Assembly: GCF_029867415.1 (NCBI RefSeq)
Contig: NC_081183.1
Span: forward strand, 14,008,404 to 14,072,403
Source of the DNA: Vicia villosa
Taxonomy: Eukaryota > Streptophyta > Magnoliopsida > Fabales > Fabaceae
Length of the DNA stretch: 64,000 bases
Direction of reading: 5' to 3'
Positions 1-64,000 of the stretch are shown piece after piece (the stretch's first letter is position 1; each line of letters begins with the position of its first letter). A model generated the notes under the pieces. That model was given only the letters and a program-made list of their open reading frames with translations. It was not told the origin of the DNA and ran no database searches. Both the position numbers and the translations under genes were made by a program.

Positions 1-190
1 AGACTGAGTGTTTGAGCAAGGAAATCTCTTTCTAATTTGATTGAACAAGGAGGTCCTGAGCTGTGAGTTTAGGCAAAGAAGTCTTTTTCTGGGTTAATTG
101 AGCAAGGAAGTCCTGAACCGGCGTGTTTAGGCAAGGAAATCTCTTTCAAGTGTGATTGAGCAGGAAGTCTTGGACTGGTGTGTGTAGGGG
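1..190. repeat. 57-58 bp tandem repeat, cut by the left window edge
   Basis: About three degenerate copies of a 57-58 bp unit follow each other, each containing a TTGARCAAGGARGTC-like core (starts near 41, 98 and 156) and a TTTAGGCAARGAAATC-like second half. The array runs off the left edge, so its full length is unknown. It lies upstream of an LTR-like segment and may be part of the LTR of Tat-G, but no second copy is in the window to prove it. Confidence 0.7.
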
Positions 191-445
191 ACTGGACTAC
201 TCTCGTTATAGAGGAACCCGGATAATTTCTATGTGTGATTTACTTATTTCTTTTTCACTTTAAATTATTCTGCTACTGATTACTCTTGTTGAGAATTTGA
301 ACTTGGTCAGATTCAGAAGCTGTTGTTCTTAAAAGCAAAAGTTTATCAGATACACAATTCAACCCCCATTCTTGTGTATTTTTTATCACCTTCATAGTGA
401 TGTCCCCCATGCGACATCCACATATAACGGTGGTTTCCTCAAGAG
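191..445. other. Gene-free stretch upstream of Tat-G
   Basis: No coding frame or RNA gene is visible. The sequence directly precedes the tandem Tat-G unit and is probably more of the same LTR. It has no counterpart before the second unit, which begins abruptly at 3245. Confidence 0.5.
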
Positions 446-736
446 TTTTCCTAAACCCGGGGCTCAAATTCCCCCCATAAATACCTCTCCCCTAATGGAA
501 GAAGGAAAGATCTAAACTCATGTATATCACACCTTACATACTCTAAAGCATATAAACAGAGCCTCTCACCTCACAAGAGCATGTCATCTAAACTACCATA
601 AACACCATAATCCATGGCTTCTAGCCACTATGGGTAAGCTCTAACCACCAAACATCGTAATATACCTACAAAGGCCTCTGAGTGCCTCTGCCCTTGCAGA
701 GGTAACTTATACACTTGTACTTTTTTACTAGTACAT

Positions 737-754
737 TGGCGCCCACCGTGGGGC
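737..754 (+). promoter_or_regulatory. Primer-binding site, tRNA-Lys type (Tat-G copy 1)
   Basis: TGGCGCCCACCGTGGGGC directly follows the LTR end and is complementary to the 3' end of plant tRNA-Lys(CUU) including CCA, as I remember that tRNA. It would prime minus-strand cDNA. Confidence 0.7.
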
Positions 755-844
755 CCCGGTAAAACTAACATGGGCTACATCTCCTTCATCACAATCACCA
801 TACCCTTTATCATCCTCCACTCTTATACCTAACCTTTCACAACC

Positions 845-1893
845 ATGGTTAATAGGAAGGCTACATACCATGCGTCAGAGTATACCAGTGGTAACAGTGA
901 TCCCAACGCCCTAGTAGAGATGTTCGCTACCATAGAAGAATTAAGGCGATAAAATCAGACACTTGAGGACAAAGTCTACAACATCAAACAATGCTGACAA
1001 GAACCAATCCCACTGAGGAGATGGAACTGCTGGATTCCTAAATGCTCTTGGTTAAGATATGGGACGCGCCCGTCTTTGAAGGATTCAAACCCTCATCTCT
1101 GGCCAAGTTTGATGGGCGTAGTGATCACTATAAGCATGTTGACTCCGTCAACTCACAAATAGCTATCATTGAGGCCCTTGACTCCATGAAGTGCAAATTA
1201 TTGTTAGGCACCTTCAGAGACGCCGCTCTTTGATGGTATATGGATCTACCTCGTGCCTCCATTTCCATCTATCAAAAGATGGAAAAGAAACTTGTGCACC
1301 AATTCTTCGTCGGCCGTCATAGGAATATTTCCACCACCATCTTGTTCAATATACGACAAGATCCATGGGAGTCGCTAAGGGATTACCTCGCCAGATTTAA
1401 TAAAGCCACCATTAGGGCGTTCTCCCAAACCAATATATGTTTGCGGTAGAATTCTAAAATGGACTCAAGGCAGAACACTTCTACGAATCTCTCTCTTAGA
1501 AACCATAATTTTCATTGGCAAAAGTGGTCACCAAAGAAGAACGTTACACGAAGGGAGAGGAAAGTAACATCGAGAAGAAGGTGCGATATGCCAAGGAACT
1601 TGTTCCCAACACCAAAGGTTCGCACCATCAGAGGAAGAGCAACTATACCTCTCCATTAAAGACAAAACTGCATTCAAGGGGATATGAAAGACCTCAGAGA
1701 GCTTCACGCCTCTGAACACTAGCTGTGAACAAATCTAGCGCGGGGTTCTTGACCTGGACAACATCCCCACGCCTCCAACTCTGAAGGAAGATGTAATGGG
1801 TCCTGAACCAGAAAGATGATGCAAATTCCATATAGTCAAGGGACACCATGCTAAGGATTGTTACCAACTCAAGAAAGAAATCAAGAGGTTGAT
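845..1893 (+). pseudogene. Broken gag of Tat-G copy 1
   Basis: An ATG at 845 opens a frame reading MVNRKATYHASEY that soon meets a stop near 937. Gag-like sequence then continues through several frames: SSLAKFDGRSDHYKHV (1042-1233), then LFNIRQDPWESLRDYLARF (1240-1449), then a degenerate zinc-knuckle-like stretch ending in KGHHAKDCYQLKKEI near 1880. This is the order of a plant Ty3/gypsy gag (retrotransposon gag domain, then a knuckle). At least two stops and two frame changes make it non-functional. The homologous stretch in copy 2 is broken at different places, so the damage arose after the duplication or in separate lineages. No protease follows. Confidence 0.7.
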
Positions 1894-2771
1894 CCAGGAG
1901 GAACCTAAAGAAATATGTGAAGGGAGACTCTTCTTAGGTGTCAGATGAACGTGTGTGAACCGTAAATGCACAGTTGTGTCAAGTAGTAAAAAGAATCGAA
2001 CCCACAAAATCAGGGGACCCCAACCAATAATTATTAAAATGGAATGTCTTAGGCCCATATATTTGAGATATGTATTTGATAACAAGAGGATAATGGTATG
2101 GGACATCTCTAGGCAATGCCTAAAGCCTTCCCTAGCCCCAGTGAACCTCCTAACCCGACGAAAGAAAGATCTGATACAACTTACTCATCGAAGCCCCATT
2201 GGAGTGGAACCAAGTGAACCTCCTATCCAACAAATGTAAGTCCATCAAACCCATGGCCTCAATGAAATCCCTAAACGCAAGAAACTCAACCAAACGTGAC
2301 ACATGAATTTCCTTACCCACTCCTTTCCTTTTTGTGGGCCTAAAATTGCATTAGATTCGCATAAGACTCACCATAAACACAATGAAACTGCTTACACTCA
2401 AGAATTAGGTGATACCACATCTCCCTTTCCCCCTTCAGGGAGCACATAACATAAACATTCACCACAAAGCATGGACGATTACACATACCCCATTTAAGGA
2501 AATCTCTTAGCTTATTTACACAAAAAAGAAGATAACCTTATCTTTCACATTACACCAAATGGAAAACAAGCCCCCACTAGCACCCTCATCTGGACAAAAA
2601 CTCCAGTTACAGAAAGAACCCCCTACAGGAAATCACACAACGACTCCTTTACCGGACTTAACTTGACCTCTTGAATAGCTATGAAATTAAGATGGAGATC
2701 CTAAACCAACTCCCTCACCTTTCTCTTATTAATACTAACTCATAAACCTTTAATATTAACGGAGTCGATAA

Positions 2772-3125
2772 TCATTGGAACCCAACCGACTCCCTAAGAT
2801 ACTTAGCTTGAATGTCTCTCAACTCCATCCAGACCACTCTCCGAATTCCCAAACTATCAGATCTCTTAGAAGAAAATTCTACCTCTTTAGATCTAGCTAA
2901 GACCTGAGAAACTTCCAAGTAGTATGGAATCGACCCTAAAATACCACTAAAAGTCATAATAGGAAAAATCGATGAAATCACTAGATAAACAGGAGAATAA
3001 GCTGACTGAGTGTGTCCCACTACTACTGAAATAATCAATCCTACAACTGGGTCATCAATAGACACCACATTATTGGGCATAAATGTTTTAGGGGATAGTT
3101 GGATTTGCTTACTTGGATCCGACAT
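2772..3125 (-). CDS. 117-codon antisense ORF of Tat-G copy 1
   Basis: This ORF runs opposite to gag and starts MSDPSKQIQLSPK. It has the same start, stop and length as the ORF at 7643-7996. By eye, 23 of 117 residues differ between the two, mostly conservative in the hydrophobic centre (VVGLIISVVVGHTQSA). Some Tat-lineage elements are reported to carry an antisense ORF near their 3' end, and the position fits that class. I do not recognise a domain. The many amino-acid changes argue against strong purifying selection since duplication, so it may be a chance survivor or an N-terminal fragment of a longer gene. Confidence 0.4.
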   Translation of the reverse strand: MSDPSKQIQLSPKTFMPNNVVSIDDPVVGLIISVVVGHTQSAYSPVYLVISSIFPIMTFSGILGSIPYYLEVSQVLARSKEVEFSSKRSDSLGIRRVVWMELRDIQAKYLRESVGFQ

Positions 3126-3533
3126 GTAAAAAGAAAAAAAAAATCGTCACTTGTTTTCCTGTAGCAAACACATAAAAAAGATCACTTGCCTAGTCTACAA
3201 AGTAAAACTTCACGAAAGAAAAATTCAACTGAATATGCCTCTAATTCCTAAACTTGGGGCTGAAATGGCCCCTATAAATACATCTTCCCTGACGAAAAAA
3301 GGATAGATCTAAACTCATGCATATCAAACCTTACGTACTCTAAAGCATATAGACAAAGCCTCTCACCTCACAAGAGTATATCCTCCAACCTACCATAAAC
3401 ACCGCCATCCATGGATTCTCTCCGCTGTGGGTAAGCTCTAACCACCAAACATCGTAATATACCTACTAAGGCATGTGAATGTGTCTACCCTTGCAGGGGT
3501 AAATTATACACCTGTACTTTTTTACTAGTACAT

Positions 3534-3551
3534 TGGCGCCCACCGTGGGAC
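3534..3551 (+). promoter_or_regulatory. Primer-binding site, tRNA-Lys type (Tat-G copy 2)
   Basis: TGGCGCCCACCGTGGGAC differs by one base from the site at 737-754 and has the same position at the end of the LTR-like segment. Confidence 0.65.
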
Positions 3552-5160
3552 CCTGGTAAAACTAACATGGGCCACACCTCCTTCTTCACAATCACCATAC
3601 CCTCTATCATCCTCCACTCTTATACCTAAAATTTTGCAACCATGTTTAATAAGAGGGCAACGTCCCTTGCGCTAGAGGATACCAGTGGTAATAGTGATCC
3701 CAACATCCTGGCAGAGATGTTCACCACCATGGAAGAACTAAGGCGATAGAATCAGACACTGGAGGACAACGTCCACGACATCAAACCATGTGACAAGAAT
3801 CCAATCCCCGAAGAAGATGGAAATGTTGGATCCCAAATCACTCTTGGATAAGATATGGGAAGCGTCCGTCTTTGAAGGATTCAAACCCTCCTCTCTAGCC
3901 AAGTTTGATGGGCGTGGTGATCACTATGAGCATGTTGCTTCCATCAACTCACAAATGGCCATCATTGGGGCACTTGACTCCCTGAAGTGAAAACTACTGT
4001 CAGGCACCTTCAGAGACGCCACTTTTCGATGATATATGGGTCTACCCCGTGCCTCCATTGCCAACTATCAGGAGCTGGTAAAGAAACTTATGCACCAATT
4101 CTTCGTCGACCGTCACAGGAAGATTTCCACCACCATCTTGTTCAATATACGACAAGATCTACGAGAGTCGCTGAGGGATTACCTCACCTAATTTAATAAA
4201 TCCACCATTAAGAAGTTCCCCTAAACCAATATATGTTTGCGGGGGCATTCCAAAATGGACTCAAGGCAGAATACTTCTATGAGTCTGTCGCTCAGAAACC
4301 ATCACTTTCATTGGCAGAAGTGGTCACCAGAGCAGAATGTTACATGAAGGGCGAGGAAAGCAACATCAAGAAGAATGTGTGAGATGTCAAGGAGTTTGTT
4401 ACCAACACCAAAGGTTCGCACCATCAGAGGAAGATCAATTATACCTCTCCCATCAAAGACTAAACTGTATTCAAGGGGATAGGAAAGACCCCAGAGAGCT
4501 TCATGTAACACCCTTCTAAAACCCCCGCGGAAAATACAATAATAATCAGAGTAATCATACAACAAGGATGTTACAATTAATAAAATAAAGAAAACTCCAA
4601 GTCATTTGTCATGCTTTATTAGGAATAATCCAAAAATATCAAAACACATGTCCAGCACAGCGGAAACTCATTCAACAGTGTTATAAAACATCTTCAACAA
4701 AATTAACGGTACATAATCCAATAATGGCAAAACAGTGTATCACAAGTAACTCTAAGACTATCGACCCCATGTGTTACAAGATCAGAGCATGACCGACACA
4801 ACCCCACATAACCGGATAAACTCTACGAGTCATCCTCACCGATCTCTTAAACCGCTACTTCAATCTGAAATCATCAAAGTAAGGGTGAGACTAAATCATA
4901 ATTAAATAGCATTATAAATCATCAGATATAGAATTTCATAAGCAATTATCTACCCTACTTAGCATATTCAGATTAATCAATTCATACCAATCACAAGCAC
5001 AAGTCAATAGTATGCACCAATAACACAACACAATCATACCACCGGATTTCATCCTGACATGTCACAATTTATACAAAGACCATGCAGACTCTTATGCATG
5101 TGGTACCAAAATCCGTGAATCACATTCACAGGACTTCTCTCTGCAATACTGCCCTTCAAG

Positions 5161-5223
5161 TCGCTCACACCCCACATGGGCACACGACTAACCTCATCGC
5201 TCACACCCCACATGGGCACACGA
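5161..5223. repeat. Two 27-bp direct repeats, 36-bp period, in Chromo-H
   Basis: Two identical copies of a stretch containing CACACCCCACATGGGCACAC lie 36 bp apart (5161-5187 and 5197-5223). Confidence 0.8.
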
Positions 5224-5844
5224 TGACTGCTTACTAATCTCTGCACAATGGGAATTAGCCACTAACGATCCACTCATCAACTAGATCCAATGCAAATGAT
5301 TTATGAATGAATGCACACATATCACATACTTATATCATCACCGATCCGATGCTTAACATCGTCTCATTTCATCTCACCAATATCATCACAAACAAGTATG
5401 TACATGTCCATGCATCATTCAAAACAAATAAAATTATCATTATACGATCACAACAATCACCACATGATCAAAATAAATAATGTCATTACCAATAACTCAC
5501 CAAAAGCAACACCGAATGATATATTCGGTCTCAGCACCATCTACAATTATATCATATATAATTCACACCACATATAACGTTAAATCACAATTATATTATT
5601 ACAACATCACCACATTGTCACATTAACCAAATCATGTACACAATGTACAAAGCACGCCATAAACGAAATAAATCAAGATTTTCAAAATAAAATCAAGTTA
5701 TTGTTGTTTTCTTTACTTTATATTGTAGAGTATTTAATTTAAGAAACAACGTCCAAAACGGCGTCTAAAACGGACTTACGGTTCAAAAATTAGAAGCTTT
5801 TAAAGTTAGAATAGTTTTCAAAACGTGCTGCTGGAATTTGTACT

Positions 5845-5950
5845 GGAACCCGGTTCCTCCCACATGAGAACCGGTTCCTGGACTCAAAAATGCTATTTTT
5901 AACGTTCTAAAACAGTGGAACCTGGTTCCTCCCACATGGGAACCGGTTCC
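5845..5950. repeat. Paired palindromes GGAACCGGTTCC in Chromo-H
   Basis: Two 34-bp near-copies (5845-5878 and 5917-5950, 72 bp apart) each contain GGAACC...GGTTCC-type palindromes on both sides of a CTCCCACATG core. The richest form, GAACCGGTTCC, occurs in both. These may be protein-binding sites or hairpins in the LTR. Confidence 0.7.
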
Positions 5951-7642
5951 CACGAACCCAGTAGCTGAAAAACATGATTTTTAAGGCTTTTATGCATCCC
6001 AAACACATACCAACTCATACCATTACGAAATGGATCACCAATAACATCAAAATACTCCAAATACATGATTCTAATGCACAAACAACATACTACAACACCA
6101 TGTAACAATACTACATCATCAATTGTAGTCAATTCATCAAATCATGCATGTCAGTGTTGGAATTTCATAAAACCTAACATCCCAAACAGAGATTCTAATC
6201 CCTTAATTCAATCCTATCATCATCAAAATCATAATACCATATAATTAGAGTAATCACCCCTTACCTTAGTCAAAGGTTTCTCGATTGGTCTTCTTCTTCT
6301 TTGTTCCTCTTCACGTATCAGCTTTCCAATCTCCCATCTCCCTGCTCTGTTTTTCACGTTTCTTTTTCCTTTCTCCCAATTCTTATTATTTTTATAAAAT
6401 AACCTTTAGTTAGAATAGGGCCTTTACTAATATAACACCCCCCCTCATTCCTTAACATCACTCATGGCCCAACATCATAAACCATTCTTTTCCAATTAAA
6501 TTCCACAAACCACCAATAATTCTAATTATTAATTAAATTTCCAATTAAATTAAAATTAGAAAATATGGGGTGTTACACTTCACGCCTCTGAACACTCGCT
6601 GTGAAAAGATCTGGCGCGGGGTTCTTGATCTGCGCAACATTCCCACGCCTCCAGCTCCGAAGGCAGATGTAATGGGTCCTGAACCATCAAGATAATGCAA
6701 ATTCCATATAGTCAAGGGACACCACACTAAGGATTGTTACCAACTCAAGAATGAAATCGAGAGGCTGATCAAGGAGGAACACCTCAATAAATATGTGAAG
6801 GGAGACTCTTCTTAGGTGTCAGATGATCATGTGTGAACCGCAAGTGCACAGTTGTGTCAAGTAGTAAAAATAATCAAACCCATAAGACCCCAGCCAATAA
6901 TTATTAAAATGGAATGGCTTAGGCCCCTAGAATTGAGATATGTATTTAATAACAAGAGGACAATGGTATGGGACATCTCTAGGCAATGCCTAGAGCCTTC
7001 CCTAGCCCCACTGAACCTCCTAACCTGACGAAAGAAAGATCTGATCCAACCTACTCAGCGAAGCCCCATTGGAGTGGAACCAAGTGAACCTCCTATCCCG
7101 CAAATGTAAGTCCACCAACCCCATCGCCTCAATGAAAGCCCTAAACGCAAGAAAATCAACCAAATCTGACACATGAATTTCCTGACATACTCCTTTCCTT
7201 TTCGTGGGCTTAAAATTGCATTAAATTTGCATAAGACTCACCACAAACACCCTTAAACTGCTTACACTTAAGAATTAAGTGATACCATATCTCCCTTTCC
7301 CCCTTCAGGGAGCACATAACATAAACATTCACCACAAAGCATGGACGATTACACATACCCCATTTAAGGAAATCCCTTAGATTATTTACACAAAAAAGAA
7401 GATAACCTTATCTTTCACATTACACCAAATAGAAAATAAGCCCCCACTAGCACCCTCATCTGGACAAAAACTCCAGTCACAGAAAGAACTCCCCTACAGA
7501 CTATGACACAACGATTCCCCTACCAAACTTAACTTGACCTCTGGAATAGCTATGAAATTAAGATGGAGATCCTCAACCAACTCCCTCACCTTTCTCTTCT
7601 TAATATTAGCTCATAAACCCTTAATATTAAAGGAGTCAATAA

Positions 7643-7996
7643 TCATTGGAACACAACCGACTCCCTAAGAGACTTAGCTTGAATGTCTCTCGACTCCATC
7701 CAGACCAATCTCCGAATCTCCAAACTATCAGATCTCTTAAAAGAAAATTCTACCTCTTTAGATCTATCTAGGACCTGAGAAACATCTAAGTAGTATGGAA
7801 TCGACCATAAAATACCACTAAAACTCATAACGGGAAAACTCGACGAAACCACTGGATGAACAGGAGAAAAAGCTGACTGAGTGTGTCCCACTACTACCGA
7901 AACAATCAATCCTACAACTAGGTCATCAATAGACACCACATCATTAGACATGTAATTTTTAGGAGATAGTTGGATATGCTTACTTGGATCTGACAT
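7643..7996 (-). CDS. 117-codon antisense ORF of Tat-G copy 2
   Basis: This is the partner of the ORF at 2772-3125, with the same start (MSDPSKHIQLSPK), stop and length. The frame is open further upstream to 8098, but the start shared with copy 1 is the ATG at 7996. The central VVGLIVSVVVGHTQSA and the end ESRDIQAKSLRESVVFQ are conserved with copy 1. No domain is recognised and no signal peptide or zinc ligand set is obvious. It lies downstream of and opposite to gag, where some Tat elements are reported to carry an antisense gene. Confidence 0.4.
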   Translation of the reverse strand: MSDPSKHIQLSPKNYMSNDVVSIDDLVVGLIVSVVVGHTQSAFSPVHPVVSSSFPVMSFSGILWSIPYYLDVSQVLDRSKEVEFSFKRSDSLEIRRLVWMESRDIQAKSLRESVVFQ

Positions 7997-8113
7997 GTAA
8001 AAAGAAAAAATGGTCGTCACTTGTTTTCCTACAACAAACACTATAAAAAGATCACTTGCCCAGTCTACAAAGTAAAACTTCACCAAAGAAAAATTCAACT
8101 GAATATGCCTCTA

Positions 8114-8884
8114 ATTTCTCTGAAAAAATCTATTCAATCAAAGAATACTAAAATAGAATGGAGTTGAGAAAACATGTGCCATATCTAAAGAGGAAAACTT
8201 CTCCATCAGGGTTTTTTATCATTAAAAAGATTTATTAGGTTATTTAGATGAATATTTATCACAATACCTTGTTATAATAAAGTAATATCACACACTTGTT
8301 TACTTTTTTCTAAAGCATAAAGCGCATCATCCTTATCATAATTAATAGATGAAACTTAAATCCTACAATTTTTCTTTCAAACAAACTTAAACCCTAATAT
8401 TTTAGAATATATCAAGATAAATCTTGTGAGTTCTAACAACTTCTATCCCTAAGAACAAAATGTCAATCTCCACTTTAATTCAAAAGTGTCTAGGTCAAAC
8501 TCCAACGTCACTTATTCCATGCACAATCTAGTCGAAAATTCAAGTGCTAAATTAGCCACACAAAAACAATAATGTATCTTGTTTTCATTGGCTCTTAATA
8601 AAGTGATTTTTGGACTAGAATAATTTCTCCCCCTTTATCTTTCTTTCTATTGGTTTCTCTCTTCATATTTGATTGATAGTATATATATTTTGTTTGATAT
8701 TAAATATACTTTTTTTAACGATTTTCAATGTCAAATCAAATGGTGTTAATTTTTCAATGACCAATATTGTTTTCCAATACTTTATTGGTTGCCAAAGAAT
8801 AAAGCCACCTATCTACAAGAACAATGAAGAAACATCAAAATTTATACTAGTACTTCCTTTATTGAAAAATAAATAAATTTGATA
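8114..8884. other. AT-rich gene-free stretch
   Basis: No credible coding frame, RNA gene or clear repeat is visible. It may be further decayed element sequence or original spacer. Confidence 0.5.
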
Positions 8885-9224
8885 CTTCTTCCATTATATA
8901 ATTCTTGACACAAAATTATTAGTGTCACTATAAAAAATTAAATGTATTTATAAATAAAAATAATTTAGTAGTAACTATATACAATAATTATACAATCAAC
9001 TTTTTTTTAAAAAAAATAAAATATATTATAAAGTCTTTGTAAATAGGAATAAATGAAGTCTTAATCAATGTATATTTAGAATAGAATATTTCTATTTTAT
9101 CCTCTCAAAATAAGGATATACTAGAAAGAAAGAAAAACATTAATTTGACATTGAAATCAAAAACATATCAATGGTTTTGAAATAAAAATGAAAGGCTATA
9201 GTAAGAGATATGTAATGGAGGGAG
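8885..9224. mobile_element. Stowaway-like MITE, about 340 bp
   Basis: The left end CTTCTTCCATTATAT and the reverse complement of the right end, CTCCCTCCATTACAT, match at 12 of 15 positions. They resemble the CTCCCTCC termini of plant Stowaway MITEs. A TA precedes the left end and another TA lies two bases beyond the right end, consistent with a TA target duplication blurred by mutation. The interior is AT-rich and non-coding, as expected. Confidence 0.5.
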
Positions 9225-9816
9225 AATATATGTATATGCATCAATCTTTCTATTATATGTGTATATCTTTCACAACTAATTGATTGGTGGTCCAAATTGA
9301 CAATCCTCAATTTTATTTCTAATATTATTATATTCCTTTTTCTAGTTTATCTCTCTAGAACCTATTTATAATTCTCATTAACACGTAGTAGGATAAATGA
9401 TGCAATTGCAAGAACAAAATTTAGAGTTTACTTCATTGAAATACCACAAAAGATGTGCTTCATTCCGGCAAAAGCAAAAGCCAACATTGAAGGAGTCCCC
9501 ACATGTTAATACACATGTTTTCTAAATACTATGATATACTATGTTAAGCAATTTTGGGCTAACATGAAATCGAATGTGGCCGCAAAAGTCTGAAAGTCAT
9601 CACAACATTGGGAATAACTAGTTCAGAGAGCAACAAAGTAAATCAGGATGCTATTAGAAGGACTAGTTGCCGTTGCCATAATAAGTGAGTCAAGTCCATC
9701 AAATTTCATGACAAAACTTTCACCTTAGCATTACAATAAATAACACTTTTTATAGTAAAATCTTCACTGTGTACAATAAGGCGCCTTTATTTTTTATAGA
9801 TTTTATGTCGACTATG
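9225..9816. other. Gene-free stretch
   Basis: No supported gene or element is seen; only short chance ORFs in AT-rich sequence. Confidence 0.5.
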
Positions 9817-11189
9817 TTATCTCGGTATTTTAGATTTACCGAGATAAATACTCTTTATATTTTTTATTTCCTCAGTGTCTACCTAATTCAGTTTTTGAGC
9901 CCTAACGAAAGAACACTACTTCTCCAGTCAACGGAAGAACACTTCTTCTCCAAGGAGTCATAGCGAACGAAAAAAATCTCTCACCATTAATCTAAAACCT
10001 CTTCCTCACGGTATGTTATTGTTGTTGTTATTCTCCATTATTGGTGTTCTTCTTCTTCTTGTTCCCCATTACTGTTATTCTTGTTGTTCTTGTTCTCCAT
10101 TACTCTTGTTCTTCTTGTTGTTGTTGTTGTTCTCCATTACTATTATTCTTATGGTTATTGTGTTTCATTACTGTTGTTCTTATTGTTCTCCATTACTGTT
10201 GTTGTTGTTGAGCAGCTTTATTTTATGGATCGTAGTTGGGCTTCACGATATCTATTTCTTATTCAAATTTTGTGACAATAACTTTGGGTTGTTTTAGGCT
10301 TTGGTTTTGGTGTTTTGGATGGTTATACAAATGCCAGTTTTTATAAGAAATCTTGGTTAACGTACAAACTGCATTGAAGACTATGCATCTGATAGACAAC
10401 AAGAAGGAATATGGGAAAGACAACAAGATAATTTATTGTAAGTTATAATTTCTATGTTTTAGATTTTGTGTATGAAGCATTAGTGTGCCATTAACATTTC
10501 ATTTATTTTTGTTTTCTTGCAATTATGTTTTGGTTTTATTCAAATTTAGTAGCATAAAACCATAGAATGAAAGGTGATAGATTAGTGTGTACGAGAAAGG
10601 AGTTCTTGAATTCCTTGAAACCGTAGAATGAAATCCCTAAATTAGTTGTAATCTTAAGTTGACAGATAAGAAACCATCGAATAAAACTTTCATTAAATAC
10701 ACTTACAAAAACGTCTTTTTTTGTTAATCATAACTAAATCCTCTACCTGAGAGAAAGTTTGACCAAGTGTAATTTGCTTGATCATCATCATCAAAATCGA
10801 TGATAAATGACATTTTCACCCTTTTTCTTCTTGATCTCCTCTTCATAGGAGCTCTCCTGGGTCTCAAAGATTAGGTAGCCGGGCCTTTTTCAATGACTTG
10901 GACCTCTACTGATGTTATTATTGTTCTTGTTGTTCTCAATTATTGTTGTTCTTGTTATCTCGGTTCTTTAAAACACCGATGGTTAATATTGGGTGCGTCA
11001 TCCAGTTCTGAAAAATAATAAAAATGCTTCCGTAGCCGAGGTCAAACACACTTCGCGTATGACATTAGATGTGTTTTTTGTAGTAGTGTAGTAGAAAAAA
11101 CGAGGTATAATGTCAAGGCGCGCCATATTTTATTTTTTAAAAAAAATAATAAAAACAACATATTTCCTCGGTTTTTAAAATAACCGAGG
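9817..11189. mobile_element. CACTA-like DNA transposon remnant(s)
   Basis: Perfect hairpins with CTCGG/CCGAG stems occur at 9817-9847 (11-bp arms, TTATCTCGGTA) and 11166-11189 (8-bp arms, CCTCGGTT), with degenerate relatives near 10955 and 11030. TTTTTTGTAGTAGTG at 11074-11088 reads CACTACTACAAAAAA on the other strand, the form of a CACTA (En/Spm) terminus. Repeated subterminal hairpins are typical of that superfamily. I could not find a matching opposite terminus or transposase, so the boundaries are approximate and this may be parts of two elements. Confidence 0.4.
10011..10212. repeat. Low-complexity (GTT/CTT)n tract
   Basis: Imperfect trinucleotide repeats rich in GTT and CTT, with a recurring TTCTCCATTACT phrase. 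The long hydrophobic reading frames across it are a by-product of the repeat. Confidence 0.8.
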
Positions 11190-11478
11190 GGAAAAATAAT
11201 TCAGAACACGTTTCGAATCTCTACTATTGCAGCTTATGTTTTTATTTCTTTGTAAGTGTAAACTAAATGATCTATCCATTTGGTTTACTTAATAACTGAA
11301 GAATAAAATAATCAGATATTACTATAAAATCACTTGTTAAACAGATTTTACCCTAAACCTAACTTATATGTAGTCGTCCCAAACTTATATGCATCATTCT
11401 TGTGGGAAGAATTGCCAGACATAAAAAATCTTCAGTGTTCTTCAATCTTGAACAAAACCTTTTTTCTGCCCTTACAAT
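11190..11478. other. Left flank of Ath-A, gene-free
   Basis: No coding signal. Its last five bases, ACAAT (11474-11478), would be the target duplication of Ath-A; the partner copy lies beyond the right window edge. Confidence 0.5.
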
Positions 11479-12646
11479 TGTTGAAAGTATTTGTGGGTAA
11501 ATATTTTCGGTATATATCGTATCCACAAAGATTGGTTTAATATTACTGTCGTTCTATAGTTGTTTATTTTGAGTTAAAAAAATAGTTGGGTTTGTTTGTT
11601 TATCCTCAAGTTGCATATAACAGAATAATAATTGAATGATAAAAAGCTTAAAGATGATTAACGATGGTAAACGAGTATGTTGAGTTCTAGGGTTCATCAA
11701 CCTATTCCTATACAATTTATTAATTAATCCTTATTCGAGCAATCATTTGAAATATTATCTTCACTTATCCTCAAATATGATTCTATGTCTGCAAATCAAA
11801 TTAGATAAACTTTTACCGGTATGAGATTCGATCTCTCCAAATATCAATATCGATAATAGTAATAAAGAACGATAATTATGAAAACCCAATCACAATTCCA
11901 TCTCTGCAAATTGGGATTGAATCAATATAGTAACCTAGGGCAAAAGTTAGAATCCTTTCTTTCGATCAAAGACTCCACAATGATTTAAGATAAAAACAAG
12001 GTTTCTTATTGATAATAAATTCAAACAATTGTTCATAAGAATCAATCAACGGTATTGTATATTCATAAGTTAACTACTACCTTAAACTCAACAAGAATGA
12101 TTTAGCTCTCCATAGACATGAAGAACAAACAAGGTTTCATGGATAGATTCATCTTCATCAAGGGAATGTCTTCAATTGATGTTGAATTCTCCATCGGATA
12201 TTGTTTGCTGTTCTGGATTAGGATTGCTCTCTTAATTTCGTTCACCAAGGATCCCCTTCTTATGAGGGCTAGGGCTTCTATTTATAATAATTTAACTTTG
12301 TAACGCAGCCACCGAGCCTCGGCACGCAATGGCGCGGCGCGAACCCAAGGTAGAGAGTTTGGCGCGTCTCGCCCATTATTGGCGCGGCTCGCCCTTTACT
12401 CTTCTTTCTTCTTTGTGACTCTTCCTCTCTAGAGCTCCACGCCTGCGTGTTTCTTCGTCTTTGCCTCTTAGCTTCAATATTTGCACAAATAACACCCAAA
12501 GTGATGCAGGTTGTTCTAAGATTAGCATCGAACCCAAAGAGTTCAATTCTACAAAGAAATCCTTAAAAAGGCACAAGATATGTTCACTTTTAGCTCAAAA
12601 GGTAGTTAATTTAACACATAAAAATACCATTAATTCACTCCTAACA
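11479..12646 (-). mobile_element. Ath-A 3' LTR (1168 bp)
   Basis: The LTR runs from TGTTGAAAG (11479) to CTCCTAACA (12646) and belongs to the minus-strand element Ath-A. Its first 257 bp match the partial LTR at the right edge (63744-64000) with three substitutions seen by eye. The polypurine tract abuts it at 12647. It is a relative of the Ath-C LTR (45211-46379), which has the same ends in the opposite orientation. Confidence 0.9.
12278..12400 (-). promoter_or_regulatory. Ath-A LTR promoter: TATA box and GC-rich palindrome island
   Basis: On the minus strand, TATAAATAG (12286-12278) is followed by AAGCCCTAG. Immediately upstream of it lies a GC-rich island (12303-12400) with repeated GGCGCG / CGCGCC / GGCTCG words in otherwise AT-rich DNA. 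Ath-C has the same arrangement. TATA position and family comparison suggest the core promoter; the start site is not known. Confidence 0.65.
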
Positions 12647-12662
12647 AACTCTCCCCAACTTA
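12647..12662 (-). promoter_or_regulatory. Ath-A polypurine tract
   Basis: On the minus strand this reads TAAGTTGGGGAGAGTT and abuts the LTR, the place for plus-strand priming. Ath-B, Ath-C and Ath-D have nearly the same tract. Confidence 0.85.
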
Positions 12663-13476
12663 GAGTTTTGTTTGTCCCTAAACAAAATTACTTACCTCAA
12701 CCAAACATACCAACAATCATGCACAAGTTTTTCAAAAAGGTTTTTCAAGTGGCTCAATTCAGCAACCAAATCGGATACTCCTCGTCTTCGTGCAAACTTA
12801 GAACATATACATGAAACCGATTTTGAAAGAAGATTACCTCCAGAAGTTCAAAACACTACACTATTGCAATTGAATCAGCACTAATCACTCTCATTAAAAA
12901 GTATGATGAATAATAGAGGGGTTAAACACTCATCCAAACAATTAAATCAACAAAAATCCATATCATACGTTCACCATATTGTTAGCATCAAGTCATGTGG
13001 AATCTGAGAATCAGAAGATCTTTCCAGGGTTGTAGTGTGGTTTAAGATTCAAAGAAAAGAAGACAAACGAGGGTTGTTCCTATTCTAGGAAAGCATCCGA
13101 ATCATAACTCCTTTCCTTTTCCTTTATACCTTTGACTTTTTCACCACTTCTTCTTTTTCATTCGTAGCTCAGTGTTTCTCTTTTTTTTCTTTAACAATTG
13201 TTTTCTTTCAAACATTGTTTTTCTTTTGTTTCTTTTCTTTTTTTTTCAAGCTACGAATTTCTTTCGTTCTTTGTAAATCACCACTTACATACTTGCTCTT
13301 CTTTTGATTATGATTCTCCCCAACTTGGAGATCAACCTGTATTTGGATTATATGAATGCTCCCCTACTTTCTATGAAGGTCAAAGGGAAAACACATCACC
13401 AAATTTTGTGGTTGATGGTCCACAACAAAATTTTTATTGAGATCAAAACTCACCAGGTTTTTCCTTGGTGTATATG
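12663..13476 (-). other. Ath-A 3' untranslated region, distal part
   Basis: Non-coding. It matches, in reverse complement, the 3' region of Ath-C (about 48720-49560), including the phrase around the conserved CCACATTACAACCCTAG-type motif. It is cut at 13476 by Ogre-F. Confidence 0.75.
13160..13258 (-). other. Conserved hairpin around a purine tract (Ath-A)
   Basis: ATTCGTAGCT (13160-13169) and AGCTACGAAT (13249-13258) form a perfect 10-bp inverted repeat around a 79-bp tract that is purine-rich on the element's sense strand. The same stem with a different loop occurs in Ath-C at 48937-49061. Confidence 0.65.
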
Positions 13477-15476
13477 TGTCATACCCCAAATTTGTCCTAC
13501 CCTTTAATTTCTAACTGGCTTTAGCTTCGCATTTCATCTGCATACTTCCACTAGGTCATTTAACACATCATGCATCATTAATAAATAAATCTGGTATTGG
13601 GATCAAGGATCTTGAAGAACTAGGGTTCCTATATTGCTTTGAGGCTCTCGCATTCATTCAAAGGATACAGAGGTACTATCTCTCAAGATGTACCAAGTTC
13701 GAAGGACTAAGGTCTATATTCCCGTGGGTATCGAGAGATTAGAGTTACTTATGCTTGGTGTCTGAGATTGTTGTTTCATTTTGAGTTCTCTGGACTTCGT
13801 GTTAAGGCATTCCCCTATGCTCAATTATGATCTTCTTTAAGGATTCCTTCAAAGCTTTATTGTTATGGGGGGATCGAATTACAAATGCAACAACAGAAGA
13901 GTGAACCAAACTTTCTTAAGATGCAAGGTGTCGGTCAAAGGCTAGCAAAAGAGGGGAAATGCTTTGCGTATTGAAAAGGGATCATCGAGGTCACAAGAGT
14001 TACAAGAGCATCAACACCCTTTCAAGTTTCATTCAACATCATTATTCATTACAAACTTACATAAAAAATTCAATATCCATTACAAAAATATCCAATCCAT
14101 ACCCCATTACAATATTTGTTTTCCACACCATATCCAAAGGTCCTATTCTACTACATGAGTCATAATTCATTACCAAAAATTACATCAAATTCCCAACATT
14201 TATACGTCTAAGCCTGCCATTGCAGTAAAGAAAAATTCAGTTACAAAGAGCCCGAAATTTGGGAAATATAAAGGCATTGGTCAGAGCTCTTGCTTGTGGG
14301 CATCATAGGTATTCATCTTACTCTCAGGCCTATACTTGCAGCCACTTCACTTGCCAACCGAAACCGCACCGCCATGCATTCAAGACTGAGCCATACAATG
14401 TGCTCCAAGCTGCTGCTTTTCCATCCAAAATTAAACAAAAAAACCTGCAACATACTGAATCAGCATCACAAAAAGAACAACTCTATTCTCATCCATATAT
14501 TCAGCAGCAAGCTAACAATAATTTCTAACAGCTATCCCAATAAACAGCCCTCATTAACAGAACCATATAACCAACTCAGTACCAACTAATAGCTTTTCAT
14601 AACACAAAATTCAGTTTCAATCAGTCCCTAAACTCAGCCACTTTCTTTTCAATTCAAAACATAACTTCATCCATCAATTAACATTCTAATCTACTAACAG
14701 TTTTACTAACATATCAACCTATAGCATTACTAACTGTTAACACCCAGCTTCTAACCTTACCACATACCAAATAAGCTAACAGTGGCCACTCAACATCCAT
14801 AACAGTTTTACAACTAACTCTAACCTCTTCATAACTGAATTTAACCACATATCAATTAACCTACAACATTCATTTTCCTAAACACCCTATAACCGCTCTA
14901 ACAGAATTTCCTAACAAACTTTCCTAAGTCCACAACTAACATCTAACAGCTTTATAACCTCTTAATAGAATTACTAACAACCAATAACAGAAAACGGATA
15001 ACTCAAAAACAGAAAAGAGAAGAAGAATTGGATTATCAGAAAAGAGAAAATCAGATTGCAACTAACTTCTAACTGACTCAATCCAAGCCCTTCAATCTTT
15101 AACAAACTCCCTTTCAATCTAATGGCTCACACTTCATCCCCTCAGCCTATATAAACAATCTTTCCCTCCATTTTTCAGATTACACACACTCATCTCCACC
15201 ACTCTACGCCATCTCTCCCACCTCTTCTTCATCTTCTCCCTTCAACTCTCTCTGCAACTTTCAACCTTCACCTTCTTCATCAATCCTTTAACCGCAACAT
15301 CACCATCATCATCTTGTGCCAATCTTCATCACACTTTCATCATCATCTTTCTGGTGTCGCAAAAACAGAAAAGAAAAAGAAGAAGAAAATTATCATAAGA
15401 AAGAGAAGATCATAACAGAAGATGAACCTGGTGACTAACCTCAGAACAAATTCTTCAATCTTCGATCCTCACTATT

Positions 15477-16769
15477 TGTTGAAGCGGTAAAGCGGCAAGC
15501 AACAAAAGATTTGGAAGTTTTTATCCGGGAAATTATCGTCTCCACAGGGATCAGTGCATTGAACTGCCGTTCAACAGTTTCTAAAGTTATGAGTTTGGAT
15601 TGAATAGTTAAAACATAAAAATGGAAAAGTAAATATCAACACAAAAAGAATACATTCTTCAAATAGAAGAAACTATCAAGTATTGCATATAATCTACTCT
15701 TCACAAACTTAAACTTATTGACCGAATATACTCAACTTGTAACCTATCAATATTACCACATGTCAACAACACAACCCACAATATTATCTAAGTGACGATC
15801 TCTCAGACACCTAAACAACACATGAGAAATCCGAGCTTCCCGTAAATGTCAATCTCTCAGACAAACACGACCACTCAGACGCATTAAGCACTGACACTAA
15901 GTGATTATCAACCTAATCCATCTCTGCAATTAAGTTAATAGAAAATCATCCTAGATAAGCATTAGAGCCCTACATCTCTATAGCAACTCAAACACATAGC
16001 CACAAAGCAATAATCTAAGACAATAATCCATAAAAATATGAAAGCAAGCTTTATATAACATAATAGTCAACAAATATACATGAGATCATAGTAGATCTAC
16101 ACAAAACCCACAAATGAAACCACAAAGAGAAGAAAAGAAGAAAAACCCAAAAATCTCCCGGTTTGTCGGCTCCGATTGATGAAGGATTCAACCCCGGATC
16201 ATCCATTTGACAGCTCCAATGTGTTTTCTAGCATCATTCCACTCAAAAAATGCTATTGGATGGATTGGAGCTCTAAAATATCCAACCATAACCTAAAAAA
16301 TGTGTTTTTGGCCCTTAAAACGTGTTTCAGTCAGTACCGCTTCGCCCGGCGACGCAAACGGTTCGCCCGGCGACTCCAGGCAGTAGCAAATCACATTTTT
16401 GAGTATTTCTGCTTCGCCCGGCGAGCCAATTGCTCCGCCCGGCGAAGTACACCAGAACAGCAAAAATTCTGCACTGTTTCGGCCATAACTTGAGAACCGT
16501 AACTCCGATTTTCGCCCGGTTTGAAGCGTTGGAAAGCTTATTCAATGCTCTATCTAACTATGAATAAATATCAATGCTTGAATACCTACAAAAATAAGAT
16601 GAAAACAATTAAACTCAATGATATTTACACGATAATGCAATATATACACTATAACGTAAACTATACCAAATATAGACTAAAGTTAAGGTTTATTGACGAA
16701 AAGCAAATGAATTAAGCTGATGAGTGCTAATTATTCACACTCAAATTCACAACAATTTACCACTCATCA
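15477..16769 (-). repeat. Ath-D 3' LTR (1293 bp)
   Basis: The left LTR. By eye about 20 of its 32 or so differences from the right LTR fall in the first 195 bp, the U5 end of the minus-strand element; the rest is close to identical. Confidence 0.85.
16338..16447. repeat. TCGCCCGGCGA palindromes in the Ath-D 3' LTR
   Basis: Four copies of the 11-nt interrupted palindrome TCGCCCGGCGA or a one-base variant (5-bp arms, one central base) lie within 110 bp of AT-rich LTR. Confidence 0.8.
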
Positions 16770-16786
16770 AACTCTCCCCAACTTAG
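16770..16786 (-). promoter_or_regulatory. Ath-D polypurine tract
   Basis: On the minus strand it reads CTAAGTTGGGGAGAGTT, directly before the 3' LTR. Confidence 0.85.
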
Positions 16787-18510
16787 ACTTGTTTGTCCTC
16801 AAACAAGAAACAAACAAATCTCACTCAAAAGAAAGTTTGTCCTCAAACAAAACTAAACAACTCGAAATGACAAAAAGATCAATCAAAGAATCACGAAACG
16901 ACAAGTTTTAAAAAAGGAAACAAATGTATGGCTCAATCAAAAACGGTACACACAAAGTATACTACTTACCACTACTTTGATGATAACATAAAAACATGAA
17001 ACCAATGCTAAATACAAAATTTATGCCAAACATTCTAAAACAATGCAAGTTCACATATGAATCATACCTAGCAAAAAGAATCATCGGTAGATGAAAAACA
17101 CAAAATGAAGAATTTTCACTCGTCCAACAATCTTGCAAACAATAGACAAAATTATGCATTTATCTCAAAAATTCACATTAACACATGAAAACATAAATCA
17201 CAAGGGCTTTTCAAGGTTGTAATGCGGCTCGGTAAACAAACAAGTGATAAGTCCTAAAGCTAAATGAAACAAAAACTTGCCTAAAACTAAGGGAGTAATT
17301 ACTTCCACAAAGTTTCACACAATATAATTTAAATCACACTTCTTCATCATCACAAGTTTCACACCAAACACAAAACTTATTAGCACAATTTATTCCATAC
17401 TCTTTGTCTTACTATTTTTCAAAGCTTTTCCTCTTTTTTCTTTCTTTTTCTTTTTCTTTCTTTTTCTATTTTTCTCTTTCTTTATTTTTCTTTCTTTCTT
17501 TTTTTTCTTTTTCCTTTCCTCAACACATACTCAACCAACCAAACAAGCACATAATCAATGCTCTCCCCAACTTGAATTCAACCAACGTTATACAATGAAT
17601 ACTCCCACTTACTAAGGCAAGGTAAAAACTCATACAACAACAAAAGGTTGAGGGTTCAAGAAAAAACAACAATCAAAATCCACCAAAAAGCGAACTAATT
17701 CTCAAGTTCAAAAAGCGAAATGGATAATGACAAAAAGCTCAAAGGGGGTTAACAAAAGATCACACACTCACAAGGTGAAATGACAATATGGCTAAGGTAG
17801 TTGTGCTCAAAATCAAACAAAATGCCTTGATCATTTTCATGCTTTCACAAAGTCAATACAAACAAAAGATTAAACATAATAACATCTAGTTAAAACAAGA
17901 ATTATGGTCTCCCGCATATGTAAACAATGGAAAGCTTCCTCACAAAAAGGTTGGGAACTAAAGTGATTCACAAATGAACAAGTATATGAAAGAATGAATG
18001 GCATAAAAGTTGCAAAAAGCCTAAGTATCATGAATATGCTACAATCTAGAAAGCGATAAACACATACCTCGAACGTGTACAAAATGTTAAACTCTATCGT
18101 TACCATACATCCGCAAGTCGCAACGATCAAACTTGACAAATCACCAATTGCGACCTCAAGCTATCGAGCCAAACTTTGAACACAAACAATAAAAAACTAA
18201 AGAAAAATTATAAACAATTTACAAACGTTAGGGTGCCTCCCAACAAGCGCTTGTTTTACGTCGTTAGCTCGACGCCTGTTATTTAAGAACGTTCATTCAA
18301 GTTACTTCCGCCCGGCTATTCCTAACCACACACAAGCAAACGTGAAAGGAAAACAAACAATAATATAACAAATGTACAAGTATAGAAAACATGTGAAAGT
18401 ATAGTAAACATATACACAAATATAGATAAGTAAGAATATACAATATGTTCAATATATACAAAACTCCAAACCAAAGAAACTATTGCAATGCAAATTCAAT
18501 AAAACACCAA
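16787..18510 (-). other. Ath-D internal region, non-coding
   Basis: No gag, pol or env-position frame is found. A long pyrimidine tract (about 17421-17520) is purine-rich on the sense strand, as in its relatives. A GGTTGTAATGCGGCT phrase near 17215 matches a conserved 3' motif of Ath-A, B and C. Confidence 0.7.
18222..18274 (-). promoter_or_regulatory. Ath-D copy of the hairpin + 36 nt + GTAAA module
   Basis: On the minus strand CGTCG-AGCTAA-CGACG forms a hairpin (18274-18259). A 36-nt spacer containing AAGCGCTTGTTGGGAGGCA follows, then GTAAAT beginning at 18222. The module is kept although the element has no pol or env-position gene. Confidence 0.7.
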
Positions 18511-18528
18511 TCCCCGGCAACGACGCCA
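18511..18528 (-). promoter_or_regulatory. Ath-D primer-binding site, tRNA-Asp type
   Basis: On the minus strand it reads TGGCGTCGTTGCCGGGGA, one mismatch from the complement of the plant tRNA-Asp 3' end, three bases inside the LTR. Confidence 0.85.
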
Positions 18529-18531
18529 TTT

Positions 18532-19827
18532 TGTTGGAGCGGTAAAGCGGCAAGCAAGAAAAGTTTTGGAAGTATTACTCCGGGAAAAATTATCGTCTCC
18601 ACAGGGATCAGTGCATTAAACTGCCGTTCAACAGTTTCCAAAGTTATGAGTTTGGATTGAATTTGTTAAAGATAAAAAATGGAAAAGTAACTATTAACAC
18701 AAAAAGAATTCATTCTTTAGAGAGAAGAAACTATCAAGTATTGCATATAATCTACTCTTCACAAACTTAAACTTATTGACCGAATATACTCAACTTATAA
18801 CCTATCAATATTACCACATGTCAACAACACAACCCACAACATTATCTAAGTGACGATCTCTCAAACACCTAAACAACACATGAGAAATCCGAGCTTCCCG
18901 TAAATGTCGATCTCTCAGACAAACACGACCACTCAGACGCATTAAGCACTGACACTAAGTGATTATCAACCTAATCCATCTCTGCAATTAAGTTAATAGA
19001 AAATCATCCTAGATAAGCATTAGAGCCCTACATCTCTATAGCAACTCAAACACATAGCAACAAAGCAACAATCTAAGACAATAATCCATAAAAATATGAA
19101 AGCAAGCTTTATATAACATAATAGTCAACAAATATACATGAGTTCATAGTAGATCTACACAAAACCCACAAATAAAACCACAAAGAGAAGAAAAGAAGAA
19201 AAACCCAAAAATCTCCCGGTTTGTCGGCTCCGATTGATGAAGGATTCAACCCCGGATCATCCATTTGACAGCTCCAATGTGTTTTCTAGCATCTTTCCAC
19301 TCAAAAAATGCTATTGGATGGATTGGAGCTCTAAAATATCCAACCATAACCTAAAAAATGTGTTTTTGGCCCTTAAAACGTGTTTCAGTCAGTACCGCTT
19401 CGCCCCGCGACGCAAACGGTTCGCCCGGCGACTCCAGGCAGTAGCAAATCACATTTTTGAGTATTTCTGCTTCGCCCGGCGAGCCAATTGCTCCGCCCGG
19501 CGAAGTACACCAGAACAGCAAAAATTCTGCACTGTTTCGGCCATAACTTGAGAACCGTAACTCCGATTTTCGCCCGGTTTGAAGCGTTGGAAAGCTTATT
19601 CAATGCTCTATCTAACTATGAATAAATATCAATGCTTGAATACCTACAAAAATAAGATGAAAACAATTAAACTCAATAATATTTACACGATAATGCAATA
19701 TATACACTATAACGTAAACTATACCAAATATAGACTAAAGTTAAGGTTTATTGACGAAAAGCAAACGAATTAAGCTGATGAGTGCTAATTATTCACACTC
19801 AAATTCACAACAATTTACCACTCATCA
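18532..19827 (-). repeat. Ath-D 5' LTR (1296 bp)
   Basis: The right LTR of the minus-strand element, partner of 15477-16769. Confidence 0.85.
19396..19505. repeat. TCGCCCGGCGA palindromes in the Ath-D 5' LTR
   Basis: Same island as at 16338-16447; the first palindrome is altered here to CGCCCCGCGA. Confidence 0.8.
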
Positions 19828-21206
19828 CTAATCTGCAATCAACCTTCGTCTTCTTCATCATTTGACGATTCTCAGATTCTTTTCAATCTTCCTCGCTACC
19901 TCACCTTCATATCGCTTCAGAATCTTCTCCGAGCATTCAAGAATTGTTGACATTAAAATCTGCAAAACATCAGTCACAATAATCAACTTCACACATCGCC
20001 GCCAATCTTCGATCGTCATCAGCATCATCGTACATCACCGAATCCTCTTCATCAGCAATCTTCAACAACCTTCACTCACCAATTTCGAATCCTATCTCTA
20101 TGTCAATCGCACATCATCATCAAGAACATTGCAAAGAACGAGTCGAAGACGAGATTGAGAGGAAGGGACCGAGAGCTTGAATCGAGAGAGTGAGATTCGA
20201 GTGTAGTAGAGAGACGCAATCGAAAACATCTGGTTCGAATTGAGGCTGAGAGAGTATACACTGTTGATTCACCGTGGTGCTTCAATCGGAGCTAAACGAA
20301 AAGACCGTCGTCGCCGCCGCCGTTCGACGGAGAGAACGAGAGTGAAGGAGTTGAATCCGGGGAAGGCGAAGGGTCGTAAGGTACGAACCCTAATTCCCAA
20401 TCCATTTTCCCTTTTTCTATTAATCTTGTTAATCATTTTTTATTATTTCCTTTTAACTTTTATTGTATAATAATATTAATTGAATAAAATCTGAAAAGAA
20501 TAATAAATGGATCAAACACACAAATAATCTGGGCCGGATTGCTATTCATCACCCTCACAGAGCCCATATTTCGTTTTTGCAATTGAATCCTTGAACAAAA
20601 AAAACATCACCTTGGGCCATCCTTTGGGCCCTGCGCACAATTGCTAATTACACCAGTATTTTCAGACTGCACCCCCTGTTTCCTTTTTTTATTGATTCTT
20701 TTAGATTTTAATTAGATTTTTTGTCATTCCTTTTAGACATTAAAAGTACTAATTCTTCCACTATCATTTTTAGACCTTTAATACGATTTTTGACATATAA
20801 AAATGTTCATAAAAAATAGTAATTTTAGGCTATTTGTTTTTTAGTCTTTTACTTGATTCATTTTCTTTTATAAAAATCAATATAAAATAGTAGTATTTTT
20901 AGTCCACTTTTGCTATATTTTCTACTTGTTCTATTTCATGCTCTTATGCTATTTTCCAATATTCTACTTACCGCTTTATTTTTCATGCTTCTTTTAAATC
21001 CTAACCTTAGGTAGAAACCATGATAATATTAGGTAGAAATTCCCGTTCATATTAGGCTAGTTTTCTTAGGCTAGTTCTTTTTTCTTTTCAACATAAAACA
21101 CCTAAAAATACTTGAATAAACTCCCATTAAAAAATACCAAGAAAACGCATAAAAAATGACTAATAAATACTTTGACTAATAAAAAGGGAATGATAGCTTG
21201 TAACTT

Positions 21207-21329
21207 CCCTTGCTTAAGGGATGTTCGAGTGCTTGGAGCTCCCTTGCTTAAGGGTTCCATTCAGGCGTAAGTTCCCAACCTTTAAAAGACACAAACCAAA
21301 GAGTAATTCGAGTTTCCCTTGCTTAAGGG
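21207..21329. repeat. Three CCCTTGCTTAAGGG near-palindromes in the Ogre-F 5' LTR
   Basis: Copies lie at 21207-21220, 21241-21254 and 21316-21329. They recur in the 3' LTR at 40624-40637, 40658-40671 and 40733-40746. Each can pair CCCTT with AAGGG. Confidence 0.75.
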
Positions 21330-21838
21330 ATTTCCTCGAAACACTCAAACTCTCTCTTTTCTCTCTTTTCTTAAGGGCTTTGTTATCTCCGCTCCATTGC
21401 ATCCTAGGCTGTCCCCTTATGCAAGAGCGCGAGCGTTAACGCCGCCCAACTAAAAAACACAAAAACAAACAAAACTATGGAGCCGAACTACGGCGCTCTG
21501 ATTCCTGAAAAGGATACGTAGGCATCAAGTCGCGGGGCTTGAACGAGCACATTTGTAAATATTTCCTTCTTTTCCCCGTATTTCTCTTGCATGCATTCGC
21601 ATTTAGGTTTAGACATAGTACACACCCTTTAGATAGAAACAAACATAGGTGGATACCATCGAGTACGATGGGCGCGAGGGGTGCTAATACCTTCCCCTTG
21701 CGTAACCGACTCCCGTACCTTGATTCTCTGGTCGTAAGGCCCTGTTCCTTCCTTTGTTAGGTTTTCTGATATTCCTTTCCCTTATGGGATAAATATATTG
21801 GTGGCGACTATGTTCATTTTTCGCGAGCGTGCGACAGC

Positions 21839-21856
21839 TGGCGACTCTGCTGGGGA
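21839..21856 (+). promoter_or_regulatory. Ogre-F primer-binding site
   Basis: TGGCGACTCTGCTGGGGA lies two bases inside the 5' LTR and begins with the TGG that pairs with tRNA CCA. It fits the tRNA-Arg primer reported for Ogre elements; I have not verified the tRNA sequence. Confidence 0.75.
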
Positions 21857-22936
21857 TGTTGCTAGACCTGTTGCTGGTCCATCCTTAGTGAGTCGATCCT
21901 AGCCTGCGTTTGTTTGTTTATTTACTGGGTGTTTACTTGTTTTTATGTCTATACTTTGTATATATGTTTGCATGCTTATTCTTTGCCTGCATGTCATGTT
22001 TATTTCTGTTTGCACGTCATGCATATGGATTATATTCTGTGTTCCTTGGGGTCTTCTGTTCTGTTTTGCAGGTGGGGGGTTTGTATGAGGTAAAAGGCCC
22101 ACTACCCAGGCCAAGTGACACATAGGATTAGCGTGGATGCTCATGTTGACTCCCGTAGCGCTTGCTATGGCTGAGATTGACATGGGGTACCACAACTGGG
22201 CGAGGTTCTTTCATGGAACACTGTGTCTGGCACGCTTGTTGCCTCAAACACTTTGTACCCCATGGGAACTGTAGACCCTGGTGACCATTAGGGACCACCT
22301 GTCCGTGTCTAGAATTCATACCCGTGAGATTGGGGTGGGACAGGAAACCTTGGCTCCTACATACCATTGCTTCTTCATAGTTGAGGTCGGACCTTTATTT
22401 GGTCTGTTCTCATGGTGCTTGCTATTCTGGTATTCAAAAAAGGCGTCGAACTTTTGATCCTGTGACATTTGGCCTGTACAAAGGCTTTACATCAGTCATT
22501 CAGAGGATTGCACAAATTGCTACTCAGATTATATGGACCTTGATCCCATGCCTTTGCATTGCATAACATCATTCCTTCATCCACTTCATTTGTGGGGGAT
22601 CCTAAAGTCTATTTCCAAAAAAAAAAAGAGGAAAAAAAGGAGGAACTAAAAAATCAGAAAAAAGAAAAGAAAAGATATTCTATACACAAAAAAAATAAAG
22701 CTTAGATTCCAAAAGAGAAAAAGAAAAAAGAAAAAGGAAAGTGTATGAAGAGACTTTAGGATCCCTTGAAAATGAAACATGCATTCATACCATCATGCAT
22801 TTCATGGCTCTTTCAAAGACTTATGGGACCCTGACCCTTTCTATTCAGATTTCAAGATCAACAACAGATTTGACTTCTCACCGCCACAAGCTCCTAGATC
22901 AACTAATGGAACAACTCCGTGAGGTTTTTGAATGAG

Positions 22937-23075
22937 ATGAGAACAGAAATGGAGACTGACATGAATCAGAATATGGAGGTTATTCAAGCCTTTTCTCTTT
23001 GACAAGAAGAATTGAGACAAGTTCCTCAGAGGCCGAATGTCAATGTTAATCTCATCCATGAGAAGGTCTTATGAA
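22937..23075 (+). pseudogene. Possible gag fragment of Ogre-F
   Basis: The frame from 22937 reads MRTEMETDMNQNMEV, then changes frame near 22981. After a TGA at 23001 it continues as QEELRQVPQRPNVNV in another frame. Repeated M/E/Q-rich, coiled-coil-like sequence at this distance from the primer site resembles the start of gag in Ogre relatives. It is short and broken, so the call is tentative. Confidence 0.35.
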
Positions 23076-23351
23076 TCAGAATGTTTGAAGTATTGTTGAG
23101 ATTCCTATTCTTGGTAAAGAGAATTCACATCATCGAAGTCTGCAAGTTTCCAATTATTGAAATTGACAAAAGGTTCCACCTCTTGGAGAAAAGGTTGAAA
23201 GTCATAGAAGGTCGTGACTCCATTGACTTATACATTGTGTGTCTGAGCCTAATACTTGATGTCAAGAAACTACAAGGGTCATTTACTCACTCTAGATGGT
23301 TTGGATATTGAAGCTAAATTGGTAATTATCTCCTATACATGTGTGGAAGTT

Positions 23352-23861
23352 GCTTGGGGCTCCCGCACGAGGGATAAGCAAGACACACTCTTATCTTGAG
23401 CATTGCATCATCCGCATTGCTCGAATCCCTAAAGCATTACAAATTCTTGGATGACTTCGTCAGAATCTTCTTCCGTGTGATAATCAAGAGTTTTCTTTGC
23501 AATGCTTCTCATTCTCAAGGTTCTACTTCATATATCAGTTGCCTTTTCTCAGGATCTCCTTCTCAGTGGCCTTGTTAGTTAACAGAGACAAGAAGAATAT
23601 GAGAAACAAATTGATGTGATTCTATTGCCTTGTGCTCATTCGTTTCCTTGTTTGTTGGAATCACAATTGGTTAAGATTCTAGTATTGGGTCTTCTTCACC
23701 ACAAGTAGCTCTCTTGAGTTGATGATCATATAAGATTCTACCCATTTATGATGGCGATTACTACTCTAGCAACTATGCTTGGGGCTCCCGCACGAGGGAT
23801 AAGCAAGACGTACTCTTATCTTGAGCATTGCATCACTCGCATTGCTCGAATCCCTAAAGCA
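23352..23861. repeat. Dispersed direct repeat in Ogre-F
   Basis: An approximately 80-bp sequence beginning GCTTGGGGCTCCCGCACGAG occurs at about 23352-23434 and 23777-23861, nearly identical, 425 bp apart. Confidence 0.75.
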
Positions 23862-25515
23862 AGGCAAAAGTTTACAACTCATAGGTGACTTTGTTGGAGT
23901 TCTCTTTTGAAGTAATCTGAAGTGTTTGGAAAAGAACTGCAAAAAGTATTCAAGATCAATAAGTCCAGACGGAGTCAAGTCTCCTCAACAATGGCATTCA
24001 TTTAGTTTCTTCATTGCATTCTCATTTGTAACATTTCATTGTTTGTTTAAGCATTTATAGCATGTAAAAACTTGTTAATTTCTGAATGAAAATGAGATAC
24101 ATTGTTTATGTTTGTCTTGAAGAAACCCATTCGTTTTCACTCATAAAATGTTTTTGGCATTACGATACCAACTTTATTAATTGCTTGCTGAGGCAAAAAG
24201 CTGAGGGAGAATGATGAAAAATAAAAATGCAAAATCTCCAATTGTGTGCCTTTGAATAAAACCCTACTGAGGATGTACAGGCATTATTTCAAATCCCCAA
24301 ACACCGGAGATATAAGGGAGATAGACCCTCGTCAACCCCTTTGAGCCTTGAAGTAGGAGTTTCGTTTCTAATCACAAAAACCCTTATTTTAAACCTTGGG
24401 GAAGGGTAGTGTTCATTTAACTTGATTGAGTGTTCAAAACTCACCAGAAGGGCATGCATCTAAGGATACAACAATGGTTATCCTCCAAAAGGTCGAGGAA
24501 TGTCAAAACCGCAATGATTATCCTTATTCCATCAAGAGATCGAGAGATGACGATACCACAATGGTAATCCTTCATCAAATCAAAGGAGTGAGGCGGTCGC
24601 AATCACCTCCAACAAATCAAAAGCAACACAAGATCACACGACTTGTTCAAAAAAAAAAGGGTAAAAAATGGCAAAAAAAAAAGGATGAAAAGAAATATGA
24701 CAAAATAAGCATGAGGAAAAAGATGATGAAATTGCCAAGCAAGAACAAAGTCGTGTGACAATGAATCAGAAGAATAAAAGGTGAGCGACCGCCATGTCCA
24801 AAAAACTTCATTGATTCCTCAACCATTTCAAAATTCCTTGTGAGGTATGGACACTCGTGTCGAGTTAACTGAACATAGGACTGGAGAACATCACGAAGGG
24901 GGTGGGTACAAATAATTTTGAGCCTAAAAATCCTTTGTTTTCTAAAAACCGTGAACCCGGCCAAATTACAACCCTTAAAAGTCCTAATTGAAGTAGGGTT
25001 TATTTTGAAAGCGCACTCCGATGAGATAGCGTTTAACTGACTCCCAATGAAGCGAGACACATATCCATGTTGGTATCGTATGCTTGCTTTATCTTCCATA
25101 TGCAAAAATTGAGGTTGTGTCAACTAGTGATCCATTCACAAGAGGTCGCAACCTTATTTCACAAAAAAGGTTTTACAACTTCAAGACTAACATACGCTTT
25201 GCATTAGAATTAACATTCTTTTGCCTGCAAAACATCTGCTTAAGCATCAAAGAAATTTCAAGATGAGAATCAGTGAAGAGCTTGATCATATTAAAGTACA
25301 AGAGACTTGAGAACTCCGTGGAGTGAAAAGCCAATCATTTCAAAGACTGATTATCAAAGGATAAGTTCTCTAAAGAAATCCGTTGGGCATGAACAGTTAA
25401 TGCCTTCCTTGATTACCTTTGAGGGGAAGAGTTTGAAGACTCCGTTGAGCGTGGTAAAGTTGTTTCCATGTTTGTTTGACTTCAAAACGATGAAGGCTTG
25501 AGGATCCTATTAAGA

Positions 25516-25735
25516 TGTACCTAATCTGGGGCAATTAAGTCGAGGTTTGACCTCTCAAGTTCAGCTTATCTGGGGCAATCATGTCGATAAATCTCTTCAA
25601 GCTTTGATCAATATGGGGCAATCACGTCGAGGAATCTCTCTTAAATTCAACCAATCTGGGGCAGTTACGTCGGGATTTGACAAATCTCTCCAAGGATCCT
25701 GTGGGGCAATTTCCTTCATGGGTCATAAAACTTGG
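25516..25735. repeat. Irregular TGGGGCAATYAYGTCG repeats in Ogre-F
   Basis: Five spaced copies of a TGGGGCARTYANGTCGRG-like word occur at about 35-55 bp intervals, the last shortened. This fits the unstable 3' part of Ogre-type elements. Confidence 0.65.
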
Positions 25736-25776
25736 GGCACGATCTTCTGAGTTTTATTGTCCTCTCCCTAATCATA

Positions 25777-25892
25777 GGAGTTTATTTCTCCTGGAACCTT
25801 GGTCTCTCCCCAAATATGGAGTTTATTTCTCCTGAGAGTTTATTCCATTCCTCAAGCATAGGAGTTTATTTCTCCTAGGAGTTGTCCTACTT
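25777..25892. repeat. GGAGTTTATTTCTCC repeats in Ogre-F
   Basis: Three copies of GGAGTTTATTTCTCCTGR-type sequence; each can pair GGAG with CTCC. Confidence 0.65.
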
Positions 25893-26828
25893 CCCTAACC
25901 AAGGCTCATTACCTGGATTTCTCATCCCTAACATGGTGAATCGAGGGAATCTCCTCAAGTTGAAAATCCTCCAAGCGGTGGCACATGGTGAGAAGTCATA
26001 AATCATTCTTCAAGTCAACAAGAGTGTGCTCTTACAAGTCAAAGTCCAATATCTATTGGCACCTCCACATGGTCCTTGAGACCAAGGGGATTCTCCCTGG
26101 TGTTTACCTCACTAATGCCTTTATTTGGCACTCTGCATATAGCGTTCACTGCATATAACATTGCATCCTCAAAAGCGTAGCATATCCATCAAAATGGAAC
26201 ATTACGCCATAGAAAAATTCAAACATGCATACAAAGCATAAGCCAGATAATACAAATCAACACTCAATCAAGACAATGATACTTCCCCACATAAAAGTTG
26301 TCCTTACAAACTCCGATTGATATCTGCTACCGCATTGCAAATCTCCCCAAGCCACGGTGCCGATACTTGGTGTCCTCAATCCCCAGAAGAAGTCTCGTTT
26401 CTCTCTCCAATATGGATCGGATGCAATGTCTTTCTTCGTCAGAATCGTTGTCTCCGAGGTTATTTCCCATGTGCTGCGTGCAGATTAGAGCGTGAATGAG
26501 GGTGGGCATTCAACCCATCTCATTTTTCAACCGTTTGAATAACCATACTTGGTGTGTGGTAATTCGAACGATTGCCACTCTTGAAGAGTTACACCCCGCC
26601 TTTGGCCTGAGGGATTAATGTAATTCTTATGCTTCGCCAGCATCAATATCTTCGTGATTATGTCTTTTGATCGAGTCTAGTCGTCACTAGTCTCCGTGAT
26701 TCCTTCCCTCGTACGGGAAAATTTTTCAGATCCAACCCCCCGTGTTGCGTATCCTTTGCCTTCCGTCCTGGCAAATCATTTCAAGACTAAATCCCAATCC
26801 CCAGTAAGTCCATCTACCAAGCTTCTCA

Positions 26829-29605
26829 AACACTCGTCTGTGCCATTCTTTCGATACTCGTCTGTATCTCCTTTTGATGCTCGTATGTGTCATTCTTTCG
26901 ATACTCGTCTGTATCTCCTTTTGATGCTCGTCTGTGTCATTCTTTCGATACTCGTCTGTATCTCCTTTTGATGCTCGTCTGTGTCATTCTTTCGACACTC
27001 GTCTGTATCTCCATTTGATGCTCGTATGTGTCATTCCTTTGGTACTCGTCTGTATCCTCCATTTGATGCTCGTATGTGTCATTCTTTCGATACTCGTCTG
27101 TATCTCCTTTTGATGCTCGTATGTGTCATTCTTTCGATACTCGTCTGTATCTCCTTTTGATGCTCGTATGTGTCATCCTTTCGATACTCGTCTGTATCTC
27201 CCTTTTGATGCTCGTATGTGTCATTCTTTCGATACTCGTCTGTATCCTCCATTCGATGCTCGTATGTGTCATTCTTTCGATACTCGTCTGTATCTCCTTT
27301 TGATGCTCGTATGTGTCATTCTTTCGATACTCGTCTGTATCTCCTTTTGATGCTCGTATGTGTCATTCTTTCGATACTCGTCTGTATCTCCTTTTGATGC
27401 TCGTATGTGTCATTCTTTCGATACTCGTCTGTATCTCCTTTTGATGCTCGTATGTGTCATTCTTTCGATACTCGTCTGTATCTCCTTTTGATGCTCGTAT
27501 GTGTCATTCTTTCGATACTCGTCTGTATCTCCTTTTGATGCTCGTATGTGTCATTCTTTCGATACTCGTCTGCATCTCCTTTTGATGCTTGTATGTGTCA
27601 TTCTTTCGATACTCGTCTGTATCTCCTTTTGATGCTCGTATGTGTCATTCTTTCGATACTCGTCTGTATCTCCTTTTGATGCTCGTATGTGTCATTCTTT
27701 CGATACTCGTCTGTATCTCCTTTTGATGCTCGTATGTGTCATTCTTTCGATACTCGTCTGTATCTCTTTTTGATGCTCGTATGTGTCATTATTTCGATAC
27801 TCGTCTGTATCTCCTTTTGATGCTCGTATGTGTCATTCTTTCGATACTCGTCTGTATCTCCTTTTGATGTTTGTATGTGTCATTCTTTCGATACTCGTCT
27901 GTATCTCCTTTTGATGCTAGTATGTGTCATTCTTTCGATACTCGTCTGTGTCTCCTTTTGATGCTCGTATGTGTCATTCTTTCGATACTCATCTGTATCT
28001 TCTTTTGATGCTCGTCTGTGTCATTCTTTCGATACTCGTCTGTATCTCCTTTTGATGCTCGTCTGTGTCATTCTTTCGACACTCGTCTGTATCTCCATTT
28101 GATGCTCGTATGTGTCATTCCTTTGGTACTCGTCTGTATCCTCCATTTGATGCTCGTATGTGTCATTCTTTCGATACTCGTCTGTATCTCCTTTTGATGC
28201 TCGTATGTGTCATTCTTTCGATACTCGTCTGTATCTCCTTTTGATGCTCGTATGTGTCATTCTTTCGATACTCGTCTGTATCTCCTTTTGATGCTCGTAT
28301 GTGTCATTCTTTCGATACTCGTCTGTATCTCCTTTTGATGCTCGTATGTGTCATCCTTTCGATACTCGTCTGTATCTCCCTTTTGATGCTCGTATGTGTC
28401 ATTCTTTCGATACTCGTCTGTATCCTCCATTCGATGCTCGTATGTGTCATTCTTTCGATACTCGTCTGTATCTCCTTTTGATGCTCGTATGTGTCATTCT
28501 TTCGATACTCGTCTGTATCTCCTTTTGATGCTCGTATGTGTCATTCTTTCGATACTCGTCTGTATCTCCTTTTGATGCTCGTATGTGTCATTCTTTCGAT
28601 ACTCGTCTGTATCTCCTTTTGATGCTCGTATGTGTCATTCTTTCGATACTCGTCTGCATCTCCTTTTGATGCTCGTATGTGTCATTCTTTCGATACTCGT
28701 CTGTATCTCCTTTTGATGCTCGTATGTGTCATTCTTTCGATACTCGTCTGTATCTCCTTTTGATGCTCGTATGTGTCATTCTTTCGATACTCGTCTGTAT
28801 CTCCTTTTGATGCTCGTATGTGTCATTCTTTCGATACTCGTCTGTATCTCTTTTTGATGCTCGTATGTGTCATTCTTTCGATACTCGTCTGTATCTCCTT
28901 TTGATGCTCGTATGTGTCATTCTTTCGATACTCGTCTGTATCTCCTTTTGATGTTTGTATGTGTCATTCTTTCGATACTCGTCTGTATCTCCTTTTGATG
29001 CTCGTATGTGTCATTCTTTCGATACTCGTCTGTATCTCCTTTTGATGCTCGTATGTGTCATTCTTTCGATACTCGTCTGTATCTCTTTTTGATGCTCGTA
29101 TGTGTCATTCTTTCGATACTCGTCTGTATCTCCTTTTGATGCTCGTATGTGTCATTCTTTCGATACTCGTCTGTATCTCCTTTTGATGCTCGTATGTGTC
29201 ATTCTTTCGATACTCGTCTGTATCTCCTTTTGATGCTCGTATGTGTCATTCTTTCGATACTCGTCTGTATCTCCTTTTGATGCTCGTATGTGTCATTCTT
29301 TCGATACTCGTCTGTATCTCCTTTTGATGCTCGTATGTGTCATTCTTTCGATACTCGTCTGTATCTCCTTTTGATGCTCGTATGTGTCATTCTTTCGATA
29401 CTCGTCTGTATCTCCTTTTGATGCTCGTATGTGTCATTCTTTCGATACTCGTCTGTATCTCCTTTTGATGCTCGTATGTGTCAATCTTTCGATACTCGTC
29501 TGTATCTCCCTTTTGATGCTCGTATGTGTCATTCTCTCGATACTTGTTTGTATCTCCTTTTGATGCTCGTATGTGTCATTCTTTCGATACTCGTATGTAT
29601 CCCCC
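26829..29605. repeat. 47-bp satellite-like array, about 59 units, in Ogre-F
   Basis: Units of 47 bp (some 48) repeat head to tail; the commonest form contains CTTTCGATACTCGTCTGTAT and CTTTTGATGCTCGTATGTGT. Each unit is a diverged dimer of 23- and 24-bp halves (GATACTCGTCTGTATC / GATGCTCGTATGTGTC). Marker variants recur in the same order about 1084 bp apart (for example CCTTTGGTACTCG near 27039 and 28121), with two extra units in the second block. This shows a large internal duplication and later expansion. It lies just before the 3' LTR, where Ogre elements are known to carry tandem repeats. Long reading frames through it are artefacts. Confidence 0.95.
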
Positions 29606-29925
29606 TTAAAACACTTGTCTACCTTACCTTCTTACCAAAAACACTTTTGCTCCGACCACTTCCATGCAATAAACATTCCCTTTTGAGAACCTTGTATTGG
29701 CACCTTGGCTACGTTACAAGCTATCTCCATTCAAATCCATTATTCACTGTAAATATTTCCACCAGAAAAACAAAATTCTTTTTCCCCAGCAGATATCAAA
29801 AACAAAAAATAAGGATAACACTTGCACCGTCTTTTCAGGACAAATTTCTGGTCTTGGTATTTAATCTTCTTCTACCCCGAATGTTCGAAAGGCTAACGCC
29901 AATCTCACTTTCAGGTTCAAGATGA

Positions 29926-29940
29926 TTAAATAGGGGAAGC
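29926..29940 (+). promoter_or_regulatory. Ogre-F polypurine tract
   Basis: TTAAATAGGGGAAGC directly precedes the 3' LTR start at 29941. Confidence 0.65.
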
Positions 29941-30806
29941 TGTCATACCCCAAATTTGTCCTACCCTTTAATTTCTAACTGGCTTTAGCTTCGCATTTCA
30001 TCTGCATACTTCCACTAGGTCATTTAACACATCATGCATCATTAATAAATAAATCTGGTATTGGGATCAAGGATCTTGAAGAACTAGGGTTCCTATATTG
30101 CTTTGAGGCTCTCGCATTCATTCAAAGGATACAGAGGTACTATCTCTCAAGATGTACCAAGTTCGAAGGACTAAGGTCTATATTCCCGTGGGTATCGAGA
30201 GATTAGAGTTACTTATGCTTGGTGTCTGAGATTGTTGTTTCATTTTGAGTTCTCTGGACTTCGTGTTAAGGCATTCTCCTATGCTCAATTATGATCTTCT
30301 TTAAGGATTCCTTCAAAGCTTTATTGTTATGGGGGGATCGAATTACAAATGCAACAACAGAAGAGTGAACCAAACTTTCTTAAAATGCAAGGTGTCGGTC
30401 AAAGGCTAGCAAAAGAGGGGAAATGCTTTGCGTATTGAAAAGGGATCATCGAGGTCACAAGAGTTACAAGAGCATCAACACCCTTTCAAGTTTCATTCAA
30501 CATCATTATTCATTACAAACTTACATAAAAAATTCAATATCCATTACAAAAATATCCAATCCATACCCCATTACAATATTTGTTTTCCACACCATATCCA
30601 AAGGTCCTATTCTACTACATGAGTCATAATTCATTACCAAAAATTACATCAAATTCCCAACATTTATACGTCTAAGCCTGCCATTGCAGTAAAGAAAAAT
30701 TCAGTTACAAAGAGCCCGAAATTTGGGAAATATAAAGGCATTGGTCAGAGCTCTTGCTTGTGGGCATCACAGGTATTCATCTTACTCTCAGGCCTATACT
30801 TGCAGC

Positions 30807-33340
30807 TGTAACACCCCAAATTCTACCCAAAAATATCATGCGACAAATCAGAGTATTTTAAAAACTATCAACAATGCATTTGGGATATCACATTTACTTC
30901 CTATAAACAACTCATAAATAGATACATAGCACTTTAATCTCAGAGAAGCACAAAACAACCTATAACAGCTCTTAGACAAACCAACTTCATTTTAATGTGC
31001 AGCGGAATCATAACATTCGAATTTATAAACAAATCATCTTATTTAATCGGAAATAACTTCAAACATCATAGTACTTCTCATTATCCAATTTGGAACTCAA
31101 CAACTAAAACATGAACAACATAGAAACAACAGTATAGACAACCCCCGAGTGCTACGTATCAGAGCGACACACCAACCAGACACGGTGAATCTACAAACTT
31201 CCACAGCTATACTTGAGTACCTGCCCATTTCCCATGGTAGGGGAAACATCAGCAGAAGGGGTGAGATATCAAATATTATAAAGGAAAGTATGATAATACA
31301 TATAGCAAAGATAAAATCATACACAATTCACCACTTCTCAATATAAGCAATTTGCATCACAACAATAATGTTAACTATCAACTATAACAATGTATTCAAG
31401 TTTACAAGTATGTCATTCAAGCACATAATAACATATACTTCATAATCACAACGTAAATTAATACAACTATCAACAATGGCAAAACATGGTTCATATATTC
31501 CACATATATACATATATCATTAATACATATATATATATATATTTGCATTCTCATCATATACGTTTCATTTACATATATCACCAAAATCATGTATCAAACA
31601 TCACCGAATTTAATTATCACATCTCATGCACACATAACAATCACCTAATCACATAATTACATATATTCAAACATCACATAACTCCAATGTAACTCAATGC
31701 AAGACATGTGACTCTATGCATGTGGTACCCAATATGGACCCAAAGTTCCACCGCTTCCGATTCATATAGAATCTAGCCACGCTTCAGATCCGGACAAGAC
31801 CAAAGCCACCAAATGTAAACATATAGTTTACCGCTTCCGATTCACTTTAGAATCTAAGCCTCGCTTATGTTTCAAAGCAAACCACCTTTGTTTCAAGGCA
31901 TCCATGATATGAATGTATGTACAATGTTAATCAAACATATGCAATTAAGATCATCTCTACCATCTTAATATTTAGCATATCACAATAATTCAACTCGATG
32001 AATTATCCACCAATTGTACACAACATTCACAACACATATATATCATTCACATATAAAAGGTCAATTAATCAATTACGATTTACAAAATCCAATTAACACT
32101 AGTAACCATACTATCTCATGTTAATTCTCATTTTGCCAATTATATATGAACATACACATTTAAAATCAAGCAATTAATCATTAGAATTAATGCTAACCAA
32201 CTAACCATAAAGAATCAATATCAAAACAACATCATTGGCATGACAATATATATTTCTCAACATACATATTCAAGCCAAAACACAATTACAAACAATTTCT
32301 CAAAATACCGTAATTTACCGATAAACCGAATAATTGGTCCAAGTTCAAGTATATTCCAATCACATAGACTTATTGGAATCAATTCAACTAATAATTTAAC
32401 TATCCAATTAATAATTAAACTATATTAATTTCAATTCAACTATTATATTTCTATTCCATTATTTTCCAATTCTATAACAAAACCCATTATTTCACTATCA
32501 ATGGTTTACTCACAACAAACATAACAATCTAATACACATCGATTATCAATTGCACACAACTTATCACATTTATATCATCACATTCCAACAATCATCAAAT
32601 ACCCAAAATTGCAACATAGAAGAACATGGATATCAAAGTATAGAATTAAACCCACTATAACATACTATCATACAACCCTTTAGCATGAAAGAACCCCACC
32701 CTTACCTTGGCAAATATGAAATCTTTCACCATAGCTCTAAACTTTTCTCCAAAATAAATCCTTCAAACATAATTTGGAGACACACCTAAAAACCAGTTCG
32801 GAAATCAGCTTATCAGACGAACTTAAAATCCTCAAAATCAAAATCGCTCCGGTCAGAACTTACCTCTATGAGTCAGGAACGTTGTGTCAAAACCACGCGA
32901 CGATCCAACGGTTGGATTGAGAGATACATCCGTTTTGCTAAGGTGACTCAATGCTGAAACTTGCTGCGAAAATGAGGTTTCTTCTAGCTTTTCTCTTCCA
33001 CCATTGTTCTCTTCCCTTTTGCCTCTTTTCTCTTCTTCCTATCTTTTCCCCCAAATGAAAATAGTAACCTCTAAAACCCTAACCTTCTCTTACTATCTCA
33101 CTTATGTCAATTGGGCTTAACCCACCAATCCATCCATTATGTTTCTATCACTTAGGCCCATTTAGTTATATCTCTCTAATAACTCAATTAAGTCAAACAA
33201 CACAAACACTCACATAATTAAATACTTAAATAATTATTATATCACATAATAACTAAATAAATAAGTTATTATTAAAAACACCAAACAATATAATTACTAA
33301 TATAATTAATAAAAATATTAATAAAAATCGGGATGTTACA
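30807..33340 (-). repeat. Chromo-E 3' LTR (2534 bp)
   Basis: Left LTR of the minus-strand element. It contains an (AT)n microsatellite near 31530 and the motif ATGCATGTGGTACC near 31717 shared with Chromo-H. Confidence 0.88.
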
Positions 33341-33355
33341 ACTCTCCCCCACTTA
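33341..33355 (-). promoter_or_regulatory. Chromo-E polypurine tract
   Basis: On the minus strand it reads TAAGTGGGGGAGAGT, abutting the 3' LTR. Confidence 0.8.
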
Positions 33356-33499
33356 GAATATTTTCGTCCTCGAAAATACCATCGACACAACCATCTCATC
33401 TCCAAAACTACACTTACTCTCCCCAGAATCACACGAACACAAAGGCGTTTCACACCTTCAACCATACAAAGCTTCAAAATACAAGCTCTCAAAAGATCC

Positions 33500-34820
33500 T
33501 CAAGTTACTGAATCGTCTTCTCCGTTTGACCATCAGCTTGCGGATGATAAACAAAACTCAAACACAACTTAATAATCAAAGTACTCTACAAAACTTTCCA
33601 AAATCTAGAAGTAAACTTCGGATCTCTATCAGAAACAACACTCGATGGAATACCATGCCAACTCACAATCTTTTCAAAATACAACTTTGCAAGTCTCTCC
33701 ATCGGATAATCCCTGCTTATCGGAATAGAGTGAGCAAAATTCGTCAATCCATCTACAATGACCCAAATTGCCTCACAATTAATCGATTTCCTAGAAAAAC
33801 CCAAAACAAATCCATAGAAATGCTATCCCACTTCCACTCAGGAATGGACAACGGTTGCATCAAACCAGACGGTTTTTGATGTTCAATCTTTGACTTCTGA
33901 CAAGTCAAACACGAATACACAAATTCCGCAATATCCTTCTTCATACCTCGCCACAAAAATAACTTTCTCAAGTCTTGATACATCTTAGTAGCACCAGGAT
34001 AATTACTCAACCACTTTGATGCCCTTCATCCCAAAAATTCTCTTTTTCAAATCCGAAACATCTGGAATACAAATTCAATCACGACATCTCATGACACTGT
34101 TCTCGTCAATCCAAAAATTATCACCTTATCCTCAATCAATCAATTTCATCTTGTCAACCAATTTCAAATCCGATTTCTGACCTTCTCTAATCTCATCAAG
34201 AATACCACAAGTAAGCTTCAACATACCAAACTCAAATCTCAAAATTATTCCAACAATTCCAATTCTTGAATCATCAACATAGACATATGCAATTATTTCC
34301 TACTCAATTCATTTGCTACAAAGTTCCCTTTTCCCGGATGGTTATTCAAACCAAAATCCTAGTCCTTCAAGAACTCCAACCACCTTCTCTGTCTCATATT
34401 CAACTCTTTCTGATCAAGCAACTACTTCAAACTCTTGTGTTCACTATATACCTCGAATCTCGATCCAAACAAGTAGTGCCTTCAAAGTTTCAAAACAAAA
34501 ACAACTGCGGCCAACTCTAAATCTTGCGTCAGATAATTCCTCTCATGAATCTTAAGTTGCCTTGAAGCATAAGCTACAACTTGTCCTTTTTGCTTCAACA
34601 CAAAGCCTTGCAAAACCTTCCTTCTTCTTAACCAACAAAAACAGATGCACCTCTAGACGACACACTCGAACGAATCAACCTCTCCTCAAACAAATCTTCA
34701 AGTTGACTCTTCAACTCTTTCAACATCATAAGCAGACATCCTATATGGAGCCCTCGATACAAGACTAGTTCCAGGAACTAAATCGATCGAAAACTCAACT
34801 TTTCTTTCTGACGGTAAATC
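33500..34820 (-). pseudogene. Chromo-E pol remnant: RT start, RNase H and integrase
   Basis: Reading right to left, about 34820-34650 encodes a reverse-transcriptase start ([20 protein letters not shown]). About 34620-34290 then reads as RNase H-like sequence ([32 protein letters not shown]) with stops. 34010-33586 reads as integrase: a zinc-finger part with FVYSCLTCQKSKIEHQKPSG, then a core with [15 protein letters not shown] and [16 protein letters not shown] in a second frame. The reverse-transcriptase palm with its catalytic aspartates is missing between the first two parts. The element cannot have copied itself; proteins must have come from a relative. Confidence 0.8.
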
Positions 34821-35780
34821 ACTTACATCTTCAGGAAACACTTATGCAAATGCGCCAACTATCGATAATCCCCCAATTGTTATTTCCTCATGAACATCCA
34901 AAGTTGCAAACAACCTAAACAACATCGCACCATCTTGCACAGACTTATTCACTTCCAATATTATCAAGCTGGTAAGACAAGTCTATCTCATTCCAATACG
35001 ATTCCGTCTACTATCAACAAGAGATTAAGGGTGATCAGTTCCTCAATTTGTCAATAGATAGCCGACAACCATAATGGTAGCGTAAACCATCGTTACTTAA
35101 CTGCAATAGAATCCTTTACGTCACCAAAAATACCATACTTCATTAACTCCCAAAATCATCTGAACATGCTAACACACACCTTGTGATAACATTAGAACAT
35201 AATTCCTTTACACCACTATCAACACTTTTTATTCTTGGAATCATACTCGTCCCTTCACATTTCTAACTCCGACTTGAACGTTCCAACAACTTCGACAACT
35301 TTTCCAATCTCTTGCCAAGGATCCCTTGACAAGGTCTACCGTAATTCGTCGCTTAATAATTATTCTTACGTCAACATCCTACGCAACGGTTACTTAAATT
35401 GATAACTTCACAGTCCACTAATAATGCTGAATATGGCAACTTCCTAAATTCCATCTTATAACAATTATCCTTATTCCAAGATGATCCGACTTGTTAAACA
35501 AACAAAATCTTAAATCCATGTTACCTTCGAATTCGGAAACCAACAAACTTCTACATTGCTTGCTCTGTCTCCTTAAGAAATATATTGCACCAATAACTTA
35601 CAACTGAAACATATCCAAGAAGCACAGCTTCTTCCCTACTTCGCTCAAACTAACCCTGCAACAAAACGAACAAGTACCAACAGTGTTTCACACACATGTC
35701 GCGTACTAAGGAATAAAACACTAACATCATTCAACTGTCACAAAACTCAACTGTCTCGACAACTTGGCCGGACGGACCAA
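34821..35780 (-). other. Chromo-E gag/protease region, unreadable
   Basis: This is where gag and protease should lie, but no frame longer than about 60 codons and no gag or protease motif is recognisable. Confidence 0.5.
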
Positions 35781-35796
35781 CCAGGCTCTGATACCA
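35781..35796 (-). promoter_or_regulatory. Chromo-E primer-binding site, tRNA-iMet type
   Basis: On the minus strand it reads TGGTATCAGAGCCTGG, the classic initiator-Met primer site, four bases inside the 5' LTR. Confidence 0.9.
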
Positions 35797-35800
35797 CTAA

Positions 35801-38332
35801 TGTAACACCCCAAATTCTACCCAAAAATATCATGCGACAAGTCAGAGTATTTTAAAAACTATCAACAATGCATTTGGGATATCACATTTACTTCCTATAA
35901 ACAACTCATAAATAGATACATAGCACTTTAATCTCAGAGAAGCACAAAACAACCTATAACAGCTCTTAGACAAACCAACTTCATTTTAATGTGCAGCGGA
36001 ATCATAACATTCGAATTTATAAACAAATCATCTTATTTAATCGGAAATAACTTCAAACATCATAGTACTTCTCATTATCCAATTTGGAACTCAACAACTA
36101 AAACATGAACAACATAGAAACAACAGTATAGACAACCCCCGAGTGCTACGTATCAGAGCGACACACCAACCAGACACGGTGAATCTACAAACTTCCACAG
36201 CTATACTTGAGTACCTGCCCATTTCCCATGGTAGGGGAAACATCAGCAGAAGGGGTGAGATATCAAACATTATAAAGGAAAGTATGATAATACATATAGC
36301 AAAGATAAAATCATACACAATTCACCACTTCTCAATATAAGCAATTTGCATCACAACAATAATGTTAACTATCAACTATAACAATGTATTCAAGTTTACA
36401 AGTATGTCATTCAAGCACATAATAACATATACTTCATAATCACAACGTAAATTAATACAACTATCAACAATGGCAAAACATGGTTCATATATTCCACATA
36501 TATACATATATCATTAATACATATATATATATATTTGCATTCTCATCATATACGTTTCATTTACATATATCACCAAAATCATGTATCAAACATCACCGAA
36601 TTTAATTATCACATCTCATGCACACATAACAATCACCTAATCACATAATTACATATATTCAAACATCACATAACTCCAATGTAACTCAATGCAAGACATG
36701 TGACTCTATGCATGTGGTACCCAATATGGACCCAAAGTTCCACCGCTTCCGATTCATATAGAATCTAGCCACGCTTCAGATCCGGACAAGACCAAAGCCA
36801 CCAAATGTAAACATATAGTTTACCGCTTCCGATTCACTTTAGAATCTAAGCCTCGCTTATGTTTCAAAGCAAACCACCTTTGTTTCAAGGCATCCATGAT
36901 ATGAATGTATGTACAATGTTAATCAAACATATGCAATTAAGATCATCTCTACCATCTTAATATTTAGCATATCACAATAATTCAACTCGATGAATTATCC
37001 ACCAATTGTACACAACATTCACAACACATATATATCATTCACATATAAAAGGTCAATTAATCAATTACGATTTACAAAATCCAATTAACACTAGTAACCA
37101 TACTATCTCATGTTAATTCTCATTTTGCCAATTATATATGAACATACACATTTAAAATCAAGCAATTAATCATTAGAATTAATGCTAACCAACTAACCAT
37201 AAAGAATCAATATCAAAACAACATCATTGGCATGACAATATATATTTCTCAACATACATATTCAAGCCAAAACACAATTACAAACAATTTCTCAAAATAC
37301 CGTAATTTACCGATAAACCGAATAATTGGTCCAAGTTCAAGTATATTCCAATCACATAGACTTATTGGAATCAATTCAACTAATAATTTAACTATCCAAT
37401 TAATAATTAAACTATATTAATTTCAATTCAACTATTATATTTCTATTCCATTATTTTCCAATTCTATAACAAAACCCATTATTTCACTATCAATGGTTTA
37501 CTCACAACAAACATAACAATCTAATACACATCGATTATCAATTGCACACAACTTATCACATTTATATCATCACATTCCAACAATCATCAAATACCCAAAA
37601 TTGCAACATAGAAGAACATGGATATCAAAGTATAGAATTAAACCCACTATAACATACTATCATACAACCCTTTAGCATGAAAGAACCCCACCCTTACCTT
37701 GGCAAATATGAAATCTTTCACCATAGCTCTAAACTTTTCTCCAAAATAAATCCTTCAAACATAATTTGGAGACACACCTAAAAACCAGTTCGGAAATCAG
37801 CTTATCAGACGAACTTAAAATCCTCAAAATCAAAATCGCTCCGGTCAGAACTTACCTCTATGAGTCAGGAACGTTGTGTCAAAACCACGCGACGATCCAA
37901 CGGTTGGATTGAGAGATACATCCGTTTTGCTAAGGTGACTCAGTGCTGAAACTTGCTGCGAAAATGAGGTTTCTTCTAGCTTTTCTCTTCCACCATTGTT
38001 CTCTTCCCTTTTGCCTCTTTTCTCTTCTTCCTATCTTTTCCCCCAAATGAAAATAGTAACCTCTAAAACCCTAACCTTCTCTTACTATCTCACTTATGTC
38101 AATTGGGCTTAACCCACCAATCCATCCATTATGTTTCTATCACTTAGGCCCATTTAGTTATATCTCTCTAATAACTCAATTAAGTCAAACAACACAAACA
38201 CTCACATAATTAAATACTTAAATAATTATTATATCACATAATAACTAAATAAATAAGTTATTATTAAAAACACCAAACAATATAATTACTAATATAATTA
38301 ATAAAAATATTAATAAAAATCGGGATGTTACA
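35801..38332 (-). repeat. Chromo-E 5' LTR (2532 bp)
   Basis: Right LTR of the minus-strand element, nearly identical to 30807-33340. Confidence 0.88.
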
Positions 38333-41216
38333 GAACCATATAACCAACTCAGTACCAACTAATAGCTTTTCATAACACAAAATTCAGTTTCAATCAGTCC
38401 CTAAACTCAGCCACTTTCTTTTCAATTCAAAACATAACTTCATCCATCAATTAACATTCTAATCTACTAACAGTTTTACTAACATATCAACCTATAGCAT
38501 TACTAACTGTTAACACCCAGCTTCTAACCTTACCACATACCAAATAAGCTAACAGTGGCCACTCAACATCCATAACAGTTTTACAACTAACTCTAACCTC
38601 TTCATAACTGAATTTAACCACATATCAATTAACCTACAACATTCATTTTCCTAAACACCCTATAACCGCTCTAACAGAATTTCCTAACAAACTTTCCTAA
38701 GTCCACAACTAACATCTAACAGCTTTATAACCTCTTAACAGAATTACTAACAACCAATAACAGAAAACGGATAACTCAAAAACAGAAAAGAGAAGAAGAA
38801 TTGGATTATCAGAAAAGAGAAAATCAGATTGCAACTAACTTCTAACTGACTCAATCCAAGCCCTTCAATCTTTAACAAACTCCCTTTCAATCTAATGGCT
38901 CACACTTCATCCCCTCAGCCTATATAAACAATCTTTCCCTCCATTTTTCAGATTACACACACTCATCTCCACCACTCTACGCCATCTCTCCCACCTCTTC
39001 TTCATCTTCTCCCTTCAACTCTCTCTGCAACTTTCAACCTTCACCTTCTTCATCAATCCTTTAACCACAACATCACCATCATCATCTTGTGCCAATCTTC
39101 ATCACACTTTCATCATCATCTTTCTGGTGTCGCAAAAACAGAAAAGAAAAAGAAGAAGAAAATTATCATAAGAAAGAGAAGATCATAACAGAAGATGAAC
39201 CTGGTGACTAACCTCAGAACAAATTCTTCAATCTTTGATCCTCACTAATCTGCAATCAACCTTCGTCTTCTTCATCATTTGACGATTCTCAAATTCTTTT
39301 CAATCTTCCTCGCTACCTCACCTTCATATCGCTTCAGAATCTTCTCCGAGCATTCAAGAATTGTTGACATTAAACTCTGCAAAACATCAGTCACAATAAT
39401 CAACTTCACACATCGCCGCCAATCTTCGATCGTCATCAGCATCACCGTACATCACCGAATCCGCTTCATCAGCAATCTTCAACAACCTTCACTCACCAAT
39501 TTCGAATCCTATCTCTATGTCAATCGCACATCATCATCAAGAACATTGCAAAGAACGAGTTGAAGACGAGATTGAGAGGAAGGGACCGAGAGCTTGAATC
39601 GAGAGAGTGAGATTCGAGTGTAGCAGAGAGACGCAATCGAAAACATCTGGTTCGAATTGAGGCTGAGAGAGTATACACTGTTGATTCACCGTGGTGCTTC
39701 AATCGGAGCTAAACGAAAAGACCGTCGTCGCCGCCGCCGTTCGACGGAGAGAACGAGAGTGAAGGAGTTGAATCCGGGGAAGGCGAAGGGTCGTAAGGTA
39801 CGAACCCTAATTCCCAATCCATTTTCCCTTTTTCTATTAATCTTGTTAATCATTTTTTATTATTTCCTTTTAACTTTTATTGTATAATAATATTAATTGA
39901 ATAAAATCTGAAAAGAATAATAAATGGATCAAACACACAAATAATCTGGGCCGGATTGCTATTCATCACCCTCACAGAGCCCATATTTCGTTTTTGCAAT
40001 TGAATCCTTGAACAAAAAAAACATCACCTTGGGCCATCCTTTGGGCCCTGCGCACAATTGCTAATTACACCAGTATTTTCAGACTGCACCCCCTGTTTCC
40101 TTTTTTTATTGATTCTTTTAGATTTTAATTAGATTTTTTGTCATTCCTTTTAGACATTAAAAATACTAATTCTTCCACTATCATTTTTAGACCTTTAATA
40201 CGATTTTTGACATATAAAAATGTTCATAAAAAATAGTAATTTTAGGCTATTTGTTTTTTAGTCTTTTACTTGATTCATTTTCTTTTATAAAAATCAATAT
40301 AAAATAGTAGTATTTTTAGTCCACTTTTGCTATATTTTCTACTTGTTCTATTTCATGCTCTTATGCTATTTTCCAATATTCTACTTACCGCTTTATTTTT
40401 CATGCTTCTTTTAAATCCTAACCTTAGGTAGAAACCATGATAATATTAGGTAGAAATTCCCGTTCATATTAGGCTAGTTTTCTTAGGCTAGTTCTTTTTT
40501 CTTTTCAACATAAAACACCTAAAAATACTTGAATAAACTCCCATTAAAAAATACCAAGAAAACGCATAAAAAATGACTAATAAATATTTTGACTAATAAA
40601 AAAGGAATGATAGCTTGTAACTTCCCTTGCTTAAGGGATGTTCGAGTGCTTGGAGCTCCCTTGCTTAAGGGTTCCATTCAGGCGTAAGTTCCCAACCTTT
40701 AAAAGACACAAACCAAAGAGTAATTCGAGTTTCCCTTGCTTAAGGGATTTCCTCGAAACACTCAAACTCTCTCTTTTCTCTCTTTTCTTAAGGGCTTTGT
40801 TATCTCCGCTCCATTGCATCCTAGGCTGTCCCCTTATGCAAGAGCGCGAGCGTTAACGCCGCCCAACTAAAAAACACAAAAACAAACAAAACTATGGAGC
40901 CGAACTACGGCGCTCTGATTCCTGAAAAGGATACGTAGGCATCAAGTCGCGGGGCTTGAACGAGCACATTTGTAAATATTTCCTTCTTTTCCCCGTATTT
41001 CTCTTGCATGCATTCGCATTTAGGTTTAGACATAGTACACACCCTTTAGATAGAAACAAACATAGGTGGATACCATCGAGTATGATGGGCGCGAGGGGTG
41101 CTAATACCTTCCCCTTGCGTAACCGACTCCCGTACCTTGATTCTCTGGTCGTAAGGCCCTGTTCCTTCCTTTGTTAGGTTTTCTGATATTCCTTTCCCTT
41201 ATGGGATAAATATATT

Positions 41217-41549
41217 CCTTTCCCTGACTTGTTACTTATTGAAAAAGAAAGTGACAACTGAAATTTTTGAACATTCACTTACTACCACGTTCATACATGC
41301 TGCTCCATTGTTGGTACTTTGCTTGAAATTTTCTTTGCGTTGTCAGGAATACTCACTCTAAATTGGGAACAACATAAATAAAATAAAACATTCAAACATA
41401 AATATTAAAACTAAACTGAGTTATGGTGACAAAAATGCCACCTTCAATTCACAAATCAAGACAACTACTAAATGACAGGAATTAAAAATATCATCAGACA
41501 ATCATAACAAAAACAAAAGCAATTCATCACAATCTCTGAATCCTCACGA
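41217..41549 (-). other. Ath-A 3' untranslated region, proximal part
   Basis: Non-coding continuation of Ath-A on the right of Ogre-F. The first 40 bp match Ath-C near 48340-48365. Ath-C's next ~350 bp have no counterpart in Ath-A, marking a deletion at the Ogre-F right end. Confidence 0.7.
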
Positions 41550-42779
41550 TCACCACATGTGATCCTCATCATCTGACACACTGTCCTCCTCATGCTCTGG
41601 TTCAGTTTGCCCTTGCTGATTAGCTCCACTCGTGGCCCCACCACCTCCAGCAAAAGGATCGGACTCCGGCCATCCACAGTATGTGAAATAGCTCTCACGA
41701 GTGGGGAAGGTACGCTCCTTAGGGGCACAGATGGTGTTCCTGTACTGCTGCTGGATCGCATCATGCAAGAAAACATGAGATCGCTGACTAGCCTCCCACA
41801 TGGATGCATAGTAGTGATGTGCTACTAGCGGATCGAAGGGGGGAGGAGGTCCAGTAGACGGTCCTGCCTGAGAGCTTGTTGCGGCAGCTTGCTGTTCCCT
41901 CTCAAATGGAGTCTTGCAAAACCTGTCAATGTAAACATCATCAACAGTGGAGTGGATCAATAGATGTCCCTTATCGGAACAAACCACTCCTTCAGCATGG
42001 CACAAACCCATAATCAGACCAGGAAATGGTAGGACACATTTGTCATTAATCCCATGCTCAGTATCACTCAAAGCCGCTCTCCTCAGTTCTTGTGCCATAA
42101 TTGTAGCTATATCCACTGAGTGTCAAGACATGAGGACCCTCATTAGCAAAGCAGCATCCATAGGAATGGTGGTTACATGTGCCCTAGGTCGGATGTTGTA
42201 ACTCATGATGGATAACACAGCCCGAGCATCGACATTTAAATCTTTCCTGTGGTAGTGGATTGGTGCCCCATTCTTTCCGAGTACGGGTCCTTTTCCCTTT
42301 GTACAGATTTTCCTAGTCACATCATCCAACCTGTAAGATCCTTCATATAAGTGACTCCTATAATAGCATTTTTCACCTTTAGGTAACTCCAGTGGATTAC
42401 CCAAAAACTCACTGATCGCTTGTCGGTCAAAGCGGATTGTGTGACCCCTAACAAAAGTCTCGTAGTTGTAAGCCACAGTTTCTAGAGTAAGTTTGAGGGC
42501 ATTTGCATAAAACTCCCTCACAATATCCATGTTGATCTCCGTGTAAGGTTCAAACACACGGCCCCAATTCTTGTGGTCAAAGTAACTCCACAGTGTGCTG
42601 TAGTCGCTTTCTGGTTTCGGGACAATCAACTTTTCTGGGAGAATGGTGCGAGAGGCCAATTGTGTAAACCTCTCTTTCTGGGCAGGTCCTAAGAAGCGTC
42701 GGGCAATGGGTTCTCGAGGTTGAGCACTACGAGGACCGGTGCTTGTGGACTTGGTACGACCTCTCTTGGCTGGTTGCAT
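41550..42779 (-). pseudogene. Ath-A env-position ORF with one in-frame stop
   Basis: From the ATG at 42779 (MQPAKRGRTKSTS) the frame stays open for over 400 codons apart from one TGA at 42125-42123. It matches the Ath-B ORF at 54012-55214 along its length (LPEKL..PKPESDY, NMDIVREFYANAL, VRGHTIRFDRQAIS, LPFPGLIMGLCHAEGV). The family is what databases call a putative plant transposon protein, found downstream of pol in Athila elements where some relatives carry an env-like gene. I see no signal peptide or convincing membrane segment after this start, and the C-terminus is acidic. The upstream frame to 42866 is hydrophobic, but it lies in the predicted intron, so I chose the ATG next to the splice acceptor. 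Confidence 0.75.
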
Positions 42780-43483
42780 CTGCACAGGGAAATAGAACAG
42801 CACCCAAACAAGCATTATACAATGATACATAATTAATTTTGCAAAAAAAAAAATTATTCTTTTCACAACACAGTCGCGGCTCGCGAGTCCATGGCGCGGC
42901 GCGACTGTGTGCGAACTTTGCTGCCCACCATGGTGGTGTAAAGGTTATCCACACGCAACTCATAAGATAGTTCCTGACATACTCATAGTGCTTCAGTTCT
43001 GTCTTCTAACCTAGGGTTTTGCATATTTTGGTCATTCAAGAGACTAGATCTAAAGACTAATGCTTAGGGTTTCAACACACCCCTCTTATGAAATTGAAAA
43101 GCAAAAGAGTAGATACGTACCTTGCGTGGTGATAGGAATGAGATGCAGATGAGGAGAATGAATGAAGTTTTTGAAAATTTTGGCTCGAGGCTCGCTGGAG
43201 AAGTGTGGCTGCTCGGTGGGGACAAACAATTGAAATGGGGTTTACTAAAACCCTATTTCTGAGTTTTAAAAAAAAACAAAAGACGCACTATCGCGCCTCG
43301 GGCTTTCTTGGCGAGACGCGCGAGACCCTTCAGTTTGGGTTCGCGCCGCGCTCTTTCAGTAGCGAGGCGCGCCAGTTTCCAAAAAATTTTTTTTGAAAAT
43401 TTTCTGTTTGTCCCCCCTCATTTTTGCCATAATAATCTGATGATCAAATTGTAAAAATTTCTGAAAAACTAAAATGCTCTTAC
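42780..43483 (-). other. Predicted 704-nt intron between pol remnant and env-position ORF (Ath-A)
   Basis: The donor-like site CGTG|GTAAGAG begins at 43483. The acceptor-like site TTTCCCTGTGCAG ends at 42780, directly before the ORF's ATG. Ath-B has the same donor position and the same TGTGCAG|ATG junction. GC-rich palindrome words (CGCGCC, GGCGCG, GGCTCG) cluster at 42868-42912 and 43290-43380 inside it, similar to those in the Ath-A LTR. Splicing itself is inferred. Confidence 0.55.
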
Positions 43484-43537
43484 CACGTTGGATTGCCTTC
43501 CAACAAGCGCTTTGTTTAACGTCGTTCAAGCTCGACG
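43483..43537 (-). promoter_or_regulatory. Ath-A copy of the hairpin + 36 nt + donor module
   Basis: On the minus strand CGTCG-AGCTTGAA-CGACG (43537-43520) is followed by 36 nt containing GTTAAACAAAGCGCTTG, then GTAAGAGC. The hairpin begins 10 nt after the stop codon of the integrase tail (43550-43548). Confidence 0.75.
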
Positions 43538-43547
43538 ATGCATGCTT

Positions 43548-43940
43548 TCAAAACTTGATGTGTGGTGTACTGTGCTCCACTCTCTCGAAGTAAGCTTTTA
43601 ACTTTTTCTCATTAACAGTCCTTCTTTCTGTTGTCTGTGGATTCTCTACTATAATGGTTCCGTGGTTGCATATCTCTTCTACTATAAATGGGTCAGACCA
43701 CTTTTGTGTTGCTTTACCTAGGAGATATCATGATTTCGAGTTGTATAAAAGCACCTTTTGTCCGACTTGATAGTTTCCAGGAGGTTGGATTTTATTTTCT
43801 TTGGTTGTTCCTGCAGTTGTATTGATTTGGAACACCTCACTCTTGTTCTTAAAAGGCTCCTTGGCTTTGAACAAAGTAAAGTTTATCTCTTCATTTTGCA
43901 CCCTGATTTTCATGATTCCACCATCCAGATCAATCATCAT
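43548..43940 (-). pseudogene. Ath-A protease end fused to integrase tail (pol deleted)
   Basis: The first part (MMIDLDGGIMKIRVQNEE) continues the protease region just after a TGA at 43943-43941. Then, within about 45 codons, the frame reads YQVGQKVLLYNSKS, which belongs to the far C-terminus of integrase. After a frame change, KATQKWSDPFIVEEI and PQTTERRTVNEKKLKAYF complete an integrase tail ending at 43548. Reverse transcriptase, RNase H and the integrase catalytic core are absent. Ath-B shows the full-length order for comparison. Either this copy lost pol or it belongs to a deleted, non-autonomous family. Confidence 0.75.
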
Positions 43941-45205
43941 TCAGGCCGTTTTCATGAATGGTCTTCCGAGAATCACTGGTACCTCATGATCTTCTTCCAT
44001 GTCCGCTACCACAAAGTCTACCGGAAAAAAGAATTTGTCCACTTTAACTAGCAGATCCTGAATCACTCCATAAGGGTGAGTGATGGACTTGTCGGCTAAT
44101 TGTAGTGTCATACTGGTGGGTTTTATTACCACGTTCCCTAGTTTCTTGACAATGGCTAACGGAATCAGATTTATGCTCGACCCCAGATCGATTAACCCAT
44201 CACCAGTGAAGTTTCTTCCAATTTTTAACGGCAAGGTTACTCGCCCTGGATCGGATTCCTTCCGTGGAGTAGTTCTCTGGATTATAGCACTGCATTGGGA
44301 ATCAAGCATCACAGTTGATTCATCCTTGCATCCCTTTTTCTTTGTGAGCATGTTCTTCATGAATTTAGCATATTTGGGCATTTGTTCTAATGCTTCGGCA
44401 AATGGTAGGTTTATGTGAAGTTGTTTGAAGATGCTCATAAACCTGGTATATTGTCTGGCGTGGTCCTTCTTTGATGGGGCATGAGGATATGGCAAATGTT
44501 GACTTGGTATTACGTTGCTTGCCATCTTTTCTCTAATGCTCTTTCTTTTCAGCTCATCTTTCTTTTTGACTTCTTTATTCACATTCTCTTCTTCAACATT
44601 AGTATCCATAATCTCACCTTCTTCATCTTTTTCATCATGTTTTTTAGCTTCCTCCGCATCATCTTCAACATTATTCTTTTCAACTTCGTTATTACTTCCT
44701 TGCTGCCCAGTCCTTGTCATCACTGCTTTGCAATGCTCTTTTGGATTCTCTTGAGTGTTGGCTGAGAATGTTGCGTTTGCTTGATTAGCTGCAAGTTGTT
44801 TAGCCAGTTGTCCCACTTGAGTTTCCAAACTTTTTATAGCTGCCTCTTGATTCTTGTGATTTGCCATTGCCACTTGTATGAACTGATTCATGGTCTCTTC
44901 CAACTTAGATTGTCCTCCTTGTTGTTGTGGCGACGGTTGAGTGTAAGGTTGAAAGGCTTGTTGTTGATATCCTTGATTCTGTGGCCTTTGTTGATAACCT
45001 TGATTGTTATTCCTTGGCGGATATCCTTGTTGATAAGGAGGATTCTGATATTGATTCTGCCTTTGTCCTTGATTATTATTCATGTAATTCACTTCTTCTT
45101 CCAACACTGGCGGGAAAAATCCTGTCTGATGCTCTCCTTTGCATAATTCACACTTCGCTACTTGGTAAGAATTAGAGACTCCATTCAGCTCCTTGAGTTG
45201 TTGTG
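43941..45205 (-). pseudogene. Ath-A gag C-terminal part and protease
   Basis: Reading begins at the left border of Ath-C and stays open to a TGA at 43943. Order: a knuckle-like CELCKGEHQTGFF (last cysteine replaced), a Q/N/Y/P-rich linker, LEETMNQFIQVAMANHKNQEA, an acidic-basic stretch, LPYPHAPSKKDHARQYTRF, and an aspartic protease with DLGSSINLIPL and VPVILGRPFM. DLG instead of DTG is common in this plant group, so it need not be a defect. The gene is the continuation of 50731-51059 and 62960-63613, separated by Ath-C and Ath-B. Before those insertions gag-protease appears to have been one open frame down to the TGA. Confidence 0.8.
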
Positions 45206-45210
45206 GTAAT

Positions 45211-46379
45211 TGTTAGGAGTGAATTAATGGTAAATTCATGTGTTAATATAAGTAATTTCTTTTCTAAATTAATGCAAATTGTGATAGATACATAGGTTTT
45301 TAGTAAGAATTGAACTGAATAAGTTTAGTTCATGTGCAAAGCAAATCGAATCACTTGTGGGTACTATTGATGCAGGTTTGGAGCTAAAGAGGAGTTTTAT
45401 AAGAACAAGAAGAGGAAAGAAAGCTAGAAGTCTCAAAGGCAAAGCAAAAAGAAGAAGTTTAACAAGGGCGCGCCGCGGGAGTTCTAGCCGGCGCCGCGAA
45501 AAAGTCTCTGTTTCTTACCTCGCCACGCTCATCCGATGCCGCGCCGCGGCCGCGACGTTTCAGGCCCAAAACTTATAAATAAAAGCCCTAGCTTCCAAGT
45601 AAAGGCAGATCTTTTGTGAGCGAAATTAGGAGAGCATTCTGAGTTTGAAGCCGAGAACACCAATCGAAGGCCAAATCTTTACCAATCGAAGACATTCTGT
45701 TGATGAAGATGAATCCCTCTATTAATTCTTGTGTGTTCTCCATGCCTATGGAGAGCTAAATTCCTCTTGTTGAGTTTGAGGTAGTAATTAACCTATGAAT
45801 ATACAATACCATTGATTCTTTCCTATGAACAATTGTTTGAATTTATTATCAATAAGAAACTTTGCTTTTATATTAAATTATTATGGAGTCTTTGATCAAA
45901 AGAAAAGATTCTAACTTTTGCCCTAGGTTACTATATTGATTCAATCTCAGTTCGCAGAGATGGAATTGTGATTGAGTTTTCATAATTATCGTTCCTTATT
46001 ACTATTATCGATATTGATATTTGGAGAGATCGAATCTCATACCGGTAAAAGTCTATCTAATTTGATTTGCAGACATGGAATCATATTTGAGGATAAGTGA
46101 AGATAGTAATTCAAATGATTGTTCAATTGTGAATTAATTGATAAATTGTATAGGAATAGGTTGACGAACCCTAAAGCTCAACATATTTCCTTAATCGTTA
46201 ACAAACGTTCAATATTTACATTTAAATTATTGTTTAAATTTGATAGTATTATAATCATAAAACAAATCCAATTACTTTTTCTCACTCAAAATAAATAACT
46301 ATAGAACGGCAGTGATATTAACCAATCCCTGTGGATACGATATATTACCGAAAATATTTACCCACAAATACTTTCAACA
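45211..46379 (+). repeat. Ath-C 5' LTR (1169 bp)
   Basis: It contains TATAAATA at 45574-45581, followed by AAAGCCCTAG, and a GC-rich island at 45469-45561 just upstream, with CGCGCC, CCGCGG and GCCGGCGCCG words. The island carries 21 bp absent from the 3' LTR. Confidence 0.9.
45469..45581 (+). promoter_or_regulatory. Ath-C promoter: GC palindrome island and TATA box
   Basis: The palindrome-rich island ends about 12 bp before TATAAATA. The same order (island, TATA, AAGCCCTAG) is seen in Ath-A. The 3' LTR copy has its TATA box at 49920-49927. Confidence 0.6.
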
Positions 46380-46382
46380 AAT

Positions 46383-46400
46383 TGGCGCTGTTGCCGGGGA
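46383..46400 (+). promoter_or_regulatory. Ath-C primer-binding site, tRNA-Asp type
   Basis: TGGCGCTGTTGCCGGGGA, one mismatch from the tRNA-Asp complement, three bases inside the LTR. Confidence 0.85.
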
Positions 46401-46704
46401 TTGGTGTCAATATTGCACGCATTGCAATAGTTTTTTATTTTGAGTTATTTCCTTATTTTTAGTTATATTATTTTTAGTTATTTACTTATTTTTAGATTTT
46501 TTGTTTAGTTACTTATTTTTATATTTTTTGTTTAGTTACTTAATTTTAGATTTTTATTTTTGTTCCTTTATTTTATATTTTTAGTTAGTTACTTTATTTT
46601 AGATTTTGTTATTGCAATAGTCTTTTAATTTTGATTTTTTTTATTATTATTTTTTTTCTTGTTATTTCACTTGTTGCTAGTTGTGTAGATTTGTGTTTGT
46701 CGAA
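46401..46704 (+). other. Ath-C leader, T-rich
   Basis: Non-coding leader with repeated TTTTTAGTTACTTATTTTTA-like words, about 300 nt. Confidence 0.6.
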
Positions 46705-47919
46705 ATGTTTGACCCAAATATAAATGTTGCGATTCATGCTCAAAACGAGATCCTAATTCAACAAATGGAGTATCTCCTTCGAAGTGTGTCACAGTTCACA
46801 CCTCAAGTTAATGAGTTTCATGATATCGGATGGTGCACACCGAAAGATGCGATGGAGTATCATATGGCTAACCATGAATACCAACAACAAGGGTTTTCAC
46901 ACTATAATCAAGGTTATCAAAGAGGACCCACTGAGTTAGAGGAAACCATGAATCAATTCATGCAATTCTCTTTAGCCATTCAACAAAACCGGGAAACGCA
47001 AGATGTTCAACTTACCAAATTCTTCACCGAGCAAAACGTAAGTCAAGTCTCAACTTTTCAAAACCCTATGACTTGTGTAGAAACCTGCAATGCTACTTCT
47101 ATAAGGAGTGTAAAAGTGATTGATGAGGAAGTTGAAAACAATGATGATGACAAGGAAGATGTTGCTGAAAAGGATAATATAGAGCATATAAACATCAAGA
47201 AAAATATAGAAAGTGAGTATGAGCCCTCAATGAAGCTACCTTATCCAAGACCTCCTAAAAAAATAGATGATGTGTTAGTCGAAGGAACAAAAAAGGAGGA
47301 TATAATCAAAGAAGTCATAAATGAGTTAGAAACTTCAAAAGTTGAAACTTTTTCAAAAGAGAATATGGTGGACTTAGAGTTGAAGAAGAGTAGTAATGCA
47401 AAGGAGCATAAACTCTCATTGGAATTACTTCCTATACAAGTTCCTAATAAAGAAGGGAATGAGAGTCATTACTTTCGGCCAATGAAAATGTTTAGCCGTT
47501 TGCAAATCACCATCCCATTCTTAGAAGGTTTAGAGTTGAAGAAGAGTAGTAATGCAAAGGAGCATAAACTCTCATTGGAATTACTTCCTATACAAGTTCC
47601 TAATAAAGAAGGGAATGAGAGTCATTACTTTCGGCCAATGAAAATGTTTAGCCGTTTGCAAATCACCATCCCATTCTTAGAAGGTTTAGAGTTTAAGCCA
47701 AAATTTGTCAAATTCATCAAGGATAGGTTCTCACCGATGAAGAAATTAACGGATAAGGAGGTTATCTCTCTTGAGGAGAGGAAAAAACAAATGAAGGAAG
47801 AGAGATCGCGAGTTGAAGTGGTAAGAATTAAGGATGAAGAAATCAAACAAGCAAACTTTAAATACTTTTGGGGTTTCACATTGGTAAGAAAAGTACCAAG
47901 GAAAAGAGACAATGGTTGA
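46705..47919 (+). CDS. Ath-C gag-linker ORF with internal duplication
   Basis: The first ATG is at 46705 (MFDPNINVAIHAQNE), giving about 404 codons. It lacks the gag capsid domain and zinc knuckle. What it keeps matches the region between gag and protease of Ath-A and Ath-B: TELEETMNQFMQFSLAIQQNRE, MKLPYPRPPKK, MFSRLQITIPFLEGLE and PKFVKFIKDRF. A 52-residue segment starting LELKKSSNAKEHKLS is present twice in tandem (47374-47529, 47530-47685), with identical DNA by eye. The rest is acidic and lysine-rich. It is open from start to stop despite LTR divergence near 1 percent. A structural or RNA-packaging role is possible but unproven; no enzyme domain is present. Confidence 0.7.
   Translation: MFDPNINVAIHAQNEILIQQMEYLLRSVSQFTPQVNEFHDIGWCTPKDAMEYHMANHEYQQQGFSHYNQGYQRGPTELEETMNQFMQFSLAIQQNRETQDVQLTKFFTEQNVSQVSTFQNPMTCVETCNATSIRSVKVIDEEVENNDDDKEDVAEKDNIEHINIKKNIESEYEPSMKLPYPRPPKKIDDVLVEGTKKEDIIKEVINELETSKVETFSKENMVDLELKKSSNAKEHKLSLELLPIQVPNKEGNESHYFRPMKMFSRLQITIPFLEGLELKKSSNAKEHKLSLELLPIQVPNKEGNESHYFRPMKMFSRLQITIPFLEGLEFKPKFVKFIKDRFSPMKKLTDKEVISLEERKKQMKEERSRVEVVRIKDEEIKQANFKYFWGFTLVRKVPRKRDNG
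47374..47685 (+). repeat. 156-bp tandem duplication in the Ath-C ORF
   Basis: Two adjacent 156-bp copies, in frame (52 codons) and identical as far as I can read. Only the base following the second copy's end departs from the pattern. Confidence 0.9.
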
Positions 47920-47935
47920 TGATTCAACCATGAAC

Positions 47936-47989
47936 CGTCAAGCCATGTGACGTTAAATGAGGCACTTCGTGGGAGGTAACCCACACTTC
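47936..47989 (+). promoter_or_regulatory. Ath-C copy of the hairpin + 36 nt module, donor lost
   Basis: CGTCA-AGCCATG-TGACG (47936-47952) starts 16 nt after the stop. The fifth stem pair is A:T where relatives have G:C, so pairing is preserved. The 36-nt spacer contains GGCACTTCGTGGGAGGTAAC. At the donor position (47989) the sequence is CTAATG rather than GTAAG. Confidence 0.7.
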
Positions 47990-49560
47990 TAATGTTTTAT
48001 TTTGTTTTGTTTATTTTTATTTCAGGAAATAATAAGGGGACCTTTCTGGTGAAAGCTAGGAAGAATCAATTGATATGGCAATACCCCTTGTGAGTCAACC
48101 CTCTCGGGCTTGTTCTGAAACATTGAGGTCAATGTTTAGTTCAAGTTTGGGGGTGGATTTACTCTTTTGCATTTTTCAATTTTATGCTTTTATGTTTGTT
48201 ATTTGTCCCCAGTTTAGAATGAGTAGTCCCACAGCATAATGAAAATCTCAAGCAAAGTACCAACAATGGAGCAACATGCGTGAAAGTGGTAGTGAGTGAA
48301 ATTTTTTGAAAAAAAAAAATTTTAAGTTTTCACTTTCTTTTTCAATAAGTGACAAGGCAGGTATGAATTTTCGAACTCAAACTCCTAATGTGTGCATGAA
48401 ACTTAGGTTGTTAGTAAATACTTGACAGAAGTTCTTTATGGTACACTACTTTTTGGATCGGCTTAGCCTTAACCATTGTGAGGAAAGATTTCCATTGTTT
48501 ACTATATGCAGGAGACCATCAATTATTTTGACATGTTTGTATTTTGCTAAACCAATTGTTGCATCGTTATGTGGAAATCTGTGAAAGGGATTTAGGCATT
48601 TGTTTGAATCTGAGAGTTTCTTTGAGCCGATTCCAGTATAAAACTTATTTTTTTATTCTGTGAGAGTGTGATCTTTTTGCTAACCATTCTTTGAGCCTGA
48701 GGTCAAGATAAGCATCATAATATGCACCAAGGAAAATACCTGGTGAGTTTTGATCTCAATAAAAAGTTTTGTTTTGGACCATCAACCATAAAATTTGGTG
48801 ATGTGTTTTCTCTTTGACCTTTTTAGAAAGTAGGGGAGCATTCATATAATCTAAATACAGGTTGATCTCCAAGTTGGGGAGAGTCACTTTCAAAAGAAGA
48901 GTAAGTACATGTGGTAATTTGTGAAGGATAAAAGAAATTCGTAGCTTGAAAATAATAATAATAATAATAATAATAATAAGAGTTATGGAAAAAGAACAAC
49001 GTTTGAATCTAAACAGTTATTGAAAAAAAAAAGAGAGAAAAAGAAAAACTGAGCTACGAATGAGAAAAGATGACCAGGTGAGAAAGCGAAAGTTATAGAG
49101 AAGGAGGAATGAGTTATGATTCGGATGCTTCCCTAGATTAGGAACAACCCTTGATTATCTTCTTTTCTTTGAATCTAAACCACATTACAACCCTAGAAAG
49201 ATCTTCTGATTCTCAGATTCCACAGGACTTGATGCTAACAATTTGGTGAACGTATGATATGTATCCTTGTTGATTTAATTGTTTGGATGAGTGTTGAACC
49301 CCTCTGTTGTTCATCATACTTTTTGATGAGAGTGATTAGTGCTGATTCAATTACAATTGTGTAATGTTTTGAACTTCTGGAGGTAATTTGCTTTCAAAAT
49401 CTGTTTCATGTGTATGTTCTGAGTTTGCAGGAAGAGGAGGAGTATTTGACTTGGTTACTGAATTGAACCACTTGAAAAAAAACCTGTTTGAAAAACTTGT
49501 TGCATGACTGTCGGTATTTTTGTTAGAGGTAAGTAATTTTGTTTAGGGACAAACAAAACT
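47990..49560 (+). other. Ath-C 3' region, non-coding
   Basis: No env-position ORF. It matches the Ath-A 3' region in reverse complement. An acceptor-like TTTATTTCAG ends near 48025, too close to the module for a normal plant intron. An (AAT)n tract lies at about 48950-48979. Confidence 0.65.
48937..49061 (+). other. Conserved hairpin around a purine tract (Ath-C)
   Basis: ATTCGTAGCT (from 48937) pairs with AGCTACGAAT (to 49061) around a purine-rich loop holding the (AAT)n tract. It has the same 10-bp stem as Ath-A at 13160-13258. Confidence 0.65.
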
Positions 49561-49577
49561 CTAAGTTGGGGAGAGTT
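49561..49577 (+). promoter_or_regulatory. Ath-C polypurine tract
   Basis: CTAAGTTGGGGAGAGTT abuts the 3' LTR. Confidence 0.85.
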
Positions 49578-50725
49578 TGTTAGGAGTGAATTAATGGTAA
49601 ATTCATGTGTTAATATAAGTAATTTCTTTTCTAAATTAATGCAAATTGTGATAGATCCATAGGTTTTTAGTAAGAATTGAACTGAATAAGTTTAGTTCAT
49701 GTGCAAAGCAAATCGAATCACTTGTGGGTACTATTGATGCAGGTTTGGAGCTAAAGAGGAGTTTTATAAGAACAAGAAGAGGAAAGAAAGCTGGAAGTCT
49801 CAAAGGCAAAGCAAAAAGAAGAAGTTTAACAAGGGCGCGCCGCGGGAGTTCTAGCCGGCGCCGCGAAAAAGTCTCTGTTTCTTACCGCGCCGCGGCCGCG
49901 ACGTTTCAGGCCCAAAACTTATAAATAAAAGCCCTAGCTTCCAAGTAAAGGCAGATCTTTTGTGAGCGAAATTTGGAGAGCATTCTGATTTTGAAGCCGA
50001 GAACACCAATCGAAGGCCAAATCTTTACCAATCGAAGACATTCTGTTGATGAAGATGAATCCCTCTATTAATTCTTGTGTGTTCTCCATGCCTATGGAGA
50101 GCTAAATTCCTCTTGTTGAGTTTGAGGTAGTAATTAACCTATGAATATACAATACCATTGATTCTTTCCTATGAACAATTGTTTGAATTTATTATTAATA
50201 AGAAACTTTGCTTTTATATTAAATTATTGTGGAGTCTTTGATCGAAAGAAAAGATTCTAACTTTTGCCCTAGGTTACTATATTGATTCAATCTCAATTCG
50301 CAGAGATGGAATTGTGATTGAGTTTTCATAATTACCGTTCCTTATTACTATTATCGATATTGATATTTGGAGAGATCGAATCTCATACCGGTAAAAGTCT
50401 ATCTAATTTGATTTGCAGACATGGAATCATATTTGAGGATAAGTGACGATAGTAATTCAAATGATTGTTCAATTGTGAATTAATTGATAAATTGTATAGG
50501 AATAGGTTGATGAACCCTAAAGCTCAACATATTTCCTTAATCGTTAACAAACGATCATTATTTACATTTAAATTATTGTTTAAATTTGATAGTATTATAA
50601 TCATAAAACAAATCCAATTACTTTTTCTCACTCAAAATAAATAACTATAGAACGGCAGTGATATTAACCAATCCCTGTGGATACGATATATTACCGAAAA
50701 TATTTACCCACAAATACTTTCAACG
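49578..50725 (+). repeat. Ath-C 3' LTR (1148 bp)
   Basis: Partner of 45211-46379, shorter by a 21-bp indel in the GC-rich island. Confidence 0.9.
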
Positions 50726-50730
50726 GTAAT

Positions 50731-51059
50731 TTAGACATTTGTTGTGTCAAAAGTTCCACTTGTGATGTGAGTAACTTATTTTGGGCCAACAGAGCATCAC
50801 TGTTATTCAATTCCAGAATTCCGGCTTTCTTCTCTCTGACAGTGCGATCATGATTCCCTTGACGATCATTCAGAGCCATTCGCTCTATTATCTGAGTAGC
50901 TTCAGCAGGTGTCTTGGACATAAGTGAACCACCAGCTGTGGCATCCAAGAGTGTCTTGTTTGTAGCTGTGAGACCATTACGGAACATGTGGATTTGATCA
51001 ACTTCCGCAAAACCGTGTCCTTTGAACTTTCTCAACATAGCTTTATACCTTTCCCATGC
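50731..51059 (-). pseudogene. Ath-A gag, middle fragment
   Basis: This piece lies between Ath-C and Ath-B. It encodes the end of the gag domain: MLRKFKGHGFAEVDQIHMF, LLDATAGGSLMSKTPAEA, MALNDRQGNHDRTVREKK and LLAQNKLLTSQVELLTQQM. Each phrase has a close match in Ath-B gag. Its frame agrees with the fragments on either side once each 5-bp target duplication is counted once. Confidence 0.82.
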
Positions 51060-52301
51060 TGTTAGAAAGTATAGGATAAATATTTCTAGTATCGTCTCCT
51101 CAGGGATTGATGCGATATTATCGCCGTTCTACAGCTTAGTATACTTTGAGTTAAGATTCGGGATGTTTTTAGTGTCATGAAAGATAAATAGCATGAAAAG
51201 AAAGTAACGACAAGAATTTAGGATTTAAAAACGGTTTGGTAAAACTATGTCAAGATTAGTTTTCGTTAGCTTGCTTTTGTATATACTCTGATGATCATGT
51301 ATATGAACATATCAATGATTAATACAATCACGTATCCTCTCGATACTGTTTATCTCTAAAGCAGTGTCGTGATTGTTATTATATTAACCGTCAGATGATC
51401 TCTCATGCCGACAGTTGACATAATAACCTTTAAAGTTTGATACAAGTGATTATCAACTCACAAATCTATCTCTAGAGTTTGATTGTTGATAGATGAATAC
51501 CCTTTTGGTTAAGATTTGAAACATATCTCTCAATAGTGTATCAAAACAACATATAAACATGAATACAAAGATATTCACCATATATTAATCACCAACAAGG
51601 TTCATATACAAAAGATCAAGCTAAATAAATACTCTACAAGCTAACTACCTCTAATCTTGACACATGAGGAGTTTAGCTATCCATAGCTTCAACAACAAAC
51701 ATCAACACAAGACCTCCTAGCATAGAAATTCAAAGATGATGAAGAAAAATGCTTGAGAAATCTTGAAGATTTATGATTTATTCTCTCCTCTTCCCTTGCC
51801 CTAGAGTGTATGGTTGGTAATAATGAAAAGAACAAGATAAGGATCCTCCAAAATATCTCTAAGTGCCTAAAAGTAGTCACTTGAAAAAGTACCGCCGCTT
51901 AGCGCCCAGACTGCCGCTAAGCGGAGCACCAAAAATATCTGCTTCCACGCTGGAGACCGCTAAGCGGGCTAAGGCCGCTAAGCGGGACTTGCTGAGCACA
52001 AATTTTCCTCTCGCCCCTGGAAAGCGCACTTAGTGGCCGCTGAGCGGCCCTTGCTGAACCAAACTTCTTCATTAAGCCTCCAAACTTGCTCCAAATTGCA
52101 TCCTTACCTCCTATTACTTGCCAAAATGCATAGAACCTACAAAAAACATAAGAAAAGCTTAAAAAATACTATACTTACTACTAAACTCGATTTTATTTAT
52201 TTACACTATTACGAACCGAAATTAAATAGAAAAGTAATGAGAAAAGTTATCGAAATACCACAAAAGTTTATCAACAAATATCCACATTTTGGATTCTAAC
52301 A
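51060..52301 (-). repeat. Ath-B 3' LTR (1242 bp)
   Basis: Left LTR of the minus-strand element, from TGTTAGAA to TTCTAACA. Confidence 0.95.
51893..52050. repeat. CCGCTAAGCGG palindrome island in the Ath-B 3' LTR
   Basis: Five copies or variants of the 11-nt interrupted palindrome CCGCT-A/T-AGCGG lie within 160 bp (for example 51913-51924, 51974-51986, 52035-52049). The same words recur in the 5' LTR (62546-62703) and in the env intron (55358-55390, 55943-55974). Confidence 0.85.
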
Positions 52302-52316
52302 ACTCTCCCCAACTTT
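52302..52316 (-). promoter_or_regulatory. Ath-B polypurine tract
   Basis: On the minus strand it reads AAAGTTGGGGAGAGT, abutting the 3' LTR. Confidence 0.88.
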
Positions 52317-54011
52317 GACCTTTGTTTGTCCTCAAACAAGAACAACTCAACAAGCACAAACAAAATAGTATTTACAAGGTTAGCAACATAAAGAGAATGG
52401 TTCAAACTTGACTTACATGCATGCTCCATAACCATCCCTTGCTTGTACAAGATTAAAACATGAATATGAGCTAGGTTCTAAATACAAACACTTCACCACA
52501 CTTGCATTTATCAAAATGATGTTCAAACTTGAATCACCTACAATCAACTTCAAAAATGAAGGACAAAGTGCTATAATCATGTTAGCACAAGGGACTTATC
52601 ACTCTCCCTAGCAATTATGCACATTCAAGACAATTCATACATTCATCTAACTAAGTAACAAAAGTGATAGAAACAAAGATCACGAGGGCTTTTTCGGTTG
52701 TAACTTGGCTTGGTTCCAAACAAGTGTCATTTCTACATGGCCAATGAATCAAAAAGGGACAATTGCATGAAGAGCATTTATTGAATCACACTATTTACAC
52801 AAACATTCTTATTTCTCCCTTTTGACTTTACAACACTACAATGCATTCTTTCTTTTATCTTTGATTTTACATCTCATTGAACTTTTTCTTTTCTTTTTCA
52901 TATTATTCTTTTTCTTTTTGAATGCATTGTTCTATTATACCACCATTTCCTTTCTTTCTTTTTCTCAAGTAAACTCCTCTCTCCCCAACTTTGAACAATT
53001 CAACAATTCAACACAATTATGCTCTTCATTTAAGGTTTAAGTGTAATTGGGTTAAGTGTCTACCAAAGAAAATATTTTCCAAGTGAGTCAAAAGTTTTCT
53101 TTATTTGCTTTTCTTCAACAAACTTAATAAGGGAATACTTACTAGCTTGTCGGTTCTCATTCGACTCACTTGGCAACATCAAAATTTAAGGCTCAAAATT
53201 GGTTTCAATTGATCACACTCTCACATGTGGCCTTTTGGAAGGTGGTTTTTCTCGTATTACACAAAAAATTGCCTCGATAACTTCTAAACACTTTAAACAA
53301 AGCAGATTAAGCATGAATCGTCCCAGTTAACACCAATTGCTAGCACACACAAAAGTTTCTATTACACAATGGAAAGTCCTCTCACTTATGTAGTTATGTC
53401 CTAACTTGATTCAAATATGAACAAAATCTTTCAAATGCAAAATGATGACAAGTTTTTGTATAAAGCACCTAAATCATATTCACACTAATATCTACAAAGC
53501 AAGAAAATCGTTACCTTAGCATGCACCGCATCAAGAGCATTATCATCACCATCCAACTTTGATGTTACCACTCTTTGATGAGACTTTGCTTGCTTGAGTT
53601 TTTTTTCTATTCATCACAAGGACAAACAACAAAAAAATTTCTTATACTTACTAATATTATGTTCAAACATAATTACTACTATTATATTATTAGTACTATT
53701 ATAATATTACTAGCACTACTTATTATATTTACTATAACTATATTATATAACTACACAAACTTAACACTATAACAAAAACACAAAATATAACACACACCTA
53801 ATATGATATAATATATTAGAGACAACTTGCCAATGGCAAATGCCTCAAAGATGTCTTAGTAGCACCATTTTCTACTTCATTACAACAAAACAAAACACAT
53901 CCCTAAGGATGGTAACAAAATAATCCAACAACTAACTATTCAACACAAAATTAAAGTACTAGTAAACAAACACAATAAAACATAACAACATCACCAAAAA
54001 GGTATGTATCA
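52317..54011 (-). other. Ath-B 3' untranslated region
   Basis: No gene. It contains a pyrimidine tract on the plus strand (about 52850-52975), an AT trinucleotide-rich patch (about 53665-53760) and the conserved GGTTGTAACTTGGCT phrase near 52699. Confidence 0.7.
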
Positions 54012-55214
54012 TCACTCATCACCATCCTCCTCTTCTTCGTGATTTCCTTCATCACCTTCTTCTTCATTAGCTCCTCCCCCATTCCTAAAGAATGGCCTAT
54101 CCTCCGGATAGTTACAAATGGCCTCATACTGCTCATTTGTAGTAAAAGATGTCACACTGGAAGGATCGCTCATCTTCAGGTACAAGCGGTGCAAAGAGTC
54201 GTGAATGGTAGCCTCCGACCTGCGCAAAGCATCCATATAATCCCAACTATACCTGCAAGCCATTTGCTGATTATACCTTGCTTGGCCGGCAGGAGGAGCT
54301 ACTGCTTCAGGTTGTGGTTGAAAACGACCCCTTCCCCGTGGAGAACAAAACCGAGCAACATAACTCTCATCCACCTTGCTAGTAATAGCCATCTGAACCT
54401 CATCTGGAATCTCCACCCTAGCCCTCCTGCACAATCCCATAATCAAAGCAGGATAAGGGAGTTGACCAGAAAGTCGACTCCCTAAAGGGTGCCCACTAGA
54501 AGCCACCTCTCGCATCTCCTCAGAAATAATCTGAGCAATGTCAATCTCTATACCTGTCATCATAGCAAATAACAAACAGGAGTTAGCTAAAGTGAGATCA
54601 CTGTTGTGGCTCTTCGGCTTCAAGTTGTTCAGAAGCAAGGTAAGGTAGAGTTGAGCCATCTGATTCATGTTCCCTCGGTCCATCTTCACTGGTATGCCAA
54701 ATGGGTTAAGAGAAAAACCACGACTCTCAAAAGAAAGAGCCTCTGCTACTTCATCCATATTGCACTGCTTTGCTCTATGTATCCTTGCATACTCACACCC
54801 ATTTTCAGGAAAAGCCATTGGATCACCAAGGTAAGAACTAATAGCAGCCCGATTGAATGAAATGGCTCTCCCCCTCACAACTGTTTTGCGCACATACTTC
54901 GTATCTTCCGTTGGCATCGCCTTCGCATAAAATTCCCTCATAATATCCACATTGATACGAGTACTCGGCTGCAAAAGAACATCCCACCTACGATTGTGCA
55001 TGTTTTCCACAAATTGCCTATAATCCCCATTAGGCTTGAGGTCAAAGATTTTCTCCGGTAAAATTTTTCTTCCGCACAACCGTCCAAACCACTCTTGATG
55101 CTCAGCACTCAAAAACCTTGCATTGTCAAATTGGGGTGCTTCGAGAACGGGAGCTTGTCCAGAACTAGAGCCTGGGAATCGTCCTCTTTTGCTTCGGCTT
55201 TGGCGAGAAGTCAT
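54012..55214 (-). CDS. Ath-B env-position ORF (400 codons, intact)
   Basis: The ATG at 55214 (MTSRQSRSKRGRFPG) directly follows the acceptor-like TGTGCAG. I prefer it to the upstream ATG at 55274, which lies in the predicted intron. The frame is uninterrupted. A basic N-terminus leads into a conserved region (ILPEKIFDLKPNGDY, NVDIMREFYAKAM, VRGRAISFNRAAIS, LPYPALIMGLCRRA) shared with Ath-A, and the C-terminus is very acidic (NEEEGDEGNHEEEEDGDE). This matches the family named putative plant transposon protein. Its place after integrase is that of env-like genes in Athila relatives, but I see no signal peptide or clear transmembrane helix. Function unknown. Confidence 0.8.
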   Translation of the reverse strand: MTSRQSRSKRGRFPGSSSGQAPVLEAPQFDNARFLSAEHQEWFGRLCGRKILPEKIFDLKPNGDYRQFVENMHNRRWDVLLQPSTRINVDIMREFYAKAMPTEDTKYVRKTVVRGRAISFNRAAISSYLGDPMAFPENGCEYARIHRAKQCNMDEVAEALSFESRGFSLNPFGIPVKMDRGNMNQMAQLYLTLLLNNLKPKSHNSDLTLANSCLLFAMMTGIEIDIAQIISEEMREVASSGHPLGSRLSGQLPYPALIMGLCRRARVEIPDEVQMAITSKVDESYVARFCSPRGRGRFQPQPEAVAPPAGQARYNQQMACRYSWDYMDALRRSEATIHDSLHRLYLKMSDPSSVTSFTTNEQYEAICNYPEDRPFFRNGGGANEEEGDEGNHEEEEDGDE

Positions 55215-56080
55215 CTGCACATTACAACAAAAAGCACACCACACTGTTAAACACATAATATTGCAGTTAAACATAGCTAACTAATGGTGTTGGACCAACT
55301 TTGAATGCCTGAACCACACACAACAGAAACAGAAAAAAATTTCTGTCATCAGCATCTGCCGCTTAGCGGGGTTATGGCCGCTTAGCGGCCCTGCGATTTC
55401 TCAGAAAAATTCTGCAGAAATGCAGTCTGCTAAAACTTGCTAACTCCTACACTTTCTTCACTCCTTCTGCATCAAATATGGCAACCAGTGATGAATGCAA
55501 TACTAACTCTGCTCCTAATCACTAAACTAACCTAATTTACACAAACTAGGGTTCTTAATACCCATTCCAGAAATCAATTCACAAAAACAACAACCTAATC
55601 ACAATCTAAACCTAAAATCTTTATATATGAACAATTCTAAACATTACCTACTACTACTATCGATTTACACAAACTTTTTCAAAGAAAATAAACAAACATT
55701 TACCTTGCAAACACAAATGAAAAAGAGAATTGATGGAGATGAGTTGAACACAATAAATTCCTTCCAGAAATGGATGCAAAGATTGAATGAGGAAAAGAGG
55801 GAACTTGGAACACTTGAAAATTTGGGGAAAAATGAGGTGGCTAGGGTTTCTGGCCGCTCAGCCCCTCATAACTTGTTTCTCTTATTACCTGGGCCGGGTC
55901 AGACCCTCTGGCCCACTAAATTTTTTTTCTGCATTTTTGTTTGGCCGCTTAGCGGCGTGATGGCCGCTTAGCGGTATCAGTAAAATTCTGTTTTCTGCAG
56001 AATTCACAGCAGTTCCCCAAGCCCCGATTTTTCCCGACTTTCCTAACAGTCACAACACACACAAAGCATAAAATACTTAC
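55215..56080 (-). other. Predicted 866-nt intron between integrase and env-position ORF (Ath-B)
   Basis: Donor CATT|GTAAGTAT begins at 56080. Acceptor TTTTTGTTGTAATGTGCAG ends at 55215, next to the ATG. Both positions match Ath-A. CCGCTTAGCGG palindromes lie inside at 55358-55390 and 55943-55974. Confidence 0.6.
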
Positions 56081-56133
56081 AATGTTGGGGTGCCTCCCAA
56101 CTAGCGCTTTGTTTAACGTCGGTTAGCTCGACG
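56080..56133 (-). promoter_or_regulatory. Ath-B copy of the hairpin + 36 nt + donor module
   Basis: On the minus strand CGTCG-AGCTAAC-CGACG (56133-56117) begins 13 nt after the integrase stop. The 36-nt spacer contains GTTAAACAAAGCGCTAG and ends at GTAAGTAT. Confidence 0.78.
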
Positions 56134-56146
56134 GTCCGAGGCGGCT

Positions 56147-57454
56147 TTACGGATCAAAAATCGGAACAGCTTCCGAACTTCGATCGACTTCACCACCAAG
56201 ATACGGCTTGAGTCTTTGACCATTCACAGTCCAACTTTCATTTGTTGTCGGATTTTCAAGCACAACCGCTCCATAGTCTTTTACTTCCTTGATTCGGAAC
56301 GGACCCGACCACTTCGACTTTAATTTGCCCGAAAACAACTTCAACCTTGAATTAAACAATAGAACCATTTGACCTTCTTTGAACTCCTTCTCCACAATCT
56401 TTTTATCATGATACCCCTTCACTTTCTCCTTGTAGATTTTGTTGGATTCATAGGCTTGTAATCGCAATTCTTCCATTTCAAGCAATTGCAATCTTCTCAT
56501 TTCACCACTTGTCTTAGGATCAAAGTTAAGCAACTTCAAGGCCCAAAATGCCTTATGCTCCAATTCCACAGGTAAATGACAACTCTTCCCGTAAACCATT
56601 TGAAATGGAGTAAAACCAATCGGTGCCTTGTATGCCGTACGGTAAGCCCATAAAGCATCATCCAACTTTTGTGACCAATCCTTTCTTGACGAAGAAACTG
56701 TTTTTTCCAAGATTCTTTTAATTTCTCGGTTGGAAACTTCGGCTTGACCATTAGCTTGTGGATGATAAGCCGTTGTTACCTTGTGCTTCACACCATATTG
56801 TTGTAAGACTTTTTCAAGTTGTGTGTTGCAAAAATGTGAGCCACCATCACTAATGAGAATCCTTGGTGTTCCAAACCTTGTAAAAATGTTTTTCTTCAAG
56901 AACTTGATTACGGTCTTTCCATCCGCCTTTGGACATGCTATTGCTTCTACCCACTTTGAAACATAATCAACCGCAACCAAAATATACTCACAACCAAAAG
57001 ACGAAGGAAATGGTCCTACAAAGTCTATTCCCCAACAATCGAACACTTCCACTTCTAACATGTTGGTCAATGGCATTTCATTCCTTTTGCTCACTCCACC
57101 ACTTCTTTGACAATTGTCACAACTTTGTGCATGCAAGTAGGCATCTTTGAATAACGTAGGCCAATAGAACCCGGATTGAAGAACTTTTGCCGCCGTTCTT
57201 TGTCCACCATAGAGTCCACCATAAGGTGAGTTATGACAATGCCACAAGATTCTCATTGCTTCTTCCCTTGTCACACATCTCCTTAACACACCATCCACCC
57301 CAATTTTGAACAAGTATGGATCATCCCACACATAGAATTTGGCATCATGAAGGAACTTCTTTGTTGCACTTTTACTCCAATCTTCCGGCATCCAACCCGA
57401 TGCCTTGTGATTAGCCATGTCAGCAAACCACGGCCTTTCTTCCACCATGAACAA
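56147..57454 (-). pseudogene. Ath-B integrase segment
   Basis: The frame is continuous with the RNase H segment except for a TAG at 57457-57455. The zinc-binding part has H72/H74 and the CDNC pair (C112, C115). The usual second histidine position (GGHxGG) reads GGLYGG, so one zinc ligand appears lost. The catalytic core is present: D144 in [11 protein letters not shown]203 in ISDGGSHF and E239 in [12 protein letters not shown]. The C-terminal tail ([20 protein letters not shown]) matches the remnant in Ath-A. It inserts cDNA into chromosomes. With the upstream stop and histidine loss this copy is unlikely to be active. Residue numbers count from the first codon after the stop. Confidence 0.88.
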
Positions 57455-58123
57455 CTATTCATCCGGGAATGATTCCAAAACCTCTTCTTCTTTGTTTGTT
57501 ACCTCTTCATTCACCAACCTTGACAAATGATCCGCCACCAAGTTTTCCGCTCCTTTCTTGTCTCTAATCCCTAAGTGAAATTCTTGTAGCAACAATATCC
57601 ACCTGATGAGCCTTTGTTTTGAATCCGGCTTGGTAAGCAAATACTTTATCGCTGCATGGTCAGTGTAAACAACAACTTTCGAACCAATTAGATAGGACCT
57701 AAATTTTTCTAATGCATATACAATAGCTAGTAGTTCTTTTTCAGTTGTTGCATAATTAACTTGTGCCTCATTAAGAACCTTACTAGCATAATGTATAGCA
57801 TGAAAAAATTTTCCTTTCCTTTGACCCAACACCGCTCCTACCGCATAATCACTAGCGTCACACATTAGTTCAAAGTCAAGTTTCCAATCGGGCGCTATGA
57901 TTATGGGTGCGGTAGTCAATCTTTGTTTCAATTCATTAAAAGCTAAAAGGCATGCATTATCAAAAACAAAAGACTTATCTTTGTTGAGCAAGTTGCTCAA
58001 AGGCTTTGCAATCTTTGAAAAGTCCTTAATAAATCTTCTATAGAATCCCGCATGGCCTAAGAAGCTTCGAATTCCTTTGACATTTGTTGGCGGTGGCAAC
58101 TTCTCAATAACCTCCACTTTTGC
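57455..58123 (-). pseudogene. Ath-B RNase H segment (with RT thumb/connection)
   Basis: The frame opens after a TGA at 58126-58124. It contains the connection sequence [19 protein letters not shown], then RNase H with [42 protein letters not shown] and [10 protein letters not shown], carrying the acidic catalytic residues in order. It degrades the RNA strand of the RNA:DNA hybrid. It ends at a TAG (57457-57455) in frame with integrase. Confidence 0.88.
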
Positions 58124-58167
58124 TCAGTCGACTTCAATTCCTTTGGAAGAAACTTTGTGACCAAGAA

Positions 58168-61100
58168 CTATGCCTTCGGTAACCATGAAATTGCATTTTT
58201 CCCAATTGAGGACCAAGTTGGTTTCAACACGGCATCCAAATTCTTCAAACAAAGATCAAATGAAGCTCCAAAAACGGAGAAGTCATCCATGAAAACTTCC
58301 ATTGTCTTTTCTATGAAGTCTGAGAAGATAGCTTGCATACACCTTTGGAAAGTGGCCGGTGCATTACACAACCCAAACGGCATTCGCCTATAAGCAAAAA
58401 TTCCAAAGGGACAAGTGAACGCCGTTTTCTCTTGATCTTCCGGATTGACCGAAATTTGGTTGTATCCGGAATAGCCATCCAAGAAACAATAGAAATCTTG
58501 ACCCGATAACCTTTCCAACATTTGGTCCATAAAAGGTAAAGGGAAGTGATCTTTCCTAGTAGCTTGGTTAAGCTTTCGGTAATCAATACACATCCTCCAA
58601 CCCGTCACGGTCCTTGTCGGAATCAACTCATTCTTTTCATTTGTGATCACGGTCATTCCTCCTTTCTTTGGTACCACTTGGACTGGACTCACCCATGCAC
58701 TATCGGAAATAGGATAAATCATTCCGGCTTCCAATAGTTTCACCACTTCCTTTCTTACAACTTCTTTCATTGTAGGATTCAACCGGCGTTGAGGTTGAGC
58801 TACCGGTTTAAAATCCTCCTCCATCATAATTTTATGCATACAATAGGCCGGACTAATTCCTTTTAGATCGGAAAGAACCCATCCTATCGCCTCCTTGTTA
58901 GCTTTCAACACATGAATTAATTTCTCTTCCTCCTTCTTTGACAATGAACCACTAATGATCACCGGCTTCTTACCACCTTCTTCAAGAAAAACATATTTCA
59001 AATGGGGTGGTAACATCTTCAATTCTAACTTAGTTTCCTCTACCTTTAGCTCATCTTTCAACTCCTCCATCTTTGCTTCCAAAGGACTTACCTCTTCAAA
59101 AACATCAAGATCTCTCAAACACTCTTCAATCTCTTTTTCTTCTTCTTCATTGAGAACATCAAGAGCTTTGGTTAGTGTTTTCTCAAGAGGATTGAACACA
59201 TGAGCTCGACTTTCAACTTGCATGATAACTTCCTCCATAGCATCAATTCTAAAACAATCACTTGTATCATTTGGATGTTTCATTGCTTCCGAGAGATCAA
59301 AACACACTTCCTCATCTTGGAACCTCAATTTCATCAAACCATCATCAATGTCTATCATCATCCTTGCCGTCTTCATAAAAGGTCTTCCTAGAATCAATGG
59401 GGTATCAACATCTTCCTCCATATCAATGACAACAAAATCAACCGGAAAGAAGAACTTGTCAACTTTCACAAGCAAATCTTCCGCTATCCCAAAAGGCATA
59501 GTTGTAGACTTATCGACTAATTGAAGTGTCATTCTTGTATTTTTCATATCAACAATGCCTAACCTCTTGACCATGGATAAAGGAATCAAATTGATACTTG
59601 AACCCGTGTCAACCAAGCCTCTTCCAATATGAATGTCACCAATAGTAACCGGCAAAGTAACTCTTCCCGGATCTCTTTCCTTCCTTGGTAAAGTACTTTG
59701 AATGATGGCACTACATTTAGCATCTAGGACAACCGTTTCGGGCTCAGTATAACTTCTTTTCTTTGTGAGGATGTCCTTCATAAACTTGGCATATTTTGGC
59801 ATTTGCTCTAAAGCTTCACCAAAAGGAATAATAATTTGCAATTGCCTAAATATGTCAAGAAAACGAGCATATTGCCTCTCATTATCTTTCTTTGAGGGAG
59901 CATGAGGGTAAGGTAAATTACGAACGGGAGGACTCATAACTTTCTTCTTCCCTTCTTTAATCTTTCTCTTTTTCTCTCTATTTTTTTCTTTTTCTTCCTC
60001 ACTTTTTTCTTCACTCTCATTTTCAACTAAGACTCCCTCATTTTTCTTTGGTTCTACTTCACTTTCTACCTCTTTCTCCTTTTCTATCCTAACTTCCTCC
60101 TTCTCAACCTCCTTCTCCACTTCACTTTCAAGCACCCTCCCACTCCTAGTTACAACCGCTTTGCAATGCTCCTTAGGATTGGTTTGAGTGTTTGCCGTGA
60201 ATGATGGTCCGGTTTGCTTCTCGGCTAATTGTTTCGCAAGTTGGCCGACTTGAGTCTCTAAATTCTTTATTGCCGCTTCATTACTCTTTTGATTCGCCAT
60301 TGATGCTTGCATGAATTGATTTAGAGTCTCCTCCAACTTTGAAGGCTTGTCTTGAGAAGGTGGTTGTTGTTGATAAGGACTTTGTCTTTGTTGATAATTA
60401 TCTTGTCTCCACCCTTGGCTATATTGTGGTGCATTAGGCCTTTGTTGGTATCCACCTTGGTTTTGGTAAGGAGCTTGTCTTTGTTGATAGCCTCCTTGAT
60501 TTTGATTCGCCATGTAATTCACTTCATTCACAGGTGGACAATATCCGGTAGGGTGGTCTCCACTACAAAGCTCACACGAAGCAACTTGTTTGTTCTTGTT
60601 AGGATCATGTAATTCCTTGAGTTGTTGAGGTAACCTTGCCATTTGTTTCGTGAGCTCCTCCACTTGTTGAGAAAGAAGCTTGTTCTGAGCAAGAATAGCA
60701 TCATTGGTTCCTAATTCAATAAGCCCCGGTTTCTTTTGAACAACTCCTCGGTTATGTTGCACCTGATGATCATTTCTGGCCATTTTCTCAATTATCTCTA
60801 TTGCCTCCTCTGCTGTCTTAGCCATCAAGGAACCTCCAGCTGTAGCATCTAGCAGAAGCTTAGGTTGTGGTTGTAAGCCATTACGAAAAATGTGAATCTG
60901 AGTAAGTTCATCAAATCCATGACTAGGACACTTTCTCAACATTGACTTATACCTTTCCCATGCCTCATTAAGAGTTTCATTCACGCCTTGAGAGAACACT
61001 GAAATTGTTGTTTTTGCTTCAAGTAACCGTGACTGAGGGAAGAACCTATCAAGAAACTTTTCTTCTAACTCATTCCAATTTGTCATGGTTTGAGTGGGTT

Positions 61101-61578
61101 GGTCTATATACCAATCCTTTGCTTTGCCGATCAAGGAGTGAGGGAATAATCTCTTAAACACCTGCTCTTCCTCTCTTTCAGGGGCTCCGACTGCTCCAGC
61201 AATTTCATAAAACTTTGTCAAGTGTGTATATGGGTCCTCATGATCAAGTCCTGCAAAGGGACTAGCATAAAGTAGCTGAAGAATGCCAGTCTTCATTTCA
61301 GAATTTCTTGCATTGTTGTCATTTCGTGCAAACTGGGCTGCTCTTCTCGGACTGTTAGCACATGGTGCTCTAGGTGGTGGTGGTGGTGGGTCCTGTTCTC
61401 CATGCCCTGCCATCTCTTCTTCTATAACTTGTGGTGCTGATGAAGTAGTAGCTTCTTGGGCTAATCTTCGTTCTTTGGCTAGTTTCCTTCTTCTCCTGGT
61501 TTTACTGTTCAATCTCCTTGCGGTTCTTTCAATTTCTGGATCAAAAAGAAGCTGATCTGCTGGTACACTCCCACGCAT
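58168..61578 (-). pseudogene. Ath-B gag-protease-reverse transcriptase, frameshifted in RT
   Basis: I take the ATG at 61578 (MRGSVPADQLLFDPEIE), which aligns with Ath-A gag; the frame is open from 61614. Numbered from 61614, the gag domain covers about residues 105-285, a short knuckle CELCSGDHPTGYC 347-359, a Q/Y-rich linker 365-425, and an acidic-basic stretch 495-560. Protease has DTGSS at 669-673 and ILGRPF at 741-746. Reverse transcriptase starts near 930, with FLDGYSGYNQI and the FMDDF catalytic motif at 1108-1112. About 20 residues later, near 58224, the frame shifts and ends at 58168. Sequence on both sides suggests a small deletion between short GTTGAAA repeats. Gag and protease products could still be made. 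Confidence 0.9.
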
Positions 61579-61691
61579 AAACCAGAGCTGAAACACTAAC
61601 CAAAAAGTGAGCACAGACTAGGCAATAATACTAATATTTATACTCAAAACACACAAAAACTATTGCTATGCTTATAATATCTTAACGCCAA

Positions 61692-61709
61692 TCCCCGGCA
61701 ACGGCGCCA
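61692..61709 (-). promoter_or_regulatory. Ath-B primer-binding site, tRNA-Asp type
   Basis: On the minus strand it reads TGGCGCCGTTGCCGGGGA, a full 18-nt match to the plant tRNA-Asp complement, three bases inside the LTR. Confidence 0.92.
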
Positions 61710-61712
61710 TTT

Positions 61713-62954
61713 TGTTAGAAAGTATAGGATAAATACTTCTAGTATCGTCTCCTCAGGGATTGATGCGATATTATCGCCGTTCTACAGCTTAGTGTACTTT
61801 GAGTTAAGATTCGGGATGTTTTTAGTGTCATGAAAGATAAATAGCATGAAAAGAAAGTAACGACAAGAATTTAGGATTTAAAAACGGTTTGGTAAAACTG
61901 TGTCAAGATTAGTTTTCGTTAGCTTGCTTTTGTATATACTCTGATGATCATGTATATGAACATATCAATGATTAATACAATCACGTATCCTCTCGATACT
62001 GTTTATCTCTAAAGCAGTGTCGTGATTGTTATTATATTAACCGTCAGATGATCTCTCATGCCGACAGTTGACATAATAACCTTTAAAGTTTGATACAAGT
62101 GATTATCAACTCACAAATCTATCTCTAGAGTTTGATTGTTGATAGATGAATACCCTTTTGGTCAAGATTTGAAACATATCTCTCAATAGTGTATCAAAAC
62201 AACATATAAACATGAATACAAAGATATTCACCATATATTAATCACCAACAAGGTTCATATACAAAAGATCAAGCTAAATACATACTCTACAAGCTAACTA
62301 CCTCTAATCTTGACACATGAGGAGTTTAGCTATCCATAGCTTCAACAACAAACATCAACACAAGACCTCCTAGCATAGAAATTCAAAGATGATGAAGAAA
62401 AATGCTTGAGAAATCTTGAAGATTTATGATTTATTCTCTCCTCTTCCCTTGCACTAGAGTGTATGGTTGGTAATAATGAAAAGAACAAGATAAGGATCCT
62501 CCAAAATATCTCTAAGTGCCTAAAAGTAGTCACTTGAAAAAGTACCGCCGCTTAGCGCCCAGACTGCCGCTAAGCGGAGCACCAAAAATATCTGCTTCCA
62601 CGCTAGAGACCGCTAAGCGGGCTGAGGCCGCTAAGCGGGACTTGCTGAGCACAAATTTTCCTCTCGCCCCTGGAAAACGCGCTTAGTGGCCGCTGAGCGG
62701 CCCTTGCTGAACCAAACTTCTTCATTAAGCCTCCAAACTTGCTCCAAATTGCATCCTTACCTCCTATTACTTGCCAAAATGCATATAACCTACAAAAAAC
62801 ATAAGAAAAGCTTAAAAAATACTATACTTACTACTAAACTCGATTTTATTTATTTACACTATTACGAACCGAAACTAAATAGAAAAGTAATGAGAAAAGT
62901 TATCGAAATACCACAAAAGTTTATCAACAAATATCCACATTTTGGATTCTAACA
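61713..62954 (-). repeat. Ath-B 5' LTR (1242 bp)
   Basis: Right LTR of the minus-strand element; palindrome island at about 62546-62703. Confidence 0.95.
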
Positions 62955-62959
62955 CATGC

Positions 62960-63613
62960 TTCATTCAATGATTCATTACTGCCTTGAGAGAATACTGCTA
63001 TCGCTGTTTTTGCTTCAAAGAATCGGTTTTGAGAGTAAAACCTTTCCAGAAATTTTTCTTCTAAGGTATTCCAATCAGTCATCATTGTTTCGGGTTGATC
63101 CAGATACCAATCTTTTGCCTTAGATAACAAAGAGTGTGGGAACAGCCTCTTGAACAGTGCTTCTTCATCAGCTTGAGCTACACCAGTTGTACCTGCTAAC
63201 TCATAGAATCTAGTAAGATGTGTATACGGATCTTCGTGATCCAATCCGGCGAAAGGGCTTGCACAAACCAACTGTATGATACCGGTCTTCAATTCTGAAA
63301 TCCGCCCGTTGGCAGCAGTTCTAACGAACTGTGGGTTGAGTCTTGGGCTATTAGCACATGGACCAGTAGCAGCCATGTTGACAATAGTAGGTTGTACAAT
63401 AACTTCTGGTTCTTCTTCTGTGAATAGTTCGTGAAAGAAGAGTCCTTCTTGCGACTCATCAATGGTTTCAAGTTGTTGTGACGATGTCGCGGTTGCGTTG
63501 TCTCTTGCTCTTGATATGTTTGCTCTTCTTCGTGTTTTGCTGTTTAACCTCCTAGCGGTCCTTTCGATCTCGGGATCAAAAAGAAGTTGATCACTGGTGA
63601 CTTTACTGCGCAT
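62960..63613 (-). pseudogene. Ath-A gag, N-terminal fragment
   Basis: It starts at the ATG at 63613 (MRSKVTSDQLLFDPEIE), matching the Ath-B start. It carries the first two thirds of the gag domain: LVCASPFAGLDHEDPYTHL, FKRLFPHSLLSKAKDWYL, WNTLEEKFLERFYSQNRF, AVFSQGSNESLNEA. It stops at the Ath-B border; the apparent continuation to 62924 reads into the Ath-B LTR. Gag packages the element RNA in virus-like particles. The frame is open here, so inactivation came from the nested insertions rather than point mutations. Confidence 0.85.
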
Positions 63614-63722
63614 ACACGAATTTCTGCACAAACTAACAAACGAGTGAAACAACCAAATCAATAAAATAGTAACAAAAAATCAAAATAAAAAACTATTGCA
63701 ATGCGTGCAATATTGACACCAA
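63614..63722 (-). other. Ath-A leader
   Basis: Short non-coding leader between primer site and gag. Confidence 0.6.
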
Positions 63723-63740
63723 TCCCCGGCAACGGCGCCA
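63723..63740 (-). promoter_or_regulatory. Ath-A primer-binding site, tRNA-Asp type
   Basis: On the minus strand it reads TGGCGCCGTTGCCGGGGA, three bases inside the 5' LTR. Confidence 0.92.
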
Positions 63741-63743
63741 AAT

Positions 63744-64000
63744 TGTTGAAAGTATTTGTGGGTAAATATTTTCGGTATATATCGTATCCACAGAGATTGG
63801 TTTAATATTACTGCCGTTCTATAGTTGTTTATTTTGAGTTAGAAAAATAGTTGGGTTTGTTTGTTTATCCTCAAGTTGCATATAACAGAATAATAATTGA
63901 ATGATAAAAAGCTTAAAGATGATTAACGATGGTAAACGAGTATGTTGAGTTCTAGGGTTCATCAACCTATTCCTATACAATTTATTAATTAATCCTTATT
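63744..64000 (-). mobile_element. Ath-A 5' LTR, first 257 bp, cut by the right edge
   Basis: It begins TGTTGAAAG and matches 11479-11735 with three substitutions. About 910 bp more should lie beyond the window. Confidence 0.92.

What the first reader, a model, noticed from the sequence alone, without database searches (positions are those of the whole stretch)
43483..56133. A post-stop hairpin with exactly 36 nt to a splice donor, shared by four Athila-type elements
In Ath-A (43537-43483), Ath-B (56133-56080), Ath-C (47936-47989) and Ath-D (18274-18222) a 5-bp hairpin whose loop begins AGC is followed by a gapless 36-nt spacer. The hairpin lies 10, 13 and 16 nt after the last stop codon in A, B and C. 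Three elements have stem CGTCG/CGACG; Ath-C has CGTCA/TGACG, a compensatory change that keeps pairing. The spacer shares GTTAAA, a GCGCTT-like core and GGGAGGYA. Position 37 is GTAAGA in A, GTAAGT in B, GTAAAT in D and CTAATG in C. Retention in Ath-D, which has no genes, points to a cis function such as splicing control, RNA packaging or translation coupling.
Basis: partly seen in the sequence, partly recalled or inferred. Interest (0 to 1): 0.88.

Follow-up and report, generated by a model that had tools for sequence, protein, structure and literature searches.

The report
Twin-hairpin RNA tag of Athila retroelements
A short, predicted-to-fold RNA element recurs thousands of times in one 2-Gb genome, presumably a plant's, at the end of the coding part of Athila-type jumping elements, and a family without genes keeps it too; it is likely the tag that gets their RNA packaged for copying, and where an envelope-like gene follows it directly abuts the inferred splice site of that gene.

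Summary
The four-copy observation holds. In the window's own 2.03-Gb genome a stem-blind pattern finds 4,890 copies (reversed control 2) and a D-type pattern 1,346 (control 0). Among 14 families from the first 86 copies read, hairpin 2 uses all four Watson-Crick pairs at its first position; 83 of 84 pairs stand (0 of 20,000 shuffles). A linker/loop contact also covaries, suggesting a compact pseudoknot. Hairpin 1 barely varies; its change in Ath-C is better read as CpG decay. The spacer is 35-36 nt, not strictly fixed.

Position 37 is very probably a 5' splice site in env-bearing families: five genomic copies (four families) run straight from position 36 into the env start, lacking the GT...AG stretch of their relatives. 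A GT 2-3 nt past hairpin 2 occurs in 13 of 13 copies with env and 2 of 33 without.

Copies without env or pol, and a gene-less family, keep the hairpins, mostly without that donor. The likeliest primary role is a cis signal on genomic RNA: packaging first, export or stability second. No experiment tests this.

The parts
43520..43537 (-). Ath-A hairpin 1 (CGTCG/CGACG, loop AGCTTGAA)
43487..43504 (-). Ath-A hairpin 2 (GTTGGA/TCCAAC, loop AGGCAA); predicted linker contact at 43506-43508
42780..43483 (-). Ath-A inferred env intron, GTAAGA...TGTGCAG, 704 nt; env-like ATG at 42779
   Evidence: L029 lacks this stretch
56117..56133 (-). Ath-B hairpin 1 (loop AGCTAAC)
56084..56101 (-). Ath-B hairpin 2 (GTTGGG/CCCAAC, loop AGGCAC); predicted linker contact at 56103-56105
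55215..56080 (-). Ath-B predicted env intron, GTAAGT...GTGCAG, 866 nt; env-like ATG at 55214
   Evidence: by analogy with intron-less copies; none of the 4 hits is B-type
54012..55214 (-). Ath-B env-like ORF (Pfam Transposase_32) from the ATG after the acceptor
56147..57454 (-). Ath-B integrase end of pol, stopping 13 nt before hairpin 1
47936..47952 (+). Ath-C hairpin 1 (CGTCA/TGACG, loop AGCCATG)
   Evidence: not in the minimum-energy fold
47968..47985 (+). Ath-C hairpin 2 (5 bp GTGGG/CCCAC, outer C-A mismatch, loop AGGTAA); predicted linker contact at 47964-47966
47989..48024 (+). Ath-C, no donor: CTAAT, T-rich stretch, TTTCAG (acceptor-like)
18259..18274 (-). Ath-D hairpin 1 (loop AGCTAA)
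18227..18244 (-). Ath-D hairpin 2 (GTTGGG/CCTAAC, one G-U, loop AGGCAC)
18458..18528 (-). Ath-D PBS/leader block shared with A, B and C
16770..16806 (-). Ath-D PPT/3' LTR junction block shared with A, B and C

Best explanation
It is a 52-54-nt RNA element of Athila-type LTR retrotransposons, made of one nearly invariant and one covarying predicted hairpin, that likely works as a cis-acting recognition signal on the genomic RNA, most probably for packaging by Gag. Shown by sequence: it lies 13 nt after the pol stop in Ath-B; hairpin 2 covaries across families; copies without pol or env and a gene-less family keep it; at the sensitivity used, gene-less D and A share only the PBS block, this element and the PPT junction. 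Inferred: in env-bearing families the genomic RNA is spliced from the GT just after hairpin 2 to the AG just before the env ATG. Because the element lies upstream of the donor it stays in the spliced RNA, which would explain why spliced RNAs were also copied into DNA. Predicted: the linker GCU/ACU pairs with the hairpin-2 loop AGGC/AGGU, giving a compact pseudoknot. Untested: that Gag, or any protein, binds it.
For: Copy number with controls. Hairpin 2: 83 of 84 standard pairs in 14 families, pair 1 as CG 6, GC 4, AT 2, TA 2, shuffles 0 of 20,000, motif columns 0.89-0.99 identical against 0.47 and 0.55 in the flanks; the 9 donor-less families alone show pair 1 as CG 6, TA 2, AT 1; 18-row alignment 98.2% paired, covariation score 0.261 against 0.089 shuffled and at most 0.076 slid. 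Linker/loop contact GC 63, AT 20, GT 1, AC 1 of 85. Gene-free retention: D against A only PBS, motif, PPT; D against B these plus one weak block; 8 of 8 D-type copies read have a PBS 351-500 nt upstream and no gag/protease, RT, RNase H, integrase or env match; 20 of 31 donor-less, env-less copies have gag/protease matches within the 600 nt read upstream. Spliced-looking copies: L029, LTRs 99.0% identical, GTGAG on both flanks; L031-L034. Palindrome AGCGCT between the hairpins in 64 of 85.
Against: No binding or packaging data. The element is not confined to unspliced RNA, unlike a classical psi, and lies far from the 5' end in full-length elements. D against C: the motif did not reach the threshold while several 3' blocks did. 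Hairpin-2 pair 1 is unpaired in 11 of 70 copies without GT at 37 (0 of 15 with it). With the 15 distinct arm pairs instead of families, 84 of 90 cells are paired and 1 of 20,000 shuffles does as well. In the mutual-information scan, three column pairs that are not base pairs rank just below the linker/loop contact (0.303, 0.271 and 0.244 against 0.333). Folding energies are unremarkable (z -0.6 to -2.1), and in C hairpin 1 is not in the minimum-energy fold. The palindrome is broken in the GCACTT copies and in C. Conservation could equally serve export or stability.
Confidence: 0.45

Rival explanations
1. RNA stability or nuclear export element: placed just after the pol (or gag/protease) stop, it would protect the long-3'UTR genomic RNA from nonsense-mediated decay or export it unspliced, like the Rous sarcoma virus stability element or the MPMV constitutive transport element (both recalled).
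For: Hairpin 1 follows the end of the integrase-tail match by 12-48 nt in the copies where one was found and the reading-frame end by 10, 13, 16 nt in A, B, C. Kept without env. P0013 carries an integrase-like tail just upstream of the motif (my reading).
Against: Gene-less D-type copies keep it although no known element gene lies before it.
Confidence: 0.25
2. Splicing control: hairpin 2, ending 2-4 nt before the donor, tunes access to the 5' splice site so that enough genomic RNA stays unspliced while some env RNA is made.
For: Five intron-less copies; GT within 2-3 nt of hairpin 2 in 13 of 13 env copies against 2 of 33 others.
Against: 31 of 46 copies have neither donor nor env, and donor-less families still show paired changes in hairpin 2, so splicing control cannot be the only reason for conservation. 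By a recalled weight matrix the donor ranks 2 of 40 GTs in A, 6 of 77 in B and 51 of 153 in D; stronger ones lie nearer env in A (43120) and B (55703, 55888).
Confidence: 0.15
3. Translation coupling: after splicing, hairpin 2 would end 3 nt before the env ATG with the pol stop about 60-70 nt upstream, so the element could drive reinitiation or internal entry at env.
For: In L031-L034 the ATG directly follows position 36, and integrase sequence is kept upstream as far as read.
Against: Env-less and gene-less copies keep the element.
Confidence: 0.1
4. Mere shared descent of young copies without RNA function.
For: Many copies per family; related sequences inflate shuffle statistics; families were split by ungapped flank identity, which can part relatives that differ by indels.
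Against: Flanks of the 14 families are under 70% identical by that measure while the motif stays 0.89-0.99 identical and changes in paired fashion.
Confidence: 0.05

Closest known systems
Athila/Calypso lineage (Wright and Voytas 2002, seen only as a reference; passages of PMC1142308, PMC7264820, PMC6317226)
   Same: gag-PR-RT-RH-INT and an env-like ORF after pol; a passage of PMC2829016 says splice acceptor sites were predicted for BAGY2 and Athila env-like RNAs, one of PMC7264820 that splicing was reported for barley Bagy2.
   Different: The passages that I saw name no hairpin, covarying RNA element or fixed donor at the pol end.
Retroviral packaging signals (recalled)
   Same: Short paired hairpins with a palindrome near a 5' splice site; kept by defective elements that need packaging in trans.
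   Different: At the 3' end of pol in full-length elements and upstream of the donor, so present in spliced RNA too.
BARE2, parasitic on BARE1 (PMC3735527, passages)
   Same: Element that cannot make Gag but whose RNA is packaged; the passage calls this consistent with conserved dimerization and packaging signals.
   Different: Ty1/copia (recalled); our element is Ty3/gypsy and lies at the pol end.
RSV stability element, MPMV CTE (recalled); foamy-virus pol elements (PMC5294762, search listing with start of abstract)
   Same: cis RNA elements at gag, env or pol ends that act on stability, export, packaging or env splicing.
   Different: No sequence relation tested; Rfam finds nothing at gathering score in the window.

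Membership tests
Athila lineage (Ty3/gypsy) | gag-PR-RT-RH-INT in that order | tested here: met
   Ath-B: Retrotrans_gag, Asp_protease_2, RVT_1, RT_RNaseH, rve in order
Athila lineage (Ty3/gypsy) | sense env-like ORF between pol and 3' LTR | tested here: met
   PF20167 Transposase_32 ORFs in A (split over two frames) and B; no ORF of 150 aa or more in that place in C or D
Athila lineage (Ty3/gypsy) | RT/RH/INT phylogenetic placement | not tested
env intron | GT donor and AG acceptor removed exactly | tested here: met
   five genomic intron-less copies; GT-AG ends seen in intron-bearing relatives of three of the four families
env intron | spliced RNA detected | not testable with these tools
Retroviral packaging signal | present only in unspliced RNA | tested here: not met
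   element lies upstream of the donor and is present in the five intron-less copies
Retroviral packaging signal | retained by defective elements that would need packaging in trans | tested here: met
Retroviral packaging signal | bound by Gag and needed for packaging | not testable with these tools
   needs experiment
Known Rfam family | match at or above gathering score | tested here: not met
   0 in window; only permissive match to the Ath-B element SAM_alpha 14.6 bits, gathering 36, E 0.17, taken as chance

The most novel reading that the evidence does not exclude
A new class of retroelement RNA element: a compact pseudoknot that is at once the packaging handle of a plant retrovirus-like lineage and the structured edge of its env 5' splice site, and portable enough that gene-less parasites with over a thousand copies keep little besides it, the PBS and the PPT.
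Probability: 0.3. Interest if true: 0.85.

Novelty: new variant of a known kind. Interest (0 to 1): 0.72.

Why it matters
How plant retrovirus-like elements mark their RNA, and how they express env, is little known (recalled). This gives a short target with covariation, a splice junction to look for in RNA-seq, and gene-less families that point to a minimal cis set. It could also help annotate env-less and gene-less Athila derivatives.

Tried and rejected
Pseudoknot between the hairpin-1 loop (GCY) and the linker (RGC): it looked compensatory in the window's four copies but its third pair is C-A in 55 of 84 genomic copies; rejected. A count with mis-registered columns was discarded. A wrong reading frame for A in alignment A2 was redone in A3. 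The RT_B query was out of frame by my error; RT and RNase H were searched again in frame in the D-type copies, D, A and C, not in the 46 copies. L124 is a chance pattern match and was dropped (85 of 86); L103 lacks the AGC anchor (84 for hairpin 1 and the families). L004 looked like a second splice form but is an ordinary deletion. P0017 and P0018 carry the Pfam PF03091 label (CutA, recalled) and are taken as chance hits. SAM riboswitch hit rejected. Viral and GTDB contig collections gave no relative; could not match D-type spacing, could; stretches matched a peptide pattern and none was confirmed. A paper search by motif letters gave 68 papers; in the 20 listed only the 10-base term matched and the titles are unrelated. 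Papers PMC155253 and PMC311225 are not held, so what they say on Athila4 and BAGY-2 splicing was not read.

Limits: the 86 copies are the first 86 listed of 4,890, all on one contig of one genome; copies within families are not independent; env absence means no tblastn match to the window's two env-like proteins within about 1.5-2.6 kb; the 2-3 nt window for the donor was set after seeing the five exceptions; the structure was derived from these sequences, which favours it over slid versions; splice-site weights are recalled. Copies outside this genome rest on peptide reading frames only.
Full report
What is there. The four intervals were read directly. Hairpin 1 and the 36-nt distance are as described, with one caveat: Ath-D reaches 36 by losing a base in the linker and gaining one after hairpin 2. 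A pattern for the core, with up to three mismatches, finds these four places and no other in the window, mean 0.00 in shuffles. Folding energy itself is unremarkable (z -0.6, -0.6, -0.7 and -2.1).

The elements. Self-comparison shows a nest, as I read it. Ath-A runs from 11476 to beyond 64000 on the minus strand and is interrupted by a large element (about 13477-41216), by Ath-C (45210-50724, plus strand, LTRs 97.1%) and by Ath-B (51054-62954, minus, LTRs 98.9%). Ath-D (15475-19827, minus, LTRs 97.4%) sits in an LTR of the large element. B carries gag, protease, RT, RNase H and integrase domains and an env-like ORF of Pfam Transposase_32 type. A has gag/protease and an integrase tail close together, with no RT or RNase H match in the stretch between, and an env-like ORF split over two frames. 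C has a 412-aa ORF without a Pfam match that resembles the gag-to-protease part of B. D matches none of gag/protease, RT, RNase H or integrase.

Copies in the genome. The window's assembly (G000, 2.03 Gb, 1,888 contigs, unnamed) could be searched. A narrow pattern gives 534 matches, reversed control 0. A pattern that leaves every hairpin-2 stem base open gives 4,890, reversed control 2. A D-type pattern, also stem-blind, gives 1,346, control 0. The tool calls such counts lower bounds. I read the first 86 places listed (L001-L006 and L055-L134); one is a chance match, leaving 85.

Structure. In those 85 copies hairpin-2 pair 1 is CG 31, TA 18, GC 14, AT 9, TG 2, with CA 10 and AG 1 unpaired; pair 2 is GC 57, TA 21, GT 5, TG 1, AC 1; pair 3 TA 82, CG 2, TG 1. 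All 11 unpaired cells of pair 1 lie among the 70 copies without GT at 37. Over the 15 distinct arm pairs, 84 of 90 cells are standard, and 1 of 20,000 shuffles does as well. Reduced to 14 families whose flanks are under 70% identical on both sides (ungapped), 83 of 84 cells are standard pairs, against a shuffle mean of 67.3 and maximum of 81 in 20,000. The commonest base averages 0.99 in the hairpin-1 5' arm and 0.89 from its 3' arm to position 36, against 0.47 upstream and 0.55 downstream. An 18-row alignment (16 distinct) gives a covariation score of 0.261 against 0.089 shuffled and at most 0.076 when partners are slid. A mutual-information scan that knew nothing of the structure ranks hairpin-2 pairs 1 and 2 first and second, and third a contact between the linker (position 11) and the hairpin-2 loop (position 24): GC 63, AT 20, GT 1, AC 1 of 85. 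The next three ranks are not base pairs, so family background is not far below. With its neighbours the contact predicts three pairs, GCU/ACU with AGGC/AGGU, that is, a compact H-type pseudoknot. The A-T state may trace to few events. Hairpin 1 barely varies, so covariation neither supports nor refutes it here.

The donor. Locus L023/L029 gave the key. It is an A-family element with LTRs 99.0% identical and the five bases GTGAG on both sides. It aligns to Ath-A down to 43484 (91.2%) and continues at 42780 (87.3%), the two matches sharing one G: the GTAAGA...TGTGCAG stretch is missing, and the env-like frame starts there (its ATG reads AAG). An A-type junction search with up to 3 mismatches finds this one place, control 0. 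A search for hairpin-2 end plus three bases plus ATG found four more (L031-L034), reversed control 0; all four run on into env-like sequence, with stops early in L032. Relatives that keep the intron show GTAAGT or GTAAGA after hairpin 2 and TGCAG or TACAG before the same ATG (L035, L051, L002, L047; L040). L032 matches intron-bearing L040, and L033 matches L051 and L035, on both sides of the junction; for L031 and L034, which are near-identical, only upstream relatives were found to match well. So this is five loci in four families. Integrase sequence is kept upstream in L031-L034 as far as read, and gag/protease in L029. I infer splicing from position 37 to the env ATG; no RNA reads were available. 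A generic weight matrix (recalled values) does not single this donor out.

Donor and env. In the 46 copies with at least 1.5 kb read downstream, GT at position 37 and an env match go together in 8, neither in 31, GT alone in 2 (L064, L092), env alone in 5 (Fisher 1.7e-4). Those five are the ATTGGG family, whose GTAAAT or GTATAT lies one base earlier. Counting a GT 2-3 nt past hairpin 2, a rule set after seeing them, the table is 13, 2, 0, 31 (Fisher 1e-9 by copies, not corrected for family). Of 61 copies without a donor, 55 instead have a pyrimidine-rich stretch ending in YAG within 65 nt, as Ath-C does; the same test 300-1500 nt further downstream gives 21 of 155. Its use is unknown.

What it is for. 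The donor comes and goes, but the hairpins stay. Of the 31 copies with neither donor nor env, 20 have gag/protease matches within the 600 nt read upstream (two of these also an integrase tail), 4 an integrase tail only and 7 neither. Ath-D against Ath-A shares, at the sensitivity used, only the PBS block, this element and the PPT/LTR junction; against Ath-B these plus one weak block; against Ath-C the PBS, the PPT and other 3' blocks, but the motif itself did not reach the threshold. Eight of eight D-type copies read have the PBS 351-500 nt upstream and no gag/protease, RT, RNase H, integrase or env match. A gene-less family that keeps the PBS, this element and the PPT points to a cis role on the RNA that is copied. 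Packaging by a partner's Gag is the simplest such role; export or stability comes next. Because the element is upstream of the donor, spliced RNA would keep it, which fits the copies that lack the intron. None of this is tested by experiment.

Outside this genome. Sixteen short predicted proteins from metagenome-type sources (P0001-P0016) contain, by my reading, the element in frame (DVKQALVGR and variants); three of them had E above 1. P0013 carries an integrase-like tail just before it. At residue level 13 of 16 are compatible with pair 2 of hairpin 2 (V/N, V/Y, A/S, V/S; S read as AGY) and 3 are not (V/I). IMG/VR and GTDB gave nothing.

Prior knowledge. In the listings of my paper searches and in passages of PMC1142308, PMC2829016, PMC7264820, PMC11963269, PMC3735527, PMC6317226 and PMC11410651 I saw no description of this element. 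The two primary papers on Athila4/Calypso and BAGY-2 splicing are not held, so a prior mention of the env donor there cannot be excluded.

Noticed in passing
47989-48024 (Ath-C) and donor-less copies among L055-L134: Copies without donor often carry CTAAT/TTAAT, a T-rich stretch and TTTCAG|GAAATAA after hairpin 2: 55 of 61 have a pyrimidine-rich YAG within 65 nt, against 21 of 155 further downstream. Looks like a 3' splice site whose donor partner is unknown.
   Followed up: partly
43941-45212 and 43550-43640; L002, L029, L042, L043, L047: The A family has gag/protease directly followed by an integrase tail, yet keeps an env-like ORF: a pol-deleted family that still carries env.
   Followed up: partly
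46681-47919: Ath-C encodes a 412-aa protein resembling the gag-to-protease part of B, with a 156-nt (52-codon) tandem duplication (47374-47541 / 47530-47697).
   Followed up: partly
G000:C1:151439869-151459251 and C1:57302403-57316327, 70397071-70407638: Motif copies at even spacings of about 3.2-3.5 kb, suggesting tandem arrays of these elements.
   Followed up: no
43120 and 55703: AAG|GTACGT and AAG|GTAAAT, the top-ranked donor-like sites between motif and env in A and B, perhaps an alternative 5' exon for env.
   Followed up: no
26680-29400: Long array of a 47-nt tandem repeat inside the large element.
   Followed up: no
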